NCBI GenBank assembly: GCA_020847735.1
Contig: JADLBL010000020.1
Coordinates: 195,632-259,631 of the forward strand
Source of the DNA: Candidatus Eisenbacteria bacterium
GTDB lineage: Bacteria; Eisenbacteria; RBG-16-71-46
Direction: 5' to 3'
DNA length: 64,000 bases
Shown here: positions 1 to 64,000 of the stretch, one piece after another
Layout of the letters: every line of letters starts with the position of its first letter
How positions within the stretch are numbered: position 1 is the first letter of the stretch
Made by a program: the position numbers and the translations under genes
Notes under the pieces: generated by a model
Databases searched by the model: none
What the model was told of the DNA's origin: nothing
What the model saw: the letters and a program-made list of their open reading frames with translations, nothing else

Positions 1-1364
1 ACTACGGCAAGGACATCAACTGGCTCGACGAGTCCATCTGCTCGGGCAACGTCGCGCTGTGGGCGTGGGCGCTGAACGCCAACCGCGACCTCGACCCGCG
101 CTACGGCGTCGCGGCCGACTTCTGGCGCAACTGGCTCGAGACGCAGTTCCTCGCCAAGTGGTACGCGCGCGCCGGCGGCAACCCGCTGACCGCCTGGAAC
201 ACGCCGTACGCGGCGTTCTACAAGCCCGACACCGAACCGCGCTCGGCGAACTGGCGGCTCGCGCACTACCTGTGGAAGCTGACGGGCAACACCTTCTACC
301 GCGACCGCGAGAACCAGATCGTCGCCGAGTTGAGCGGCGCCAATCACGTGAACCCGGCGCGGCCGCAGGCGTTCCGCTGGACGAAGGAGACGGCCCCGAG
401 CTCCGTCAACTGGCAGCCCGTCAACTACGCCAACTACTACATGCGGGCGGTCCTCGAGATGAACCTCGAGGGCATGCCGTTCTACTCCGACCCCGTGAAC
501 ATGAAGAGCTTCGCCGCGGCGTTCCGCGATGTCGTGTACGCCTCGACGATGCCCGCGCGCACGACGATGACGGGCAACGTCAACGGCGACGGCTCGACCG
601 GCTACGCGCTCTACGCCTTCAACGGCTTCGCGGCGTGGGACTCGACCGGCTTCCTCATGAATCTCGCCGACGCGTCCATCACCGGGGCCGGCAACTACGC
701 GGGCGGCGGCACGTCGAAGGCGGCGCGCAACGACGTGCACATGTCCTCGTACGCGCTCATGGCGCTCAGCCCCATGGGGCCCACGGCCACGCTGGTGACG
801 CGTTTCCAGGCCGTCGCGCTGTCGGGCGGCGCGGTGCGGATCGAGTGGGAGCTGTCGGCGGACGGCGCCACGGTGTCCACGAACCTCTACCGGCTCGCGG
901 CCGACGGGGTCGAACGCGTCCGGCTCAACGACGCGCCGATCTCCGGCTCGGGCGATCACGAACTGGTGGACGGGGCGCCGGGCGACGCGCCGTCGCTGAC
1001 CTACGAACTGACCGAGGTCACCGAAAGCGGCGAGCGCGTGCTGCAGCGCCTGACGCTCGACCGGGGCACGACCTCGGGGCCCACGGCCGGGCTCGCGCTC
1101 GCGCCCAACGTGCCGAACCCGTTCGAGTCCACGACGCTGATCCAGTTCGACGTGCCGCGCGCCGACCGGGTCCGGGTCGCGATCCACGACAGCGCCGGCC
1201 GGCTGGTCCGTCTGCTCGAGGACGGCGACCTGCCCGCGGGCCGCTTCTCCCGCCTGTGGGACGGTCGCGACGCGCAGGGCCGGTCCGTGCCGAGCGGGCT
1301 CTACTTCTTCTCGGCCGAGTCCCGCAACCAGCGCGTCGTGCGGCGGGCGATCCGCGTGAAGTAA
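1..1364 (+). CDS. Secreted protein with FlgD/T9SS-like C-terminal domain (5' partial)
   Basis: The reading frame is open from the left edge (first full codon at base 3) to TAA at 1362-1364, so the N-terminus, any signal peptide and most of the protein lie outside the window. The visible 453 residues start in a Trp/Tyr/Asn-rich region (YGKDINWLDESICSG). They then pass through a region of beta-strand character to a C-terminal module of about 90 residues with the pattern NVPNPF..TT.I.FDVP, VAIHDSAGRLVR and GLYFFSAES. That module is typical of FlgD-Ig-like or type-IX-like sorting domains that end many exported proteins of FCB-group bacteria. The enzymatic or binding role is not recognisable. The related C-termini at 22553-24310 and 46875-48914 suggest a shared export or anchoring route. 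Confidence 0.8.
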   Translation, partial: YGKDINWLDESICSGNVALWAWALNANRDLDPRYGVAADFWRNWLETQFLAKWYARAGGNPLTAWNTPYAAFYKPDTEPRSANWRLAHYLWKLTGNTFYRDRENQIVAELSGANHVNPARPQAFRWTKETAPSSVNWQPVNYANYYMRAVLEMNLEGMPFYSDPVNMKSFAAAFRDVVYASTMPARTTMTGNVNGDGSTGYALYAFNGFAAWDSTGFLMNLADASITGAGNYAGGGTSKAARNDVHMSSYALMALSPMGPTATLVTRFQAVALSGGAVRIEWELSADGATVSTNLYRLAADGVERVRLNDAPISGSGDHELVDGAPGDAPSLTYELTEVTESGERVLQRLTLDRGTTSGPTAGLALAPNVPNPFESTTLIQFDVPRADRVRVAIHDSAGRLVRLLEDGDLPAGRFSRLWDGRDAQGRSVPSGLYFFSAESRNQRVVRRAIRVK

Positions 1365-1434
1365 GCCGCGCGGCCCGGCTCCGCATTCGCGGGGCCGGGC
1401 CGCGGGGGGCTACGCCCGCGGCGTGGTGCGCGAG

Positions 1435-1938
1435 CTACGAAGCCGGCTTCTCCGTGGGATAACCGTGGCTCGCCCAATCGCGTTCGAAGTCCTGCTCGAT
1501 CCACAGCGCCTTCACGTTCGTGAAGCCGGCCTCGCGCATCGCCGCGAAAGCCGCCTTCATGTTCGGGCAGTGCACCGCGGGGCAGCAGCCGCAGTAGATG
1601 ACGATGTCCCGGTCCTTCGGTTCGTCCTTGACCGCCGCGAGCATCGCGTCAATGCCCCGCGCTTCCGAAGCGGGTCCGACGTAGCGCGAGTTCGGAATCG
1701 CGCCCTGGCGGTAGAGCGCCGCGACGCCGACGTGCAGCAGAAGGGGCTTCGCCGCCGCGGAATCCGCCAGCTGCGCGGCGAGTTCGGCGGGCTGAACGAG
1801 GCGCGCGCCACCCCACGGGCCCGCCGGAGCTTCCGCGGCGGGGCCACCGGCGCGGCAGCCAGTGAGCAGGGCGATCGCCAGCAGGAGCGGGAGCGAAACC
1901 AGCGCGCGTACGCGCCGGACGGTGTTCGATCGGAGCAT
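1435..1938 (-). CDS. Rhodanese-like lipoprotein
   Basis: This 167-residue protein starts at ATG 1938. An AGGAAGGA ribosome site lies about 9 nt upstream, and the longer upstream reading frame has no such site. Residues 1-28 form a lipoprotein signal with the lipobox LLTGC, so the mature protein should be lipid-anchored on the periplasmic side. The remainder has a rhodanese-like fold: a helix-rich start (VQPAELAAQL), then DIVIYCGCCPAVHCPN in the place of the active-site loop, then a helix NMKAAFAAMREAGF and the closing strand VKALW. The Cys-rich loop (CGCC...C) is unusual, but the first Cys sits where the rhodanese nucleophile would be. Sulfur transfer or redox sensing is plausible; the substrate is unknown. 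It is a single gene, converging on the secreted-protein gene to its left. Confidence 0.75.
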   Translation of the reverse strand: MLRSNTVRRVRALVSLPLLLAIALLTGCRAGGPAAEAPAGPWGGARLVQPAELAAQLADSAAAKPLLLHVGVAALYRQGAIPNSRYVGPASEARGIDAMLAAVKDEPKDRDIVIYCGCCPAVHCPNMKAAFAAMREAGFTNVKALWIEQDFERDWASHGYPTEKPAS

Positions 1939-2305
1939 CGGAGGGTTCCTTCCTCGTGGTTCGGCGTCGGGCGGACGCCGCGGGTGATGTGTCTCAGCGC
2001 AGCATAGGCCGCCGCGAGGCGGGCCGCCACGCCCGCTACCGCACGCGACCCACATGGAGGGTTCGCGGCGGTGCACCAGCGGCGAATGCGCCGGGACGCG
2101 GACGCGACTTCATCCTGGGATCACGCCGGACGAGGCCGCGAGCGCGGGCACGACAACAGTGTGAGATCGCTCCGGACGAGCACGCCAGCGTCGCCATGAC
2201 CGCGGCGCGTTCGCGCGCGGAGCTTTGACGCCCCCAGTCCGCCGGGGTTACTCTCCCTGCCCGCCCGCGCGTCCCACACGCTCCGCGCGAGCACTTAACG
2301 TGGAT

Positions 2306-2380
2306 GGCGGCATAGCCAAGTGGTAAGGCGAGGGTCTGCAAAACCCTTATTCCCCGGTTCGAATCCGGGTGCCGCCTCCA
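2306..2380 (+). tRNA. tRNA-Cys (GCA)
   Basis: A complete cloverleaf can be folded. The acceptor stem GGCGGCA (2306-2312) pairs with TGCCGCC (2370-2376), the discriminator is T, and CCA is encoded. The anticodon loop CTGCAAA carries anticodon GCA, and the TTCGAAT loop (TTCGAATC) is standard. A D-loop of the short AGTGGTAA type is present. TAACGT at 2296-2301 and a TTGACG at 2225-2230 lie upstream as possible promoter parts. The 3' 32 bases are duplicated at 18997-19028, which makes this gene the insertion site of the island that follows. Confidence 0.96.
2349..2380 (+). repeat. attL: 3' end of tRNA-Cys
   Basis: These 32 bases, from the variable loop through the T-arm, acceptor strand and CCA, are repeated without mismatch at 18997-19028. 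The bases on either side of the two copies do not match. A tRNA 3' end duplicated at a distance is the usual footprint of tyrosine-integrase insertion. The copy at the intact tRNA is called attL here. Confidence 0.88.
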
Positions 2381-2594
2381 AATCTATGTGATGCAACGGT
2401 TTACGCTGCATTTGCCGCCATGCAGGCGAACGAAACCGAGCCCTGAACCGAGCAGTGTTGTAGCGAGAGATGGTGCTGTCGGCGCTCGCGAGAGCGCCCA
2501 CCTCGCCCGCGCCCAATGCCCGGATGAGCTTTCATTCGAGGGGACGAGCTGATCGCGCTGGCGTGGTCAAGCAAGTGCCACCTGGCGCTCGATC

Positions 2595-3782
2595 ATGTCC
2601 TCTCTCTCCTGGCTCGACACGTCATCGCGAGAACACCGTCGCGCCCTTGAGGCGATTCGCCTGCTCGCTGAGCCGGGCACGGTCGACGAGCTCGGGCTGG
2701 GGACGGTACGCGACTCGCTCGCCGATCAGCTGTTCCCGGGCACGAGCACGATCCAGACGCGCGCGCGCTACTTCCTCTTCATCCCGTGGACCTATCAGAT
2801 CGTCGAGCGTTCGCGGCGCGCGGACAGCGCGGCCAAGCTGGCGCGCGAGATCGCAGTTCGTCTCATCGACGCGATCGGCGACGTGCCGGGGAACATCGGA
2901 CGCGAGGCGCGCTCGAGGCTGCGCCGGCTTCCCAGCGCCATCTACTGGCAGGGGCTCGGGCGCCTGCGCATCCGTAGATTCGCCGGATCAGTGGACCGGC
3001 TGCATCGCGTCCTGGACGGGCAGGCACAGATGGTTCAGGCGCTGCTCGACGACAGCCGCGAGCCCATTCTGGGAGGGTACGAGGGCCACTGGCATCCGGG
3101 GCTTCCGCCCGCGCCGAAGGCATTCCCGCGCGACGTCACGCTCGACCTGACGGGCCGGGAAGCTGACTACCTGCGGGAGCGAATCGTGACGGCTGCTCCG
3201 AGCTCTGCCTTCGCACACTGGGTGCAGGCGGAGGCTCCCGATGACCAGGTGGGGTTCCCGTGGGATGCGCCGCGGGCCCGGTCGTTGCCGGTCGCCGCCC
3301 GCGATCTCCTCGAGCACGCGCGGTGTTTCTCCGAGCTCATGCTTGGAGCAGCGCTACTCTACAACCTGCTGCTCGCACAGAAGCGCGGGGACTCTGAACT
3401 CGAGGCGGACTACACGGGTCGGCTGGGCGAGTGGTCCGGCCAGATCGCACGCCGGCGCGCAGCCCATGATCGCTGGGAGCTTCGCGAGTTCTGGCAGCAC
3501 GTCCGAAACGGCAATCCGCGATTCCGGGATCGCACACGGGTCTTCATTGAGCAGTGGCATACCTTGGCGATGGCCGGGCCTGGGAGCGTTGCGCGCAGCG
3601 AGCGAGCACGCAGGCTGATTGCCGACCGTGAACAGGCCCTCAAGGGCCATCTGGCGCGCCTTTCGAATCCACGTCAGCTCGAACTCTGGCGAGGTGCCTC
3701 GGGCACCGGTCAGATGGACTACCGCTGGGGTGATCCGGTGCAGACCATGGTCCGCGAGATCCTCGAGGCGCTTGCCCAATGA
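2595..3782 (+). CDS. DUF6361-like protein of a PLD/helicase cassette
   Basis: This 395-residue soluble protein has an N-terminus that matches, from memory, the family called DUF6361: a WLD start followed by VDELGLGTVRDSLADQLFPGTST and then IQTRARYFLFIPW. The rest is helical and rich in Arg, with no catalytic motif I can name. Family members are usually found next to a PLD-like protein and a helicase, and that is the arrangement here. The next gene begins 7 nt after this stop and the helicase overlaps that one by 4 nt, so the three are almost certainly co-transcribed. No ribosome site precedes ATG 2595. A DNA- or effector-binding role within a defence complex is an inference only. Confidence 0.72.
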   Translation: MSSLSWLDTSSREHRRALEAIRLLAEPGTVDELGLGTVRDSLADQLFPGTSTIQTRARYFLFIPWTYQIVERSRRADSAAKLAREIAVRLIDAIGDVPGNIGREARSRLRRLPSAIYWQGLGRLRIRRFAGSVDRLHRVLDGQAQMVQALLDDSREPILGGYEGHWHPGLPPAPKAFPRDVTLDLTGREADYLRERIVTAAPSSAFAHWVQAEAPDDQVGFPWDAPRARSLPVAARDLLEHARCFSELMLGAALLYNLLLAQKRGDSELEADYTGRLGEWSGQIARRRAAHDRWELREFWQHVRNGNPRFRDRTRVFIEQWHTLAMAGPGSVARSERARRLIADREQALKGHLARLSNPRQLELWRGASGTGQMDYRWGDPVQTMVREILEALAQ

Positions 3783-3789
3783 GCCGCAC

Positions 3790-5619
3790 GTGCTGAGCCC
3801 GGACGATCGCGCGCAGTTGCTCGACGCGCTCAGGCCTCCCGAGGGCTATTCCCTGACGCGCGCAATCGCCACGAGCTATTCGCTCGACCTGCTCTCGCTG
3901 CTCACCGCTCCGCTCGCGTTCACGTTCTTCGATGCAGAGGATTCGGAAGGAATCCCTTCGCGTGACCCCGTGGCGCTCCTGCATGCCATCCGGTCCCACG
4001 CCGAACATCTCCACGTGTTCTGCCAACAGGGACGGATCGCGGTGCCGGCGCGGCACCAGCCGCTCTTCCAGCAGCTGGAGGGTTCGATCGTCGAGGTGCG
4101 CGCTCCTGGCAGCAGCGGCGTATTCCATCCCAAGCTTTGGGTGCTCCGATTCGCCAGCCACGATGCGCCCGTGCGCTATCGCGTGCTGGTCTCGAGTCGG
4201 AATCTGACTTTCGACCGCTCCTGGGACGTGTTGCTGACGCTTGAGGGTGCTGCGCAGCCGGGGCGCCACATTGCCGGCAACACGCCGCTCGCGGAGTTTG
4301 TGGCTGCGCTACCGAGGCTCGCAGCCCGCCCGGTGTCCGTCGACCTGCGGCGTACGGTGGCGGGAGTGGTCCGGGAACTGCGGACGGTCAGCTTCGAGAA
4401 GCCCCCCGGTTGCGATCGGTTCATCTTCCACCCGATCGGGCACAAGCCTGAGGCTCGGTGGCCGTTTCCGGCAAACGCGGACCGCGCGCTCGTCATCTCG
4501 CCGTTCGTCAATACGGGCTGCTTGAAACGTCTCGGCCAGATGACGGACCGGTTTTCGCTGATCGGGCGGTCAGAAGAACTCTCCGCACTGCCCCCAAGCG
4601 TCCTCAAGGAGGCCGAGGGCGTCTGGTCGCTGCGCCCTGAGCTGGATCTGCTCGAGGACGAGGTCGACGACACCACCGACGGCGCGAGCGCCCCGCCCGC
4701 GGGCCTCCACGCCAAGGTCTTCAGTCTGGAGCGGGGTATGGAGGCCAGCCTCTATGTTGGTTCCGCCAACGCGACGACGGCCGCCTTCGATCGGAACGTC
4801 GAGTTCCTTGTTGAGTTGCGAGGGGCGAGGCGGGACTTCGGTCACGACGCCCTGCTGGGTGACCAGCGGACGGGACTTCGATCGCTTCTGCAAGAGTTCA
4901 AGGCCGACGAACGTGACGAAGTCGACGAAGATCAGCGTCGTGCGGAAGCAGCGCTCGAGGATATCCGTGACCAGATTGCGCAATTGGGCCTGGTCGCCCG
5001 CTGCGAGCCCGACGGCGACGCGTTCAGGGTGACGTTGGCTTGCGCGAGCCACGGCCTGCTTCGGCCCAAGGTGGAAGCAGAAGTCGCCTGTCGGCCCATC
5101 ACGCTGCCCGAAGAGACCGGCGCGCGTCCGTTCGAGTTGGAGAGGGCAGAGCCCGCCCAATTCCATCTGTCCGCGCCGGCGCTGACGTCGTTCTTTGCGT
5201 TCACGATCAGGGTCAAGGTTCGAAGGGCGTCGGCCGCGCAGTCGTTCGTCTTTAACCTACCGCTGCAGGGAGAGCCGCCGGACCGTGCGGCCGAACTGCT
5301 CCGTCGGCTCCTCAAGAACCGCGAGCAGGTCCTGGCGTTGTTGCTCATGATGCTGTCGGGGGAGAACCTGGTCGCCGACGGACTCAGCGAACGCCTGGGA
5401 CTCGGTGGCGCAGCGGCCGAGGCCCTTGGCTTCGGGGGGGACGTCACGCTCTTCGAAGCACTTGTGCGCGCCCTGGACCGCGAGCCCGAGCGTCTGAAAG
5501 GTCTGGAACGGACCATTCGGGAGCTGAAGACCGGGGCCGCGGGCGAAGACCTCTTGCCCGAGGGGTTCGACGAGGTCTGGGGCCCGATTTGGGCGGCGCA
5601 TCAGGAGCTTCACGGATGA
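3790..5619 (+). CDS. Phospholipase-D-like nuclease (two HxK motifs)
   Basis: I place the start at GTG 3790, just after the preceding stop, giving 609 residues; the frame stays open upstream but overlaps the previous gene. Two PLD half-sites are visible: FHPKLW (His near residue 113) followed by SSRNLTFDRSWD, and GLHAKVF (His near residue 307) followed by GSANATTAAFDRNVEF. A two-HxK single chain forms one active site in PLD-superfamily nucleases and could cut DNA through a phosphohistidine intermediate. The C-terminal 250 residues are helical and charged, with an Asp/Glu-rich stretch near residues 375-400 (DERDEVDEDQRRAEA). Its TGA overlaps the helicase ATG (ATGA at 5616-5619). It probably acts as the nuclease partner of that helicase; which nucleic acid is cut cannot be read from the sequence. 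Confidence 0.78.
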   Translation: MLSPDDRAQLLDALRPPEGYSLTRAIATSYSLDLLSLLTAPLAFTFFDAEDSEGIPSRDPVALLHAIRSHAEHLHVFCQQGRIAVPARHQPLFQQLEGSIVEVRAPGSSGVFHPKLWVLRFASHDAPVRYRVLVSSRNLTFDRSWDVLLTLEGAAQPGRHIAGNTPLAEFVAALPRLAARPVSVDLRRTVAGVVRELRTVSFEKPPGCDRFIFHPIGHKPEARWPFPANADRALVISPFVNTGCLKRLGQMTDRFSLIGRSEELSALPPSVLKEAEGVWSLRPELDLLEDEVDDTTDGASAPPAGLHAKVFSLERGMEASLYVGSANATTAAFDRNVEFLVELRGARRDFGHDALLGDQRTGLRSLLQEFKADERDEVDEDQRRAEAALEDIRDQIAQLGLVARCEPDGDAFRVTLACASHGLLRPKVEAEVACRPITLPEETGARPFELERAEPAQFHLSAPALTSFFAFTIRVKVRRASAAQSFVFNLPLQGEPPDRAAELLRRLLKNREQVLALLLMMLSGENLVADGLSERLGLGGAAAEALGFGGDVTLFEALVRALDREPERLKGLERTIRELKTGAAGEDLLPEGFDEVWGPIWAAHQELHG

Positions 5620-8600
5620 GCCGCCAGCGGATTCCCGACACGCGCCAGGTGCTTGCTCAGCTCAAGAGCTTCCAGCGAGACACCGTGGACTACGTGTTCC
5701 GCCGCTTCTACACCGACCCTGAGACCACAGACCGGTTCCTCGTGGCAGACGAGGTCGGGCTCGGCAAGACGCTTGTCGCCCGCGGCGTCATCGCGCGAGC
5801 TATCGAGCACCTACGGGACAAGGTCCGGCGAATCGACATCGTTTACATCTGCTCGAACGCCGACATCGCACGCCAGAATGTGGGCCGGCTCCAGCTCGGC
5901 CGCGGGGCGGAGTTCATCAGGGCCACGCGGCTCACGATGATGGCGGTTGAGCTGAACAAGCTGCGCCGCAACCGAATCAACTACGTGTCCTTCACGCCGG
6001 CCACGTCTTTCGATCATGCCACGAGCCTCGGCCTTTGGAGCGGGCGCGTGCTGCTCTTCCTCATGCTGCGCAAAGCATGGGGAATCCGGAGCCGCGGCTC
6101 TCGCCGCCTGCTCGCCGGCAACGTGGACCCGCGGCGCTTCGTCCATCAGCTTAATGAGGCGAATCGCGATCCAGAGTTCCAGATCGACGAGAAGCTCGCC
6201 GCGCAGTTCCGAAAGGCCCTCATACGGCACGACCGGGGCGAAGTCACAGCCGGGCGTCGGCGACTCAAGGAACGATTCGGGACCCTGGCAAGGGCGATGG
6301 GAGGGCGGCTGCGGCGTTGGACCGAGGAAGAGCGCAGGGAGCGCAACAACATCGTGGGTACGTTGCGTGCCGTCCTTGCCGCCACCGGTGTGCGCGCCCT
6401 GCAACCGGACGTCATCATCCTGGACGAGTTTCAGCGCTTCAAGCACTTGCTGGACCCGCAGGACGATGCGGGCCGACTTGCCCACGAGCTCTTCACGTAC
6501 GGCGGCAGTCAGACGCGCGCCAAGGTACTTCTGCTCTCGGCGACGCCGTACAAGATGTACACACTGGCGCGTGAGACGGCCGACGACGATCACTACCGCG
6601 ACTTCCTCGAGACCATCAAATTCCTCGTTAACGACCCGGCGAAGCATGTGGGGTTCGAGCAGCTGCTGGCGGACTTCCGCGCAGGCCTCCTGCGGCTGGG
6701 CCAGGGCCAGGGCGGGGAGCTGCCACGACTCAAGCGCGCGTTGGAAGCCTCGCTTCGCAGGGTCATAGCACGTACCGAACGGCTGGCAGTGTCGGCGGAT
6801 CGCGACGGGATGCTCGCCCAGCTCCCCTCGCCGGCGATGGAGCTGCGCTCGCGAGACCTGCACGGGTACCTCGCGATGCAGCGGGTCGCGCGCGAGCTCC
6901 AGCAACCCGACACGATCGAGTACTGGAAGTCGGCGCCGTACCTGCTGAACTTCATGGACGAGTACAAGCTGAAGAAGGCATTCCACGAGCGCATTCGACG
7001 ACCGGCGCCGGAGCTCGCCGGCGCGCTCGCGGGAGGCTCCGCCGGCCTGCTGCCACTGAGGGAGATCAAACGCTACTCCGAGCTCGACGGCGCAAACCCG
7101 AGGCTGCGCTGGCTGCTTCGCGATGCGATCGACTCTGGCGGTTGGAGGCTCGCCTGGGTGCCTCCGTCGCTTCCGTACACGCGACTCGAGGGACCCTTCG
7201 GCGACCAAGGTGTCCATCGATTCACGAAGAAGTTGATCTTCTCGGCATGGCGAGTCGCTCCGCGGGCCACGGCGTCATTGCTGTCGTACGAGGTCGAACG
7301 GCGCACGATGCAGGCGTTGGACCCGGAGATCCGCAATCGACCCGCCGACCGCAAGCGCATGCGGGGCCTGCTGCGTTTCGCGCGAAGCGAAGGACGTCTG
7401 ACGGGGATGCCTGTACTGGCGCTGATCTACCCGTCGAGCGCGCTGGCGGAACTGGCCGATCCTCTGGAGTTCGCTGCCTCGCGAGCGAACGGCGAGCTCG
7501 GCACCCTCGACGAAGCCCTCTCCTGGGCTGCGGAGCGCATTGCGCCGAGGTTGCGCAAGCTGGGTAGCCCGGCGCGCAGCAAGGGCGACGAGGATCCGAA
7601 GTGGTACTGGGCGGCGCCGATCCTGATGGATCTCGACGAACGCGAGCAAGCTCTCCGCGCGTGGTGGGGTAGGCAGGACCTCACGGTGACTTGGAGCGGT
7701 GAACTAGTCGAGGACGAGGACGGCGATCGCACCGCCTGGCAGGACCACTTGGACGAAGTTCGAGAACTAATCGAGAACCCTGCCGACTTGGGGGCGCAGC
7801 CACGCGACCTGGCCCAGGTGCTCGCGAAGGTGGCGTTTGGGGCGCCGGGCGTAGCCGCATTCAGGGCGCTGGAACGGACCGACCGACGCGCAGACACCGG
7901 CGACCACGCGCTCCGTGACGCTTCCGCGCGCGTCGGGTGGGCCTTCAGATCCCTGTTCAACCAGCCCGAAGTGATGGCCCTGGTCCGCAGCCTGAACGTG
8001 GAGGAGCCCTACTGGCTGCGCGCCCTTGAGTACTCCGCAAGCGGTTGCATCCAGGCGGTTCTGGATGAGTACGTGCATGTCCTGCGCGACGCCCTGAGCA
8101 CCGCGAGCGACGCGCGGAAGAGTGGCCTCAGCCGGCTGAAAGACGAGATGTGCTCCGCGCTCGAGCTGCGGACGTCGTTGGTGAAGCCTGACGGCATCGT
8201 TGTGAATGGGGATCGCGTCTACCTGACCCCCCAGAACCTCCGCTGCCACTACGCGCTTCGCTACGGGGATGAGCCGCAGCAGGACGAGCGGCGTCCGGTG
8301 CGCGCCAGCCAGGTCAGGGCGGCATTCAACTCCCCGTTCCGCCCGTTCGTGCTGGTCAGCACCTCGGTTGGGCAGGAGGGCCTCGACTTCCACCCGTATT
8401 GCCACGCCGTCGTGCACTGGAACCTGCCCGCGAACCCGGTCGACCTCGAGCAGCGCGAGGGCCGGGTGCATCGCTACAAGAGTCATGCCGTGCGCCGCAA
8501 CGTCGCACTGCGCCACGCCGGCGCGCTCTCCCGCACACCGAGCGGCGATGTTTGGAAGCGGATGTTCGATGAGGCGGAAGCCCAGCGGGCGATCGGGGTG

Positions 8601-8858
8601 GGGGACCTCGTTCCCTACTGGGTGTACCCGGTCGAGGGTGGCGCGAAGATCGAGCGGCACGTCCCTGCGATGCCCCTGAGCCGCGAGCACTCCCGGATTG
8701 ACGACCTGCTTCGTTCCTTGGCGGTTTACCGGATGGTGTTCGGGCAGCCTCGGCAGGAAGATCTTCTGGCGTACCTGCGGGCGCACGTTCCGGAGCACGA
8801 GCTCGAGCGCTGCGCGCTGGAGTTGCGCATCGATCTGTCGCCGCCGGGGCGCAAGTAG
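5616..8858 (+). CDS. SF2 helicase/translocase of the DUF6361-PLD cassette
   Basis: The start is ATG 5616, inside the previous gene's last codons, with AGGAG 9 nt upstream; the product is 1,080 residues. The motor parts in order are: Walker A ADEVGLGKT (residues 44-52), motif II DEFQ (270-273) in place of DEAD/DEAH, motif III SATP (about 308), and a C-terminal RecA-like lobe. That lobe has STSVGQEGLDFHPYCHAVVHWNLP and motif VI DLEQREGRVHR (about residues 915-953). A long insertion separates the lobes, and about 110 residues follow them. This is a SNF2/Rad54-like dsDNA translocase layout. With the overlapping PLD gene it recalls the helicase-plus-PLD pairs of DISARM (DrmC) and Dpd (DpdJ/K), but the other genes of those systems are absent. 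Confidence 0.82.
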   Translation: MSRQRIPDTRQVLAQLKSFQRDTVDYVFRRFYTDPETTDRFLVADEVGLGKTLVARGVIARAIEHLRDKVRRIDIVYICSNADIARQNVGRLQLGRGAEFIRATRLTMMAVELNKLRRNRINYVSFTPATSFDHATSLGLWSGRVLLFLMLRKAWGIRSRGSRRLLAGNVDPRRFVHQLNEANRDPEFQIDEKLAAQFRKALIRHDRGEVTAGRRRLKERFGTLARAMGGRLRRWTEEERRERNNIVGTLRAVLAATGVRALQPDVIILDEFQRFKHLLDPQDDAGRLAHELFTYGGSQTRAKVLLLSATPYKMYTLARETADDDHYRDFLETIKFLVNDPAKHVGFEQLLADFRAGLLRLGQGQGGELPRLKRALEASLRRVIARTERLAVSADRDGMLAQLPSPAMELRSRDLHGYLAMQRVARELQQPDTIEYWKSAPYLLNFMDEYKLKKAFHERIRRPAPELAGALAGGSAGLLPLREIKRYSELDGANPRLRWLLRDAIDSGGWRLAWVPPSLPYTRLEGPFGDQGVHRFTKKLIFSAWRVAPRATASLLSYEVERRTMQALDPEIRNRPADRKRMRGLLRFARSEGRLTGMPVLALIYPSSALAELADPLEFAASRANGELGTLDEALSWAAERIAPRLRKLGSPARSKGDEDPKWYWAAPILMDLDEREQALRAWWGRQDLTVTWSGELVEDEDGDRTAWQDHLDEVRELIENPADLGAQPRDLAQVLAKVAFGAPGVAAFRALERTDRRADTGDHALRDASARVGWAFRSLFNQPEVMALVRSLNVEEPYWLRALEYSASGCIQAVLDEYVHVLRDALSTASDARKSGLSRLKDEMCSALELRTSLVKPDGIVVNGDRVYLTPQNLRCHYALRYGDEPQQDERRPVRASQVRAAFNSPFRPFVLVSTSVGQEGLDFHPYCHAVVHWNLPANPVDLEQREGRVHRYKSHAVRRNVALRHAGALSRTPSGDVWKRMFDEAEAQRAIGVGDLVPYWVYPVEGGAKIERHVPAMPLSREHSRIDDLLRSLAVYRMVFGQPRQEDLLAYLRAHVPEHELERCALELRIDLSPPGRK

Positions 8859-8991
8859 CCGCCTGCGAGTGGAGCGGCTTGAAGGAGCAGCGCAGATGCA
8901 CGACTACTTCACTTCACTTGAGCACCGGCTCGGACTTCTTCGCACGCGTCGCTCAGAGCCCCAATCCGGCCTCGGAGTATCCCACGGTCTA

Positions 8992-9020
8992 TTGACCGCC
9001 TCCAGTGCGAATCCTAGGGT
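8992..9020 (+). promoter_or_regulatory. Probable promoter for the TPR gene
   Basis: TTGACC (8992-8997), 17 bp, then TAGGGT (9015-9020). The ATG at 9027 lies only 6 nt beyond the -10, so the transcript would be leaderless. No ribosome site precedes this ATG, which fits. It would split the island into at least two transcription units. Confidence 0.5.
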
Positions 9021-9026
9021 GCCTCC

Positions 9027-11006
9027 ATGGTCACTCCACCTGATGCCCCGCGAATCGCTTCGCTCAGCCTCGAGCGCCTCAAGACCCTGCCATCGCGCCG
9101 CGATGTCTGGCAGCTCGGCTTCGCGCGCATGCCGTCGTGGGTCACCGAGGAGCGCGGCAAGCCGTTCCGTCCCCTGATCGCGCTCTGCCACAGCGCGGCG
9201 GCCGAGAAGCTGGGGAATGGCGACGTGTGTACGCCCGGCGACCCGTTGGGGCCGCCGGCAATCGCCGCCGTCGCGCAGCTCGCGGTGAACCGGAGCATTG
9301 GCTATCGACCACAGAGGATCGAGGTGCGCGACCCGCAGTTGGCCGACGCGGTGCGCGCCGACCTCGCCAGTTGCGGCATCGAGGTCGAAGTCGTTGAACG
9401 CCTCGAAGCCCTGGACGAGGTGATCGCCGACATGATGCGGCACGTCGGCGGCAAGGCGGCCTCGGCGCGGTTCTTTGAGCCCGGGGTCGACCTCGAGTGC
9501 CTGCGCGCGTTTGCCGACTCAGCGGTCGAGTTCCACCGCGCCGCGCCATGGAACTTCCTCACCGACGACGACCTGATCTTGGTCGAGAGCCCCGCGGCGC
9601 CGAAGGGACTCGGTTGCTTCAATGTGCTGGGCGCCGGCGGGATCGAGCGCGGGCTGGGGTTCTTTCCCTCAAAGGCCGCCTTTGAGCGGTTCAAGCAGTC
9701 CGAACCGTTCGATCCGAAGATCGCCGCGGCGGGCCTCTGGATCATGAGTTTCGACGAGATCGTGGACTGGCCGATCGCCGACTCGGAGCTCTGGGAGGAG
9801 CACGACCTGCCGATCGCTGGCGATCGCGGCTACCCCTCGCTCGTGTGCCACCTGCCCAACGGGAGCGCGAGGTCCGCCAGCGCCGTACACCTCGCGTTCG
9901 TCGAGGCACTGATGCGTGCGCTGGCCGCCACCACCGAGGACGAGCTCGACAGCGGTCGCTGGACCAAGGCCGTCGAAACGATCGAAGGGCCCCTTGCCGT
10001 CGAGTTGTCGCTGCCGGCGGTCCTCGAGGCAAAGGCCGGCGCGCGTCGGCGTGGACCCGATCCTGCCGGCGAACTTCCTGACCGCCGCGTCATGGAGCAA
10101 ACGCTTCGAGATCTCCAGCAGATGATGGCCAGCCGTGAGTTCAAGTCCGAAGAGGAGATGAACGCCTTCCTGGCGACACAGGTTGGCAAGCGGCCCAAGC
10201 ACACACCCGCGCGCACTCCGCAGGGCAGGGCGCAGGAGTTGGTCGACCGCGCGTTCGAGGAGCGCGGCCGAATGCGCATCAAGCTCGCGCGCGAGGCGCT
10301 GCGGTTGTGGCCGGATTGTGCCGAGGCGTGGGTGCTGCAGGCCGAGCAGATGCCGAATCTCGACCGGCGCCGCGAACTCTACAGGAACGCCGTCGCGGCC
10401 GCGGAACGGGCGCTCGGCCCCAAGCCGTTCGCCGAAGACGTGGGCCACTTCTGGGGCATCCTCGAAACCCGGCCGTACATGCGCGCGCGCAGCGGCCTCG
10501 CGGGAGCGCTCTGGGACGCGGGCGAGCGCGATGAGGCGATTGCGCACTGGCTCGACCTGCTCAGGCTGTGCCCGGGAGACAACCTGGGCGTGCGCGACCT
10601 GCTCGTTCCGCGACTGCTCGAGGCGCGTCGCGACGCCGAAGCCGAGGACATGCTGGCGAAGTACGACGACGACGCGTCCGCAATGCTCGGCTTCGCGCGC
10701 GCCCTGCTCGAGTTCCGGCGCAGCGGCGTCGGGTCCGCCGCGCAGGCAAAGCTCGACGCGGCGATTCGGCGAAACGCCTACGTGCCGAAGTACCTGACCG
10801 GCCGCGCCTCTATGGAAGGCCCGGTGCCAGACTTCTACCGGATTGGCTCGGACGACGAGGCGCGCATCGCTACGAGCGTGCTGCTGGCGGCATGGACGTC
10901 GACCGACGGCGCAATCGAGTGGCTCGGCCGCTCGATCCGGCCGCCGAAGAGCGAACGACGGGAGAGACGTCGAGAAGGAAAGGGGCGCAACAAGCCCGGG
11001 AAATGA
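9027..11006 (+). CDS. Large protein with ST7-like TPR C-terminus
   Basis: This 659-residue cytoplasmic protein has two parts. Residues 1 to about 330 form an alpha/beta region of unknown function (segments such as FRPLIALCHSAAAEKLG and HDLPIAGDRGYPSLVCHLPNG) that resembles small DUFs found in stand-alone bacterial proteins. Residues about 395-610 form a helical repeat region with the signature of the ST7/TPR type: LAREALRLWPDCAEAWVL, GHFWGILETRPYMRARSGLA, and LWDAGERDEAIAHWLDLLRLCPGDN. The last 25 residues are strongly basic. TPR arrays bind proteins, so an adaptor role for the nearby nucleases or ATPases is possible but unproven. The next gene starts 34 nt after this stop and may share its transcript. 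Confidence 0.7.
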   Translation: MVTPPDAPRIASLSLERLKTLPSRRDVWQLGFARMPSWVTEERGKPFRPLIALCHSAAAEKLGNGDVCTPGDPLGPPAIAAVAQLAVNRSIGYRPQRIEVRDPQLADAVRADLASCGIEVEVVERLEALDEVIADMMRHVGGKAASARFFEPGVDLECLRAFADSAVEFHRAAPWNFLTDDDLILVESPAAPKGLGCFNVLGAGGIERGLGFFPSKAAFERFKQSEPFDPKIAAAGLWIMSFDEIVDWPIADSELWEEHDLPIAGDRGYPSLVCHLPNGSARSASAVHLAFVEALMRALAATTEDELDSGRWTKAVETIEGPLAVELSLPAVLEAKAGARRRGPDPAGELPDRRVMEQTLRDLQQMMASREFKSEEEMNAFLATQVGKRPKHTPARTPQGRAQELVDRAFEERGRMRIKLAREALRLWPDCAEAWVLQAEQMPNLDRRRELYRNAVAAAERALGPKPFAEDVGHFWGILETRPYMRARSGLAGALWDAGERDEAIAHWLDLLRLCPGDNLGVRDLLVPRLLEARRDAEAEDMLAKYDDDASAMLGFARALLEFRRSGVGSAAQAKLDAAIRRNAYVPKYLTGRASMEGPVPDFYRIGSDDEARIATSVLLAAWTSTDGAIEWLGRSIRPPKSERRERRREGKGRNKPGK

Positions 11007-11040
11007 GTGCTGCCTTCGGGCGTGCGTCGCGGAGGTGATC

Positions 11041-11994
11041 GTGTTCCTGTCGGGCCGCCAACTTTGGAAGCAGATCTCACAGACAGCGAAGTCCGCTCGG
11101 GGAAGGCGTTTCGTCGCCACGCCCTACCTGACCTCGGGAGTCGCGAAGGCACTTCACTTTCGCCGCTGTGATGTCCTCTTCTGCGCGCTGACTCTCGCAA
11201 ACTGCCGCAGCGGGAGCATCGACCCCCGGGAAGTGAAACGATTGCAGCGTCGCGGGGTCACCGTCTACACGAGCGACGAACTGCACGCCAAGGTATTCCT
11301 TCTCGGACACAAAGCCATCGTCGGGTCGGCCAATCTCACCCGGCGCTCGCGCGACGTGCTCGACGAAGCCGCCGTGCTGCTCGAGGACCGTGGGTCCGTC
11401 GCGGCGGTCCGCGCGTGGTTCGAGGCCCGCCTGCATTCGCCACTACAGCCCGAGTGGCTGGCCAAGTGCATCGCGGCGTACAGGCCCCCACGGGGAACGC
11501 CTGGCCCAAAGCACGGGCGTGACCCTGCCGCAGCAAGAGAGCGAGGCCGCGGCGTGATGCTTGCCGCGCTAGTGCCACGGCGCGACGACACGAGGGATGC
11601 GAGCCTCATCGAAGAGGGGCGCGCCCGCGCCAAGCAACTGCTCAAGCATAAGCGCCGGTCGGACGTCGAGGACTTTCGCTGGAGTGGGAGCCGCGAGTTT
11701 CGGGTCGGTGACGTCGTGATCCAGATGTTCCGCGACGGGGAGGAAACGTGGGTGTCACCGCACGCACGGGTCCTCAACGTTAGGAGGCGAACCCTGAAGA
11801 ACGGCAAGCGTCGCTCGTACGTCTTCCTGGAGATGCCTCGCCGCTACCGGCGCATGCGCTTCGAGGCCTTTGCAAAGCGCTGCCGCGCGTTCGGTCTCGA
11901 GATCAATGCGTGGCGAACGCGGGACGTCACGGACTCGGGGTTGATGCACCCGTTGCTGCTGCTGACGTCACCCGATGCGATGAGACGGGGCTAG
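11041..11994 (+). CDS. PLD-like protein with one HxK motif
   Basis: I choose GTG 11041 because GGAGGTGATC, a long complement of the 16S tail, lies directly upstream; GTG 11035 is the alternative. The 317-residue protein has an N-terminal PLD_2-like half: FVATPYLTSGVAKAL, then DELHAKVFLLGHKAIVGSANLT with His near residue 82. Only one HxK is present, so an active site would need a dimer, as in Nuc-type or BfiI-type PLD enzymes. The C-terminal half, with REFRVGDVVIQMF and a basic RRRTLKNGKRRSYVFL stretch, is unassigned and could bind nucleic acid. It is the second PLD-like gene of the island and is clearly different from the one at 3790-5619. Confidence 0.7.
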   Translation: MFLSGRQLWKQISQTAKSARGRRFVATPYLTSGVAKALHFRRCDVLFCALTLANCRSGSIDPREVKRLQRRGVTVYTSDELHAKVFLLGHKAIVGSANLTRRSRDVLDEAAVLLEDRGSVAAVRAWFEARLHSPLQPEWLAKCIAAYRPPRGTPGPKHGRDPAAARERGRGVMLAALVPRRDDTRDASLIEEGRARAKQLLKHKRRSDVEDFRWSGSREFRVGDVVIQMFRDGEETWVSPHARVLNVRRRTLKNGKRRSYVFLEMPRRYRRMRFEAFAKRCRAFGLEINAWRTRDVTDSGLMHPLLLLTSPDAMRRG

Positions 11995-12029
11995 GCAGGG
12001 GGGGGCGATTCGAACACGATGGAGGCCGC

Positions 12030-12404
12030 ATGCCAAGCGAGAAGCTGAGACGGATCTTGATCGCTCGGAGCCCGTTCACGAAGGAGCAGATCGAAACCAT
12101 GTCCGACCACGATGGTTGGGCGTGGGTCTACACTCACAAGCACGTTGGCGCGCGGGTGCCGCCGCGGCTAGAGGTCTGCCTGACCGGCTTCTCTGCCGAG
12201 GAGAAGGCGCTACTTGCCTCGGAGACAGAGCAGGCGGGCTTCAAGGTCGTGACGAAGGTCACGAAGCATCTCGCGTTCCTGTGTGTCGGCGATGACCCGG
12301 GCCCGGCCAAGCTCGCATTGGCCAGGGAGCAGGTCGTCCCGGTGCTCGACCGCGAGCAGCTCAGGAACCTGATCGAGAACGGTGAGATCCCGATGGAGCA
12401 GTAG
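12030..12404 (+). CDS. Small BRCT-domain protein
   Basis: The 124-residue product starts at ATG 12030 with GGAGG 5 nt upstream. Residues about 47-120 have the BRCT pattern LEVCLTGFS..EKALLASETEQAGFKVVTKVTKHLAFLCVGDDPGPAKLALAREQVVPVLDREQ. This is the same layout as the C-terminal BRCT of bacterial NAD-dependent DNA ligase, including the VTK and G..AKLALA elements. The 46-residue N-terminus is unassigned. Stand-alone bacterial BRCT proteins are uncommon. The domain usually binds DNA ends, gaps or partner proteins, so here it may recruit nucleases or the helicase to broken or gapped DNA; that role is an inference. Confidence 0.78.
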   Translation: MPSEKLRRILIARSPFTKEQIETMSDHDGWAWVYTHKHVGARVPPRLEVCLTGFSAEEKALLASETEQAGFKVVTKVTKHLAFLCVGDDPGPAKLALAREQVVPVLDREQLRNLIENGEIPMEQ

Positions 12405-12514
12405 GAGCCGCACAGCCACATTGGCCAGCACTTCAGCGGTGCCAGTTGAGCGTAGTTAGCGTGTGCGGGCTTGTGCGCAGACTCGCTGACGGGGCATAAG
12501 ATCGGACCCAGACA

Positions 12515-13324
12515 ATGGGAGCTGACTTCGTCATTCGTGGAACCGTCCGCGGAACGCCAAGGACGTACGGAGATCGCCGAACCGAGGATGCTTGGCGCAG
12601 GCAAGTTGTCGCTGGAAGGTGGAGCGGTCATGAGGACGCGACGCTCCCCATCCGACGATCGATCGAGCTCCAGTTCACGTTCAGGATCAACGCGGGATCC
12701 AAGGACTACGGCGGAGCGTCCTTCCCGAATGGCCGGGACCTCGACACCCTGGTTGTTCAGAGCTCGACATCGGCGGCGCTCCTCGTCGGTCGCAACTCCG
12801 TTCGGCCAAGCCTCCGATGGGTCGACGGGCCGCTACTCGTGCGCCGGGTGCTTGCGTCAAAGGTGCTTGTTGAGACGGACGCTGATGCAGGCGTGGAGAT
12901 CACTCTGCGTCCCGCGACGGAGCAACCCAGCATCCACCCCTACCAGTGTGCACTTGAGTTCCAGGTGCTCGAGGCAGAAGTCCGAAATGATGGCCTCGCG
13001 AAGGCGATCAAGCGGACCGTAGGGGCGGCAAACCGTGCAGGCGTGAGATTCCCCGCGACAGCGCGTATCGGGCTCTCGCTCCTGTTCAGCGACGCGGAGC
13101 GCCCGAGAAACATCCTGAGCGAGGCCCTCTTGGAGAAGACAATCGACGCACTGGGGGCTTCACCCGTTGGGGATCGGAGACTCTTCGACGAGACCCCGGG
13201 GAGCCGCACCATCCTGAGAGACAATACCGACGACAGCATCATCTTCAAACTTTACGCCGAGAAGAGCAGAGCTCTTGATACGGGAGTCTTCATTCAGGGT
13301 AGGATGTGGAGGATCGCTGACTAG
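12515..13324 (+). CDS. Unassigned protein with a possible RusA-like N-terminal half
   Basis: The 269-residue product has no ribosome site before ATG 12515. A TTGTGC-18 bp-CATAAG pair at 12471-12500 could give an 8-nt leader. The first 140 residues loosely follow the RusA Holliday-junction resolvase layout: VRGTPRTYGDRRTEDAWRRQV, a beta strand ELQFTFRI, GRDLDTLV in the place of the DLDN metal site, WVDGPLLVRRVLASK, and a closing strand GVEITLRP. Two Asp of the DLD motif and one in VDG could bind metal. The Asn of DLDN is Thr, and the Lys after it is missing. The C-terminal 120 residues match nothing I know. The RusA assignment is tentative. Confidence 0.55.
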   Translation: MGADFVIRGTVRGTPRTYGDRRTEDAWRRQVVAGRWSGHEDATLPIRRSIELQFTFRINAGSKDYGGASFPNGRDLDTLVVQSSTSAALLVGRNSVRPSLRWVDGPLLVRRVLASKVLVETDADAGVEITLRPATEQPSIHPYQCALEFQVLEAEVRNDGLAKAIKRTVGAANRAGVRFPATARIGLSLLFSDAERPRNILSEALLEKTIDALGASPVGDRRLFDETPGSRTILRDNTDDSIIFKLYAEKSRALDTGVFIQGRMWRIAD

Positions 13325-13423
13325 CTGCTGGGGCCTTCAGGAGTAGCGACCAACGTGCACGGCCCGCGTGAGCACCGAGGCGCTGAACTCCTGTCGTCGC
13401 CTCCGAGGTGGATGAGGTAACCC

Positions 13424-16400
13424 ATGGCCCGCATGGCCGGTGACGGCAATGGATCTGCACATCTCGACTTCGGCGAGTGGCTGAAGGAGAACGCGTCCAA
13501 GGCTGCCAAGGACGCGGACGAGTACCAGCTCCACCTTGCCGCACACGAATGGGATCTGGCCTCTGCCCTCGAGATCAACTCGGGCAAGGACTTCGAGTCA
13601 CTCGAGCACCTCAACGTCAAGCCGTACGACCATCAGCTCGAGAATGCCATCGTCTTCTTCCGCCAGCTTGCACCTCGAGGCCTGATTGCCGACGACGTTG
13701 GACTGGGCAAGACCATTACCGCGGGGCTGATCGCCACCGAGCTCCTGCACCGCGGCCATATCGAGTCGCTTCTGATCGTGTGCCCGAAGGGCCTTGCAGA
13801 GCAGTGGAAGGAAGAGCTCGAGAGCAAGTTCCGCATCCAGGCCAGGGCAGCCTTCGGGACCGAGTTCACGGATCTCAAGACCTATCCCTACTGGATCACA
13901 TCGTACGACACCGCCCGTAGCAAGATGGCGAAGATCCGGGCCCGCGGCTTCGACATGCTCGTGCTCGACGAGGCGCACCAGCTCAAGAACCTCTACCCAA
14001 GCAATCCGCCGCAGCGCGCCGTGAAGTTCCGTGAGCTCATGCACAACGAGGGCGCTCGCTTCGTGATCATGCTCACGGCGACGCCGATTCAGAACCGGCT
14101 CTGGGACATCTACAGCCAGCTCGACATTCTCAAGGCGCCATTGCCGAACCCACTGGGCGAGCCGGACCGCTTCCGGACCCGGTTCATTGCCGACCCTGAC
14201 GCTCGCAGGTTGGTGAAGGGGCGCGAGGCGGAATTCCGCCAGCGCGTCGCGGACGCCACTGTGCGTACTCGACGCCGCGACACGAAGCTGTTGTTCCCCA
14301 CCCGAGAGGTGAAGGATCACAGGCTCAAGCCAGCGCCCGAGGAGGCAGCCTACATCGAGAAGGCACTCGCTGCGATCATGAAGTTCCCAAAGCTGACTCA
14401 GATTGCGTATGCCCGCGGTCTGATGAGCAGCCCCTGGGCGGCTGCGGCTTCGTTTGAGAAGCGTGCGCAGGATCCGACGCCTCCTCCTGTGTCCCGGGAC
14501 GTTCTGATGTCCCTTGCTCGTGAGGGGCGCGCCATCCAGAAGTCCGCAAAGGTCCAAGCGGTCGTGAAGCTGGTCGAGGAGGCATCGAAGGCGGGCAACC
14601 CTCGCATCATCGTGTTCACGATGAGGCTGGAGACGTTGCGTCACCTCGCGACGGCGCTGTCTGAGGCAGGGTTCGCCGAGCAGATCGGTGTCATGCAGGG
14701 CGGCGCTGCGGAAGCGAATCAGCGCGCTATCCGCGAATTCATGGCCGACCCAGTGAAGCGCCCGATCCTGCTGGCCAGCGACGTGGGCGCAGTGGGCTTG
14801 AACCTGCAGGCTGGCAACATCGTCATCAACTACGACCTGCCCTGGAACCCGATGCTCATCGAACAGCGCATCGGCCGCGTCCAGCGCCTCGGCCAGAAGG
14901 CGAAGAACGTCATCGTCTACAACCTCGTCCTCAAGAACACGATCGAAGAACACGTCGTGCTCCGGCTCATGGAGAAGCTCGCGCTCTTCACCCAGGCGAT
15001 CGGCGAGATGGAGGAGCTGCTGGCCGGTCTCGGGTTTGACGACGAAGAAGACGGCAGCACCAAGACCTTCGAGGCCAAGCTCATGGAGCTGATCCGCAAG
15101 AGCTTGGAGGCCAAGGACACCGAGGCAGACTTTGCAGCAATGGAGCAAAGCCGTCGCGATGCCGAGCAGCGGCTGCAAGAGGTCAGGGAGCGGAATGAGT
15201 CGATGCTGGCGTCATTGCGCCCTAAGGATAGCCAGACCCGGCTTGAGGGGCTCGAGCGTTCTGAGCCGCGGCTTTCCCTACGTGACGTCGTGCTCGGCTG
15301 CCTCCGCCGGATACATGCGGCGATTACGGTCGCCGAGGACGGCTCGATTTCGTTCCGCGACCGAAACAATCGCACGGTGGAGATGCGCTTCGAGCGCACG
15401 GGCTTCGGGCCCGCAGCCCAGCAGTCACCCGAACATCGTGTTGTCCTGCCGGGCACAGCAGCCTTCGAGGCTCTAACGCGCGATATTCGTGAGGGAGCGC
15501 TTCATCACCTGTGCGACACCTCCGGCGTGGTGGGGGACAGGGCCAAGGAGGCCGTCAGGTCGCACCTCGCCCAGTGGGGGTTGCAAGTCGGGGAGATACG
15601 CGAGACTGCCTCCACCTCGTGCCTCGCATCGCGGGTTGCAGTCAAGGCGTCGATCGAGGTCAAGGGAGATCGTCACGAGAGTGTCATCGAGGTGGACGCC
15701 TCGCCGCCTGAGCACGGCGTAGTCACGATGGTGGGCAGTGAAGCGCTTGGAAACGGTGCCTCCGCTGAGTCCTTCAATCGCGCGAGCCCTGAGGTAATCC
15801 AGCGGCTTTCGCGGGAGATCGCACGCGCATCGAGCGGTGCCAACGAAGCCCTCGAACGCGACGCGAACTTCCAGAAGTTCCGGGCCTTCTATGGCGAGCG
15901 GCTGGTCAGTAGCGCCCGTGACCTGCTGGAAACGCTCGAGCCCAAGAACTCGGTCGCTGCCGGTGACGAACTCCGCCATCTTGAGAAGCTGGGCCGATCG
16001 GACCCCGCCATCAAGGGAGCGCTGGAGGTGCTTCGCGCTCGGTTTGCCCCTCGCGTACAGGCCACGCCCGTGGGTGTCCAAGGGCTCGTCTACTCGCTTT
16101 CCGATGTCGAGGTCGAGGCAAAGCACCCGGACCAACGAGTGGTCCATCCGCTGAAGTTCCGGATCGTGCCGATTTCGGGCGTGATCGTGGAGGGGGTCAA
16201 GGCACCCGAGGAACTGGTGGACGGCGAAGCGGTCTTCGCGTGTCCGAGCGGGCATCTCGCGCCCGCGAGCTCCTTTGAGGTCTGTCATGTGGACGGGTGC
16301 GAGGTCGAGATCTGCGGGGAGTGTGCTCCGACCCTGAAGGGCAAGCACCAGCTATTCGTCTGCCCATTATGCGAGAAGACCACCTGCCACGAGCACTCGC

Positions 16401-18766
16401 GCAAGTGCGACGGCTGCAGGCGATCCGTCTGCCTTGAGGACGCGATGGAGATCGCGGGTGGGCGTTTCACCTGCTCAGAGTGCATGGCCGTGCTCGAGGA
16501 TGGCTCGGTCGCGCTCGAGGAGGAGATCCAGGCCAGCGCGATTTCCGGCCGGCGCGCTAGGCGCGCAGACATGGTTCGCAGCCCGATCAGTGGGCGCTAC
16601 GTGATGGCGGACGAGACGGCGAAGTGTGAGGAGAGCGGCCGTGCCCTGCCGGTGGACGAGCTCGCGCTCGACGGGATCTCGGGACGCACCGTAGGCATGG
16701 ACCTGCTAGAGCCGAGCGCGGTTTCTGGCAAGCGCGGGCTCAGGACGAAGATGGTCCGGAGTGCGTTGTCCAACAAGCCCATGCTGCCGGGCGAGCAATC
16801 GTTGTGCGATGAGTCCGGTCGCGTGTTCCTTCCGGACGAGCTCGGCTATTGCGAAGCCACCGGCAAGCGAGTCGATCCCGCGCTGCTGGAGGATGATGTC
16901 GTTGAAGGCGATCGTGTTTTGCGCCGCCTGCTGGGCCGCAGCAGCGTCAGCGGCCGCCACACGCGCCCCCAGAACCTCATCAAGAGCGATCGCAGCGATG
17001 CCCGCGGGCTCGTGGACGAGATGCGGAACTGTTCGGAGTGCGGATCGAACGTCGCCGTGACCGAGACCGGCGTGTGTTCGGAGAGTGGGGCCGAGGTGTG
17101 CACCGAGCACCTCGCACGTTGCGAGGCGTCAGGCGCCCTAGTGTTGGAGAAGAACCTCGGAACATGTGAGGTGACGCGCAAGCGCGTGCGTAACTCGCTG
17201 CTCCGCGTCTGCCCCGAGACAGGCATGCAGGCGCTCGGCAGCCTGTTCGAGAAGTGCGAAGCCACGGGAGTCGAGGTTCTGCCAGAGGGTCTTCAGGTCT
17301 GCGCGGCAACGGGCAAGCGTGTTCGGGGTTCGCTCCTGACCGCTTGTGAGGCCACCGGGAAGGCCGCGCTCGCGAATGCGCTTGAGACCTGCGCTGTCAC
17401 CGGCAAGCGCGTGCTGCCGGCAGTTCTCCTGACGTGCCCGGAAACGAATCTGAAGCTGCTTCCCAACGCGGCTGCCAAGTGCGAGGAGACAGGCGTTCTC
17501 GTGCATCCGAGTGCCGTCGGAACATGCGCCTCGTCTGGCGCGACTGTGCGACAGTCGCTGCTCGCGCGTGATGACGTAGCAGGCGGGCAGGTTCTCGCAC
17601 GCCTCCTGCAGACGTGCAGCCGCACGGGGACGCGCACGCTGGCCGAGAACTTGGAAGTCTGCAGCATAAGCGGCGACCGTGTGCTCACTTCTCAGCTCGT
17701 TGCCTGCGAGAAGAGCGGCCGCCGGCTGCTGCCGGAGCTCCTGAAGACGTGTTCCGTCACGCAGGCGCGGGTCCATCCCAACCTAGTGATTGAATGCCCC
17801 GAGACAGGCGCTACGGTCTTGCGCGAGGCGTCGGAGACTTGTGAGGCCAGTGGTGCGCTGGTCGCGCCCTCGGCCCTAGACACGTGCAGCGCATCGGGCA
17901 AGCGAGTGCGCAGGAGCCTACTCGCGCAAGATGAGTTCACTGGCAAGAAGGTGTATGCACCCCTGCTCGAGCGCTGTCAGGAGTCTGGCCGGATGACGTT
18001 GCGGGATGCGATGGTGACATCCGCTGGCTCTGGGAAGCGCGTGGCCGAATCCCTGGCGACCAAGTGCGAGGCGACCGGGCGTCCGGCGCTGCCCGCCGAG
18101 CTGGAGGCCTGCGCGCGGTCCGGCAAGCACGTCCTGCCCGAACAGTTAGTCGCGTGTGAGGCGAGCGGATCGCGGGTTCTGCAGGAGTGCCTGCAAGCCT
18201 GCCAGCTGTCCGGCAAGCGAGTCCTGCCCGAGCACCTGGGCGAATGCTCGGTGACCAAGGTGCGCGTGCTGAAGTCCATGCTCACCACATCGGACGTTTC
18301 GGGCAGACTGGCTCAAGCGGGCCTCGGAAGGACCTGCGGCGCCACAGGTCGCCATGTCCTCATGGACGAGGTGTTCACGAGCGACATCAGCGGCAAGGAG
18401 TTCCTGCTTGAGCGACTCCGGCCGTGCATCACCTGCGGCAAGAAGATGGATGCCAGCGAGGCGCATGAGTGTGGTGTCTGCGGGCAGCTGCACTGTGAGG
18501 CCGCGATGAAGGAAGGCGTTTGTGTGGTGTGCACCGGCCTACTTCGTGGATCCCGGGGCCGCAAGCTCACGTCTGCCGAGGTGCGCGCGCTCCGTCAGGT
18601 CGTGGGATGGATCGGGGGCGGGATCACCGAGTCGCGGCCGCTGGCCCGGTTTGTCCTCGCGCGGACGGGAGCGCTGGCCTGGAAGAAGCGGCGCAGTGTG
18701 CTCGTCCTGACGCCGGAGGGGGACCTTTCCGCAGCCCAGTTGCTCTCGCAGAAGGACCTCACGTGA
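13424..18766 (+). CDS. Giant SNF2 ATPase with 42 tandem 15-residue Cys repeats
   Basis: The start is ATG 13424, with GAGG 6 nt upstream; the product is 1,780 residues. Residues about 60-560 are a complete SNF2 motor: ADDVGLGKT (89-97), DEAHQ (182-186), LTATPIQNR (about 218), SDVGAVGLNLQAG and motif VI IEQRIGRVQRLGQ (about 450-490). A coiled segment (RRDAEQRLQEVRERNE, near 590) and a region without recognised motifs follow. Residues about 940-1022 hold clustered CxxC/CxxCH pairs that look like zinc ribbons or treble clefs. Residues 1038-1667 are 42 consecutive 15-residue units, consensus C-x-x-(S/T)-G-(K/R)-x-V-L-x-x-x-L-x-x, with no insertion or deletion. A final CITCG...CGVC...CVVC knuckle and about 80 residues close the protein. 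The motor should translocate on dsDNA. The repeat rod is unfamiliar and may bind metal, DNA or an invader protein. Confidence 0.85.
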   Translation: MARMAGDGNGSAHLDFGEWLKENASKAAKDADEYQLHLAAHEWDLASALEINSGKDFESLEHLNVKPYDHQLENAIVFFRQLAPRGLIADDVGLGKTITAGLIATELLHRGHIESLLIVCPKGLAEQWKEELESKFRIQARAAFGTEFTDLKTYPYWITSYDTARSKMAKIRARGFDMLVLDEAHQLKNLYPSNPPQRAVKFRELMHNEGARFVIMLTATPIQNRLWDIYSQLDILKAPLPNPLGEPDRFRTRFIADPDARRLVKGREAEFRQRVADATVRTRRRDTKLLFPTREVKDHRLKPAPEEAAYIEKALAAIMKFPKLTQIAYARGLMSSPWAAAASFEKRAQDPTPPPVSRDVLMSLAREGRAIQKSAKVQAVVKLVEEASKAGNPRIIVFTMRLETLRHLATALSEAGFAEQIGVMQGGAAEANQRAIREFMADPVKRPILLASDVGAVGLNLQAGNIVINYDLPWNPMLIEQRIGRVQRLGQKAKNVIVYNLVLKNTIEEHVVLRLMEKLALFTQAIGEMEELLAGLGFDDEEDGSTKTFEAKLMELIRKSLEAKDTEADFAAMEQSRRDAEQRLQEVRERNESMLASLRPKDSQTRLEGLERSEPRLSLRDVVLGCLRRIHAAITVAEDGSISFRDRNNRTVEMRFERTGFGPAAQQSPEHRVVLPGTAAFEALTRDIREGALHHLCDTSGVVGDRAKEAVRSHLAQWGLQVGEIRETASTSCLASRVAVKASIEVKGDRHESVIEVDASPPEHGVVTMVGSEALGNGASAESFNRASPEVIQRLSREIARASSGANEALERDANFQKFRAFYGERLVSSARDLLETLEPKNSVAAGDELRHLEKLGRSDPAIKGALEVLRARFAPRVQATPVGVQGLVYSLSDVEVEAKHPDQRVVHPLKFRIVPISGVIVEGVKAPEELVDGEAVFACPSGHLAPASSFEVCHVDGCEVEICGECAPTLKGKHQLFVCPLCEKTTCHEHSRKCDGCRRSVCLEDAMEIAGGRFTCSECMAVLEDGSVALEEEIQASAISGRRARRADMVRSPISGRYVMADETAKCEESGRALPVDELALDGISGRTVGMDLLEPSAVSGKRGLRTKMVRSALSNKPMLPGEQSLCDESGRVFLPDELGYCEATGKRVDPALLEDDVVEGDRVLRRLLGRSSVSGRHTRPQNLIKSDRSDARGLVDEMRNCSECGSNVAVTETGVCSESGAEVCTEHLARCEASGALVLEKNLGTCEVTRKRVRNSLLRVCPETGMQALGSLFEKCEATGVEVLPEGLQVCAATGKRVRGSLLTACEATGKAALANALETCAVTGKRVLPAVLLTCPETNLKLLPNAAAKCEETGVLVHPSAVGTCASSGATVRQSLLARDDVAGGQVLARLLQTCSRTGTRTLAENLEVCSISGDRVLTSQLVACEKSGRRLLPELLKTCSVTQARVHPNLVIECPETGATVLREASETCEASGALVAPSALDTCSASGKRVRRSLLAQDEFTGKKVYAPLLERCQESGRMTLRDAMVTSAGSGKRVAESLATKCEATGRPALPAELEACARSGKHVLPEQLVACEASGSRVLQECLQACQLSGKRVLPEHLGECSVTKVRVLKSMLTTSDVSGRLAQAGLGRTCGATGRHVLMDEVFTSDISGKEFLLERLRPCITCGKKMDASEAHECGVCGQLHCEAAMKEGVCVVCTGLLRGSRGRKLTSAEVRALRQVVGWIGGGITESRPLARFVLARTGALAWKKRRSVLVLTPEGDLSAAQLLSQKDLT
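16535..18424 (+). repeat. 42 x 45-bp in-frame repeat coding the Cys-x2-(S/T)-G array
   Basis: Exactly 42 units of 45 bp (15 codons) run without a gap. About two thirds begin with Cys; the others begin with Ser or Asp (for example SAVSG, DVVEG, DDVAG, DEFTG, SDVSG, SDISG). The DNA copies are highly diverged while the protein pattern (S/T-G at positions 4-5, a hydrophobic residue at 8, L near 12-13) is kept, so this is an old array under protein-level selection, not a fresh minisatellite. Blocks also recur: units 23-25 resemble units 31-33, and units 8-9 resemble 23-24, which suggests growth by duplicating several units at once. Confidence 0.9.
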
Positions 18767-18996
18767 GTTGATCCTCGGGGCGTGGGCCTTGGACGCGGTG
18801 GGCGCCCGCTGTCAGAAGCACCCTGGTCGGCACTTCGTGCGCGAAGAGGTCCCAGAGGCCCCCGTATCGCCCCAAACCGTCAACTGGCCCCGCGGGAGAT
18901 GTTCCGAGTCAGGAGCGCGGGAACGCGGCCTACACGGCCCTCCACGGCCCTCTCAGCGCCTTCCGGTGCTCCCGCTGGATTTCCCAGTTGCCACCG

Positions 18997-19028
18997 ATTC
19001 CCCGGTTCGAATCCGGGTGCCGCCTCCA
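18997..19028 (+). repeat. attR: duplicated tRNA-Cys 3' end
   Basis: An exact 32-base copy of 2349-2380. The sequence upstream of it does not continue as a tRNA (no D-arm or anticodon arm), so it is only the insertion footprint. The bases after it (GATTCGCTGC...) should be the original chromosome downstream of the tRNA. Confidence 0.9.
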
Positions 19029-19150
19029 GATTCGCTGCTTTTCGCGCGGCGCATCGGCCTTCCCCGAAGCGAGCGACCCGCGCGCGAACCGCCGGCACCC
19101 GTCGAGTTCGCGGAGAGCCTTCCGCGTCACTGCGGGCCCGAAGCCGCGAC

Positions 19151-19175
19151 GGCGGCGGGCCGGACGCCCGCCGCC
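19151..19175 (-). terminator. GC-rich hairpin after the lipoprotein gene
   Basis: GGCGGCGGGC (19151-19160) pairs perfectly with GCCCGCCGCC (19166-19175) around a 5-base loop, 25 bases beyond the stop of the minus-strand lipoprotein gene. No T-run follows, so it may be a weak terminator or an RNA 3'-end stabiliser. Confidence 0.45.
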
Positions 19176-19199
19176 GTCGCGAGGAATCGGTCGCCAGCT

Positions 19200-19793
19200 T
19201 CAGGACGCGAGCGCGGCGGGAACCGGCATCTTCAGGGCCGTCAGCGCCTTGACGAGCAGATCCTTGACGCCGTTCGCCTTGATCACGGCCTCGCCGAGAT
19301 TCCCGCTCGACTGGTCGCTCTGGGCCTGCGTCCACATCTGGGTCGCCTCGGCGAGCGAGGTCTTCACGCCGTCGAAGGTGGCGGCGTCGAGTCCCGCGGG
19401 GAGCTTCTTCGACTTGGACAGCGCGTCCACGCGCTGCTGCACGGAGGCGACGATGCCCGGAAGCCCGGCGTTCAGCGTGTCCCACGTGCCGCGCAGTTCG
19501 GTCTCCTTCGCCGCGAGCCCGTCCGAGAGCGCCTGGATCTTCGCGGGCAGGTCCTTCGCCGCCGCGAGCGCGGCCCGGGCGTCGTCGCCATCGAGGCTCG
19601 CCTTGGCGGCCGCGATCGCCGCGTCCATGGACTTCGCGTCGTCGGGCAGGATCTTCGTGACGTGATCCTTCGCCGCCGCCCACGCGGTCTCGGCCGTCTT
19701 GATCGCGGCTGTCGCCGCACCCTTTTCGGTGCTGCACGAGGCGAGCCACGCGCCGGCGAAAATCATCAGCACCACTGCGAGGATTCTTTTCAC
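19200..19793 (-). CDS. Small helical lipoprotein
   Basis: The start is GTG 19793, with a strong GGGAGGAG ribosome site 7 nt upstream; the frame remains open far upstream but only by chance. The 197-residue product begins VKRILAVVLMIFAGAWLASC, a lipoprotein signal with the lipobox WLASC. The mature part is Ala/Lys/Asp-rich and predicted to be almost wholly helical, with four or so amphipathic helices (ETAWAAAKDHVTKIL, LAAAKDLPAKIQALSDGL, VQQRVDALSKSKKLP, VIKANGVKDLLVKALTAL). It resembles small periplasmic lipoproteins of unknown function. The upstream region shares the cassette at 19987-20146 but on the opposite strand. Confidence 0.72.
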   Translation of the reverse strand: MKRILAVVLMIFAGAWLASCSTEKGAATAAIKTAETAWAAAKDHVTKILPDDAKSMDAAIAAAKASLDGDDARAALAAAKDLPAKIQALSDGLAAKETELRGTWDTLNAGLPGIVASVQQRVDALSKSKKLPAGLDAATFDGVKTSLAEATQMWTQAQSDQSSGNLGEAVIKANGVKDLLVKALTALKMPVPAALAS

Positions 19794-19986
19794 GAGCCAC
19801 TCCTCCCGGATGCGAGTATCGAGCGCGGCACGTGCGATCACGTGATGCACCCGGCCCAGCTCGCGTCTCAACGCCACGCCGCGAAACCCGATCGCGACGA
19901 CGGCCGCACTCGAAGCGGCCCGTGGCGGACGCGACGGGAGGGAGCATCGTCCGATCGCGGCGACTGTCAACCGGCGGAGAACGCCG

Positions 19987-20146
19987 GCGCCCCGCACGCC
20001 CGCGAAAAGGCGGTTGACGCGGCCCGGGTGCGAACTGATAAAGTAGGCGCACGTTCGCTCGCACGGCCTCATCCGTGCGCGGTCCCAACGGACTCGGGCG
20101 GTCCTCGGGGACCGAGAGGGTTGGGCACTCCGTGGAGTCATGCCCG
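19987..20146 (+). repeat. Promoter-leader cassette, copy 1
   Basis: About 90% identical over 160 bp to 27250-27409. It contains a promoter, TTGACG (20014-20019), 17 bp, GATAAA (20037-20042), followed by a leader with a perfect 7-bp hairpin (CGCACGG / CCGTGCG) and a second hairpin around CTCC-GT-GGAG near its end. Here it points at the Cys-rich secreted protein gene, giving a 5' UTR of about 115 nt. Confidence 0.8.
20014..20042 (+). promoter_or_regulatory. Promoter inside cassette copy 1
   Basis: TTGACG, a 17-bp spacer and GATAAA. The -35, spacer length and -10 are kept in both cassette copies, with one spacer change. Transcription should start near 20049. Confidence 0.7.
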
Positions 20147-20162
20147 TATCGCGTGGTCCTTT

Positions 20163-21029
20163 ATGCGGGTAAGCATGCGGATGCTGGGAATTTTCGTCGG
20201 CGTTGCTGCTCGGGTGAGCCTCGCATCGCCTGCGATGGCATGCTGGGAGTGCAAGACGGAGTTGGTCAACGACCAGTGCGCTTTCGTTTGCTATTCCGCT
20301 GGTTTGGGTGAGTCGGGCATGACCAACTGCGAGCCCCGATGGTGCAATGAGGATGTCAGCTGCAAGTTTAGTGGGACGACATGTATCGGCGATGGTGGGT
20401 GGCGACCACCTCGATACCCAGTGGCAGTACTTCCAAACGCGGGCTCGTCGTTCACGACGGAGGTTCTGCTCTTCGCACTGGAGGAGGAGGGCCTTGGTGT
20501 CAGCGACCAGCCTCTGAGCACCGCCCCGGGCGTCGAAAATGGCCGGACCTGCGCGGTGAGCAGTGGGGCCTTATTTCAGCCGGAGTCGCGAGTTCTTGCT
20601 GCGTATCTCGCCGAATCCGCTTCCCATCGCACCGGGTCGCTGTTGCGGGCTGGCGACGGCAGCAGCCTCAAGCTCACGGTGCACCGCATGGGCACGGGAT
20701 ACCTGGCAGGCCTCGTTGAGTTGCGAGCCGACCAGGTCGCACGTCAGCACATGTCAATATTCGTCACCGAAAACGAACCCGCCATCTTTCGGGCAGCGCT
20801 CGCCGGGAGACACCACATGGTGGTTGTCAAAGTGGTCGCGACGAACGGTGGTGTGGATGGGGAACAGGCAATGGCTGCACGCGAGGCTTTCACGCGTGCA
20901 GCGGAGTCCTACCCAAGTCTCGGATTGCTCGATGTGAGAGTCGCCCGAGCGCCGAGCGATCAAGCTGAGGCCGTCAGCCTCATGACCTCACAAATGCTGA
21001 TGCTCAGTCTGCTGGCAGCCAGACTGTGA
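20163..21029 (+). CDS. Cys-rich secreted protein of unknown function
   Basis: I take ATG 20163; ATGs at 20175 and 20181 are close alternatives and none has a clear ribosome site. The product is 288 residues. Residues about 1-25 form a signal peptide ending near SPAMA. The next 50 residues carry eight or so Cys in the pattern CWEC..C..VC...C...WC..DVSC....C, likely disulfide-bonded. The remainder is mixed alpha/beta with no motif I know. Codon use is less GC-rich than in the core genes. The gene is expressed from the duplicated cassette and is followed at once by an insertion sequence, so it belongs to the accessory strip. Confidence 0.65.
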   Translation: MRVSMRMLGIFVGVAARVSLASPAMACWECKTELVNDQCAFVCYSAGLGESGMTNCEPRWCNEDVSCKFSGTTCIGDGGWRPPRYPVAVLPNAGSSFTTEVLLFALEEEGLGVSDQPLSTAPGVENGRTCAVSSGALFQPESRVLAAYLAESASHRTGSLLRAGDGSSLKLTVHRMGTGYLAGLVELRADQVARQHMSIFVTENEPAIFRAALAGRHHMVVVKVVATNGGVDGEQAMAAREAFTRAAESYPSLGLLDVRVARAPSDQAEAVSLMTSQMLMLSLLAARL

Positions 21030-21068
21030 TCTCGGACGCGAGGCTGCCATCAAGTCCTGCCGAATAAA

Positions 21069-22428
21069 GGGGCTTCCGAGAATGGTGTGGCTGGAATCAT
21101 GCGCCTGGCCACGCGCAGGCGGGGTAGAGATCGAGCCCGCCGCAGTGGAAGTAGACCGCGGCGCGGAACCGTTCACGGTTTCGAGAGCCACAGGCACGGC
21201 GCTTCGCGGATTGGATCTTCGCGTTGATCGCCTCGGCCCCAGCGTTGGTGATCCGGTGCACGAAGTAAGTGCGGATGTTCGCCCAGTGGCGCTTGATCAT
21301 CGCCGCCACCTTGCGCATCGGCTCGAGCCGGCTGCGCCTCGCCCAGCGATACCAGGCGGCAAAGTTCCGGTCCGCAACGCCGGGGTAGTGCAGACTCCAG
21401 AGCGCCATCGCGGCTTCGCGCAGCGCCCACGCGCGGCCGACACGGGTGGCGATCTCGCGCAGCAGGTTGAAGGCGCGCGCCTGCGACCCATCGCGGCCCT
21501 TCGGGTTCTCGAGCCAGCGGTACTTGGTCCCCTTCAGGATCGGGTCGCCCTCAGCCATGCGGGCGCGGTGGTCCTGGCGCCGCACCAGGTCAACGGCGTT
21601 GCCGAGGTGCTGTGCGACGTGGAACTTGTCGAACACGATCTTCTCGTCGGCCCCCGGCAGGTGGTCGCGCGTCGACTGAATGTACGGTTCCCACATGTCC
21701 ATCGACACCGCCTCGACCTGTTCCCGCTGCTCCGGCGTCAGGTTCGTCCAGAAACCATCCAGCGCCGCACGGCCGCGATCGTCGGCGACGTGCACCACGA
21801 CGCCGCGCTCCAAGTCACTGGCCACCGTGCCGTACTCGTGCCGCTTCTGGAAGCTCGTCTCGCCCACGCCCACATGGCGCGGCGCTTCGAGCTGGCGCCG
21901 CTTCAGCCCGCGCGCGACCGCGCGCTGCAGGATGCCGTCGGCCTCCGCCCAACTGACCCTCAGCTGCTTGGCCACCGCCTGGGTGCTCGCGTGCTTCAGC
22001 CAGTCGATCGCCAGTGCCTCGAACATCGCTGTGAACCGCGAGCCGACTTCCGCCCACGGTACCGGCAGTTGCTTGATCCCATGCGTCGAGCACTTCAGGC
22101 GCGGCACGCGCGCGTGCACGATCGTGGGGAACTGGCAGGTGTCCAGATGCCGCCACGTACGCTCCTGGTGGTCGTGGATCGGCGCCGCGCTGCCACACTG
22201 CGGGCAGACCCAGAGCGTGCCCGCGGGCAGCGCCACGCGGATGTGCACCTCGCCCGGCGGCTGCTTCATCTCCACGTCCGTGATCTCCCACGGTGCCTTC
22301 AGGCCCAGCAACGTCGCGTACAACGTCCGGCTGTCGATGGTCATCGCGCGCCCTCACGGTTCAGGTCCGCGCCCAGCCTATCAGGCCCTCACGCCTGCGT
22401 TCTCAGCCACTCGAAAGTCGGAAGGCCC
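21069..22428 (-). mobile_element. ISL3-family insertion sequence, about 1.36 kb
   Basis: Imperfect 25-bp terminal inverted repeats lie at 21069-21093 and 22404-22428. Reading inward, they share GG, then CTTCCGA at positions 5-11 and GTGGCTG at positions 19-25. They enclose one transposase gene. ISL3 elements normally make 8-bp target duplications. The flanks here (CGAATAAA and AGAATGGA) are only similar, so the copy is probably old or has lost one flank. Confidence 0.75.
21097..22344 (-). CDS. ISL3-family transposase, catalytic Asp probably lost
   Basis: The 415-residue product has the usual order: an N-terminal zinc ribbon (WVCPQCGSAAPIHDH ... RLKCSTHG, about residues 45-90), a helix-turn-helix (ASTQAVAKQLRVSWAEADGIL, about 118-140) and the DDE domain. 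The second carboxylate region (VSMDMWEPYIQ) and DKFHVAQHLGNAVDLVRRQ are intact. The first, normally G-(I/V)-D-E, reads GVGE, an Asp-to-Gly change caused by a GGC codon. This should abolish strand transfer unless a neighbouring residue substitutes. The length is normal and there is no frameshift. Confidence 0.88.
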   Translation of the reverse strand: MTIDSRTLYATLLGLKAPWEITDVEMKQPPGEVHIRVALPAGTLWVCPQCGSAAPIHDHQERTWRHLDTCQFPTIVHARVPRLKCSTHGIKQLPVPWAEVGSRFTAMFEALAIDWLKHASTQAVAKQLRVSWAEADGILQRAVARGLKRRQLEAPRHVGVGETSFQKRHEYGTVASDLERGVVVHVADDRGRAALDGFWTNLTPEQREQVEAVSMDMWEPYIQSTRDHLPGADEKIVFDKFHVAQHLGNAVDLVRRQDHRARMAEGDPILKGTKYRWLENPKGRDGSQARAFNLLREIATRVGRAWALREAAMALWSLHYPGVADRNFAAWYRWARRSRLEPMRKVAAMIKRHWANIRTYFVHRITNAGAEAINAKIQSAKRRACGSRNRERFRAAVYFHCGGLDLYPACAWPGA

Positions 22429-22552
22429 AGAATGGAGACGGCCCCCGCGAACAGGGCAAGCGGAAGGCCCGCTGGGAACGCATGAACCTATGTGTTCGAG
22501 CCTTATCTGGTCATGTTCAACCACCCATGATATTTAGAAAGTAGGCGGTCGC

Positions 22553-24310
22553 GTGCGCCTCTCCAGAAGAGCTCTGGCTATCGTTGGCGTGATCCTGATC
22601 TGCGCGGCCCTGCGGCCATCTCCGGTGGCCGCGGCGTGGCCCACCAGTGCAAACGTGAACCTTGCGCTGTGCACGGCCGCGAACAATCAGACATCGCCGG
22701 GAGTCGTATCGGACGATGTCGGTGGGGCGTACTTTGCCTGGGTCGATCAGCGGAGCAGCTCCACCGGGGCCGACATCTATGTCAGTCATGTGTTGGCGTC
22801 GGGTGTCATTGCTCCCGGGATTCCTGCCGGTGGTCTCGCAATCTGTACCGCACTTGGAACGCAGTTCAACTGTCGCATCGTCGGAGATGGGCTGGGTGGG
22901 GCGTACGTCAGTTGGCAGGACAACCGGTCCGGTAATGCGGACGTGTACCTGAGCCACATCGTCGCGCCAGGGCAGGTGGATCCGGGATGGCCACAGAACG
23001 GGCTCGCCGTGTGCACGGCAGCCAACGGCCAGTACATCCCGGAGATCGCAGCGGATGGTGCCGGAGGCGTATTCGTGACGTGGTACGATTTACGCGATGG
23101 CGCTGACTACGATATCTATGCCCAGCATGTCAAAGCGGATGGTGCGATCGATCCGCTGTGGCCGGTGTCGGGACTCCCGATATGTATAGCGACTGGAAAC
23201 CAGCAGCCCGCTCAGATCGCGGCAGATGGGGTCGGCGGAGCGGTCGTAGTGTGGAGTGATTATCGAAGTGGGACCGAAGCCGATGTCTACGCGCAGCGCA
23301 TCCTGGTTTCGGGAGTCGTGGACCCTTCGTGGCCGGTCAATGGGTTGGCCCTCTGTACTGCTTCGGGGAGCCAGTATGGATCCGCGCTGGTGGGGGATGG
23401 CTCGGGCGGGGCGGTTGTCGCCTGGGTGGACGGGCGCGGCGGGGTGACGACCGATGTCTATGGGACGCATGTGCTGGCGATCGGCGCGATTGAGGCTGGC
23501 TGGCCTGTGAATGGACGACCGCTCTGTACGGCGCCCGGCAATCAAACTGCGGTGACGGTTGGTCGGGATGCCTCGGGGCATGCGATCGTAGCCTGGATGG
23601 ATGCCAGGGACGGGGTGTACACGAAGATCTACGCTCAACAAGCGGTGGGCCCAGACGGTGGGAAGTGGATCGTTGATGGAGTGCGTGTCAGTTCACGCGT
23701 CGGCAATCAACGTAACCCCATGCTCGTCGCGGATGGCCGTGGTGGAGCCTTGATTGTCTGGGAGGATGAAGGAAGCGGGGCAAGCGACATATATGCCCAG
23801 CACATCCTTGAGTCGGGCGATCCGGACTCCGGTTGGACGACCGCAGGCATGCCGGTCTGCTCGGCGGCGTATCAGCAACAGCAACCAAGGTTGATGCTCG
23901 AGGGATCAGGCGGTGCGGTGGTTGTGTGGCAGGACACCCGGAGTGGATCCGTTCTCAATACCGATATCTATACGCAGCGGATACAGGCGACTGGCCAGCT
24001 CGGGGGTGTTGTGGTGAGCGTCCCGCGCACAGGACCTCCCGCAGTCCTATCGGAAGCCGTGTGGCCAAATCCTTGGACTGACGGGCCACTGTCGGTCAGG
24101 TTTTCGCTCGAGGCCGAGTCTGCTGTTGACATCGAAATGCTGGACGTGGCCGGTCGACGAGTCGCGTCGCGAACCCTCGGGACAATATCCGCAGGGCAGC
24201 ACGTCGCGTCTCCATGCGATCGGCCCGATGGACTGGAGGCGGGACTTTATTTCGTTCGAGTCATTGCGGGCACGGTCATGCGCGCAACCCGGGTGGTGAT
24301 CGTGAACTAG
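22553..24310 (+). CDS. Secreted beta-propeller-like repeat protein with sorting domain
   Basis: The start is GTG 22553; the 585-residue product has a signal peptide (residues 1-27, ending PVAAA). Seven or so repeats of about 55 residues follow, each with a core of the type DG.GGA.V.W.D.RSG..DIYAQ, then a Trp-Pro-x-x-Gly turn (DPSWPVNGLALCTA). The blade-like length and the repeated W-D-R motif suggest a beta-propeller. The final 85 residues (VWPNPW..GPLSVRFSLE, VDIEMLDVAGRRVASRTL, GLYFVRVIAG) form a FlgD/T9SS-like C-terminal domain. The protein is probably surface-exposed or released. The related protein at 46875-48914 has the same plan. Base composition is clearly less GC-rich than in the housekeeping genes. 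Confidence 0.78.
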   Translation: MRLSRRALAIVGVILICAALRPSPVAAAWPTSANVNLALCTAANNQTSPGVVSDDVGGAYFAWVDQRSSSTGADIYVSHVLASGVIAPGIPAGGLAICTALGTQFNCRIVGDGLGGAYVSWQDNRSGNADVYLSHIVAPGQVDPGWPQNGLAVCTAANGQYIPEIAADGAGGVFVTWYDLRDGADYDIYAQHVKADGAIDPLWPVSGLPICIATGNQQPAQIAADGVGGAVVVWSDYRSGTEADVYAQRILVSGVVDPSWPVNGLALCTASGSQYGSALVGDGSGGAVVAWVDGRGGVTTDVYGTHVLAIGAIEAGWPVNGRPLCTAPGNQTAVTVGRDASGHAIVAWMDARDGVYTKIYAQQAVGPDGGKWIVDGVRVSSRVGNQRNPMLVADGRGGALIVWEDEGSGASDIYAQHILESGDPDSGWTTAGMPVCSAAYQQQQPRLMLEGSGGAVVVWQDTRSGSVLNTDIYTQRIQATGQLGGVVVSVPRTGPPAVLSEAVWPNPWTDGPLSVRFSLEAESAVDIEMLDVAGRRVASRTLGTISAGQHVASPCDRPDGLEAGLYFVRVIAGTVMRATRVVIVN

Positions 24311-24685
24311 GATGGTCGGTTCAAGCGCCGCTGCCTGCGGGCGTCCCTTTCGCATGCACCGCCCCGTTACGGCCCGGTTGTGAAATCGGGGAGTCCACGA
24401 CACGCCGACGGCCGCGGAGCGGCGTGCGGTGTGATCTCCACGCGCATCCAGCACTCCCGGATGGCCGTCCAGGATTCGATCGAGCGGAGTTCGATTGAGG
24501 GTGAAGCAGTTCGAACAGGCCACCTCGCACGCCTCCTTTCAGGGTCATCTGTCCTGGGGAGTAGGTGGAATCGTGTTCGAGTGTGAAGCGCCGGGATCGC
24601 CGGGCGCCGAGTCCATCGAGGCCCTTCTTTTCGTGCGATCGTCGTGGGTCCCCGCGAGCCTTCGCCCCGCCGACGGGACAGGCGC
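24311..24685. other. Intergenic stretch before the TonB receptor gene
   Basis: These 375 bases contain no convincing gene on either strand and no structure I recognise. A promoter for the receptor gene must lie here, but I cannot place one. Confidence 0.5.
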
Positions 24686-27163
24686 ATGATTTGGCAGGTC
24701 GGCCTGCTGGCAAGACTGGCGGTGCTTGCGGGCACTCCGGCGGACTCGGCCGTTCTCCAGCCCGCGGTTCCGATTCAGGTGGTGAGAACTCTGGACTCGG
24801 TGACGGTCGTCGGAGACCGCTTGTCCGATCCGCGTTCTACGGAGACGGTGCACCCACTTTCGTCGCGCGCGATTCGCCTTTTGGCCGTGGATCGCTTCGT
24901 GGATGTTGTCGGCCTGCAGGCCGGTGTCGTGGTGTCGGGCGAGGACCTGCATGTGCGTGGCGGCCGAACGGGCGAGCTCGTGACGAGCATCGCCGGCGTG
25001 CCACTCAACGAGCCTCGCCGGGGGGTGCCAATGGAGGTCCCGCTCCTCGCCGTGCGTTCGGCGGACCTGCTGACCGGGGGGCTCGACGCCGACCACGCAG
25101 GTTCGCTCGCGGGCGAGTTGGACCTGGAGACAGAGCAGCCCACGGCCGCACCGGTCGCGCTCATTCGTTGGACGAACGGCCTTCAGCGCGGCACGGGTTA
25201 CGCAGTGCATGCGCGCGCTTCGACGCCGCTCGGAACGAGCGGGCTCGGGGTCGTGACGGCGGGCGAGGCGCGCCTGGACGAACTCGGAATGCCCGGGACG
25301 CGTTCGCGCGGCACGTCCGATCTGTTGGGAATGAAGTTCGGATGGAGGCAGGACAACCACCTGCTCGCATGGGCGAAACTCGCTCCCGTCGCGCGGCCGC
25401 AACGTGGATCGATCGAGGTGCTCGGCAGTCGTGTCGTGCGCCAGCCGTACGACCCCATGTTCGATTTCGACGGGTGGGTGTCCTTCGAGCCCGATTCGGA
25501 GGGTCGAGGAGAGTTCTACACGGGCCGACCGCTCGGCACGGCCGACCGTCGGCTGGACGACACCTACTTTCGGTATCGGGCGGGCGATCATCGCACGATG
25601 TCGGAAGAACGCCGGCTCGCCGTGATCGCGACGCTCGCCCTGGGTCACGCGAACGCTTCACAGCGGTTGGCGATGGGCTGGTCTCGGAACTCGGGGCTCA
25701 AGTCCGTCGGGCTTCGGCGGGACCCGAGCTACATCAATGCGCTCAACCGCCCGGTGTTTGGACCGGCGGACTACGCCTGGGCCGATCCGTTCCACGCATA
25801 TTGGGGCGACGAGCCGTACTTCCGGCGCAGCGGATCACAGACCTGGTTCGCAAGGCTCGACGCGGTGCGTAGGATCGCTCGTCGCCACCTCGTCCGTCTC
25901 GGGGCGGGGTTCCAGTACGAGAACGTGCGGCTGTACGAGATCGACCAGGCGGCGCCGGTGATTCTCGGTGTGGACAGCTTGCGAACCTACAATGCCTTCG
26001 CGCCGGGGGTCTTCGCCTACGCCCAGCACCATTGGGAGTTTGGCGGTCACTCGTGGAACGCGGGGTTGCGTGTCAGCTCGTTCACGGCCGGGCCGCAGGC
26101 GAAAGGCGCCCCCTATCTGCTCCCGTTCCAACGCACGAACGAGCGATACCACGCACCCACGAGGTGGTCCTGGTCGCCGAGGCTGGGCTTCACGTATCCG
26201 GTTTCGGAGCGAGATATCTTCTCGGTGTCGTACTCACGCATCTTTCAGGATCCGCCACGCGACCTGCTGTACGACAACCGCACGTTCCTGTACGACCGGC
26301 ACCCGTACGGCAACGGAACGATGATCCCAGCCGAGGTGATTTCGTATCAGGCGGCGCTCAAGCACATCCTCGACCCGCGCTGGTCGCTCCAGTGCGCCGC
26401 GTTCTACCGGGATTTCTCGTCGCAGCCGGGCACGAGGGTGACTTCGCCAAGGCTTGGTTACAACGTCCTTCAGTATGAGAGCGCCGACAATGGTCACGCC
26501 TCGGGTGTCGAGCTGACGCTCGCCCGTGAAGAGCGTGGCCGCGGACGCTTCGAGCTGTCCTACACCTACATGAGCGCCTGGGGTACGCAGTCGAACCTGG
26601 AGGGACTCGCCTACGGCCTGAGTCGAGGCTATCGCCCGGCGCCATTGAGCGCGCACCCTCTGGACTGGGACGAACGGCACGCGATCGCCGCTTCAATGCT
26701 GACGGAGCCATTCGGGTGGTTGTCGCTCTCGTGGAGCACCCGCGTCGCGAGCGGCCTTCCGTGGACCCCTCTCTACGGGGACCCGTCGAGTTCCTCCGAG
26801 TACCCTCCGGCCTACACCGATCAAATGGCGCTCAACTCGGCGCGGCTGCCCTGGAACGAGAACACGAACATGGCGCTTCGCTGCACGCCAGGATTCCTCG
26901 GGCGGTTCACGCTGATGCTCTCGGTGACGAACCTGTTCGCGAACAAGGCCGACCGGCTCGCGACCCTCTCGGGGTACCCGAACCCGATCATCAACACGCT
27001 CTACGACGAGTACGGCGCATATCGGACGCAGACCGGCCGGGGCGGCGGCGCCTACTGGAATGACCCCGACGGGGACGGAGTGCGCCAGTGGATACCCGTT
27101 GGCGACCGACGCCTCGCGGCGCCGCCACGGGTCGTGCGGCTTGGGCTGGAGCTCGGCTGGTAG
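24686..27163 (+). CDS. TonB-dependent outer-membrane receptor
   Basis: I start at ATG 24686 (MIWQVGLLARLAVLAG), which gives a signal peptide at the N-terminus; product 825 residues. Residues about 45-160 are the plug: LDSVTVVGDRL, VVVSGEDLHVRGGRTGELVTSIAGVPLNEPRRG, then a strand pair ending ELDLET. The rest is a 22-strand-type barrel with many aromatic girdle residues, with segments such as RYHAPTRWSWSPRLGFTYPV and SVSYSRIFQDPPRDLLYDN, and a late NLFANKADRLATLSGYPNP box typical of this family. The C-terminus LRLGLELGW-like ending (VVRLGLELGW) fits BAM recognition. No N-terminal CarboxypepD_reg domain is present. The ligand is unknown; there are no iron or sugar genes beside it. Confidence 0.85.
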   Translation: MIWQVGLLARLAVLAGTPADSAVLQPAVPIQVVRTLDSVTVVGDRLSDPRSTETVHPLSSRAIRLLAVDRFVDVVGLQAGVVVSGEDLHVRGGRTGELVTSIAGVPLNEPRRGVPMEVPLLAVRSADLLTGGLDADHAGSLAGELDLETEQPTAAPVALIRWTNGLQRGTGYAVHARASTPLGTSGLGVVTAGEARLDELGMPGTRSRGTSDLLGMKFGWRQDNHLLAWAKLAPVARPQRGSIEVLGSRVVRQPYDPMFDFDGWVSFEPDSEGRGEFYTGRPLGTADRRLDDTYFRYRAGDHRTMSEERRLAVIATLALGHANASQRLAMGWSRNSGLKSVGLRRDPSYINALNRPVFGPADYAWADPFHAYWGDEPYFRRSGSQTWFARLDAVRRIARRHLVRLGAGFQYENVRLYEIDQAAPVILGVDSLRTYNAFAPGVFAYAQHHWEFGGHSWNAGLRVSSFTAGPQAKGAPYLLPFQRTNERYHAPTRWSWSPRLGFTYPVSERDIFSVSYSRIFQDPPRDLLYDNRTFLYDRHPYGNGTMIPAEVISYQAALKHILDPRWSLQCAAFYRDFSSQPGTRVTSPRLGYNVLQYESADNGHASGVELTLAREERGRGRFELSYTYMSAWGTQSNLEGLAYGLSRGYRPAPLSAHPLDWDERHAIAASMLTEPFGWLSLSWSTRVASGLPWTPLYGDPSSSSEYPPAYTDQMALNSARLPWNENTNMALRCTPGFLGRFTLMLSVTNLFANKADRLATLSGYPNPIINTLYDEYGAYRTQTGRGGGAYWNDPDGDGVRQWIPVGDRRLAAPPRVVRLGLELGW

Positions 27164-27249
27164 ACGCCCGTGACGCTCGTTCGGACTGCACCCGCGTGGG
27201 TTGGGCGAGCATCGCCGGCACGCGGCGGCCGTCAACCCGTGCAGCATGA

Positions 27250-27409
27250 GCGCCCCGCGCGCCCGCGAAAAAGCGGTTGACGCGGCCCGGGTGCGAACCG
27301 ATAAAGTAGGCGCACGTTCGCTCGCACGGCCTCATCCGTGCGCGGTCCCAACGGGCTCGGGCGGCCCTCGGGATCGGGAGGGTTGGGTCCCTCCGTGGAG
27401 GTATGCCCC
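27250..27409 (+). repeat. Promoter-leader cassette, copy 2
   Basis: Second copy of the 160-bp cassette at 19987-20146. The 7-bp hairpin 27323-27329/27336-27342 is unchanged. The terminal hairpin reads CCTCC-GT-GGAGG here and ACTCC-GT-GGAGT in copy 1, a paired change that supports a real RNA stem. Its CCTCC could alternatively pair with the GGAGG that follows at 27415-27419. Confidence 0.8.
27277..27305 (+). promoter_or_regulatory. Promoter of the structured RNA
   Basis: TTGACG (27277-27282), 17 bp, GATAAA (27300-27305). The expected transcript start is near 27312. Confidence 0.72.
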
Positions 27410-27426
27410 GAAAAGGAGGTGATCCA

Positions 27427-27471
27427 TTGGACAGTAATCGCTTGGGTTCGGTGGAGGTGACGTCCTCGTAG
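27427..27471 (+). CDS. Possible 14-residue peptide MDSNRLGSVEVTSS
   Basis: A TTG codon with an unusually long Shine-Dalgarno match (GGAGGTGATC, spacing 7 nt from GGAGG) opens a 14-codon frame ending in TAG. The peptide has no recognisable family. The case rests on the ribosome site alone. Within the RNA it would act most simply as a leader peptide or a ribosome-docking site. Confidence 0.35.
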   Translation: MDSNRLGSVEVTSS

Positions 27472-27547
27472 GGGACCTCCGGGAGCTGTGACGTACCGGT
27501 TGCCCCATGGACGGGGAAACCCAGCGTCACCGACACCGAAAGTCTCG

Positions 27548-27583
27548 AAGCCCCGGCTCGAAGTTCGGGCCGGGGCTTTTTTT
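27548..27583 (+). terminator. Intrinsic terminator of the structured RNA
   Basis: AAGCCCCGGC pairs with GCCGGGGCTT around an 11-base loop, followed by a run of T (27577-27583). This is the best-formed terminator in the window. Confidence 0.88.
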
Positions 27584-27644
27584 CGTGGCGTGTTCCGACC
27601 GTCGCCATGCTTCGCCGGGGGGCCACACCGCCGGCGGCCCGCCC

Positions 27645-28994
27645 TCAGCCGGCGTCGCGTGCGGCGACGCGCGCGATCTCGTGCCGGCCCCGGGCCCACA
27701 GCCACGCCGCCTGCGCCGCGTTGCCCGCGAGCAGTCCGCCGGCGGCGAAGAAGGCGCCGGGCGCGCGGTGCCAGGCGAGCCCGGCGCCCAGCACGAGCAC
27801 GGTCGTGGCGAGCAGCGCGAGCATGGACTCGGTGACGCCGCGCGTGTTGCGCGAGTGCACCAGCGCCCCCTGCCAGAAGCTCTGCCAGACGCTCAGCGCC
27901 GGCGTGATCGCGAGCAGCGGCAGCGCCGCCGAAGCGAGCGCCGACAGTTCGGGCTCGAGCCCGGAAACCCACGTGAACCACAGGTGGCCGAGCGGGGTGA
28001 GCGCGAGCGCCGCGAGCACGCCACTGGCGCCCAGCGACAGCGCGACCGCGAATCGCCTCAGCGCCGGAACGGGGCGGTGCGACTCGAGCTGCGAGACGAC
28101 GACCTCGTTGAAGCCGAAGCCGAGCGCGCGCAGCGTGAACGCGATGCCGCTCAGCGCGGGCCAGACCGCGAGCGAATCGAGCGCCAGCGGCATGCGGCTC
28201 ATGGCGGCGGCCGAAAGCGGCATGGCGAGAAAGTTGATGGACGGAGTGATCATGAGCGGCAGGTAGAAGCGCAGGAAGGCCGGCATCGTCAGCGCGGGCG
28301 ATGCGCGTGGCGCATCGCGCAGCTCGCGACGCCGGACGGGGCGGACGGCCCAGGCGGCGTACAGCGCCTCGGAGATCACCCCGCAGACGATCGCGAGCGT
28401 GCCGGCGACGATGCCGCTCACCCGGCCGCGCGAGGCGAGCGCCAGGGCCAGCACGGTGCACATCGCCGCCAGGCGCACGGCCGTGCCCACGGTCACCGCG
28501 TGCGCGCGGCCGAAGCGGATCAGCACGCCCTGCTGCGTGCGCCGGTAAGCGATCGAGAACGTCCACGGCAGCATGATGCGCAGCCCGATGCGCGCCGGTT
28601 CGCGCACGGCCTCGGGCACACCGAGTAGCCGCACGACGACCAGGTCGAACAGCGGAGTAAACGCAACCAGTGCGTGCAGCAGGGTCAGCGAGCCGGCGGC
28701 GGCGCGCATGAACCGGCGAATCAGGGCGTACGACGCCTCGTCGCGGGCGAGCGCGGTGCTGGCCGCGAGGAGCATGATGATCGGCGACTCGATCAGCAGC
28801 GCGATCGGGTACACGGCGCCGCCGTACGCGGCGAGGCTCACGGTGGACTCGGGCAGCCGGGCGATCGCCGCGCTCACCACCGGCAGCTCGAGACCCATGA
28901 GCAGCCAGCTGCCGGCGAGCGGTGCCCAGACGGCGGCGACCTCGCCGACCCGCAGCGGCCGGGGATCTGCCGGTGTCGAAGGCGTCTCGGGCAT
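27645..28994 (-). CDS. MATE/ANKH-like multidrug or flippase-type membrane transporter
   Basis: I start at ATG 28994; 449 residues. About twelve hydrophobic segments are visible. The N-terminal half (LPVVSAAIARLPESTVSLAAYGGAVYPIALLIESPIIMLLAASTALARD) and FLRFYLPLMITPSINFLAMPLSAAAMSRMP at mid-protein show the two-bundle symmetry of the MATE/MOP superfamily. The wording of the conserved parts is closest to the ankylosis-protein (ANKH)-like branch. The substrate is unknown. The gene stands alone, converging on the structured RNA and divergent from the kinase gene. Confidence 0.72.
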   Translation of the reverse strand: MPETPSTPADPRPLRVGEVAAVWAPLAGSWLLMGLELPVVSAAIARLPESTVSLAAYGGAVYPIALLIESPIIMLLAASTALARDEASYALIRRFMRAAAGSLTLLHALVAFTPLFDLVVVRLLGVPEAVREPARIGLRIMLPWTFSIAYRRTQQGVLIRFGRAHAVTVGTAVRLAAMCTVLALALASRGRVSGIVAGTLAIVCGVISEALYAAWAVRPVRRRELRDAPRASPALTMPAFLRFYLPLMITPSINFLAMPLSAAAMSRMPLALDSLAVWPALSGIAFTLRALGFGFNEVVVSQLESHRPVPALRRFAVALSLGASGVLAALALTPLGHLWFTWVSGLEPELSALASAALPLLAITPALSVWQSFWQGALVHSRNTRGVTESMLALLATTVLVLGAGLAWHRAPGAFFAAGGLLAGNAAQAAWLWARGRHEIARVAARDAG

Positions 28995-29158
28995 GGGCGC
29001 GGAACCATAGCGGCGCCGCCGCCGCCAGGCCAGCGCCGCGGCGCACAACAGCCTCAAGCGCAAGGCGGGCAGTGCCGATACCGGCCGCGAATGGACGGGC
29101 ACCCGCGGGCGGCGAAGGAGAGCGCCCGGGTCCCGGCTCGGACTCCACGCGAGGCGTT

Positions 29159-31771
29159 ATGAACGACCGCCCCAACCCGGTTCGCGCGAGCCAGCAGGTT
29201 CCCGCGTTCGCTCCGGCCATCGGTCTGCGGGAAGTGCTGGAAGCCTCCCCGGACCTCGTCTTCTGCTGTGACGCCTGGGGCCGCTTCGCCTGGGTCTCGT
29301 CCGCTTTCGAGTCCATCGCGGGCTGGCGTCCGAGCGAGCTGGTCGGGCAGCCCTTCGCGAAGGTCGTCCCTGCCCCGGAGTGCGCCGGCGTGACGCGCGC
29401 CGCGCTGCGGCAGCGCCGTCGTTCGCAGACGATCGTCACGCGCGATCTCACGCTGCGGCGCAGCGACGGCACGAGCCTGCCCATGACCGTCCGCGTTCGT
29501 CTCTACGAGCGGCTGGACGGTGACGCCTACTTCGTCGGGGTCGCGCGCGAGCGAGTCCCGGTCGCGGATCCCCCCGTGGCCCCGACACTCGATTCGCGTC
29601 CCGACACCTCCGCGACCGACGAGGCGATGGCCCTGGCGATGGAGACCGTCTCGAACGCGACCGAGGCCGCCGACGCCGCCGAGTCGCGCGCGAAGCAGCT
29701 CGAGAACCAGCTCGAGCAGGAGCGCGCCGGCTCGCAGCTCAAGGGCGAGTTCCTCGCCACGCTCAGCCACGAAGTGCGCACGCCGATGAACGGCGTGGTC
29801 AGCCTGTCCCACAAGCTCCTGCAGAGCAGCCTCGACAACGCGCAGAAGCAGATGGTGGACGCCATCCTCGGCTCCAGCCAGACGCTCATGGCGCTCGTCA
29901 ACGACGCCACCGACTACACGCGACTCGAAACGGGATCCCTGTCGGTCGAGCGGATCGACTTCGACCTGCGCATCGCCATGGAACAGGTGGCGACCTCGCT
30001 GGTGCCCGCCGCCGAGGCCCGCGGCCTCGCCTTCGAAGGACGCGTCGAGGCGGTCGTCCCGACGCGGCTGAAGGGCGACCCGGGCCGGTTGCGGCAGGTG
30101 CTGCTCAACCTCGGGCAGAACGCGATCCGCTACGCCGACGAGGGCCGCGTCGTGCTGCACGTCGAGCGCGACCGCGAGGACGACACGCACGTCACCATCC
30201 TGTTCCGGATCGAAAGCATCGCCGCGGGAACCGGAGGGAAGCCTGCGTCGGGCGCCCACGAACCCGACGGCTCGCGCCGCCCGGGCGGCTCGGCCCTCGC
30301 GCTGGCGATCGCACGCCGGCTCGTCGAGCGCATGGGCGGGCAGGTCGCGGCCGAGAACCCGCTGACGCGCGGCAATACGTTCGCGTTCCGCCTCATGCTC
30401 GAGAAGCAGGCGCAGGCTCCGGCCGCGCCCGCGGCCTCCGAGGTGCAGCTGCGCGGGATGCGCGTGCTGGTCGCCGAGGGCGAGGCGCAGGACCGCCGCG
30501 CCACCGTCGAACTGCTCACGGCCTGGGGCGTGTCGGCCGAGTCGGCCGAGAACGGTCCCGAGGCCCTGCAACTGATCCGGCAGGCGGCGCACGAGCACCG
30601 CCCGTACGCGGTCGCCATCGTCGGACAGCAGCTCGAAGGTCTCGATGGTGAAGCCCTCGGCTCGGCGGTCCGCGCCGACTCCGACCTCGACGCGACGCTG
30701 CTCATGCTGACCACGCGGGTCGGACGGCCGGGCGATGCGAACCGGATGAAGGAGCTGGGCTTCTCCGCCTATCTCGTCAAGCCGCTCGAGGTCTCGCAGC
30801 TCTTCGACGCGCTCTCGGAGGTGGTGGCGAACGGCCACTCGAAGCTGCCGCCCGCCGAGCGTTCGCTGGTGACGCGCCACTCGCTGGCCGAGGCCAAGCG
30901 CGGCCGGCTGCGCATCCTGCTCGTCGAGGACGACGTCGTGAACCAGCTGGTCACGCAGAGCGCCCTCAACCGCGTCGGCTACAACGTCGAGATCGCCTCG
31001 AACGGGCGGGCGGCCATCGAACTCACCGAGAACCAGCACTGGGATCTGATCCTGATGGACACCCAGATGCCGGGACTCGACGGCTATCGCGCGACCGAAG
31101 CCATCCGCGCCCGCGAGCGCGGAACGCGCCGCACCCCGATCCTCGGCCTCACCGGCGACAGCTCGTTCTCGACGGATCGTGAGAAGTGCCTCGCGGCGGG
31201 CATGGACGACGTGTTCCGCAAGCCGATCGACCTGGTGGAGCTGACGACCGCCGTCGAACGCTGGACCGTGCGCGGCGACGCGCGTCCCGGTGACGCGGGC
31301 GAGGGTGCGCACGCCCCCCACGCGCACGTCTTCACGGTCGTCTCCTCGCACTTCGACCCGCCGGCGGAATCGGCGCCCGCGGCCGAGTCCTTCAGCGCGC
31401 TCGAGCTTCCCGACGGCCCCGCGATCGATCTCGAGCAGCTCAACACGGCGAGCATGGGCCTGCCGGCCCTGCGCACCTCGCTGCTGCACACCTACCTCGA
31501 CGACGTCTTCCCGCGCCTCGAGCGGCTGCAGCAGGCGCTCGACTCCGGCGACGCCCGGCGCGTCGAGTTCGAAGCCCACGGCCTGCGCGGCATGTGCGCG
31601 ACCATCGGCGCCAGCGCCTGCACCATGCTGTTCGGCGAGATGGAGTCGGCGGCGCGCGAGGAGCGCGTCGCGGAGGCCCGCGGCTACCTCGAAGCGGCGA
31701 AGCAGGCCGTGCAGCGGACCGAGGAGTTCATCCATCGTCTGGAGCGGATCGTCACCGACCAGGCCGCCTGA
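29159..31771 (+). CDS. Hybrid sensor histidine kinase with degenerate ATPase and first receiver
   Basis: ATG 29159 gives 870 residues. In order: PAS domain (about 20-130), coiled coil (about 155-200), HisKA with the H-box ATLSHEVRTP (about 203), HATPase, two receiver domains, and a C-terminal Hpt domain. The N-box is kept (NLGQNAIRYADEG). The G1 box expected as DxGxG reads ESIAAGTG, and the G2 GLGL reads SALAL, so ATP binding is doubtful. The first receiver reads AVAIVGQQLEGLDG, with no acceptor Asp. The second is complete (LILMDTQMPGLDG, Lys in FRKPID). The Hpt has EAHGLRGMCATIGA with its His. It could work as a phosphorelay hub or phosphatase. There are no transmembrane segments, so it should be cytoplasmic; no output regulator is adjacent. 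Confidence 0.85.
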   Translation: MNDRPNPVRASQQVPAFAPAIGLREVLEASPDLVFCCDAWGRFAWVSSAFESIAGWRPSELVGQPFAKVVPAPECAGVTRAALRQRRRSQTIVTRDLTLRRSDGTSLPMTVRVRLYERLDGDAYFVGVARERVPVADPPVAPTLDSRPDTSATDEAMALAMETVSNATEAADAAESRAKQLENQLEQERAGSQLKGEFLATLSHEVRTPMNGVVSLSHKLLQSSLDNAQKQMVDAILGSSQTLMALVNDATDYTRLETGSLSVERIDFDLRIAMEQVATSLVPAAEARGLAFEGRVEAVVPTRLKGDPGRLRQVLLNLGQNAIRYADEGRVVLHVERDREDDTHVTILFRIESIAAGTGGKPASGAHEPDGSRRPGGSALALAIARRLVERMGGQVAAENPLTRGNTFAFRLMLEKQAQAPAAPAASEVQLRGMRVLVAEGEAQDRRATVELLTAWGVSAESAENGPEALQLIRQAAHEHRPYAVAIVGQQLEGLDGEALGSAVRADSDLDATLLMLTTRVGRPGDANRMKELGFSAYLVKPLEVSQLFDALSEVVANGHSKLPPAERSLVTRHSLAEAKRGRLRILLVEDDVVNQLVTQSALNRVGYNVEIASNGRAAIELTENQHWDLILMDTQMPGLDGYRATEAIRARERGTRRTPILGLTGDSSFSTDREKCLAAGMDDVFRKPIDLVELTTAVERWTVRGDARPGDAGEGAHAPHAHVFTVVSSHFDPPAESAPAAESFSALELPDGPAIDLEQLNTASMGLPALRTSLLHTYLDDVFPRLERLQQALDSGDARRVEFEAHGLRGMCATIGASACTMLFGEMESAAREERVAEARGYLEAAKQAVQRTEEFIHRLERIVTDQAA

Positions 31772-31794
31772 GCCGGTCGGAACGAAGAACCTTC

Positions 31795-31832
31795 GCGGCC
31801 CCCGCCCTCGCGGCGGGGGCCGCCGCATTTTC
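31795..31832 (+). terminator. Terminator after the kinase gene
   Basis: A perfect 12-bp stem GCGGCCCCCGCC/GGCGGGGGCCGC with loop CTCGC, followed by CGCATTTTC. Confidence 0.75.
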
Positions 31833-31904
31833 GTCGCCCTTTCGCGCAGGATCTTCAGTCCGCTGTGGCGCGGGGCGAATGGGCCGGGCTAGATTGCCGG
31901 CTCC

Positions 31905-33086
31905 ATGCGCCGGTTCCTGACTCCGCGGCTCGCGATTCTCTCGGCCGCGCACTTCACGATTGATTCGTACTCCAGCTTCTACCTGCCGCTGCTGCCGCTG
32001 CTGGTGCAGCGGCTGGGGCTCAACTACACGCTGGTCGGAACCCTCGTCGCCCTGGGCTCGATGTCGTCGTCGTTCGCTCAGCCGATCTTCGGCTTCGTCT
32101 CCGACCGGTTGAACCGCCCGTGGTTCGTCGCCCTCGGGCCGCTGGTCGCGGCCATCTTCCTGGCTTCCGTCGGGGGCGCGCCCAGCTACACGATCCTGGT
32201 GACGCTGCTGGTGCTGGGCGGCTTCGGCGTCTCGGCCTTTCACCCGCAGACGGCCTCGCTGGCCGGACAGACCGGAACGGACCGCGGCAAGTCCATGTCG
32301 TTCTGGGTCACGGGCGGAACGCTTGGCTGGGCGCTCGGGCCGATGTTCGCGACCGTGTCGGTCGGCCTGTTCGGGCTCGAGCGCACCTGGCTCGCGGCCC
32401 TGCCGGGCGTCCTGATGGCGGGCGTGCTGTTCGCCTGGTTCCGGCGCCAGCCGCCGCTCACGCACGCGCGGCGCGCGCGCACGCGACTCTCGGACCTGCG
32501 CGCCATCGCGCGGCCGCTCACGCTTCTTTACCTGGCCGTGGTCGCGCGTTCGGCGGTCTCGACGGGTTTCGCCACCTTCCTGCCGTTGTGGGTTCACGAG
32601 CAGGGCTGGTCGGTCACGGCCGGCGCGACGGTGACGACGATCTACCTGACGTGCGGCGCGCTCGGCGGCTTCGCGGGCGGCTGGCTGGCCGACCGCATCG
32701 GCGCGCGCCGCGTCGTGCGGCTGTCGTTCCTGCTCCCGGTGCCGTTCTACGTCGCGTTCTTCGCGCTCGGGGGGCCGGTGGGGCTCGCCTGCCTCGTCGC
32801 CGGCTACGCGCTGCTGCAGTCGTCGCTGCCCGTCAACGTCGTCATGGGCCAGGAACTCGCGCCACGGCACGCCTCGATGATCTCGAGCCTGCTGATGGGC
32901 GCCGCGTGGGGGGTGGGCGCGCTGCTCGTCGGTCCGGTCGGCGCGCTCGCGGACCACTCCGGCCTCACCGCCGGCCTGCGGGCGCTCAGCCTGCTTCTGG
33001 TGGCGGGCTTCGTGTGCGCGATGCTGCTGCCGGATCCGCGCCTGCACCGCTCGGCGGTGTCCGTTCCCGACGGCGCGCTCGACTGA
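31905..33086 (+). CDS. MFS exporter, fosmidomycin-resistance (Fsr) type
   Basis: The 393-residue product has 12 hydrophobic segments in two six-helix bundles. The first, LAILSAAHFTIDSYSSFYLPLLPLLVQRLGL, and the loop GFVSDRLNRPWF between helices 2 and 3 match the Fsr-like branch of the major facilitator superfamily, as do FHPQTASLAG and the helix-8 region GGFAGGWLADRIGARRVV. The family exports fosmidomycin and related hydrophobic compounds; the substrate here is unknown. A TAGATT at 31890-31895 lies 9 nt before the ATG and may be a -10 box of a nearly leaderless transcript. Confidence 0.82.
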   Translation: MRRFLTPRLAILSAAHFTIDSYSSFYLPLLPLLVQRLGLNYTLVGTLVALGSMSSSFAQPIFGFVSDRLNRPWFVALGPLVAAIFLASVGGAPSYTILVTLLVLGGFGVSAFHPQTASLAGQTGTDRGKSMSFWVTGGTLGWALGPMFATVSVGLFGLERTWLAALPGVLMAGVLFAWFRRQPPLTHARRARTRLSDLRAIARPLTLLYLAVVARSAVSTGFATFLPLWVHEQGWSVTAGATVTTIYLTCGALGGFAGGWLADRIGARRVVRLSFLLPVPFYVAFFALGGPVGLACLVAGYALLQSSLPVNVVMGQELAPRHASMISSLLMGAAWGVGALLVGPVGALADHSGLTAGLRALSLLLVAGFVCAMLLPDPRLHRSAVSVPDGALD

Positions 33087-33101
33087 CGGGCGCGCGGACC
33101 T

Positions 33102-35111
33102 CTACGCCGTGCCCGGAAGCTCCCCGCCGCCGTTCCTGCCTCTTCGCGCCTCCACGGGGCCGGCCCGCGCGCCGGCCGCCTCCGCCATCGCCGGAGGCGA
33201 AGCGTCACGCCGCCCGGCCCAGCATTGCAGCGAGAGCAGCGCCCACAGCGTCCGGCCGCGGTCCTCGCGGCCCTCGAGATGCTCGCGCACGATCCGGTGA
33301 ACGACCTTCGAGTCGAGAATGCCCGTGCGCTCGACGGCCGCCGGCGAGAGCGACTCGACGACCAGCCCGCGAAGCGGCCCGCGCGCCCACGCGGAGAACG
33401 GCGGCGAAAAGCCCTGCTTGCGCCGCGCCAGCAGGTCGGGCGGCAGCAGTCCCCGCGCGGCCTGCTTGAGCGCCCACTTGCCGCTCGTCCCGCGCAGCTT
33501 CGCGCCTTCCGGCAGCGCCAGCGCGAACTCGACGAGCGAACCGCGCAGGAACGGCGCGCGGGATTCGAGCCCGTGCGCCATCGTGCAGCGGTCCACCTTG
33601 GTGAGCAGGTCGCCGGAAAGATAGGTCTCGAAATCGAGCAGCTGGTACGCCGTGAGCGGCGCCCGGTCGGGGGCGGTGACGAGCTGCAGGTCGCGCAGCG
33701 ACCGCTCGAGCCGGCGGGCATGCTGGAGCGCCGCCTCGGGGCCGGCGGCCTCGCGCAGGCCCGGCGCCAGCAGGCTCATCGCCTCGGCCGGACGCGCGGT
33801 GCCGAACCAGGCGAGATGCCGCTCGAACGGCGGCAGGCCGCGCGAACCGAGGAAGCGCTCGACGAGGTGGGCGATCGTGACGTGATGGTGCCGGGGACGG
33901 AAGCGCCGCGCGGTCGCGAGGGCGGCGGCGGCCAGCGCGGCGGGAACCGCATCGGCGATCGCGGCGTGCCGGTGGCCGAGATAGGTGGGATAGCCCGCGA
34001 ACAGCTCGTCGCCGCCCTCGCCGGTCAGCACCACCGGCACGTGCCGCGCGGCGAGCCGGGCGAGCGCCCAGGTCGGCAGCACGCTCGGATCGCCGAGCGG
34101 CTGGTCCATGGAGGCGGCCCACGCGTGGAAGGCCTCCTCGCCCTCGCGCGCGGTCATGACCAGCTCGTGATGATCGGAGCCGATGGCCGAGGCGACGCGC
34201 CGCGCGTAGCCGGACTCGTCGTAGCCGCGGTGCTCGATGCGCATGCTGAAGGTCGGGAACGGGTGGCGCACGGCGCGGGCGGCGAACGTCGCGACCAGGC
34301 CCGAGTCGATGCCTCCCGAGAGAAAGACGCCGAAGGGCACTTCGCCCGGCACGCGCGTCGCCACGGCCGCCGCGAGCGCCTCGCGGGCGCGCGCCGGAGC
34401 ATCGGCCACGCGCGTCGTCGTTCCGCCCAGCAGCGCGTCCCACGGCCGCCACCAGCGGCGCAGCTTCTCGACGCCGGCGCGCACCACCAGCGTATGGGCG
34501 GGTGGCAGCTGGCGCATGCCGGCCCAGGCCGTGTCCGCGCCAGCGAACGCGCCGTGCACCAGGTAGCGGACGAGCGCGGCGGGCGCCGGGTCGCGCGAGA
34601 CCCATGGCAGCGCGAGCAGCGCCGCGGGCTCGGACGCGAACGCGAAGCGGCCCGGGGCGTGCGTGACGAACAGCGGCTTCTCGCCGGCACGATCCCGGGC
34701 CAACGTCAGCGTTTGACTCGCGCGGTCCCAGAGCGCGACCGCGAACATGCCGTCCAGCGAAACGGGGAAGTCCTCGGCGCGCTCCTCGAAGAGGTGCGGA
34801 ATCACCGCCGTGTCGGGGCCGTCGGCGATCTCGTGCCCGCGGCCGCGAAGCGCCGCCCGCAGCTCCGCGTGGTTGTAGATCTCGCCGTTCACCACCCCGG
34901 TGACGTCGCCGGACTCCGAGGTCATGACCCGCGCGGGCTGCCGAGGCGCCACGATCGCCAGGCGCGCGATGCCGAGCGCGCAGGTCCCGCCGTCCCAGAC
35001 CGCCTCGCCCGAGGGGCCGCGATGGCGCAGACGGCGGACCATCTCCCGCACCAGCCCGAGGCGTTCGTGCGGGGCGAGCGCGGGGGCGACGATGCCGGCG
35101 ATGCCGCACAT
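33102..35111 (-). CDS. asnB: Asparagine synthetase (glutamine-hydrolysing)
   Basis: I choose ATG 35111 because the enzyme must begin with Met-Cys: MCGIAG exposes the Cys2 nucleophile of the N-terminal glutaminase domain (1 to about 200, with VVNGEIYNH, GPDTAVIPH and DGMFAVALWD). The synthetase domain follows with the pyrophosphate loop FLSGGIDSG (about 250) and VLTGEGGDELFAGYPTY. Ammonia from glutamine is moved to an AMP-activated aspartate. At 669 residues it is slightly long; the last 40 residues are an Arg/Gly-rich tail of no known role. In exopolysaccharide loci such enzymes may amidate sugars, and a GT39 gene lies upstream on the same strand 26 bases away, so that role is also possible. 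Confidence 0.88.
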   Translation of the reverse strand: MCGIAGIVAPALAPHERLGLVREMVRRLRHRGPSGEAVWDGGTCALGIARLAIVAPRQPARVMTSESGDVTGVVNGEIYNHAELRAALRGRGHEIADGPDTAVIPHLFEERAEDFPVSLDGMFAVALWDRASQTLTLARDRAGEKPLFVTHAPGRFAFASEPAALLALPWVSRDPAPAALVRYLVHGAFAGADTAWAGMRQLPPAHTLVVRAGVEKLRRWWRPWDALLGGTTTRVADAPARAREALAAAVATRVPGEVPFGVFLSGGIDSGLVATFAARAVRHPFPTFSMRIEHRGYDESGYARRVASAIGSDHHELVMTAREGEEAFHAWAASMDQPLGDPSVLPTWALARLAARHVPVVLTGEGGDELFAGYPTYLGHRHAAIADAVPAALAAAALATARRFRPRHHHVTIAHLVERFLGSRGLPPFERHLAWFGTARPAEAMSLLAPGLREAAGPEAALQHARRLERSLRDLQLVTAPDRAPLTAYQLLDFETYLSGDLLTKVDRCTMAHGLESRAPFLRGSLVEFALALPEGAKLRGTSGKWALKQAARGLLPPDLLARRKQGFSPPFSAWARGPLRGLVVESLSPAAVERTGILDSKVVHRIVREHLEGREDRGRTLWALLSLQCWAGRRDASPPAMAEAAGARAGPVEARRGRNGGGELPGTA

Positions 35112-35137
35112 GCGTGAAGTCGCTCCGGGCCTTGGGG

Positions 35138-36577
35138 TCAGCGTGCGCCGTCGCGGCGGAAGGCCGCGAACCGGCGGTTCTCGAACAGGGGCTCGCCCCA
35201 GCGCTGCTGTCCCGCGTCGCGCGCGCGCGCCGGCAGGACGACGACGTCCGTGGCCGGCGCCGCCTCGAGCGAGGAATGAAAGCGCCACTGGCCGCGGGCC
35301 TCGAGCGAATCGCGGTAGCGGACCACGTAGTTGCTCGTCAGCACGTGTCCGCCCTCCGAGACCACTTCGGAAACCCGTCCCAGCCGGAAATCGGAGCCGG
35401 GACTATAGCAGTTGTCGTAGAGCACCGTGCCCGCTCCGGTCCGTGCGATCGCTTCGGCCATCGGCTCGCCGGATTCCTGACGCGCATACCGCACGAGCCA
35501 CGGCGAGCCGGCCGTGAGCAGCAGTGGGGCGAACAGGAGCCCCGCCAGCAGCGGCCGCGGCAGGCGTCCCGCGCGGGCGCGCCAGCACTCCGCGCTCCAC
35601 CAGGCGAGCGCCGGCAGGGCGGGCAGCAGGTAGGTGACGAGCTTGGAGCGCGAGAGCGTGAAGAAGATCGCCGCGAACAGCACGAACCCGGCCGCGACGC
35701 GCGTCGCCCCCGACCGCGGCATGCGCCACGGCGTCGCGAGCGACCAGGGCAGCGCGCCGCCCGCCAGCACCGCCGGCACGAACCACCACGGCTGGTCCCG
35801 CTTGAAGGCCCCGCTCGTCATACGTTCGAGCGATTCCTCGAGGAACGCGTAGCGCGCGTACTCGGGGTGGCGGCGCAGCGCCAGCGCGAACCAGCCGCCC
35901 GCCACCGCCAGCACGATCAGCCACCCGGGCGGCCACGCCAGCCAGCGCAGCGGCGCGCGCGAACGCATGAGCAGCGCCGCGCCGGCGCTGCCTCCCACGG
36001 CCCAGGCGAGCATCACCGGTCCTTTCAGGAGCACCCCGACCGCCACCGTCGCGTACATCGCCGCGCGGCGCGATGTCGAGCGACCCGAATCGGATTCGAG
36101 CGCGACGCCCGTCCAGACCGCGGTCACACACGCGGTCAGCGGCATGTCGAAGATGACGTAGGCTGCGAGCGAGGCGAACAGCGGCGCCGAGGCTGTGAGC
36201 AGCATCGTCTCGACCGGCGAGGGGGCTTCGGCGCCGGGCATCGCCGCGAGCCGGCGGGCGGTGCGCGCCAGAAGCAGGAGCACGATCAGCGAGGCGAGAA
36301 TCGAAGGCAGCCGGGCCGCGACGCGGTTGGCGCCGAATACGCGGATCGCGAGCGCCCCGGCGGCGAACAGTCCCGGCGGCTTGTCGAGATACGGCAGGCC
36401 CGCGAGATGCGGAATCACGAAGTCGCCATCGGCCGCCATTTCGCGCGCGACTTCGGCGTTGCGACCCTCGTCGGGGTCCAGGAGCGGCACCCGCCAGGCG
36501 CACCACAGCGACAGAGCGGCCGAAGCTGCGAGGACGAGCAGGACCGCGCGGGAGGAGGACGCGCTGCGAGCGGGCAT
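35138..36577 (-). CDS. GT39-family (ArnT/PMT-like) glycosyltransferase, membrane
   Basis: The 479-residue product has about eleven hydrophobic helices. The first periplasmic loop holds the hallmark WRVPLLDPDEGRNAEVAREM, whose Asp-Glu is the catalytic acidic pair of the GT-C fold, then LPYLDKPPGLFAAGAL, and later SRSKLVTYLLPALPALAWW. Such enzymes move a sugar from a polyprenyl-phosphate carrier to lipid A or protein on the outer side of the inner membrane; donor and acceptor cannot be told. The stop is 26 bases before the asparagine synthetase start, so the two probably form an operon. TAACGT at 36588-36593 on this strand, 10 nt before the ATG, may be its -10 box. Confidence 0.85.
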   Translation of the reverse strand: MPARSASSSRAVLLVLAASAALSLWCAWRVPLLDPDEGRNAEVAREMAADGDFVIPHLAGLPYLDKPPGLFAAGALAIRVFGANRVAARLPSILASLIVLLLLARTARRLAAMPGAEAPSPVETMLLTASAPLFASLAAYVIFDMPLTACVTAVWTGVALESDSGRSTSRRAAMYATVAVGVLLKGPVMLAWAVGGSAGAALLMRSRAPLRWLAWPPGWLIVLAVAGGWFALALRRHPEYARYAFLEESLERMTSGAFKRDQPWWFVPAVLAGGALPWSLATPWRMPRSGATRVAAGFVLFAAIFFTLSRSKLVTYLLPALPALAWWSAECWRARAGRLPRPLLAGLLFAPLLLTAGSPWLVRYARQESGEPMAEAIARTGAGTVLYDNCYSPGSDFRLGRVSEVVSEGGHVLTSNYVVRYRDSLEARGQWRFHSSLEAAPATDVVVLPARARDAGQQRWGEPLFENRRFAAFRRDGAR

Positions 36578-36752
36578 CACGCGCGGCACGTTAGCACAGC
36601 CTTGTCGTGTGCCGGCCCGGCGCCTTGCCACCACCGGCAGCGGGACGCATGCTGCGTGCAGCGGTGGCTGCGCGAGGCGCGCCGCGCGATTTCGTCACGA
36701 TCATGGAACCGGGCGCTCCCTTCGTGGAGCGCCAATGAGGAGTGCGAGCGGT

Positions 36753-37655
36753 ATGGAGATCGGCTTCGTCGGACTCGGCCGGATGGGATTCAACATGACC
36801 CTGCGCCTGCTGCAGGGCGGGCATCGCGTGTCGTGCTGGGACCTCAGTCCCGACAAGGTCGCGGCGGCGGCCGGGCGCGGCGCGACGCCGGCCACTTCGC
36901 TCGCGGATCTGGTGCGCCGTCTGGCCCCGCCGCGTGCGATCTGGGTCATGCTCCCGGCCGGCAAGGCGACCGACGACACGATTCACGCCCTGCAGCCGCT
37001 GCTCGCCGCCGGCGACCTGATCGTGGACGGCGGCAACTCCAACTTTCACGACGACCAGCGGCACGCGAAGGAACTGGCCTCCACCGGGCTGATGTACGTG
37101 GACGCCGGCACGTCGGGCGGGATCTGGGGCCTGCAGGTCGGCTACTGCATGATGCTCGGCGGTCCCGACGAGGCGATCGCCCGCCTCAAGCCGGGCCTCG
37201 ACACGCTCGCTCCTCCCGAAGGCTGGCTGCATTGCGGACCGGCCGGGGCCGGCCACTACGCGAAGATGATCCACAACGGCATCGAGTACGGCATGATGCA
37301 GGCGTACGCGGAAGGCTTCGAGATCCTGCGCGCGGGCGAGTATTCGTACGATCTCGCGAAGCTCTCGCACCTGTGGAACCAGGGCGGCGTCATCCGTTCG
37401 TGGCTGCTCGAGCTGGCGGAGCGCGCGTTCGCGAAGGATCCGGGCCTCGAGAAGATCCGCGGCTGGGTGGACGACTCGGGCGAGGGCCGCTGGACCGTGC
37501 TCGAGGCGATCGAGAAGAACGTCCCCGCCGAGGTGCTGACGCTCTCGCTCATGCGGCGCTTCCGCTCGCGGCAGGAGGACACGTTCACCGACCGCGTGCT
37601 CGCCGCGCTGCGCGCGGAGTTCGGAGGGCACGCCGTCAAGGGCCGCGACGCGTGA
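36753..37655 (+). CDS. gnd: 6-phosphogluconate dehydrogenase (short form)
   Basis: The start is ATG 36753 with AGGAG 10 nt upstream; an in-frame ATG at 36735 overlaps that ribosome site and is less likely. At 300 residues this is the short bacterial form, lacking the long C-terminal helical domain of the 470-residue type. The cofactor motif is GFVGLGRMGFNM, then VDGGNSNFHDD, the substrate motif DAGTSGGIWGLQVGY, and the catalytic HYAKMIHNGIEYGMM with Lys. It decarboxylates 6-phosphogluconate to ribulose 5-phosphate. It is the first gene of gnd-zwf-pgl; the next gene overlaps by 4 nt. Confidence 0.93.
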   Translation: MEIGFVGLGRMGFNMTLRLLQGGHRVSCWDLSPDKVAAAAGRGATPATSLADLVRRLAPPRAIWVMLPAGKATDDTIHALQPLLAAGDLIVDGGNSNFHDDQRHAKELASTGLMYVDAGTSGGIWGLQVGYCMMLGGPDEAIARLKPGLDTLAPPEGWLHCGPAGAGHYAKMIHNGIEYGMMQAYAEGFEILRAGEYSYDLAKLSHLWNQGGVIRSWLLELAERAFAKDPGLEKIRGWVDDSGEGRWTVLEAIEKNVPAEVLTLSLMRRFRSRQEDTFTDRVLAALRAEFGGHAVKGRDA

Positions 37656-39166
37656 CGACGCGCATTCACGTGCCCGTCGAGTCGCCCGCGGCGGCCCGGA
37701 AGGCGCCCGCGCCGCCGTGCGCGATGGTCGTCTTCGGTGCGACCGGCGACCTGACGCGCCGCAAGCTGATGCCCGCGCTCTACAACCTGGCCGCCGGCGG
37801 ACACCTGCCCGAGACGTTCGCGGTGCTCGGGTGCGCTCGGCGGGAGTGGAGCCGCGAGGAGTTCTGCGAGCGGATGCGCGCGGGCGTGCGGGAGTTCTCG
37901 CGCCGGCCGCTCGCGGAGCCGGCGTGGGAATGGTTCGAGCCGCGTCTGGGCTTCGTGTCGGGAGACTTCCGCGAGCCGGCGACCTACCGGCGCCTCGCGA
38001 CCTCGCTCGGGGAACTCGACCGCCGGCTCGGCACCGCGGGCAACCGGCTCTTCTACCTGGCCGTGCCGCCGGACGAGTTCGGACTGATCCTGAAGGGCCT
38101 CTCGGGCGCCGGCCTGATCGCCCCGCCCAACGGACCGGCGTTCTCGCGCGTCATCGTCGAGAAGCCTTTCGGGCGCGACCTCGAGACCGCCCGGGCGCTC
38201 AACGCGCTCGTCAGCGAGGTGCTCGACGAATCGCAGACGTTCCGCATCGATCACTATCTCGGCAAGGAGACGGTGCAGAACATCATGGTGTTCCGGTTCG
38301 CGAACAGCATTTTCGAGCCGATCTGGAACCGCAAGTACGTGGATCACGTCCAGATCACCGCCGCCGAGACGGTCGGGGTCGGCTCGCGCGGCCGATTCTA
38401 CGAATCCACCGGCGTGCTGCGCGACATCGTCCAGAATCACCTGCTCGAGGTGCTCTCGCTGTGCGCCATGGAGCCGCCCAACTCCGGGCACGCCGACGAC
38501 GTGCGCGGCGAGAAGCTCCGCGTCCTCAAGGCGCTGCGCCTGCCCTGGCAGGGCACGGTCGAGGACGAGCTGGTCGTCGGCCAGTACGGGGGCTACCGCG
38601 CCGAGCCGGACGTCGCGGCGGACTCGCTCACGCCGACGTTCGCCGCCCTGCGCGTGCACGTGGACAACTGGCGCTGGCAGGGCGTGCCGTTCTACCTGCG
38701 GGCCGGCAAGCGCATGGCGAAGCGCGTGACCGAAGTGTCCTTCCACATGCAGCCGATTCCGCTCTCGCTGTTCGGCCGGGGCGACCTGTGCGAGCACGTC
38801 GAGCCGAACGTCATCACGCTCCGCATCCAGCCGGAGGAGGGCATCGAGCTTTCGTTCTCGGCCAAGCAGCCGGGGAACGACTTCACGGTGACCCCGGTGG
38901 CCATGGACATGAAGTACGCCGAGGCGTTCGGGGGCGAGCCGCCCGAGGCCTACGAGCGGTTGCTGCTCGACGCCATGCGCGGCGACGCCACGCTGTTCTC
39001 GCGCCGTGACGCCGTGGAAGCCTCGTGGACGTGGATGCAGCCGATGCTCGACGGGCTCGAGGCGCTGCCGCGCCGGGCACCGCTCGCGTACGAGCCGGGC
39101 AGCTGGGGGCCCGAGGCCGCCGACCGCTTGATCCAACGCGATCGCCGCCGGTGGCGAAACCCCTGA
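37652..39166 (+). CDS. zwf: Glucose-6-phosphate 1-dehydrogenase
   Basis: The start is GTG 37652, overlapping the gnd stop (GTGA), which gives 504 residues. The NAD(P) motif is VVFGATGDLTRRKLMPALYNL (about 25-45), followed by EKPFGRDLETA and the substrate-binding and catalytic RIDHYLGKETVQNIMVFRFAN (about 200-220). The C-terminal domain has WRWQGVPFYLRAGKRM. It oxidises glucose 6-phosphate to 6-phosphogluconolactone and opens the oxidative pentose phosphate branch. It is translationally coupled to both neighbours. Confidence 0.95.
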   Translation: MTTRIHVPVESPAAARKAPAPPCAMVVFGATGDLTRRKLMPALYNLAAGGHLPETFAVLGCARREWSREEFCERMRAGVREFSRRPLAEPAWEWFEPRLGFVSGDFREPATYRRLATSLGELDRRLGTAGNRLFYLAVPPDEFGLILKGLSGAGLIAPPNGPAFSRVIVEKPFGRDLETARALNALVSEVLDESQTFRIDHYLGKETVQNIMVFRFANSIFEPIWNRKYVDHVQITAAETVGVGSRGRFYESTGVLRDIVQNHLLEVLSLCAMEPPNSGHADDVRGEKLRVLKALRLPWQGTVEDELVVGQYGGYRAEPDVAADSLTPTFAALRVHVDNWRWQGVPFYLRAGKRMAKRVTEVSFHMQPIPLSLFGRGDLCEHVEPNVITLRIQPEEGIELSFSAKQPGNDFTVTPVAMDMKYAEAFGGEPPEAYERLLLDAMRGDATLFSRRDAVEASWTWMQPMLDGLEALPRRAPLAYEPGSWGPEAADRLIQRDRRRWRNP

Positions 39167-39867
39167 GCGCGCCGGCGCATCGCCCGCGGGTCTTCGCGGA
39201 CGCCGGCGGTGTCGCCGAAGCGGCGGCGCGAATCGTCGTCGAGGCTTCGGTCCGCTGCCTCGAGGAGCGCGGCGAGTTCCGGCTCGCCATTCCCGGTGGC
39301 CGGTCGGTCGCGGGGATGCTCGACCGCCTCGCGCGGGAGCCCGACCGCTCGCTGGTGGACTGGACGCGCGTGACGCTGTTGTTCGCCGACGAGCGGGCGG
39401 TGCCGCCGGACCACCCCGATTCGAACTACCGGCTGGCCCGCACGCTGCTGCTGGACGCTCTCGGCGATCCGCTGCCGCGCGTGCGCCGCATGCGCGGCGA
39501 GGCGGCCGATCTCGAAGCCGCGGCGCGGGAGTACGACGCCGAACTGACGGTGCCGGCCGATCTCGTGGTGCTGGGGATCGGCGAGGACGGGCATGTCGCC
39601 TCGCTCTTTCCCGGCTCGCCGCTGCTCGCCGATTCGCCGCGGCGCGCGGCGTGCGTGCTCGACAGCCCGAAGCCGCCACCGCGCCGGCTGACGCTCACCC
39701 CGCGCGCCCTGCGCGAAGCGCGCGAGGGGCTGCTGGTTCTCGCCACCGGCGCCGGCAAGGCCGGCGCGGTGCGCGCGGCGCTGGCGGGCGGTGCCGACTT
39801 CCGCCGCGTGCCCGCCGCGCTGGCGCGCGACGGGATCTGGCTGCTGGACGCCGCCGCGGCCGGTTGA
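39151..39867 (+). CDS. pgl: 6-phosphogluconolactonase
   Basis: I start at GTG 39151, inside the last codons of zwf; 238 residues, the usual DevB/Pgl length. Motifs are FRLAIPGGRSVAGML, VTLLFADERAVPPDHPDSNY and the family signature VLGIGEDGHVASLFPGSPLL. It hydrolyses the lactone made by Zwf, completing the zwf-pgl-gnd sequence encoded in this one operon. The gene converges on the cytochrome gene to its right. Confidence 0.93.
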   Translation: MAKPLSAPAHRPRVFADAGGVAEAAARIVVEASVRCLEERGEFRLAIPGGRSVAGMLDRLAREPDRSLVDWTRVTLLFADERAVPPDHPDSNYRLARTLLLDALGDPLPRVRRMRGEAADLEAAAREYDAELTVPADLVVLGIGEDGHVASLFPGSPLLADSPRRAACVLDSPKPPPRRLTLTPRALREAREGLLVLATGAGKAGAVRAALAGGADFRRVPAALARDGIWLLDAAAAG

Positions 39868-39871
39868 AGCC

Positions 39872-40774
39872 TCAGGGCTTGCGCTGCGGGCGGATTCCGC
39901 CCGCGCGGAGCAGGGCGTAAATCGCCGCCACCTCGATGTCGCTGGCGTGCGCGAAAACCGGATACGGCATGCGCAGCGGATCGAGCGACCGTCCGTCCAC
40001 CGGGCTGAGGCCGCGCCGCATGGCTCCGTCGAACCCGGTCAGCGAGTGCGCCGAGGCGAGACCGACCAGGTCGGGGCCCTTCGGCGCCATCTGGCCCTCG
40101 GGTGCGCCGCGCAGGTCCTCGCCGTGACAGTCCTGGCAGGCGAGGTAGCCCGCGACGTATTCGCCGTACTCGGGCGTCACGGCTTCCGCCGGTCCATCCT
40201 GAGTCGCCGGCGCCTCGGGCGTGACGGCGAGAGGGAAGAGCTTCGCGCCCAGCACGAGATAGGCGAGCGGACTGAGCACCCGCGGCGGGACCGCACGCGA
40301 GACGGCCGGCTGCGAACGAAGGTAGGCGATCAGGGCGGCGACGTCGCGATCCGAGAGGTTGTGGAAGCGCACCGACGGCATGACGAGCATCGGCCTGCCC
40401 TCGCGATTGACCCCTTCGCGGATGGCGCGGGCGAGCTCCGCGTCGGAATAGCGGGCGAGCACTCCGCCGGGTGTGAGATTCGGCGCGTGCAGGTGGCCGA
40501 ACGGCGGCATGCCCGGTTCGGCGAGGAAATCCGCCGTCGAACCGGAGAGCGGCAGCTGCAGGTTCGGCGAGTGGCAGCCCGCGCAACTGCTGCGCGCGAG
40601 GTGCTCGCCCCGCGCGAGCAGCGTCGAGTCGGGGCGGAGGGCCACCGCACGGGCGCGGTTCGCGGGCGTGCGGTGAACGAGGATCCAGCCGTTCAGCATC
40701 AGCGCCGCCGCGGCGACGAGGATCAGGGCGAGAAGGCCGCCGGCGACGATGGCGAGGAAGCGGACGATTTTCAT
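39872..40774 (-). CDS. Membrane-anchored diheme cytochrome c
   Basis: ATG 40774 gives 300 residues. Residues 5-30 are a single hydrophobic anchor (FLAIVAGGLLALILVAAAALML), with the rest in the periplasm. Two c-type heme sites, SSCAGCH (about 65) and ACQDCH (about 190), head two cytochrome-c folds. Probable Met ligands lie in the second half of each, for example PMLVMPSVRFHNLSD after the first. This layout is common in electron-transfer partners of dehydrogenases or terminal oxidases. No dehydrogenase gene lies next to it. Confidence 0.82.
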   Translation of the reverse strand: MKIVRFLAIVAGGLLALILVAAAALMLNGWILVHRTPANRARAVALRPDSTLLARGEHLARSSCAGCHSPNLQLPLSGSTADFLAEPGMPPFGHLHAPNLTPGGVLARYSDAELARAIREGVNREGRPMLVMPSVRFHNLSDRDVAALIAYLRSQPAVSRAVPPRVLSPLAYLVLGAKLFPLAVTPEAPATQDGPAEAVTPEYGEYVAGYLACQDCHGEDLRGAPEGQMAPKGPDLVGLASAHSLTGFDGAMRRGLSPVDGRSLDPLRMPYPVFAHASDIEVAAIYALLRAGGIRPQRKP

Positions 40775-40810
40775 GCGCGGCTCCGGGCGTGAATGGCGCC
40801 GGCCCATGCC

Positions 40811-40851
40811 GGCGCAAGAAAGAAGGGAGCGCTCCCGAAGGAACGCTCCCC
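40811..40851 (-). terminator. Terminator after the small HTH gene
   Basis: On the minus strand, GGGAGCG and CGCTCCC form the base of an 11-bp stem with a TTC loop, followed by TTCTTTCTTG. It lies 16 bases past the HTH gene stop. Confidence 0.65.
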
Positions 40852-40866
40852 GCCTACGCCGGCCGG

Positions 40867-41235
40867 CTAGCGCAGGTTGCGGCGCGACTTGCCGCCACCC
40901 GCGCCGAACAGGACGTTGAGGTAGTTCGAAACCTCCTCGCGGACGATGCCCGGCAGCACTTCGCGCACCTTGGCCTGCACGCCCGCGCGAACCTGCGCGT
41001 TCAGGCCGACGCCGGCCGCCTTGCCGCCGGCCGCCTTGCCGGAGAACGACATGACCGCCGGCTTGCGGCCGCGCGGCCCCTTGATTCCCGCCTTCTTCCG
41101 CCACGAGTAGTAGGTGACGTTCTTCACGCCGAACTTCTTCCTCACCTGATCGGCGGTGAGCTTCTCCGAGATCGCGGTCGCCAGAATCTGCTTGCGCTGC
41201 GCCTCGGAGTACGACTTTCGTTCACGTTTCGCCAT
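40867..41235 (-). CDS. Small helix-turn-helix protein
   Basis: ATG 41235 has AGGAGG 6 nt upstream; 122 residues. Residues about 5-50 (RKSYSEAQRKQILATAISEKLTADQVRKKFGVKNVTYYSWRKKAGI) form a helix-turn-helix of the Transposase_8/OrfA type. The middle is Gly/Ala/Lys-rich. The C-terminus is amphipathic (VREVLPGIVREEVSNYLNVLFG) and ends in a basic tail. There is no OrfB or IS boundary beside it, and it has its own ribosome site and terminator. It therefore looks like a domesticated DNA-binding or nucleoid-type protein, not an IS fragment. The target is unknown. Confidence 0.68.
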   Translation of the reverse strand: MAKRERKSYSEAQRKQILATAISEKLTADQVRKKFGVKNVTYYSWRKKAGIKGPRGRKPAVMSFSGKAAGGKAAGVGLNAQVRAGVQAKVREVLPGIVREEVSNYLNVLFGAGGGKSRRNLR

Positions 41236-41340
41236 GCCAGCCTCCTGAAGTCCGATGTCCATTCGGGGGATGATGACGCCGGGCAGAGAAGGCCACATTT
41301 CGAATGCGGGGTCAATGACGATGTTGACCGGAATCCAGAT

Positions 41341-42297
41341 TCAGGCGACGAATACAAAATGCTCGCTTTCGGTCAAGCCTGTTTCATCCGCGCAGCATCG
41401 CCACCTCGCGCGCGCCCCGGGCGCCACGTAGGCGAGCACGAACGGGGCCGGATGGCGTGCGAACACCTCGGACGACGCCACGCGGGCCTCGACCACTGTT
41501 GCGATGCGATTCCCGAGCGCCGCGACCCAGGCGGCGAGGCTGGTCCCGACACCGACCAACGTGGCGCGGCGGTCGGGTGCGAGGATTCCGCGAACGAGGA
41601 ACTCCCGCTTGAGCGCCAAGAACCGGTCGCGCGCGTAGCGGTCGTCGGCGCGCGTCGCGCTGCGCGCGTGCTGCCGCCAGCCGTAGAGGACGCGGGGAAG
41701 CTTCGCGAACCGCGCTCCGGCTTCGAAGAGCCGCAGCCACAGGTCGAGATCCTCGGCCCAGCCGCGTTCGCGCCAGCCGCCCACCGCTTCGAGCGCCGGT
41801 CGCCGCAGCATGGCCGTGCCGTGCGCGAGCGGGCTGTCGATCAGGGACTCGCGACGCATTTCATCGTGGCCGAGCAGGCCGTTGTGCCACGCGGCCCAGC
41901 GTCGCATGCCGGTTCCGAAGCCGCCGGACGGGAACAGGCGGACGCGCGCGCCGACGACGCCGACGCCCGGTCGAGCGCGCAGGAACGCGAGCTGCGCGGC
42001 GAGGCGCTCGCGATGCGACAGGTCGTCGGCGTCGTGCCGCGCGAGGATCGGCGAGCGCGCGAGGGCGAGCGCGGTATTGAGCGCCGCCGGCAGCCCCCGG
42101 TGGGGCGTGTGCACGACGCGCAGGCGGGGCTGGAACTCCGCTTCGCGGTCGAGCAGCCGGGCGGAGCCGTCGCTCGAGCCGTCGTTGACGGCGACCACCT
42201 CGAAATCGGCCAGGGTCTGCCGCCACAGCGAGGCCAGGGACGGGCCGAGCCAGCGGGCGGCATCTCGTACCGGAAGCAGGACGGAGACGGCGGGCAT
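41341..42297 (-). CDS. Family 2 glycosyltransferase
   Basis: I start at ATG 42297 (MPAVSVLLPVRDAARWLG); 318 residues. The GT-A fold shows VVAVNDGSSDGSARLL (about 35-50), the metal-binding RHDADDLSHR (about 85), and AEDLDLWLRLFEAG with the likely catalytic Asp (about 185). There are no membrane segments. Such enzymes transfer a nucleotide-activated sugar to a glycan or lipid acceptor; the linkage cannot be predicted. It is divergent from the NADH dehydrogenase gene, with 133 bases between starts. Confidence 0.85.
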   Translation of the reverse strand: MPAVSVLLPVRDAARWLGPSLASLWRQTLADFEVVAVNDGSSDGSARLLDREAEFQPRLRVVHTPHRGLPAALNTALALARSPILARHDADDLSHRERLAAQLAFLRARPGVGVVGARVRLFPSGGFGTGMRRWAAWHNGLLGHDEMRRESLIDSPLAHGTAMLRRPALEAVGGWRERGWAEDLDLWLRLFEAGARFAKLPRVLYGWRQHARSATRADDRYARDRFLALKREFLVRGILAPDRRATLVGVGTSLAAWVAALGNRIATVVEARVASSEVFARHPAPFVLAYVAPGARARWRCCADETGLTESEHFVFVA

Positions 42298-42394
42298 GGG
42301 GCGACGGTAGCGTGGAGGGCTCACCGACCGCCAGCGCGGTGGTGCTCGAGCGACCGGCCAGCAACTCGCATCGGAGAACGAAAACCGCACTCGA

Positions 42395-42424
42395 TTGCCG
42401 GCGTCCGCGCCCGGCGCTTAACCT
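42395..42424 (+). promoter_or_regulatory. Probable promoter of the NDH-2 gene
   Basis: TTGCCG (42395-42400), 18 bp, TAACCT (42419-42424), only 6 nt before ATG 42431, so a leaderless transcript is expected. No ribosome site precedes the ATG. Confidence 0.5.
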
Positions 42425-42430
42425 GCGGAC

Positions 42431-43774
42431 ATGGCGGGACGGCGGCTCCTCATTCTCGGCGGTGGTTTCGGCGGCCTCGACGTGGCGCGCGCGATCGGGC
42501 GCTCACGGGCCGCGCGCGGGTACTGGGACACGTTGCTCGTGGACAAGGAGAACTTCTTCCAGTTCAACCCGCTGCTCCCCGCGGTCGCCGTCGGCGCGGT
42601 CGAGACACGGCACATCGTCTGGCCGCTGCGCGAAATGGCCCGACACCGTCACATCCGCTTCCACAAGAACAAGGCGATGCGGATCGACCTCGAGCATCGG
42701 GCCGTCACGCTGCACAACGGCCTCGTGCAGCCGTGGGAGAAGCTCGTCATCGCGGTCGGCAGCGTGACGAACTGGTACGGCGTCCCGGGCGCGGAGGCGA
42801 ATACGCGCCCGTTCAAGACGATCGTGGACGCGATGACGCTGCGGGCGCGCGTCGTCGAGCTTTTCGAGATGGCCGAGCAGTCGCAGGACGATTCCCAGAA
42901 ACGCCGGCTGCTGTCGTTCGTGATCGTCGGCGGCGGCGTGACCGGAGTGGAGGTCGCCGCCGAACTCCTCGACATGACCCGCGAGACGCTGCTGCCCAAG
43001 TACTCGTCGCTGTCGGTCGCGCACCTGTCGGTCACCGTGATCGAGGGCGGCGAGCGCATCGTCTCGGCGGCCCGACCCTCGCACTCGGCCTACGTGAGGC
43101 ATTTTCTCGAAACGCGCGGAGTGCGGGTCGAGACGAGCGCGCGCGTGACGCGCGTCGAGCCGCGGCGCGTACACCTGGCCGACGGACGGAGCTTCGATGG
43201 CTTCACCATCGTCTGGACGGCCGGCGTCTGCCCGCCGTCGCTGGTGCAGGAACTGCCGCTGCAGCGCCACCTCGACGGCCGTCTGATCGTGGACGAGCAC
43301 CTGCACCCGCTCACGCCGGAGGGCCGGCCGCGCGAGGACGTGTTCGTGATCGGCGACTGCGCCGCTTCGCCGAAACCCGGCGGGGGCATGCAGCCGCAGC
43401 TTTCGCAGACCGCGATCGCCATGGGCACCTTCGTGGGCGAGTCGCTCGTGCGGGCGGCTCACGGCCGGCCGGCGCGAAAGTTCCATTTCAAGGATGCCGG
43501 CTACATCATCTCGCTCGGCCAGCACAGTTCGGTGCTCGACCTCTTCGGGATCCCGCTGTCGGGCCGGCTCGCCTGGCTCGGCTGGGCGGCGGCCTACCTT
43601 TTCAAGATGGTGGGGCTGCGAAAGCAGCTGGAGGTCGGCATCGATCACCTGACGCACATGATCTTCCAGCACGACACTTCGCAGATTCTCGCGCGCCGCG
43701 CCGTGCTGACGGACGACGAAATGAACCTGTCCCTGCGGGCCGATGCGTCCGCGGACGAGAAGAGGGCGCCATGA
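42431..43774 (+). CDS. ndh: Type II NADH dehydrogenase
   Basis: The 447-residue product has the FAD-binding start RRLLILGGGFGGLDVARAI, a second dinucleotide fold VIVGGGVTGVEVAAEL (about 160) for NADH, VFVIGDCAA (about 300) for FAD, and the quinone-site motif QPQLSQTAIAMG (about 325). Near the C-terminus an amphipathic stretch (LAWLGWAAAYLFKMVGLRKQLEV) should hold it on the inner membrane. It passes electrons from NADH to quinone without pumping protons and could feed the Alternative Complex III encoded at the right edge. The OsmC gene overlaps its stop by 4 nt. Confidence 0.9.
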   Translation: MAGRRLLILGGGFGGLDVARAIGRSRAARGYWDTLLVDKENFFQFNPLLPAVAVGAVETRHIVWPLREMARHRHIRFHKNKAMRIDLEHRAVTLHNGLVQPWEKLVIAVGSVTNWYGVPGAEANTRPFKTIVDAMTLRARVVELFEMAEQSQDDSQKRRLLSFVIVGGGVTGVEVAAELLDMTRETLLPKYSSLSVAHLSVTVIEGGERIVSAARPSHSAYVRHFLETRGVRVETSARVTRVEPRRVHLADGRSFDGFTIVWTAGVCPPSLVQELPLQRHLDGRLIVDEHLHPLTPEGRPREDVFVIGDCAASPKPGGGMQPQLSQTAIAMGTFVGESLVRAAHGRPARKFHFKDAGYIISLGQHSSVLDLFGIPLSGRLAWLGWAAAYLFKMVGLRKQLEVGIDHLTHMIFQHDTSQILARRAVLTDDEMNLSLRADASADEKRAP

Positions 43775-44190
43775 AAACCGAAACGACGCTGCGACTGGCG
43801 ACGGCCGCGGGCACGAGCCTGCGCTTCGACGCCCAGTTTCCGAAGCACTCGATCACCCTGGACAGCGGGCCCGAGCCGACGGCGCCGAGCCCGATGCACC
43901 ACCTGCTGGCGGCGATCGGCGGATGTGCGGCGATGGACGTGATCAGCATCCTGCGCAAGAAGCGGCTCCAAATCAGCGCCTACGAGGTCGAGCTCGAGGC
44001 CGAGCGGGCCGAGACGCACCCGAAGCGGCTCCTGTCGGTGACGCTCGTCCACCGCGTGACCGGCCGCGGCGTGCCGCTCGCGGCCGTCGAGGAGTCGGTG
44101 CGGCTCTCGGCCGAGCGCTACTGCTCGGTGCGCCACACGCTCGATCCGGCGATGCCGATGACCGACCGCTGCGAGGTGATCGAGGGCTGA
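43771..44190 (+). CDS. OsmC/Ohr-family protein
   Basis: The 139-residue product starts at ATG 43771, overlapping the ndh stop (ATGA). The two peroxidatic and resolving Cys are in place: HHLLAAIGGCAAMDV (about 52) and SAERYCSVRHTL (about 115). The family reduces organic hydroperoxides with a lipoyl or thiol donor. The YhfA-like wording places it in the general OsmC branch, not Ohr. Coupling to NDH-2, a source of reactive oxygen, makes a protective role reasonable. Confidence 0.87.
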   Translation: MKTETTLRLATAAGTSLRFDAQFPKHSITLDSGPEPTAPSPMHHLLAAIGGCAAMDVISILRKKRLQISAYEVELEAERAETHPKRLLSVTLVHRVTGRGVPLAAVEESVRLSAERYCSVRHTLDPAMPMTDRCEVIEG

Positions 44191-44371
44191 CGACGCGTGT
44201 GCGCGCGAAGCCCTGCGTCGCCGGGACCCGCGGGTCACCCGCATGCATGCGTGCGGGCGGGGTGAAAACCCACTAGCATCCGCCCCGAACGCCCGCCCCA
44301 CGCGGGGCGCGCCCGTCCCGACCGCACGAAGCCGCGAGACGCCTCGCGTGACTCCAGCCTGGGAGAGCCCC

Positions 44372-45772
44372 ATGTCCGAGTTCCGGATCGAGAAAGACAG
44401 CCTGGGCGAGATGAAGGTGCCCGCCGCCGCGCGCTACGGTCCGCAGACGCAGCGTGCCGTCGAGAACTTTCCGGTCTCCGGCCGGCCCCTTCCGCCCGCC
44501 TTCATCCACACGCTCGGCCTGATCAAGGCGGCGGCCGCCCGGGTCAACGCCGGACTCGGCACCGTGGATACGGCCATCGCGAAGGCGATCGAGCAGGCGG
44601 CGCTCGAGGTGGCCGGCGGGCAGTGGGACGCCGAGTTTCCCATTGACGTCTTTCAGACCGGCAGCGGCACGTCGTCGAACATGAACGCGAACGAGGTCGT
44701 CGCGCACCGTGCCAGCGAGATTCTCGGGCGCAAGGTGCACCCGAACGATCACGTCAACTTCGGCCAGAGCAGCAACGACGTGATCCCGACGGCCCTGCAC
44801 GTCTCGGCGGTCCTGGAGATCGAGCGCGACCTGCTGCCGGCCCTCGCGGTGCTCTGGACCGTGCTCGATGCCAAGGCGCGGGAGTTCCACGACGTCCTCA
44901 AGACCGGTCGCACGCACCTGATGGACGCGACCCCGATCCGGCTCGGGCAGGAGTTCTCGGGATACGCCTCGCAGGTCCAGCACGGCATCGCCCGGATCAA
45001 GGCGACGCTGCCGGACCTGTGCGAGCTGGCCATCGGCGGCACCGCGGTCGGCACGGGGCTCAACACGCATCCGGAGTTCGGACGGCGGATGGCCATGGAG
45101 CTTCAGCGGCTGACGGGCAAGCCGTTCACCGAGGCGGCGAACCACTTCGAGGCGCAGGGCGCGCAGGACGGCGCGTGCTGGGCGAGCGGGGCGCTCAACT
45201 CGGTCGCCGCCGGCCTGATGAAGATCGCCAACGACGTGCGCCTCATGAACAGCGGCCCGCGCTGCGGGCTCGGCGAGGTCACGCTGCCCGCGATCCAGCC
45301 GGGCTCGAGCATCATGCCGGGCAAGGTGAACCCGGTGATCTGCGAGTCCGTCGTGCAGGTCGGCGCGCAGGTGATGGGCAATCACGTCGCGATCACCGCC
45401 GGCGCGCAGTGGGGACAGCTCGACCTCAACGTCATGCTGCCGCTCATGGCCCGCAACCTGCTCGAGAGCATCCAGCTGCTGGCCGCCGCCTCGCGCGTGT
45501 TCGCCGACAAGGCGCTGCGCGGGCTGGTCGCGAACGCCGACACCTGCGCCGGCTACATCGAGATCTCGCCCAGCATGGCGACCGCGCTGAATCCGCTCAT
45601 CGGCTACGACAAGGCCGCCGAAATCGCCAAGCGTTCCTTCAAGGAGCGCCGCCCCGTGCGCGAGCTGGCGCGCGAGATGACGACCCTGACGCCCGCGGAG
45701 ATCGACGCCGCGCTCGACCCGGCCCGCCAGACGCACCCCGGACTGGAGATCGGCGGCGGGGCGGGAGGCTGA
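44372..45772 (+). CDS. fumC: Class II fumarate hydratase
   Basis: ATG 44372 is preceded by GGGAGAG; 466 residues, the full FumC length. It begins with the typical EKDSLGEMKVPAAARYGPQTQRAVENFP. It has TGSGTSSNMNANEV (about 95), HVNFGQSSNDVIPTA (about 125), TGRTHLMDATPI with the catalytic His (about 185) and the lyase signature GSSIMPGKVNP (about 310) with the catalytic Ser. It interconverts fumarate and malate in the TCA cycle without an iron-sulfur cluster. A PLP lyase gene follows 5 bases after its stop. Confidence 0.94.
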   Translation: MSEFRIEKDSLGEMKVPAAARYGPQTQRAVENFPVSGRPLPPAFIHTLGLIKAAAARVNAGLGTVDTAIAKAIEQAALEVAGGQWDAEFPIDVFQTGSGTSSNMNANEVVAHRASEILGRKVHPNDHVNFGQSSNDVIPTALHVSAVLEIERDLLPALAVLWTVLDAKAREFHDVLKTGRTHLMDATPIRLGQEFSGYASQVQHGIARIKATLPDLCELAIGGTAVGTGLNTHPEFGRRMAMELQRLTGKPFTEAANHFEAQGAQDGACWASGALNSVAAGLMKIANDVRLMNSGPRCGLGEVTLPAIQPGSSIMPGKVNPVICESVVQVGAQVMGNHVAITAGAQWGQLDLNVMLPLMARNLLESIQLLAAASRVFADKALRGLVANADTCAGYIEISPSMATALNPLIGYDKAAEIAKRSFKERRPVRELAREMTTLTPAEIDAALDPARQTHPGLEIGGGAGG

Positions 45773-45777
45773 GCCGG

Positions 45778-46773
45778 ATGGGCTCGTACGCCGTCGAGCA
45801 CGGCGTCCCCTCGCACGAGGATCTGGCCGCGCGCTTCGCCCAGGCGCGTGTCCGGCTGGCCGCCGTCGCGCACCGCACGCCGGTCGCCTCGTCGCGCTCG
45901 CTCGATGCCCGCTTCGGCGCCCGGTTCTCCTTCAAGTGCGAGAACCTGCAGCGCGCGGGCGCGTTCAAGTTCCGTGGCGCGTGGAATCTGGTCTCGAAAC
46001 TGCCACCCGGGGTTCGCGCCCGCGGCCTCGTCGCCTACTCCTCGGGCAACCACGCGCAGGCGGTGGCGCTCGTCGCGCGCGAGCTGAACGTGCCCGCGAC
46101 TATCGTCATGCCGAGCACCGCGCCGCGCGTCAAGCTCGAGGCGGTGCGCGAGTACGGCGCCGAGGTCGTCCACCACGACCTGCTGGGTGAGCGGCGCGAA
46201 GCGCTGGCCGAGCGACTCGCGCACGAGGGCGGCCGCACGCTCGTGCCGCCCTTCGACCATCCCGACATCCTTCTCGGACAGGGCACGGCCGCCGCGGAGC
46301 TGTTCGAGGACGCCGGTCCGCTCGACCTGCTCCTCGTGCCGCTCGGCGGCGGCGGGCTGCTGTCGGGCAGCGCGCTCGCCGCACGGCTGCTCGCGCCGGA
46401 CTGCCGGGTGATCGGCGTCGAGCCCGCAGCGGGCGACGACGGGGCGCGCAGCTTCCGCAGCGGCGCGCTCGAGCGCGCCCGCGAACCCGTCGAGACGATC
46501 GCCGATGGCGCGCGCACGCCGAGTCTTTCGAAGCTGACGCTGGCGCTGGTGCGCCGCTACGCGCACGACGTGGTGACGGTGACCGACGCCGAGCTGCTCG
46601 CGGCGCTGCGGCCGCTCTGGGAGCGGCTCAAGCTCGTCGTCGAGCCGACCGGCGCGCTCGGTTTCGCCGCCGCGACCGCCGGCCGCTTGGATGTGGCCGG
46701 GAGGCGTGTGGGCGTCCTGCTCTCGGGCGGCAACGCGGACGTTGCCGCTGTCGCGGAAGCCCTGACAGCATAG
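45778..46773 (+). CDS. Threonine/serine dehydratase-like PLP enzyme
   Basis: ATG 45778 gives 331 residues of fold-type II. The Schiff-base Lys is in FKCENLQRAGAFKFRGA (about residue 60), the phosphate or substrate loop is SSGNHAQAVALVA, and the PLP phosphate is held by VPLGGGGLLSGSALAA. Ser in LLSGGNAD near the C-terminus binds the ring nitrogen. There is no C-terminal ACT domain, so it resembles the short catabolic TdcB or serine-racemase form, not feedback-controlled IlvA. It would deaminate threonine to 2-oxobutyrate or serine to pyruvate, or racemise serine; the sequence does not decide between them. Confidence 0.85.
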   Translation: MGSYAVEHGVPSHEDLAARFAQARVRLAAVAHRTPVASSRSLDARFGARFSFKCENLQRAGAFKFRGAWNLVSKLPPGVRARGLVAYSSGNHAQAVALVARELNVPATIVMPSTAPRVKLEAVREYGAEVVHHDLLGERREALAERLAHEGGRTLVPPFDHPDILLGQGTAAAELFEDAGPLDLLLVPLGGGGLLSGSALAARLLAPDCRVIGVEPAAGDDGARSFRSGALERAREPVETIADGARTPSLSKLTLALVRRYAHDVVTVTDAELLAALRPLWERLKLVVEPTGALGFAAATAGRLDVAGRRVGVLLSGGNADVAAVAEALTA

Positions 46774-46874
46774 AATGACCGCCCCGCGTTGCGGGGGCGA
46801 GGCCGCGCCGGTGGGATGACGTGCCGGGCGGGCATCTACATCTGCCGGATCGAACAGCCGGGGAGGAGGGCGGC

Positions 46875-48914
46875 GTGTCGCTTCGCCTTCATCCGCTGAT
46901 CAGGGTTGTGCTCCTCATGGTCGCCTTGGTCTGCTGCTCGCTCGGCGGGGGCGCGACGGCTCAGGCGCAGGATTCGGGCAAACTCGTGGTTGTGCATCCC
47001 AACGGTCAGGACTTTCCGCGAATTGTCGACCTGTTCGGCGGGTACTCAGTGCTTGCCTGGCGAGGGCAGCCCGGGACGTCGAGCCAAGTGATTTGTGTAA
47101 CGCTGCTGGACTCGAATGGAGTTCGAGCCCCGGGCTGGTCTGAGGGTGGTCAACGAGTCAGTCCAGATGGCTTTGGCGTGTTCGAGCCGTATATTGTCCG
47201 GACTTCGGACGACGCAGCCGCAATCGTGTGGATGGATCGGTCGTCTGGAACCCCGGACGCCTACGTTGCGTGGATTGCTCGTACGGCAGGCGCCATTCCG
47301 ACACCTGAGCTTGTAGCGATCGACACCGTGACTTCGAGGCACAGCTCCCAACAGGTCTTCGATGCAGTTCGAGCGGACCCCAACCATGCGATCGTGGCGT
47401 TGTCAGAGAGCTCTTTTGAGCCAACACGCACGCTGCTCAAGTCGATCGCTCGGCCAGGCGCTCCGCCTACGGCCTGGCCGTCGGCCGGCGCCACTCTTGC
47501 AGACACGGTTGAGATGTTTCCAGAAGCGCTGGAACCGGACGACTCGGGTGGGTGCTTTGTGCTGACCCAGTCGTTCCACTCCTGTCCGAACTGGCAGTTG
47601 GGGGACCCGCCCTGCCCGATCGATCTCAAGGTGCATCACCTGCTCGCGGACGGCTCGCAGGATCCTGCCTGGCCGCCGGGGGGCTTCCTGCTCACGGACC
47701 ATGCCGGGTGGGATTTTCATGGGTGGGTGGTCTCGGACCGGTTTGGCGGTGCGTACGCAGCCTGGTACGACACGACGTCGGATACGTTGCGGATTCGCGC
47801 CCAGCACCTGGGGCCGAACGGCCAGCCGTACGCAGGTTGGGCCGCCGACGGAAAGGAACTGGCGGCGGCCACCGGGTCGCAGATCCGCTACGTCCTGGAT
47901 CTCGACGCGACCAGCACGGGTGCGCTCGTCGCGACGCTCGAGCTCAACTGGGAGCCGTACCTGGTCGCGCTGGCGCCCGACGGCACGACCTTGCCAGGCT
48001 GGCCAGCGGAGAAGCGACTCATTCCTCCGCTCACGTTTCCCGATGACATGTTCTCTTCCAACTACAACACGGCGCTGACTCCCCAGGATTGGATCGTCGT
48101 CGTATGGGAGACGTTTACTTCGTACACGGGGGTCAACATCTGGGGAACGGCTGTGGATTCCGATGGCCGGACACTTCCGGGATGGCCCACCGCGGTCCGG
48201 GCGATCTGTACGGCGCCAGGCGCGCAGGCCCGACCGTATCTGGCTCTGGATGCGGACGGCCAGACCTTCAAGGTGGTCTGGGAGGACACTCGGCTGGGGC
48301 CGAACATCGGTGAAGCCATCTACTACGACCGCTTCTGGCTCACCGACGGCACCGTACCGACTGCCTGGTCCGTGAGGCTGCTGGGGGCTCGCTTCGACGG
48401 GCGGGCCCTGCGCGCCTCGTGGCGTGTCTCCGGCGGAGACCTCGATTCGGTGGTTGCGCTCCGTTCCGTGGACGGGGGAACCTTCGGGACCATTTCTCGG
48501 CCACTGCGGGCGGGGGCCGAGGAGCTCGCCCTTCAGGACTCGCTTCCGCCGAGCTTCGCCAGCGCCCGCTACGTCCTCGCGGCCAGCGAGTCGTCTGCGC
48601 TCAGAGCGATTTCCGATACGCTGGAGATTCGTGCACGGTCGGAGACGGGGCGCCTGCGGCTCCGGTGTGCGGCGATTCAGCGCGGCGCCGCCCTCAGCTT
48701 CCAGGTCGACCTCGATCGTGACATGGAGGAGGGCAGAGTGGAGGTGTTCGATGTGACGGGCCGGCGGGTGCTCGAGCGCCGTCTCGGGATGCTCGCGGCG
48801 GGCTCGCATCCCGTGGTGCTGGATCTGGGCTCCGAGCCGAGCGGGCTCTACTATGTTCGCGTGAGCGGACCCGGCGGCTCCCGAGCGACCTCCGGCGTGG
48901 CGAGGATTCGCTGA
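46875..48914 (+). CDS. Secreted propeller-like protein with FlgD/T9SS-like C-terminus
   Basis: The start is GTG 46875, with GGAGG upstream; the longer frame from 46821 has no ribosome site. The 679-residue product has a signal peptide (about 1-32, ending ATAQA). The body has loosely repeated segments of 55-60 residues with W-x-D and turns such as GWPTAVRAICTAPGAQARPYLALDADG and LADGSQDPAWPPGG. These echo the repeats of the protein at 22553-24310 but are more diverged. The final 85 residues (FQVDLDRDMEEGRVEVFDVTGRRVLERRLG ... GLYYVRVSG) form the sorting-type domain. It is probably a surface or released protein. Base composition in the middle part is less GC-rich than in the neighbours. Confidence 0.72.
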   Translation: MSLRLHPLIRVVLLMVALVCCSLGGGATAQAQDSGKLVVVHPNGQDFPRIVDLFGGYSVLAWRGQPGTSSQVICVTLLDSNGVRAPGWSEGGQRVSPDGFGVFEPYIVRTSDDAAAIVWMDRSSGTPDAYVAWIARTAGAIPTPELVAIDTVTSRHSSQQVFDAVRADPNHAIVALSESSFEPTRTLLKSIARPGAPPTAWPSAGATLADTVEMFPEALEPDDSGGCFVLTQSFHSCPNWQLGDPPCPIDLKVHHLLADGSQDPAWPPGGFLLTDHAGWDFHGWVVSDRFGGAYAAWYDTTSDTLRIRAQHLGPNGQPYAGWAADGKELAAATGSQIRYVLDLDATSTGALVATLELNWEPYLVALAPDGTTLPGWPAEKRLIPPLTFPDDMFSSNYNTALTPQDWIVVVWETFTSYTGVNIWGTAVDSDGRTLPGWPTAVRAICTAPGAQARPYLALDADGQTFKVVWEDTRLGPNIGEAIYYDRFWLTDGTVPTAWSVRLLGARFDGRALRASWRVSGGDLDSVVALRSVDGGTFGTISRPLRAGAEELALQDSLPPSFASARYVLAASESSALRAISDTLEIRARSETGRLRLRCAAIQRGAALSFQVDLDRDMEEGRVEVFDVTGRRVLERRLGMLAAGSHPVVLDLGSEPSGLYYVRVSGPGGSRATSGVARIR

Positions 48915-48981
48915 CGGAAACTTCCGACGCCCCCGGCGGCAACGCCGACCTCGTCGCGATCGCCGCCGCGCTCGCGCGGGG

Positions 48982-50196
48982 CTAGATCCCCTCGATCCCC
49001 GCCTCGCGCAGCGCGTCGCGCAGGTCTTCCTCGGGGTGCACGCCGAGCAGCGAGCGGACGATCCTGCCGTCGCGGCCGACGATCACCGTGAGCGGAATGG
49101 ACTGCGCTCCGTAGGCCGCGCCGACCTTGCCGTCGGCGTCCATCAGCACCGGCACCACGATGTTCTGCTTCTGCACGTAGGCGCGGACGGTCGCGGGCGG
49201 CTCGTGCAGGTTGACGGCGTAGAAGCGCACGTCCTTGCCCGCGGTCTCCTTCTCGAGCTTGGCCACGATCGGCATCCAGCGCCGGCACGGCCCGCACCAG
49301 GTCGCCCAGAAGTCAAGGACGACGACCTTGCCGCGGTTCTGGGCCAGCGAAACCTTGCCGCCCTTGCCGTCGAGCACCGAGAGCGAGAAGTCGGCGGCGG
49401 CCTTGCCCGCGTCATCCGGGTCGTTCGAGGCGCCGATCCGGCGCACGCGCTTGAGATCGGAAGGCGTCGTCAGGCGGAAGAACGAATCGGCCACCGCGCG
49501 GCCCGTCTCGGCGAGGGTGAAACGCATGTCCTGAATCTGGCGGACCTCGCCGACCTGCGGGTGCGTGAGGTCGGTCGTCAGCGAGTCGCGCAGCAGCAGC
49601 TCGCGCACCGGGTCGATCCACAGCACGCGCGGCAGCACGCGCACGCCGGGCCGGGTGCTGTCGGGCGCGTAAGTGACTTCGACCCGACGGACCTCGACCG
49701 CTCCCGCGTCGGTGCGCACGGTGTCGCGCCCCAGCATGCGGGCGCTCGTGATGTCGCCGCCCAGTCCGGCGGCGATGGCGAGCGCGCCGTCGAACGAACG
49801 CGCCATCGGATCGAGTTCCGCCGCGCGCGAGAAGTCGGGCGCCTTGCTCACGGAGTACTGGCCGAGGCCGGGAGCCGAGATCATCAGCGACTCGCCGTCG
49901 GCGACGACGCGCGACGGCATCATCGGGTTGCGGACGTCGTTCAGCAGCCGCGACGGGCGCACGGCGGCGTAGCGGAAGGGCATCTCGAGCGACTGCGCCT
50001 GCGGCAGCCGGGGGCCGGTGGCGCTCGCGTGTACGACGCCCTCGAAGCGGTAACGTTCCAGCCGCGGGTAGTGCGCGGCCACCGAGTCCACGAGCGCGCG
50101 GGCGTCGTCGGCGGTGGCCGTCGGAGCGCAGGCAGGAACCAGCGCGGACGAAACGAGCAGAAGCGCGAGCAGCGTGGGCGCGAAACGACGGATCAT
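48982..50196 (-). CDS. TlpA-like thioredoxin lipoprotein with an N-terminal LolA/DUF2092-like domain
   Basis: ATG 50196 overlaps the pgi stop by 4 nt; GGAG lies upstream. The product is 404 residues. It has a signal peptide with Cys near residue 23 (LVPAC, a fair lipobox). A beta-rich domain (about 30-240: YPRLERYRFEGVVHASATG ... RVEVTYAP ... RVLWIDP) resembles outer-membrane lipoprotein-carrier proteins. The C-terminal thioredoxin fold has DFWATWCGPCRRWMPIV (about 290) with the CGPC redox pair and cis-Pro in SIPLTVIVGRDG. It would act in the periplasm on disulfides or cytochrome c maturation. Linkage to tal-pgi is probably just positional. Confidence 0.83.
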   Translation of the reverse strand: MIRRFAPTLLALLLVSSALVPACAPTATADDARALVDSVAAHYPRLERYRFEGVVHASATGPRLPQAQSLEMPFRYAAVRPSRLLNDVRNPMMPSRVVADGESLMISAPGLGQYSVSKAPDFSRAAELDPMARSFDGALAIAAGLGGDITSARMLGRDTVRTDAGAVEVRRVEVTYAPDSTRPGVRVLPRVLWIDPVRELLLRDSLTTDLTHPQVGEVRQIQDMRFTLAETGRAVADSFFRLTTPSDLKRVRRIGASNDPDDAGKAAADFSLSVLDGKGGKVSLAQNRGKVVVLDFWATWCGPCRRWMPIVAKLEKETAGKDVRFYAVNLHEPPATVRAYVQKQNIVVPVLMDADGKVGAAYGAQSIPLTVIVGRDGRIVRSLLGVHPEEDLRDALREAGIEGI

Positions 50197-51908
50197 CGCG
50201 GGTTCTCCAGCGGATGGGGGAGCGCGGTGAAGGCGCCGGCGAGCCGCTCGAGCCCCGCATCGGGGTCGGAGCCCAGGTCCACGCGCAGCACGCGCCGGCC
50301 GTGCTTCTCGAGCACCTCGAAGTCGCCGGCGGCCTGCGCGGTGCGCAGCGTGCCGAAGCCGTAGCGCTCGTCCGGAATCGGCAGGTCGCCCTCGTCGGCG
50401 GTCACCTGCAGGAAGACGCCGGTGTTCGGGCCGCCCTTGTGGAGCTGGCCGGTCGAGTGCTGGAAGCGCGGGCCGTAGCCCAGCGTCGCCGCGACCTTCG
50501 CGCGCTCGCGCACGGCCTGGCGGATCGCCTGGAGCTTCGCGTGCCGCGCGTCGGTGCGGCGCAGGTAGGCGAGCACTCCGAAATAGTCGCCCGGTTCGAT
50601 CTGCGCGAGCAGCCACGCGGCCCACCCGGGCGCGCCCGCGCCGGGCGAGCCGCCGCGCGCGGGAACGTAGGCGGCCAGCGCGCCGTCGCTCGCGGCGCTC
50701 GCGCGCGCCGGCAGGCGGCCCTCGGCGAGATATCGCTCGAGCATCGCCTGCGTCGCGGCCTTGGCCTCGGCGACGTTGGGTTCGTCGAAGGGGTCCACGG
50801 CGATCGCGACGGCGGCGGCGGCGGTCGCGACCTCCCAGCGCAGGAAGTCGCCGCCCAGGTCCTCGAGCCGTGGGGAGTCCCAGGACAGGACCGGATGACC
50901 GGCCCCCGCGAGCGCCTCCAGCCGGCGCTCGACGTCAGCGGGCAGCCCGGAGGCGCCGACGGCCACGAACACGCGGTCGTTGCCATACTCCGCGGGCTCG
51001 GCGAGCGGTTCCTCGGCGATCGGCACGAGGCCGCGTCCGCTCTTGCCGGTGCTCTCGGCGATCAACTGCTCGACCCACGCGCCCACCGACGCGAACGCCG
51101 GCGCGAAGACGAGCGTGACCTTGTCGCGGCCGTGGCGCGCCAGTTCGCCGAGCGCCGCTCCGAGCGCCACGGCGTCGCCCCCGTCGCCCGCGAGCGCGGC
51201 GCGCTCGGCGAGGGCCGCGTCGAGCATCGCGGCCACGTCGGCGCCGATCAGGGCCGCGGGCAGCAGTCCGAAATAGGAAAGGGCCGAGTAGCGGCCGCCG
51301 ATGTCCGGCGGATTCTCGAACGTGCGCCGGTACCCGCGCGAGGCGGCGAGCCTGCCGAGCGAAGTGCCGGGGTCGGTGATGGCGACGAAACCCCGGCCGG
51401 CGCGATCGCCGCGCACGGCGACGGCGCGCGGCCAGAAGAACTTCTCGAACGAAGCGACCTCGATCGTGCCGCCCGACTTGCTCGCGACGACGAACAGCGT
51501 CGTCGCCGGGTCGTGCGTGTCGGCGACGGCCCGGACCGCGGCGGGCGAAGTGTTGTCGAGCACCGTCAGGTCGAGCCGTCCCGATCGCACGCCGAAGGTG
51601 TGGCGCAGCACTTCGGGCGCGAGGCTCGAGCCGCCCATGCCGAGCAACACGGCGCGCGTGAAGCCTTCGGCCGAGACCCCGGCCGCGAACGCCTCGAGTT
51701 CGGCGGCGCGTGCGCGCATCGCCGCGGGCGACTCGAGCCAGCCGAGGCGGTTCGCGGCGACCCTGCGGTGCGCGGGATCGTCGCCCCACAGGGCGTCGTC
51801 GTGGGCCAGCAGCCGTGCCGGGAAGCGCGCCGAGCGCAGCGCTTCGAGCCGCCCTCGGACGTCGGCCTCGTGCGCCCCGAGCCGCAGGCGCAGCGTGCGC
51901 GCGCTCAC
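50193..51908 (-). CDS. pgi: Glucose-6-phosphate isomerase of the Tal/Pgi type
   Basis: GTG 51908 overlaps the transaldolase stop (GTGA); 571 residues. It has VLLGMGGSSLAPEVLR (about 105), SKSGGTIEVASFEKFFW with the sugar-phosphate site, and the C-terminal LHKGGPNTGVFLQVT. The wording and the order tal-pgi match the C-terminal half of the fused transaldolase/phosphoglucose isomerase found in some bacteria. Here the two are separate but translationally coupled. It interconverts glucose 6-phosphate and fructose 6-phosphate, linking glycolysis to the pentose phosphate genes in this window. Confidence 0.9.
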   Translation of the reverse strand: MSARTLRLRLGAHEADVRGRLEALRSARFPARLLAHDDALWGDDPAHRRVAANRLGWLESPAAMRARAAELEAFAAGVSAEGFTRAVLLGMGGSSLAPEVLRHTFGVRSGRLDLTVLDNTSPAAVRAVADTHDPATTLFVVASKSGGTIEVASFEKFFWPRAVAVRGDRAGRGFVAITDPGTSLGRLAASRGYRRTFENPPDIGGRYSALSYFGLLPAALIGADVAAMLDAALAERAALAGDGGDAVALGAALGELARHGRDKVTLVFAPAFASVGAWVEQLIAESTGKSGRGLVPIAEEPLAEPAEYGNDRVFVAVGASGLPADVERRLEALAGAGHPVLSWDSPRLEDLGGDFLRWEVATAAAAVAIAVDPFDEPNVAEAKAATQAMLERYLAEGRLPARASAASDGALAAYVPARGGSPGAGAPGWAAWLLAQIEPGDYFGVLAYLRRTDARHAKLQAIRQAVRERAKVAATLGYGPRFQHSTGQLHKGGPNTGVFLQVTADEGDLPIPDERYGFGTLRTAQAAGDFEVLEKHGRRVLRVDLGSDPDAGLERLAGAFTALPHPLENPR

Positions 51909-53056
51909 GAGCCCGCTCCGCGCTGCGCGACCATTCCACGCCGCTTCGTCTCGAGCGTCGCGAGCAGATCCTCGTAGGACTTGACGAACGCGCGCACGCC
52001 CTCGTCCTCGAGCTGGGCGATCAGCGTCTCGCCCGGGATGCCGAGCGCCGACAGCCTCCCGAACAGGGCGCGTGCCTCGTCGAGGTCGCGATGGATCCGG
52101 GTCTCGACGACGCCGTGGTCGTTGAACGCCTGCAGCGTCGCCGGCGGGATCGTGTTGACCGTGTCCGGGCCGATCAGCTCCTCGACGTACAGCACGTCGC
52201 GATACCTGGGGTTCTTGGTGCTCGTCGAGGCCCACAGCGGCCGCTGCGCGTGCGCTCCCTTCGCCTTGAGCGCCGCGAAGCGCGGCGAGCCGAAGGCGCG
52301 CTCGAACTCCGTGTAGGCGAGCCGCGCGTTCGCGATCGCGGCCTTGCCGCGCAGGGATTCGAGCTCGGCGCGCTCGCTGGAGCCGGCCGGCAGCGTCGCG
52401 AGCCGCTGTTCGATCGCCGCGTCCACCTTGGTGTCCACCCGCGAGACGAAGAACGAGGCCACCGAGCGCAGCCGTCCGAGCTCGCCGCCCGCGGCCGCCC
52501 GCTGCTCGAGGCCCGTGAGGTACGCTTCGATCACCTCGCGGTAGCGGGCGAGCGAGAAGATGAGCGTCACGTTGACGCTGACGCCGGCCGCCGTTCCGGC
52601 CGCGATCGCGCCCAGTCCGGCCGGCGTCGCCGGAATCTTCACCATGACGTTGTCGCGCGCGACCGCCGCGTTCAGCCGCTTCGTGGCGGCGAGCGTGCCC
52701 GCGCCGTCGCCCGCGAGGCGCGGGCTGACCTCGATGCTTACCCGGCCGTCGAGGCCGTGCGAGGCGTCGAACACCGGTTTCAGGTGATCGCACGCCATCT
52801 GGATGTCCTCGATGGCGAGCGATTCGAACAGCGCCTCGCCCTCCAGCCCCGAGGCGATCCGGGTCGCGAGCGCGGCGTCGTAGTCGTCGCTCCGGGCGAT
52901 GGCGTGCTCGAAGATGGTGGGATTGGACGTGACGCCGACGACTCCGGCGTCACGAACGAGCGCGTCGAACTCGCCCGAGACGAGGTGGCCGCGGCGGATG
53001 AAATCGAGCCACACGCTCTGGCCGAGCGAAAGCAGTTGCTGGGCACGACTGGACAT
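51905..53056 (-). CDS. tal: Transaldolase
   Basis: ATG 53056 has GAGGAAGGAA upstream, which decides this start over the longer frame. The product is 383 residues of the TalB/Tal-Pgi-type class. It has VTSNPTIFEHAIA (about 45), NVMVKIPATPAGL (about 140) and the Schiff-base Lys in LWASTSTKNPRYRD (about 270). It moves a three-carbon unit between sugar phosphates in the non-oxidative pentose phosphate branch. It is the first gene of tal-pgi and the TlpA-like gene. Confidence 0.93.
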   Translation of the reverse strand: MSSRAQQLLSLGQSVWLDFIRRGHLVSGEFDALVRDAGVVGVTSNPTIFEHAIARSDDYDAALATRIASGLEGEALFESLAIEDIQMACDHLKPVFDASHGLDGRVSIEVSPRLAGDGAGTLAATKRLNAAVARDNVMVKIPATPAGLGAIAAGTAAGVSVNVTLIFSLARYREVIEAYLTGLEQRAAAGGELGRLRSVASFFVSRVDTKVDAAIEQRLATLPAGSSERAELESLRGKAAIANARLAYTEFERAFGSPRFAALKAKGAHAQRPLWASTSTKNPRYRDVLYVEELIGPDTVNTIPPATLQAFNDHGVVETRIHRDLDEARALFGRLSALGIPGETLIAQLEDEGVRAFVKSYEDLLATLETKRRGMVAQRGAGS

Positions 53057-53143
53057 GGCGTTCCTTCCTCGGATGGGCGGCCGGGGGGATGCCCGCAAGA
53101 TGCCCCCCGAAGCACCGGCGCGCAAGCGCGCTGGCCGCGGCGG

Positions 53144-54646
53144 TCAGGCCTTCGTTTCGCGTCCGTACAGCGCGGTCAGCGACCGCAGCCGCTCGGCGAG
53201 CGGCGCGTCGAAGACGCCCGGGGAGGCGCGCCAGCTCCAGTTGCCGGCCGGCCGTCCCGGAAAGTTCATGCGCGCCCCGCCGCCGAGCTGGAGCAGGTCC
53301 TGCGCGGGCACGATGCAGGTGTCCGCGACCGACGCCATGCACGCCCGCAGCAAGTCCCACGGCGGCTCGCGCATCGGGCTCGCGAGATAGCTGCGGGCAT
53401 GGTGGCGTTCCGCTTCCGAAGCCGAAGCCCACCAGCCGGCGGTCGTGTCGTTGTCGTGCGTCCCTGTGTAAACGACGCTGTTGGGCACGTGGTGATGGGG
53501 CAGGAAGACGTTCCCCGCGTCCGAATCGAAGGCGAACTGCAGCACCTTCATGCCGGGGAAGGCGAACTCGTCGCGCAGCGCCTCGACCTCCGGCGTCAGC
53601 ACGCCGAGATCCTCGGCCAGGATCGGAAGGCGGCCGAGGCCGCGCTCGAGCGCGCGAAAGAGCGCCGCACCGGGCCCGGGTTCGAACGCGCCCGCGCGCG
53701 CGTCGGGCGCGCCCGCCGGCACGGACCAGCAGCGCGTGAAGCCGATGAAGTGGTCGAGCCGCACGCGGTCCACCAGCGCGAAGATGGCGCGCAGCCGCGC
53801 GAGCCACCATGCGTAACCGTCCCCGGCCATCTCCTCCCAGCGGTAGAGCGGGTTGCCCCACAGTTGTCCGGTCTCGCTGAAGTAATCGGGCGGAACGCCC
53901 GCGACCGCGGTCGGTCGGCCGTCGTCGCCGAGTTGGAAGAGCGAGGGGTTGGCCCACACGTCGGCGCTGTCGTGCGCGACGAAGATCGGCGCGTCGCCGA
54001 CCAGCGCGATGCCGCGCAGCGCCGCGTAGGCGCGCAGCTGGCCCCACTGGCGGAAGAACGCCCATTGCGCGAACGCGTGCGCCGAGACCGCTTCGCCCAG
54101 CCGGGCGCGCGCCGAGGAGAGCGCCGCGGCCTCGCGGCGGCGCAGAGGCGCCTCCCATTCCACCCACGGCGCGCCCCCGTGCGCGTCCTTGAGCGCCAGG
54201 AAAAGAGCGACGTCCTCGAGCCAGGCGGCATGCTCGGATCGCCACCGCTCGAACTCGGTGCGCAGGCTGCGCAGGCCCGCGCCCGCGGCGAAACGGCCGG
54301 CGGCGCGGGCGAGCAGTTCTCGCTTCCACCCGATGACCGGGCCGAAGTCCACGTGGTCCGGCGGCAGGCGGGGTGCGCCTTCCAGATCGTGCTTCGACAG
54401 CAGCTCGTCGGCGACCAGGGCATCGGGGGAGACGAGCAGCGGATTGCCCGCGAACGCCGAGAAGCACTGGTAGGGCGAGTCGCCGAAACCCGTCGGTCCG
54501 AGCGGCAGCACCTGCCACAGCGACTGCCCGGCGGACGCCAGCCAGTCCACGAAACGATGTGCCGCGCTGCCGGCGTCGCCGATGCCGTGCGGACCCGGGA
54601 GCGAAGTCGGGTGGAGCAGCACGCCGCTCGAGCGGGGAAAACGCAT
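53144..54646 (-). CDS. malQ: 4-alpha-glucanotransferase
   Basis: I choose ATG 54646 (MRFPRSSGVLLHPTSLPGPHGIGD) because AAAGGGG lies just upstream; ATG 54664 is possible. The product is 500 residues, GH77 family. The catalytic parts are RVRLDHFIGF with the Asp nucleophile (about 290), LPILAEDLG with the acid/base Glu (about 335) and YTGTHDNDTTAGWW (about 390). Substrate motifs include SPYQCFSAFAGNPLL and PPDYFSETGQLWGNPLYRW. It transfers alpha-1,4-glucan chains and releases glucose, which glucokinase at 58484-59476 can phosphorylate. It is the gene upstream of tal on the same strand, with an 87-base gap. Confidence 0.93.
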   Translation of the reverse strand: MRFPRSSGVLLHPTSLPGPHGIGDAGSAAHRFVDWLASAGQSLWQVLPLGPTGFGDSPYQCFSAFAGNPLLVSPDALVADELLSKHDLEGAPRLPPDHVDFGPVIGWKRELLARAAGRFAAGAGLRSLRTEFERWRSEHAAWLEDVALFLALKDAHGGAPWVEWEAPLRRREAAALSSARARLGEAVSAHAFAQWAFFRQWGQLRAYAALRGIALVGDAPIFVAHDSADVWANPSLFQLGDDGRPTAVAGVPPDYFSETGQLWGNPLYRWEEMAGDGYAWWLARLRAIFALVDRVRLDHFIGFTRCWSVPAGAPDARAGAFEPGPGAALFRALERGLGRLPILAEDLGVLTPEVEALRDEFAFPGMKVLQFAFDSDAGNVFLPHHHVPNSVVYTGTHDNDTTAGWWASASEAERHHARSYLASPMREPPWDLLRACMASVADTCIVPAQDLLQLGGGARMNFPGRPAGNWSWRASPGVFDAPLAERLRSLTALYGRETKA

Positions 54647-54826
54647 GAGGCCCCTTTCGGTCATGGGTCCACGGACGGAACCGGCCGCGCATTGTGGGCG
54701 AACGTTCCGGCGCGCTCAAGGAGGGGCGCCTGCGGTAGGGTGAGCGGACCGGATCGCTTCGTGGTCGCCGACGCGCGCCGCGCGGGGCGTCCGGGCGAAC
54801 CGATCTCCTCTTAGAAGGAGGAACCC

Positions 54827-56446
54827 GTGCAGTTCGCGAAGTCGTTCAGCCGGCATTTCCGCCGCGCCGCCGGTCGTCTGCGCGTCGCGATGCTCGGCGC
54901 CACGCTGCTGGCCGCCTTCGTCGCCGCTCCTCGAGACGTCACCGCGGCGTCCCCGGGCGGCGCGTACGTGATGCGCAGGGGATCGGACACCCTCGCGGTC
55001 GAGCGATTCGAGCGCGCCGGGGGTGTCCTGCAGGGCACGCTGCTCTTTCGCGTCACCGGCATGCTCGTCCGCTGGCGGCTGGCCGACGGCCCGGCGGGAG
55101 GAACGACCCGCATGGAAGCGTCGTTCTCCGGTGCGGGCGATCCCGCCGGCTCGCCGCCCCGGCAACAGGTGACGCTCGAGTTCGCCGGCGACAGCGTCTT
55201 CAGCGTCTCGCAGCCCGGAGGTGAGCATCGCTTCGGAACGGCGCGCGGCGCGATGCCGTTCGTGAACCCGTCCGTCGCGCTGGTGGCCGAGTTCGCGCTG
55301 CGCCGTATGCCGCTGCCCGGTGGCCGCGCGAGCGGCGCGTTGTTCCTGCTCGCCGGAGGCGGCACCACGGAGGCGGTGGTGACGCGGCCGGCGGTGGACA
55401 GCGTGGTGGTGTCGTTCGCCGGGGTTTCGTTCTGCTTCGGGCTCGACCGCGACGGCGACGTCGTGCGTGGCCGCGTGCCCGAGCAGGACCTCACGATTGA
55501 GAGGGTCGCGGACCTGCCGCCGGGATTGCTGTCGCTGCCGGCGCCCGATTACTCCGCGCCGGCCGGCGCGCCCTACAACGCCGAGGAGGTGAAGGTGCCT
55601 ACGCGTGACGGGCACGTGCTGGCGGGCACGCTGACGCGTCCGCTGGGCCCCGGGCGCTCGCCGTGCGTGATCACGCTGACCGGCTCGGGCCAGCAGGACC
55701 GCGACGAGGCGATCGGCATCGTTCGCGGCTACCGGCCGTTTCGCGGCGTCGCGGACGCGCTCGGCCGGCGCAGCATCGCGACGCTGCGGCTCGACGACCG
55801 CGGCGTCGGAGCGACCGACGCGCCGGCGCGCGGCGCGACGAGCGAGACGTTCGCGCACGACGCCGAGGACGCGCTCGCCTGGCTGCGCGGGCGGCCGGAC
55901 GTGGACGGCGACCGTCTCGCCCTGATCGGTCACAGCGAAGGAGGGCTGGTCGCGCCCATGGTCGCCGGAGCCGATCCGAAGCTGCGCGCGCTGGTGCTGC
56001 TCGCGGCCCCGGCGTGGACCGGCCGCCGCGTGCTCGAATATCAGAACGACCGCGCGCTCGCGCGCTACTCGCCCGCGTCGCCGCGGGACTCGGCGCTGCG
56101 CGCCGCGATGGCCGAAGTGGACAGCCTGGCGGCCCGCGACGCGTGGCTGCGCTTCTTCCTCGACCATGACCCGATGACCGCGATCGCCCGCGTGCGCGTG
56201 CCGGTGCTCCTGCTGCAGGGCGAGACCGACCGGCAGGTGACGGCCGGGCAGGCGGAGGAACTCGCGAAGGCCCTGTCGCGCGCCGGCAACCGCGACGTCA
56301 CCGTGCGCGTCTTTCCGCGCCTGAACCACCTGTTCCTCGACGACCCCGACGGCGACCCGTCGGGATACCCGCGCCTTTCGGGCGAGGGTTTCTCGCCGGC
56401 CGTCGTCGAGACCCTGGCGGTCTGGCTCACGAAGCGGCTGCGCTGA
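54827..56446 (+). CDS. Secreted alpha/beta-hydrolase (esterase/peptidase type)
   Basis: The start is GTG 54827, with a perfect AAGGAGGA 7 nt upstream; 539 residues. A signal peptide covers about residues 1-40 (LGATLLAAFVAAPRDVTAA). A beta-rich N-terminal domain of unknown role (about 45-250) precedes the hydrolase: VKVPTRDGHVLAGTLTRP, PCVITLTGSGQQDRDE (oxyanion region), the nucleophile elbow LIGHSEGGLVAP (Ser near 370), the acid in LLLQGETDRQVT, and His in FPRLNHLF. This is the layout of bacterial S9/BAAT-like secreted hydrolases. The substrate is unknown. Confidence 0.85.
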   Translation: MQFAKSFSRHFRRAAGRLRVAMLGATLLAAFVAAPRDVTAASPGGAYVMRRGSDTLAVERFERAGGVLQGTLLFRVTGMLVRWRLADGPAGGTTRMEASFSGAGDPAGSPPRQQVTLEFAGDSVFSVSQPGGEHRFGTARGAMPFVNPSVALVAEFALRRMPLPGGRASGALFLLAGGGTTEAVVTRPAVDSVVVSFAGVSFCFGLDRDGDVVRGRVPEQDLTIERVADLPPGLLSLPAPDYSAPAGAPYNAEEVKVPTRDGHVLAGTLTRPLGPGRSPCVITLTGSGQQDRDEAIGIVRGYRPFRGVADALGRRSIATLRLDDRGVGATDAPARGATSETFAHDAEDALAWLRGRPDVDGDRLALIGHSEGGLVAPMVAGADPKLRALVLLAAPAWTGRRVLEYQNDRALARYSPASPRDSALRAAMAEVDSLAARDAWLRFFLDHDPMTAIARVRVPVLLLQGETDRQVTAGQAEELAKALSRAGNRDVTVRVFPRLNHLFLDDPDGDPSGYPRLSGEGFSPAVVETLAVWLTKRLR

Positions 56447-56471
56447 ACCCCGCGGTCGTGAGCGGCGCGCT

Positions 56472-58483
<2,012 letters not shown>

Positions 58484-58487
<4 letters not shown>

Positions 58488-59476
58488 GGGCGAGCCTCCA
58501 GCAATGGGGAACGGCGGGCGTACGCCGCGGCGCCCCAGACCGCGGTCCGGGAGTCGAGCACCACGGCGATGGGGACCCGCGAGAGCACGGGAGAGAGGCG
58601 GCCCTTGTCGAGGAAGGCGCGGGTGAATCCGCCGCCTTCGAGCGCCGGCAGTAGTCGCGGGGCGATGCCGCCGCCCACGAAGACGCCCCCGAGGGCGAGC
58701 GCCTTGAGCGCGAGATTGCCCGCTTCGGCGCCGTAGATCGAAACGAAGCGTTCGAGCGCGAGCGCCGCGCGTTCGCACGACCCGTCGAGCGCCGCGGCCG
58801 AGACCACCGACGCCGGGTCGGACGCCGAGTCGAAGGCGCGCGCGACCGCCGAGGGTTCCTCGCCCCGCCCGGTCTCGCGCATGAAACGGTACAGGTTCGC
58901 GAGTCCCGGCCCCGAGAGCACGCGCTCGTAGCTCACCCGCCCGTGCTTTGCGCGGAGCCACACCAGCAGCTCGTCCTCGAGCGTGTCGCGAGGCGCGAAA
59001 TCCGAGTGCCCGCCCTCCGACGCCATCGGGATCCAGGTCGTGCCGTCCCAGTGGAGGATGGATTCGCCGAGTCCCGTTCCGGCGGCGATCAGCGCCCGGT
59101 TCCCTTCGGCACGCTCGCCGGCCTGCAGCGTGCGCAGGTCGGAAGGGCCGAGCATCGCGAGCCCCCAGCCGGTCGCCTCGAGGTCGTTGATCAGCGTGAC
59201 CGGCGCGCCCAGGGCGCGCTCGAGCGCCGCGCCGTCCACCTGCCAGGGCAGGTTCGTGGTGATGCAGCGATTGTCCGACACCGGTCCGGCGATGCCGAGC
59301 ACGACGCGCGCGGGTCGGACGCCGGTCCGCTCGAGGAAGGCGCGCAGCAGCGCATCGAGCGAGGCCGAGCCGGCGGTGGGCAGGCGTTCCTCGATCGAGG
59401 GCGCCCGGGTTCCGTCGCCGGGAGCGAAAACCGCGAGGTGGGCCTTGGTGCCTCCGATGTCTCCGGCGAGAATCAT
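58484..59476 (-). CDS. glk: Glucokinase (bacterial Glk family)
   Basis: I take ATG 59476 ([20 protein letters not shown]); the reading frame upstream is chance. The product is 330 residues. ATP-binding [10 protein letters not shown] is at the N-terminus, then [21 protein letters not shown], the sugar and catalytic [14 protein letters not shown] (Asp near 100), [14 protein letters not shown], and [13 protein letters not shown]. It phosphorylates glucose to glucose 6-phosphate. Its TGA overlaps the transketolase ATG by 4 nt. Confidence 0.92.
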
Positions 59477-59568
59477 GATGGGCCCGACTCTAATGTCGCG
59501 CGTGGCGGCGCGCCAGCCGGCGCCGGCCGAAGCCCGCCGACCCGCCCGCGCGGACATGCGGACGCGGC

Positions 59569-59597
59569 TTGAACGCGGGCGTGCCCCCGCCTAACGT
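59569..59597 (+). promoter_or_regulatory. Promoter before the MoeB-like gene
   Basis: TTGAAC (59569-59574), 17 bp, TAACGT (59592-59597), 56 nt before the TTG start. The same TAACGT is seen before the tRNA-Cys and GT39 genes. Confidence 0.6.
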
Positions 59598-59653
59598 CTG
59601 CGCGTCGCCCGCTCTCCATCTGGCCAGCGCCGTCCGAGGAGCCCCGAGGCCCG

Positions 59654-60811
59654 TTGAATCCCACCCTGCCCGAGCTGACGCGTGAAGAGCTCCGTCGCTA
59701 CGGACGCCACCTGACGCTGCCCGAAGTCGGACTCGACGGCCAGCGCCGGCTGAAGGCCGGCAGCGTCCTGCTCGTCGGAGCCGGCGGGCTGGGTTCGCCG
59801 GCCGCGCTCTACCTCGCGGCCGCGGGCGTCGGCCGGCTCGGCATCGTGGATTTCGACGCGGTGGACGAGAGCAACCTGCAGCGGCAGGTGGCGCACGGCA
59901 CCTCGGCGATCGGCCGGCCGAAGCTCGACTCGATGCGCGAGCGGCTCGCGGACCTGAATCCGCACGTCGCGATCGAGCCGCACGCCGTTCACCTGAAGCG
60001 CGGCAACGCGCTGGAAATCGTGGAGCGCTACGACGTGGTCGTGGACGGCACCGACAACTTCGCCACGCGCTACCTGGTGAACGACGCCTGCGCGCTGCTG
60101 GGCAAGCCGAACGTCTACGGCAGCATCCTGCGCTTCGAGGGGCAGGCGAGCGTCTTCGACGCGGCGCGCGGACCCTGCTACCGCTGCCTCTTTCCGGCCC
60201 CGCCGCCGCCCGGCCTGGTGCCGTCGTGCGCCGAGGCCGGCGTGCTCGGCGTGCTGCCGGGCGTGATCGGCGCGATCCAGGCCAACGAGGCGATCAAGCT
60301 GCTGCTCGGCGAAGGCGAGACGCTGCTCGGGCGGCTGCTGCTGTACGACGCCTGGTCGCTCACGTTCCGCGAGCTGGTGCTGCGCAAGGATCCCGAGTGC
60401 CCGCTGTGCGGTCGAGCTCCGACGATTCGCGCGCTCGTGGACTACGAGAAGCTGTGCGGAACGAAGCCGCCGCCGGCGCCCGCCGGGGTGGTCCGCGAGC
60501 GCGTCACCGCCCCGGAGCTGGCGGCGATGCGCCGGGAGGGCGCCGCCTTCACGCTGCTCGACGTGCGCGAGCCGGCGGAGCTCGCGATCTCGCGGCTCGA
60601 CGGCGCGACCCACATCCCGATGGGCGTTCTGCCCGTGCGGGCGCACGAGCTCGACGCCGCGCGTCCGGTCGTGGTGTTCTGTCATCACGGCGTGCGCAGC
60701 CTGCATGCCGCACGCTGGCTGCGCGCCAACGGATTCACCGACGTGCGGGATCTCGAGGGCGGAATCGAGGCGTGGTCGCGCGACGTGGACCCCGCGGTGC
60801 CGCGGTACTGA
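59654..60811 (+). CDS. moeB: MoeB/ThiF-type adenylyltransferase with C-terminal rhodanese
   Basis: The start is TTG 59654 (MNPTLPELTREELRRYGRHLTLPEVG); 385 residues. The E1-like domain (1 to about 250) has the ATP loop LLVGAGGLGSPAALYLAAAG, VDFDAVDESNLQRQ, DGTDNFATRYLVND, and two zinc pairs CYRCLFP and CPLCG. The rhodanese domain (about 280-385) has TLLDVREPAELAIS and an active Cys in VVFCHHGVRSLHAARWL. Such fusions adenylate the C-terminus of a MoaD- or ThiS-like carrier and load it with sulfur, for molybdopterin, thiamin, cysteine or tRNA thiolation. No carrier gene is adjacent, so the pathway is open. Confidence 0.9.
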   Translation: MNPTLPELTREELRRYGRHLTLPEVGLDGQRRLKAGSVLLVGAGGLGSPAALYLAAAGVGRLGIVDFDAVDESNLQRQVAHGTSAIGRPKLDSMRERLADLNPHVAIEPHAVHLKRGNALEIVERYDVVVDGTDNFATRYLVNDACALLGKPNVYGSILRFEGQASVFDAARGPCYRCLFPAPPPPGLVPSCAEAGVLGVLPGVIGAIQANEAIKLLLGEGETLLGRLLLYDAWSLTFRELVLRKDPECPLCGRAPTIRALVDYEKLCGTKPPPAPAGVVRERVTAPELAAMRREGAAFTLLDVREPAELAISRLDGATHIPMGVLPVRAHELDAARPVVVFCHHGVRSLHAARWLRANGFTDVRDLEGGIEAWSRDVDPAVPRY

Positions 60812-60825
60812 ATCGAGGAGGGGCG

Positions 60826-62295
60826 ATGGACCGGTGCATCCGACGACGGCTCGCGCGCATGCTCACCGGCGGCGCGCTCCTCGCCCTGGCTGCGGGCTGC
60901 GCGATCAACCCGGCGACCGGCCGGCGAGAGTTCTCGCTGGTCAGCGCCGAGCAGGAGAAGCAGATCGGTCGCGAGGGCTTTCCGGCGACGATCGCCGAGT
61001 ACGGCCAGTACGACGACGCCCGGCTCTCGGCTTACGTGGACAGCATCGGACAGCGGCTCGCGAAGGTCAGCGAGCTGCCCGACCTCGACTGGCACTTCAC
61101 CGTGCTCGACGATCCGGTCGTCAACGCGTTCGCGATGCCCGGCGGCTACATCTACGTCACGCGCGGCATCCTCGCCTACCTCAACTCGGAGGCGCAGCTC
61201 GCCGGCGTGCTCGGGCACGAAATCGGCCACGTCACCGCGCGACACTCGGCGAGGCAGATCACGCAGCAGCAGCTGGCCGGGCTGGGACTCGGGCTGGCCA
61301 GCGTCTTCTCGTCGTCGTTCCGTCGCTACAGCGGCGCCGCCGAACAGGCGCTCGGGCTGCTGATGCTCAAGTACGGGCGCGACGACGAGACGCAGGCCGA
61401 CGCGCTCGGAATCCGCTACGCGACCGCCGCCGGCTGGGATCCCCGGCAGATTCCCGGCACCTACGAAACCCTCGGCCGGCTCGCCGACAAGGGTGGCGGA
61501 AGGCTGCCGTTCTATCTCTCGACGCATCCCGATCCGGGCGACCGTCAGCAGCGGACCGCGCAGCTGGCGGCGGAGGCGGTCGCGGGCCGGAAGGACCTGC
61601 GCGTGCGCGCCCACGAATATCTCGGGCACGTGCGCGGCGTCGTTTTCGGCGGCGATCCGCGCGCGGGTTACTTCGAAGGCGCGCGCTTCTATCACCCGCA
61701 GATGGGCTTCGAGCTCACGTTCCCCTCCGGCTGGACGACCGCCAACAGCCACTCCGCCGTGGCCGCGCAGCAGCCGCAGCAGCGCGCCGCGCTGCAGCTG
61801 ACGCTGGCGCCGAACGCGGGCGCGCTCTCGCCCGCGGACTACGTCTCGGGGCTTGCCCGGGATGGCCGGGTCGCGAGCGCGACCGGCGCACGCGAGAGCA
61901 TCGGTGGCTGGCCGGCGTGGGTGGGGCGCGTGGCGCTGCCCGCGCAGGACGGCGCGACTCCGGTCGTGCTCGACGCCGCGTGGGTCCGGCAGGCGCCCGA
62001 CCGCCTGTTCCAGTTCCTCGGCCGCAGTTCGGTCGTCGGCGACGCGGACGAGGCCGCGATCCTCGCCGCGGTCCGCTCGCTGCGTCCGCTGGATGCCGGG
62101 CGCGCGAGCGCCGTTCCCGATCGCGTGCGCGTGCTGAGCGCGCCCGCCGCCGGCACGCTGCGCTCGCTGCTGCCGCGGCTGCAGCCGAACGCGCTCGATG
62201 TGCTCGATCTGGCCATCCTCAACGGCGTGGATTCGACGACGGCGATCGCTTCGGGCGAGTGGCTCAAGCTCGTCGAGCCCGGTCGGCGACGATGA
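60826..62295 (+). CDS. M48-family metalloprotease lipoprotein
   Basis: ATG 60826 has GAGGAGGGG upstream; 489 residues. The signal peptide ends in the lipobox ALAAGC (Cys25), so it is a lipoprotein. The zinc site is VLGHEIGHVTARHS (HExxH near residue 133), with the third ligand Glu in DDETQADALGIRYA (about 188). THPDPGDRQQR matches the BepA/LoiP branch. The C-terminal 230 residues (FYHPQMGFELTFPSGWTTAN...) are an added domain seen in many periplasmic M48 proteins. It probably performs outer-membrane protein quality control. Confidence 0.9.
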   Translation: MDRCIRRRLARMLTGGALLALAAGCAINPATGRREFSLVSAEQEKQIGREGFPATIAEYGQYDDARLSAYVDSIGQRLAKVSELPDLDWHFTVLDDPVVNAFAMPGGYIYVTRGILAYLNSEAQLAGVLGHEIGHVTARHSARQITQQQLAGLGLGLASVFSSSFRRYSGAAEQALGLLMLKYGRDDETQADALGIRYATAAGWDPRQIPGTYETLGRLADKGGGRLPFYLSTHPDPGDRQQRTAQLAAEAVAGRKDLRVRAHEYLGHVRGVVFGGDPRAGYFEGARFYHPQMGFELTFPSGWTTANSHSAVAAQQPQQRAALQLTLAPNAGALSPADYVSGLARDGRVASATGARESIGGWPAWVGRVALPAQDGATPVVLDAAWVRQAPDRLFQFLGRSSVVGDADEAAILAAVRSLRPLDAGRASAVPDRVRVLSAPAAGTLRSLLPRLQPNALDVLDLAILNGVDSTTAIASGEWLKLVEPGRRR

Positions 62296-62310
62296 GCAGC
62301 TTGAGAAGGG

Positions 62311-62339
62311 TTGACATCCCCGGCGCGGCATCCTAGGTT
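62311..62339 (+). promoter_or_regulatory. Strong promoter of the ACIII operon
   Basis: A consensus TTGACA (62311-62316), 17 bp, then TAGGTT (62334-62339), 11 nt before the actA ATG at 62351. The leader would be about 5 nt, and no ribosome site precedes the ATG. Confidence 0.78.
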
Positions 62340-62350
62340 GCCGCACGGCC

Positions 62351-62881
62351 ATGAAGAAACTCACCGTCGCCGCCATCGTGGTGTCGTTCCTCGCGCTCGC
62401 CACCGTCGCGTTCACGCAGTCGTTCGGCGTGCAACTCGGCGGACGCAAGGGACCGAAGCAGCCGATCGCCTACAGCCACGCGATTCACGCGGGCAAGCTC
62501 GGCATGGACTGCCGCTACTGTCACTACGGCGCCTACAAGTCCAACTGGGCGAACATCCCGGCGATGAGCACCTGCATGGGCTGCCACAAGATGGCCGCCA
62601 CCGACCGCCCCGAGGTGCAGAAGCTCACCGGCTACTGGGAGCGCGGCGAGAACATTCCGTGGGTCAAGGTGCACTACCTGCCCGACCACGTGAAGTTCAA
62701 CCACAAGCGCCACGTCCAGGCCGGCTTCGCCTGCCAGGAATGCCACGGCCCGGTGCAGGAGATGGACGTCGTCTACCAGTACAGCTCGCTCAAGATGGGC
62801 TGGTGCGTGGACTGCCATCGCAAGCACGAGAACGACCCCAAGTTCACGGCCACGCTCGACTGCCTCGCCTGTCACCACTAG
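62351..62881 (+). CDS. actA: Alternative Complex III pentaheme cytochrome c subunit
   Basis: The 176-residue product starts with a signal or anchor helix (LTVAAIVVSFLALATVAFTQSF). Five c-type heme motifs are present: CRYCH, CMGCH, CQECH, CVDCH and CLACH (the last at the C-terminus), with further His (SHAIHAG, FNHKRHV) as distal ligands. The number, order and length match ActA of Alternative Complex III, the periplasmic cytochrome subunit of a quinol oxidase that replaces complex bc1. The next gene, actB, begins 15 bases after the stop, which supports the assignment. Confidence 0.9.
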   Translation: MKKLTVAAIVVSFLALATVAFTQSFGVQLGGRKGPKQPIAYSHAIHAGKLGMDCRYCHYGAYKSNWANIPAMSTCMGCHKMAATDRPEVQKLTGYWERGENIPWVKVHYLPDHVKFNHKRHVQAGFACQECHGPVQEMDVVYQYSSLKMGWCVDCHRKHENDPKFTATLDCLACHH

Positions 62882-62896
62882 AGGACCCGTTCCCCC

Positions 62897-64000
62897 ATGT
62901 CGGATTCGGTGGTCTTCAATCGCCGCGACTTTCTCAAGCTGGTGGGCGTCGGCGTCGCCGGCGCGGCGGCGGGCTGCGCGAAGCCACCCGCGGAGAGACT
63001 GATTCCGTACCTGGTGGCGCCCGAGGACATCCTCCCGGGCGTTCCTTACTTCTACGCCAGCACCTGCCGTGAGTGCCCGGCCGCCTGCGGCATCGTCGTC
63101 CGCACGCGCGAGGGCCGCGCGATCAAGATCGAGGGCAACCCGGATCATCCGGTGAACCAGGGCGGACTGTGCGCGCGCGGGCAGGCGTCGCTGCAGGGGC
63201 TCTACGATCCCGACCGCCTGAAGACGCCGATGCTGAAGGAAGCGGGCAAGTGGCGGCCCGCCACCTGGGAGGAGGCGCTGGCGCTCGCCGCCGGCAAACT
63301 CGGCGCCGCGAAGGGCAGGACGCTGCTGCTCACCGGGCGCGAGACCGGCTCGATGCGCGCGCTGGCCCGCGATTTCGCGAAGGCCACCGGCGGCCGGCAC
63401 GTGATGTGGGAGCCGTACGCGTACGAGGCGGTGCGGGCGGCCAACCAGAAGACGTTCGGCCTCGCGGCGGTGCCGCGCTACGACTTCGCCTCGGCGCGCT
63501 GCGTCATTTCGTTCGGCGCCGACTTCCTCGAGACGTTCGGTTCCCCGGTGGCGCAGGCGCGCGGATTCGCGGCCATGCGCGCGAAGCGGGACGATTCGGC
63601 CGGCTGGTTCGTTGCCGTCGAGCCGCGCCTTTCGCTGACGGGCGCGAACGCCGACGAGTGGGTCGCGATCCGGCCGGGAACCGAAGCCGCGCTCGCGCTC
63701 GGGCTCGCGCACGTGATCCTCGCCGAGAACCTCGGGCCGCCGGTGCCCGAGGGCGGCGCGCTGCGCGCCGCGGTCGCGGCCTGGACGCCCGACGAGGTCG
63801 CGAAGCAGACGGACGTGGACGCCGCAAGCGTGCAGCGGCTCGCGCGACTGTTCGTCAGGGCCGGCTCGCCGCTGGCGGTGGCGGGCGGCATCGCCGCCCA
63901 GGGCACGCAGGCGACCTCGCTGGTCGCCGCGGTCAACCTGCTCAACTACGCCTCGGGCGCGGTCGGCCGCACGCTGCGATTCGACCGGCCCCTCGACTTC
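62897..64000 (+). CDS. actB: Alternative Complex III molybdopterin-like/FeS subunit (3' partial)
   Basis: ATG 62897 opens a frame that runs to the right edge (368 codons visible of about 1,000 expected). Residues 8-30, NRRDFLKLVGVGVAGAAAGC, are a Tat signal (RRDFLK) with a lipobox-like Cys. A 4Fe-4S ligand set follows: STCRECPAACGIVV ... LCARGQAS (about 55-97). The fold then continues as in the molybdopterin oxidoreductase superfamily (WEEALALAAGKLG, FGADFLETFG). In ACIII the ActB molybdopterin domain has no cofactor and carries a second FeS part at its C-terminus, outside this window. It should dock with ActA and the membrane subunits encoded beyond the edge. Confidence 0.88.
   Translation, partial: MSDSVVFNRRDFLKLVGVGVAGAAAGCAKPPAERLIPYLVAPEDILPGVPYFYASTCRECPAACGIVVRTREGRAIKIEGNPDHPVNQGGLCARGQASLQGLYDPDRLKTPMLKEAGKWRPATWEEALALAAGKLGAAKGRTLLLTGRETGSMRALARDFAKATGGRHVMWEPYAYEAVRAANQKTFGLAAVPRYDFASARCVISFGADFLETFGSPVAQARGFAAMRAKRDDSAGWFVAVEPRLSLTGANADEWVAIRPGTEAALALGLAHVILAENLGPPVPEGGALRAAVAAWTPDEVAKQTDVDAASVQRLARLFVRAGSPLAVAGGIAAQGTQATSLVAAVNLLNYASGAVGRTLRFDRPLDF

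What the first reader, a model, noticed from the sequence alone, without database searches (positions are those of the whole stretch)
13424..18766. SNF2 ATPase fused to 42 gap-free 15-residue Cys-x2-(S/T)-G repeats
After a complete SNF2 motor and a zinc-ribbon-like cluster, residues 1038-1667 consist of 42 consecutive units of exactly 15 residues. The consensus is C-x-x-(S/T)-G-(K/R)-x-V-L-x-x-x-L-x-x. No unit has an insertion or deletion, although sequence identity between units is low. I know of no described repeat of this kind. Strict spacing suggests a rod or solenoid with a ladder of Cys on one face, which could bind metal, track DNA or recognise an invader protein. SNF2 translocases of this size in a defence-type island are plausible sensors or disruptors.
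Basis: partly seen in the sequence, partly recalled or inferred. Interest (0 to 1): 0.88.

Follow-up and report, generated by a model that had tools for sequence, protein, structure and literature searches.

The report
SNF2 motor with zinc-finger-derived repeat arm
A bacterial gene inside a mobile anti-virus gene island makes a DNA-motor protein carrying a long arm of 42 identical-length units, which looks like a chain of zinc fingers that has lost nearly all its zinc sites but kept its fold; this repeat is in none of the protein-family libraries searched.

Summary
In detail: residues 1038-1667 of a 1780-aa SNF2 protein are 42 gap-free 15-residue units (autocorrelation 0.28-0.31 at lags 15/30/45/60; shuffle maximum 0.13). 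No Pfam, NCBIfam, PADLOC or PHROG model covers them. Homologues with the same repeat occur sparsely in Myxococcota (30 units, 43% identity) and Pseudomonadota (about 13 units). Between the two closest orthologues the array differs only by whole units. Haloarchaeal plasmids carry an SNF2 gene beside a separate array gene whose 15-residue units are full zinc knuckles, CxxCGxxxCxxH. There, loss of Cys4 in unit n goes with loss of Cys9 in unit n+1 only (OR 31-35, p<1e-4), so zinc sites bridge neighbouring units. The window array is best read as this chain with nearly all metal sites lost; one interior site and zinc-rich modules at both ends remain. AlphaFold2 predicts a regular solenoid (pLDDT 89) whose best PDB matches, all weak, are LIM/PHD/RING-type zinc fingers. 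The gene sits in a 16.6-kb island between exact 32-bp tRNA-Cys repeats, beside a complete Azaca defence system and a PLD-family gene; relatives neighbour type III R-M or Mrr genes. Most likely a defence translocase with a length-variable binding arm. The ligand is unknown. A metal-binding Cys ladder is not supported.

The parts
13424..18766 (+). SNF2-repeat gene, 1780 aa
   Evidence: single ORF; full-length 43%-identical orthologue in a myxococcotal genome
13613..15199 (+). SNF2/RapA-DrmD-type ATPase motor (about residues 64-592)
   Evidence: Pfam, partial NCBIfam/PADLOC DrmD/DpdE/BrxH matches, motifs
15200..16240 (+). middle domain (about residues 593-939)
   Evidence: conserved in five bacterial homologues; weak collinear profile match to the N-terminal half of the haloarchaeal array protein, E 0.009, probability only 4%
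16241..16483 (+). N-terminal zinc-rich module (residues 940-1020: CGEC, CPLC...CHEH, CDGC...CLED, CSEC)
   Evidence: sequence; same strand/turn pattern as the array in the second AF2 model from about residue 976 on, pLDDT about 73-83
16535..18424 (+). 42-unit, 15-residue repeat array (residues 1038-1667)
   Evidence: AF2
16625..16804 (+). 4-unit block (residues 1068-1127) without counterpart in the myxococcotal orthologue
   Evidence: unit-level alignment
17030..17119 (+). only interior candidate zinc site: CSEC (unit 1203) with CTEH (C9, H12 of unit 1218)
   Evidence: all four ligands present here and at the aligned place in the myxococcotal orthologue
17120..17479 (+). 8-unit block (residues 1233-1352) without counterpart in the myxococcotal orthologue
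   Evidence: unit-level alignment; lag-8 self-similarity p=0.009, and 0.025 in the orthologue
18425..18532 (+). C-terminal zinc-rich cap (residues 1668-1703: CITC-x11-CGVC-x4-C...CVVC), RING-like ligand spacing
   Evidence: sequence; orthologue CDVC-x11-CSVC-x4-CARD...CRLC
18533..18763 (+). small C-terminal domain
   Evidence: sequence; low AF2 confidence
2306..2380 (+). tRNA-Cys(gca); its last 32 bases (2349-2380) are the left direct repeat
18997..19028 (+). exact 32-bp copy of the tRNA-Cys 3' end (right repeat)
2595..3782 (+). ZacA (DUF6361) of an Azaca system
   Evidence: PADLOC 6.7e-120, Pfam DUF6361
3712..5619 (+). ZacB of an Azaca system (start codon not settled)
   Evidence: PADLOC 1.2e-173
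5589..8858 (+). ZacC helicase of an Azaca system
   Evidence: PADLOC E=0, 1152 bits
9027..11006 (+). DUF6930/DUF7309/TPR-like protein
   Evidence: Pfam
10990..11994 (+). PLD-family (HKD) protein, DpdK/DrmC-like (start not settled)
   Evidence: Pfam PLDc_2 1.3e-9, PADLOC DpdK 4.8e-6
12515..13324 (+). protein without a family match (RusA-like only by eye)
   Evidence: no PADLOC or Pfam match

Best explanation
A mobile-island defence gene. Shown: an intact SNF2 ATPase is joined to an array of 42 strictly 15-residue units, and the gene lies in a tRNA-Cys island next to a complete Azaca system. Strongly supported: the unit derives from a tandem zinc knuckle (CxxCGxxxCxxH, kept in haloarchaea) in which zinc n is held by CxxC of unit n and CxxH of unit n+1, an open-ended version of the RING/PHD-type cross-brace. 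In the window nearly all sites are lost and hydrophobic residues fill the core (Cys9 to Leu, His12 often to Leu, Cys4 to Ser/Thr), while the end modules and one interior site stay zinc-capable. Each unit needs its neighbours to fold, which explains why the period never slips and why arrays grow by whole units. Inferred: the motor translocates on or remodels invading DNA while the arm, whose length varies between homologues (about 10-47 units), acts as a rigid binding surface that recognises or holds a ligand (invader protein or DNA); a partner nuclease (PLD next door here, type III Res or Mrr in relatives) does the damage.
For: Array and motor. Homologues: Rickettsiales MAG, a second genome of that class group, a pseudomonadotal genome, a myxococcotal genome. 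Whole-unit indels; 8-unit block similarity. Zinc-type arrays beside SNF2 and restriction-endonuclease genes on three haloarchaeal plasmids. Ligand covariation only at n to n+1: OR 34.8 p=7.9e-5, OR 31.5 p=9.4e-5 with the third array. Window-type and zinc-type units match best in the same register even with Cys, His and Gly removed. AF2 on nine units: pLDDT 89, five models 85.5-89.2, pattern knuckle-strand-turn-strand; zinc-bearing end units give nearly the same pattern. PDB fold search led by tandem LIM, then PHD/RING zinc fingers, all weak; viral-library hits include a phage 'LIM domain containing protein', TM 0.58. Defence and mobility.
Against: PDB fold matches are weak (best E 0.022, TM about 0.3). 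AF2 is known to over-predict confident beta-solenoids for perfect repeats (PMC11795689), though these units are only 28% identical. Haloarchaeal arrays could not be folded here. The covariation rests on 12 unit pairs lacking Cys4, six of which also lack the next Cys9. In Pseudomonadota the gene stands near recombinases but no recognised multi-gene defence system. The ligand and the nuclease partnership are inferred. No integrase and no empty site were found.
Confidence: 0.55

Rival explanations
1. The arm is a DNA-binding track: its Lys/Arg at unit positions 6-7 line one face and wrap or guide DNA entering the motor.
For: K/R at position 6 in 57% and position 7 in 45% of window units; 50-64% at position 6 in the four homologues.
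Against: Net charge is only +0.1 to +0.4 per unit and negative in one homologue; Glu/Asp at positions 2 and 11 offset it; haloarchaeal units have acidic residues at position 6, although halophile proteins are acidic in general.
Confidence: 0.25
2. The Cys ladder is a metal- or redox-sensing device, one Cys per unit.
For: Cys at position 1 in 29 of 42 units.
Against: Position 1 is Cys in 50-57% and Ser in 43-50% of units in the three Pseudomonadota homologues, which suggests a small buried residue; 37 of 43 adjacent-unit pairs keep at most one ligand.
Confidence: 0.08
3. The protein is a RapA-like transcription or housekeeping factor and sits in a defence island by chance.
For: The motor matches RapA, DrmD, DpdE and BrxH models alike.
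Against: Found in only one of 47 genomes of its class and very sparsely elsewhere; bounded by tRNA repeats with Azaca; relatives next to type III R-M, Mrr/restriction endonucleases or serine recombinases.
Confidence: 0.15
4. Window-type and haloarchaeal zinc-type repeats arose separately; the 15-residue period is convergence.
For: The window-type profile does not score the haloarchaeal arrays; the middle-domain profile match is weak.
Against: Same gene context (SNF2 motor), same period, same register best even without Cys/His/Gly; the window and its orthologue keep one complete interior zinc site of exactly the n/n+1 type and zinc units at both ends.
Confidence: 0.15

Closest known systems
DISARM DrmD / Dpd DpdE / BREX BrxH SNF2 helicases
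   Same: same SNF2/RapA-type motor, in defence loci
   Different: scores far below family cut-offs (DrmD 218 vs 610 bits, DpdE 190 vs 500); no 15-residue array matched by those models; DISARM partner genes not recognised here
RapA (RNA polymerase-associated SNF2 ATPase)
   Same: motor similarity (solved structures)
   Different: 132 vs cut-off 576 bits; array and island context differ
Cross-brace and tandem zinc fingers: RING, FYVE, PHD, tandem LIM (LMO2, PINCH, LHX)
   Same: CxxC knuckle plus CxxH/C pair, interlocked sites, weak fold matches
   Different: those are finite domains with one or two zincs; here an open-ended chain of exact 15-residue units, mostly without metal ligands
Haloarchaeal plasmid array proteins (H. 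tiamatea WP_020931433.1, H. salina WP_247995970.1, unannotated 1245-aa ORF of H. lucentense)
   Same: 15-residue unit, same register, next to SNF2 gene
   Different: separate gene, full zinc ligands, restriction-endonuclease neighbour
Azaca (ZacABC)
   Same: complete in the same island
   Different: a separate three-gene system; the SNF2-repeat gene is not one of the three PADLOC Zac models
Phage proteins with LIM-like predicted folds (BFVD; e.g. Klebsiella phage KpV48 kpv48_08)
   Same: predicted fold similarity; Cys-rich C-terminal region
   Different: no strict 15-residue array seen in the one read; no sequence similarity found

Membership tests
DISARM DrmD | score above the NCBIfam equivalog cut-off (610 bits) | tested here: not met
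   218 bits
DISARM DrmD | DISARM partner genes (DrmA/B, methyltransferase) at the locus | tested here: not met
   neighbours are ZacABC, TPR-like, PLD, unknown; PLD is only weakly DrmC-like
RapA | score above the NCBIfam cut-off (576 bits) | tested here: not met
   132 bits
Dpd DpdE | score above the NCBIfam cut-off (500 bits) | tested here: not met
   190 bits
SNF2 superfamily ATPases | intact helicase motifs and Pfam SNF2 domain above cut-off | tested here: met
Cross-brace zinc fingers (RING/PHD/LIM-like) | four metal ligands per site | tested here: not met
   one interior window site has four ligands and one end site three; 37 of 43 adjacent-unit pairs have at most one
Cross-brace zinc fingers (RING/PHD/LIM-like) | interlocked sites (second ligand pair from beyond the next knuckle) | tested here: inconclusive
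   covariation supports n to n+1 in haloarchaeal arrays; no experimental structure
Known repeat families in Pfam | any Pfam model over residues 1038-1667 | tested here: not met
   no match with E up to 10
Azaca | matches ZacA, ZacB or ZacC | tested here: not met
   for the SNF2-repeat protein none of the 25 PADLOC families shown is a Zac model (the other 22 matches were not shown); the neighbours do match
tRNA-inserted genomic island | tRNA gene with a direct repeat of its 3' end at the far edge | tested here: met
   exact 32 bp, 2349-2380 and 18997-19028
tRNA-inserted genomic island | integrase in the element; empty site in relatives | tested here: inconclusive
   no integrase among the ORFs examined; relatives lack synteny at this place
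Anti-phage defence protein | protection against phage or plasmid | not testable with these tools
   needs experiment

The most novel reading that the evidence does not exclude
A new class of repeat protein: an open-ended cross-brace in which each 15-residue unit shares zinc sites with its neighbours, and which in one lineage dropped almost all metal, kept the fold, and became the length-variable recognition arm of an undescribed SNF2 anti-invader system spread on mobile islands in bacteria and haloarchaea.
Probability: 0.4. Interest if true: 0.8.

Novelty: new variant of a known kind. Interest (0 to 1): 0.64.

Why it matters
It joins a defence-type DNA motor to a repeat that no searched family library describes, and gives that repeat a readable origin: interlocked zinc knuckles that lost their metal. 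If right, it shows how a metal-stapled solenoid can become metal-free by steps, offers a strict 15-residue building block for designed rods, and defines a candidate defence protein whose arm length varies between homologues, which can be tested directly for phage or plasmid exclusion.

Tried and rejected
Viral contigs: four scans gave nothing. Scans with the window repeat, the Halorhabdus array and a homologue found no relative; a degenerate CxxTGKRVLP pattern gave only chance hits. tblastn of the arrays against phages: no match. A1 alignment discarded because MAFFT broke the register. PDB sequence searches hit only the motor; nothing significant for the repeat. Empty-site search in relatives: no synteny. 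One zinc site per single unit: rejected because C4 and C9 of the same unit do not covary (OR 0.7). The second AF2 model (851 aa) is of low overall confidence (pLDDT 67) and was used only for the local pattern at the zinc-bearing ends.

Full report
Window 13424-18766 (+) is one ORF of 1780 aa. Residues 1038-1667 are 42 units of exactly 15 residues. The autocorrelation of residue identity is 0.28-0.31 at lags 15, 30, 45 and 60 and at most 0.085 elsewhere; the maximum in 2000 shuffles was 0.129. DNA repeats over the same region are weak, so the period is kept at the protein level among old, divergent copies. Pfam finds only the SNF2 motor. The best NCBIfam and PADLOC matches (DrmD, DpdE, BrxH, RapA) are partial and, in NCBIfam, far below cut-off. 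No library searched has a model over the array.

Relatives. A Rickettsiales MAG has a 1252-aa homologue with about 13 units of the same kind. Profiles built from the array found three more: a genome in the same class group (1265 aa), a pseudomonadotal genome (1266 aa) and a myxococcotal genome (1627 aa, 30 units). The myxococcotal protein is a full-length orthologue, 43% identical over 1557 columns. Aligned unit by unit it lacks one block of four and one of eight units and needs no smaller gap. Both proteins show 8-unit self-similarity (p=0.009 and 0.025), which suggests growth by block duplication. The family is rare: 1 of 47 genomes of the window's class, 2 of 385, 1 of 379, 0 of 291 and 2 of 399 in the other groups sampled. 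Group names are read from the titles of the loci used as centres.

Haloarchaeal arrays. On plasmids of Haloferax lucentense, Halorhabdus tiamatea and Halocatena salina an SNF2 gene is followed by a separate gene carrying an array, and a restriction endonuclease gene follows. The units are again 15 residues, with rare exceptions of 16-17: C1-x2-C4-G5-x3-C9-x2-[HD]12-x3, with Cys1 in 80, Cys4 in 68, Cys9 in 73 and His/Asp12 in 73 of 81 units. These are zinc-knuckle ligands.

Which ligands go together. If zinc sat within one unit, Cys4 and Cys9 of that unit should be lost together. They are not (OR 0.7). Loss of Cys4 in unit n goes with loss of Cys9 in unit n+1 and at no other lag tested (OR 34.8, p=7.9e-5; OR 31.5, p=9.4e-5 with the third array). 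The sample is small: 12 pairs lacking Cys4, six with both losses. The inference is that zinc n is held by CxxC of unit n and CxxH of unit n+1, with the next knuckle in between. This is the interlocking of RING and PHD fingers carried on without an end. The C-terminal cap of the window protein, CITC-x11-CGVC-x4-C...CVVC, has RING-like spacing. From general knowledge of these families, FYVE and PHD domains contain a similar element (CxxC-x4-C/HxxC).

The window array as a derived form. By its consensus, Cys4 became Ser/Thr, Cys9 mostly Leu and His12 often Leu. Counting candidate ligands for each n/n+1 pair, the window array has one site with all four (CSEC in unit 1203 with C9 and H12 of unit 1218), one with three at the C-terminal cap, and 37 of 43 pairs with none or one. 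The orthologue keeps exactly two complete sites, at the aligned interior place and at the C-terminal cap. Haloferax keeps 33 of 41. Unit profiles of the two kinds match best in the same register out of 15, even with Cys, His and Gly left out, although the next-best register is then not far behind for the window pair (z 2.4-3.8). The middle domain gives a collinear but weak profile match to the N-terminal half of the haloarchaeal protein (E 0.009, probability 4%). A single shared origin is therefore likely, not proven. Position 1 is Cys or Ser in roughly equal numbers in the Pseudomonadota homologues, which fits a small buried residue better than a metal ladder.

Structure prediction. AF2 on nine window units with a 10-row alignment gave mean pLDDT 89 (five models 85.5-89.2) and a regular pattern per unit: six-residue knuckle loop, strand 7-9, short turn 10-12, strand 13-15. 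A longer model (851 aa) has low overall confidence but shows nearly the same pattern in the zinc-bearing units at both ends. The PDB fold search is led by tandem LIM domains (LMO2, PINCH), with PHD, CHY and RING-type zinc fingers below; all matches are weak (best E 0.022). The viral library gave 15 hits at E<=0.001, one of them named a LIM domain protein of a phage (TM 0.58). AF2 is known to over-predict confident beta-solenoids for perfect repeats (PMC11795689). Three points argue against that here: the units are only 28% identical, the predicted unit contains a knuckle and a turn, and the matches are zinc fingers rather than beta-solenoids. A second method is still needed.

Genomic setting. 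A tRNA-Cys gene lies at 2306-2380. Its last 32 bases recur exactly at 18997-19028, 230 bases after the SNF2-repeat gene. The stretch between has GC about 0.62-0.68, against about 0.69-0.75 in the window beyond 28 kb. It holds ZacA, ZacB and ZacC of an Azaca system, a DUF6930/TPR-like protein, a PLD-family protein, an unassigned protein and the SNF2-repeat gene. No integrase was recognised, and relatives lack synteny at this place, so the empty site could not be shown. In the myxococcotal genome the gene begins 40 bases after a type III restriction enzyme, itself preceded by its methyltransferase and a DrmD-like helicase fragment. Two Pseudomonadota homologues lie near serine recombinases; the third neighbours an SbcB-type exonuclease matching a DRT-associated model. 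Defence and mobility are thus the common theme. Recent work describes HKD-nuclease plus Swi2/Snf2 helicase pairs as defence effectors (PMC12839542), which makes the PLD neighbour a plausible partner.

Mechanism proposed. Motor: ATP-driven movement on duplex DNA, from family knowledge. Arm: a rod of neighbour-dependent units, closed at both ends by zinc modules and pinned once inside; no unit can change length without disturbing both neighbours, which would explain the unbroken period. Ligand: unknown. A protein-binding arm is somewhat favoured over a DNA track because net charge is near zero. Outcome: a partner nuclease acts on the bound DNA. Only the anatomy, the context and the covariation are shown; ligand and outcome are inference.

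Limits. Genomes searched are unnamed and group names come from centre loci. The genome-contig collection could be scanned only once and with few peptide patterns, so the number of relatives is a lower bound. The ligand covariation rests on few events. No experiment bears on function.

Noticed in passing
window 2306-2380 and 18997-19028: tRNA-Cys(gca) with an exact 32-bp copy of its 3' end 16.6 kb away, bounding an integrase-less island with Azaca and the SNF2-repeat gene.
   Followed up: yes
window 2595-8858: Complete Azaca (ZacABC) system in a little-known bacterial phylum-level group.
   Followed up: partly
window 12515-13324: 269-aa protein with no Pfam or PADLOC match; sequence looks RusA-like by eye only.
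   Followed up: no
window 19987-20145 and 27250-27408: 159-nt direct repeat (89% identity), overlapping the N-terminal part of two reading frames.
   Followed up: no
window 21097-22344 (-): ISL3-family transposase (Pfam 1e-64) just outside the island.
   Followed up: partly
L072 3323-5302 (Klebsiella phage KpV48 kpv48_08): A phage protein among the viral fold-search hits, with a Cys-rich C-terminal region (CCCCGE...; CTWSDYHTAYVYDN...CEIEG) recalling the cap of the alphaproteobacterial arrays.
   Followed up: partly
L062, L034, L070 array ends: Conserved C-terminal cap C-x-W-[ST]...HP-x-D...C-x-L-T...IH in three homologues; may be another degenerate metal site.
   Followed up: no
L043 1861-4470 and L042 1948-4797: A PbeA-like DEAD/DEAH helicase (H. 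tiamatea) stands divergently upstream of the haloarchaeal SNF2-array pair, and a DEAD/DEAH helicase gene stands in the same place in H. lucentense.
   Followed up: no
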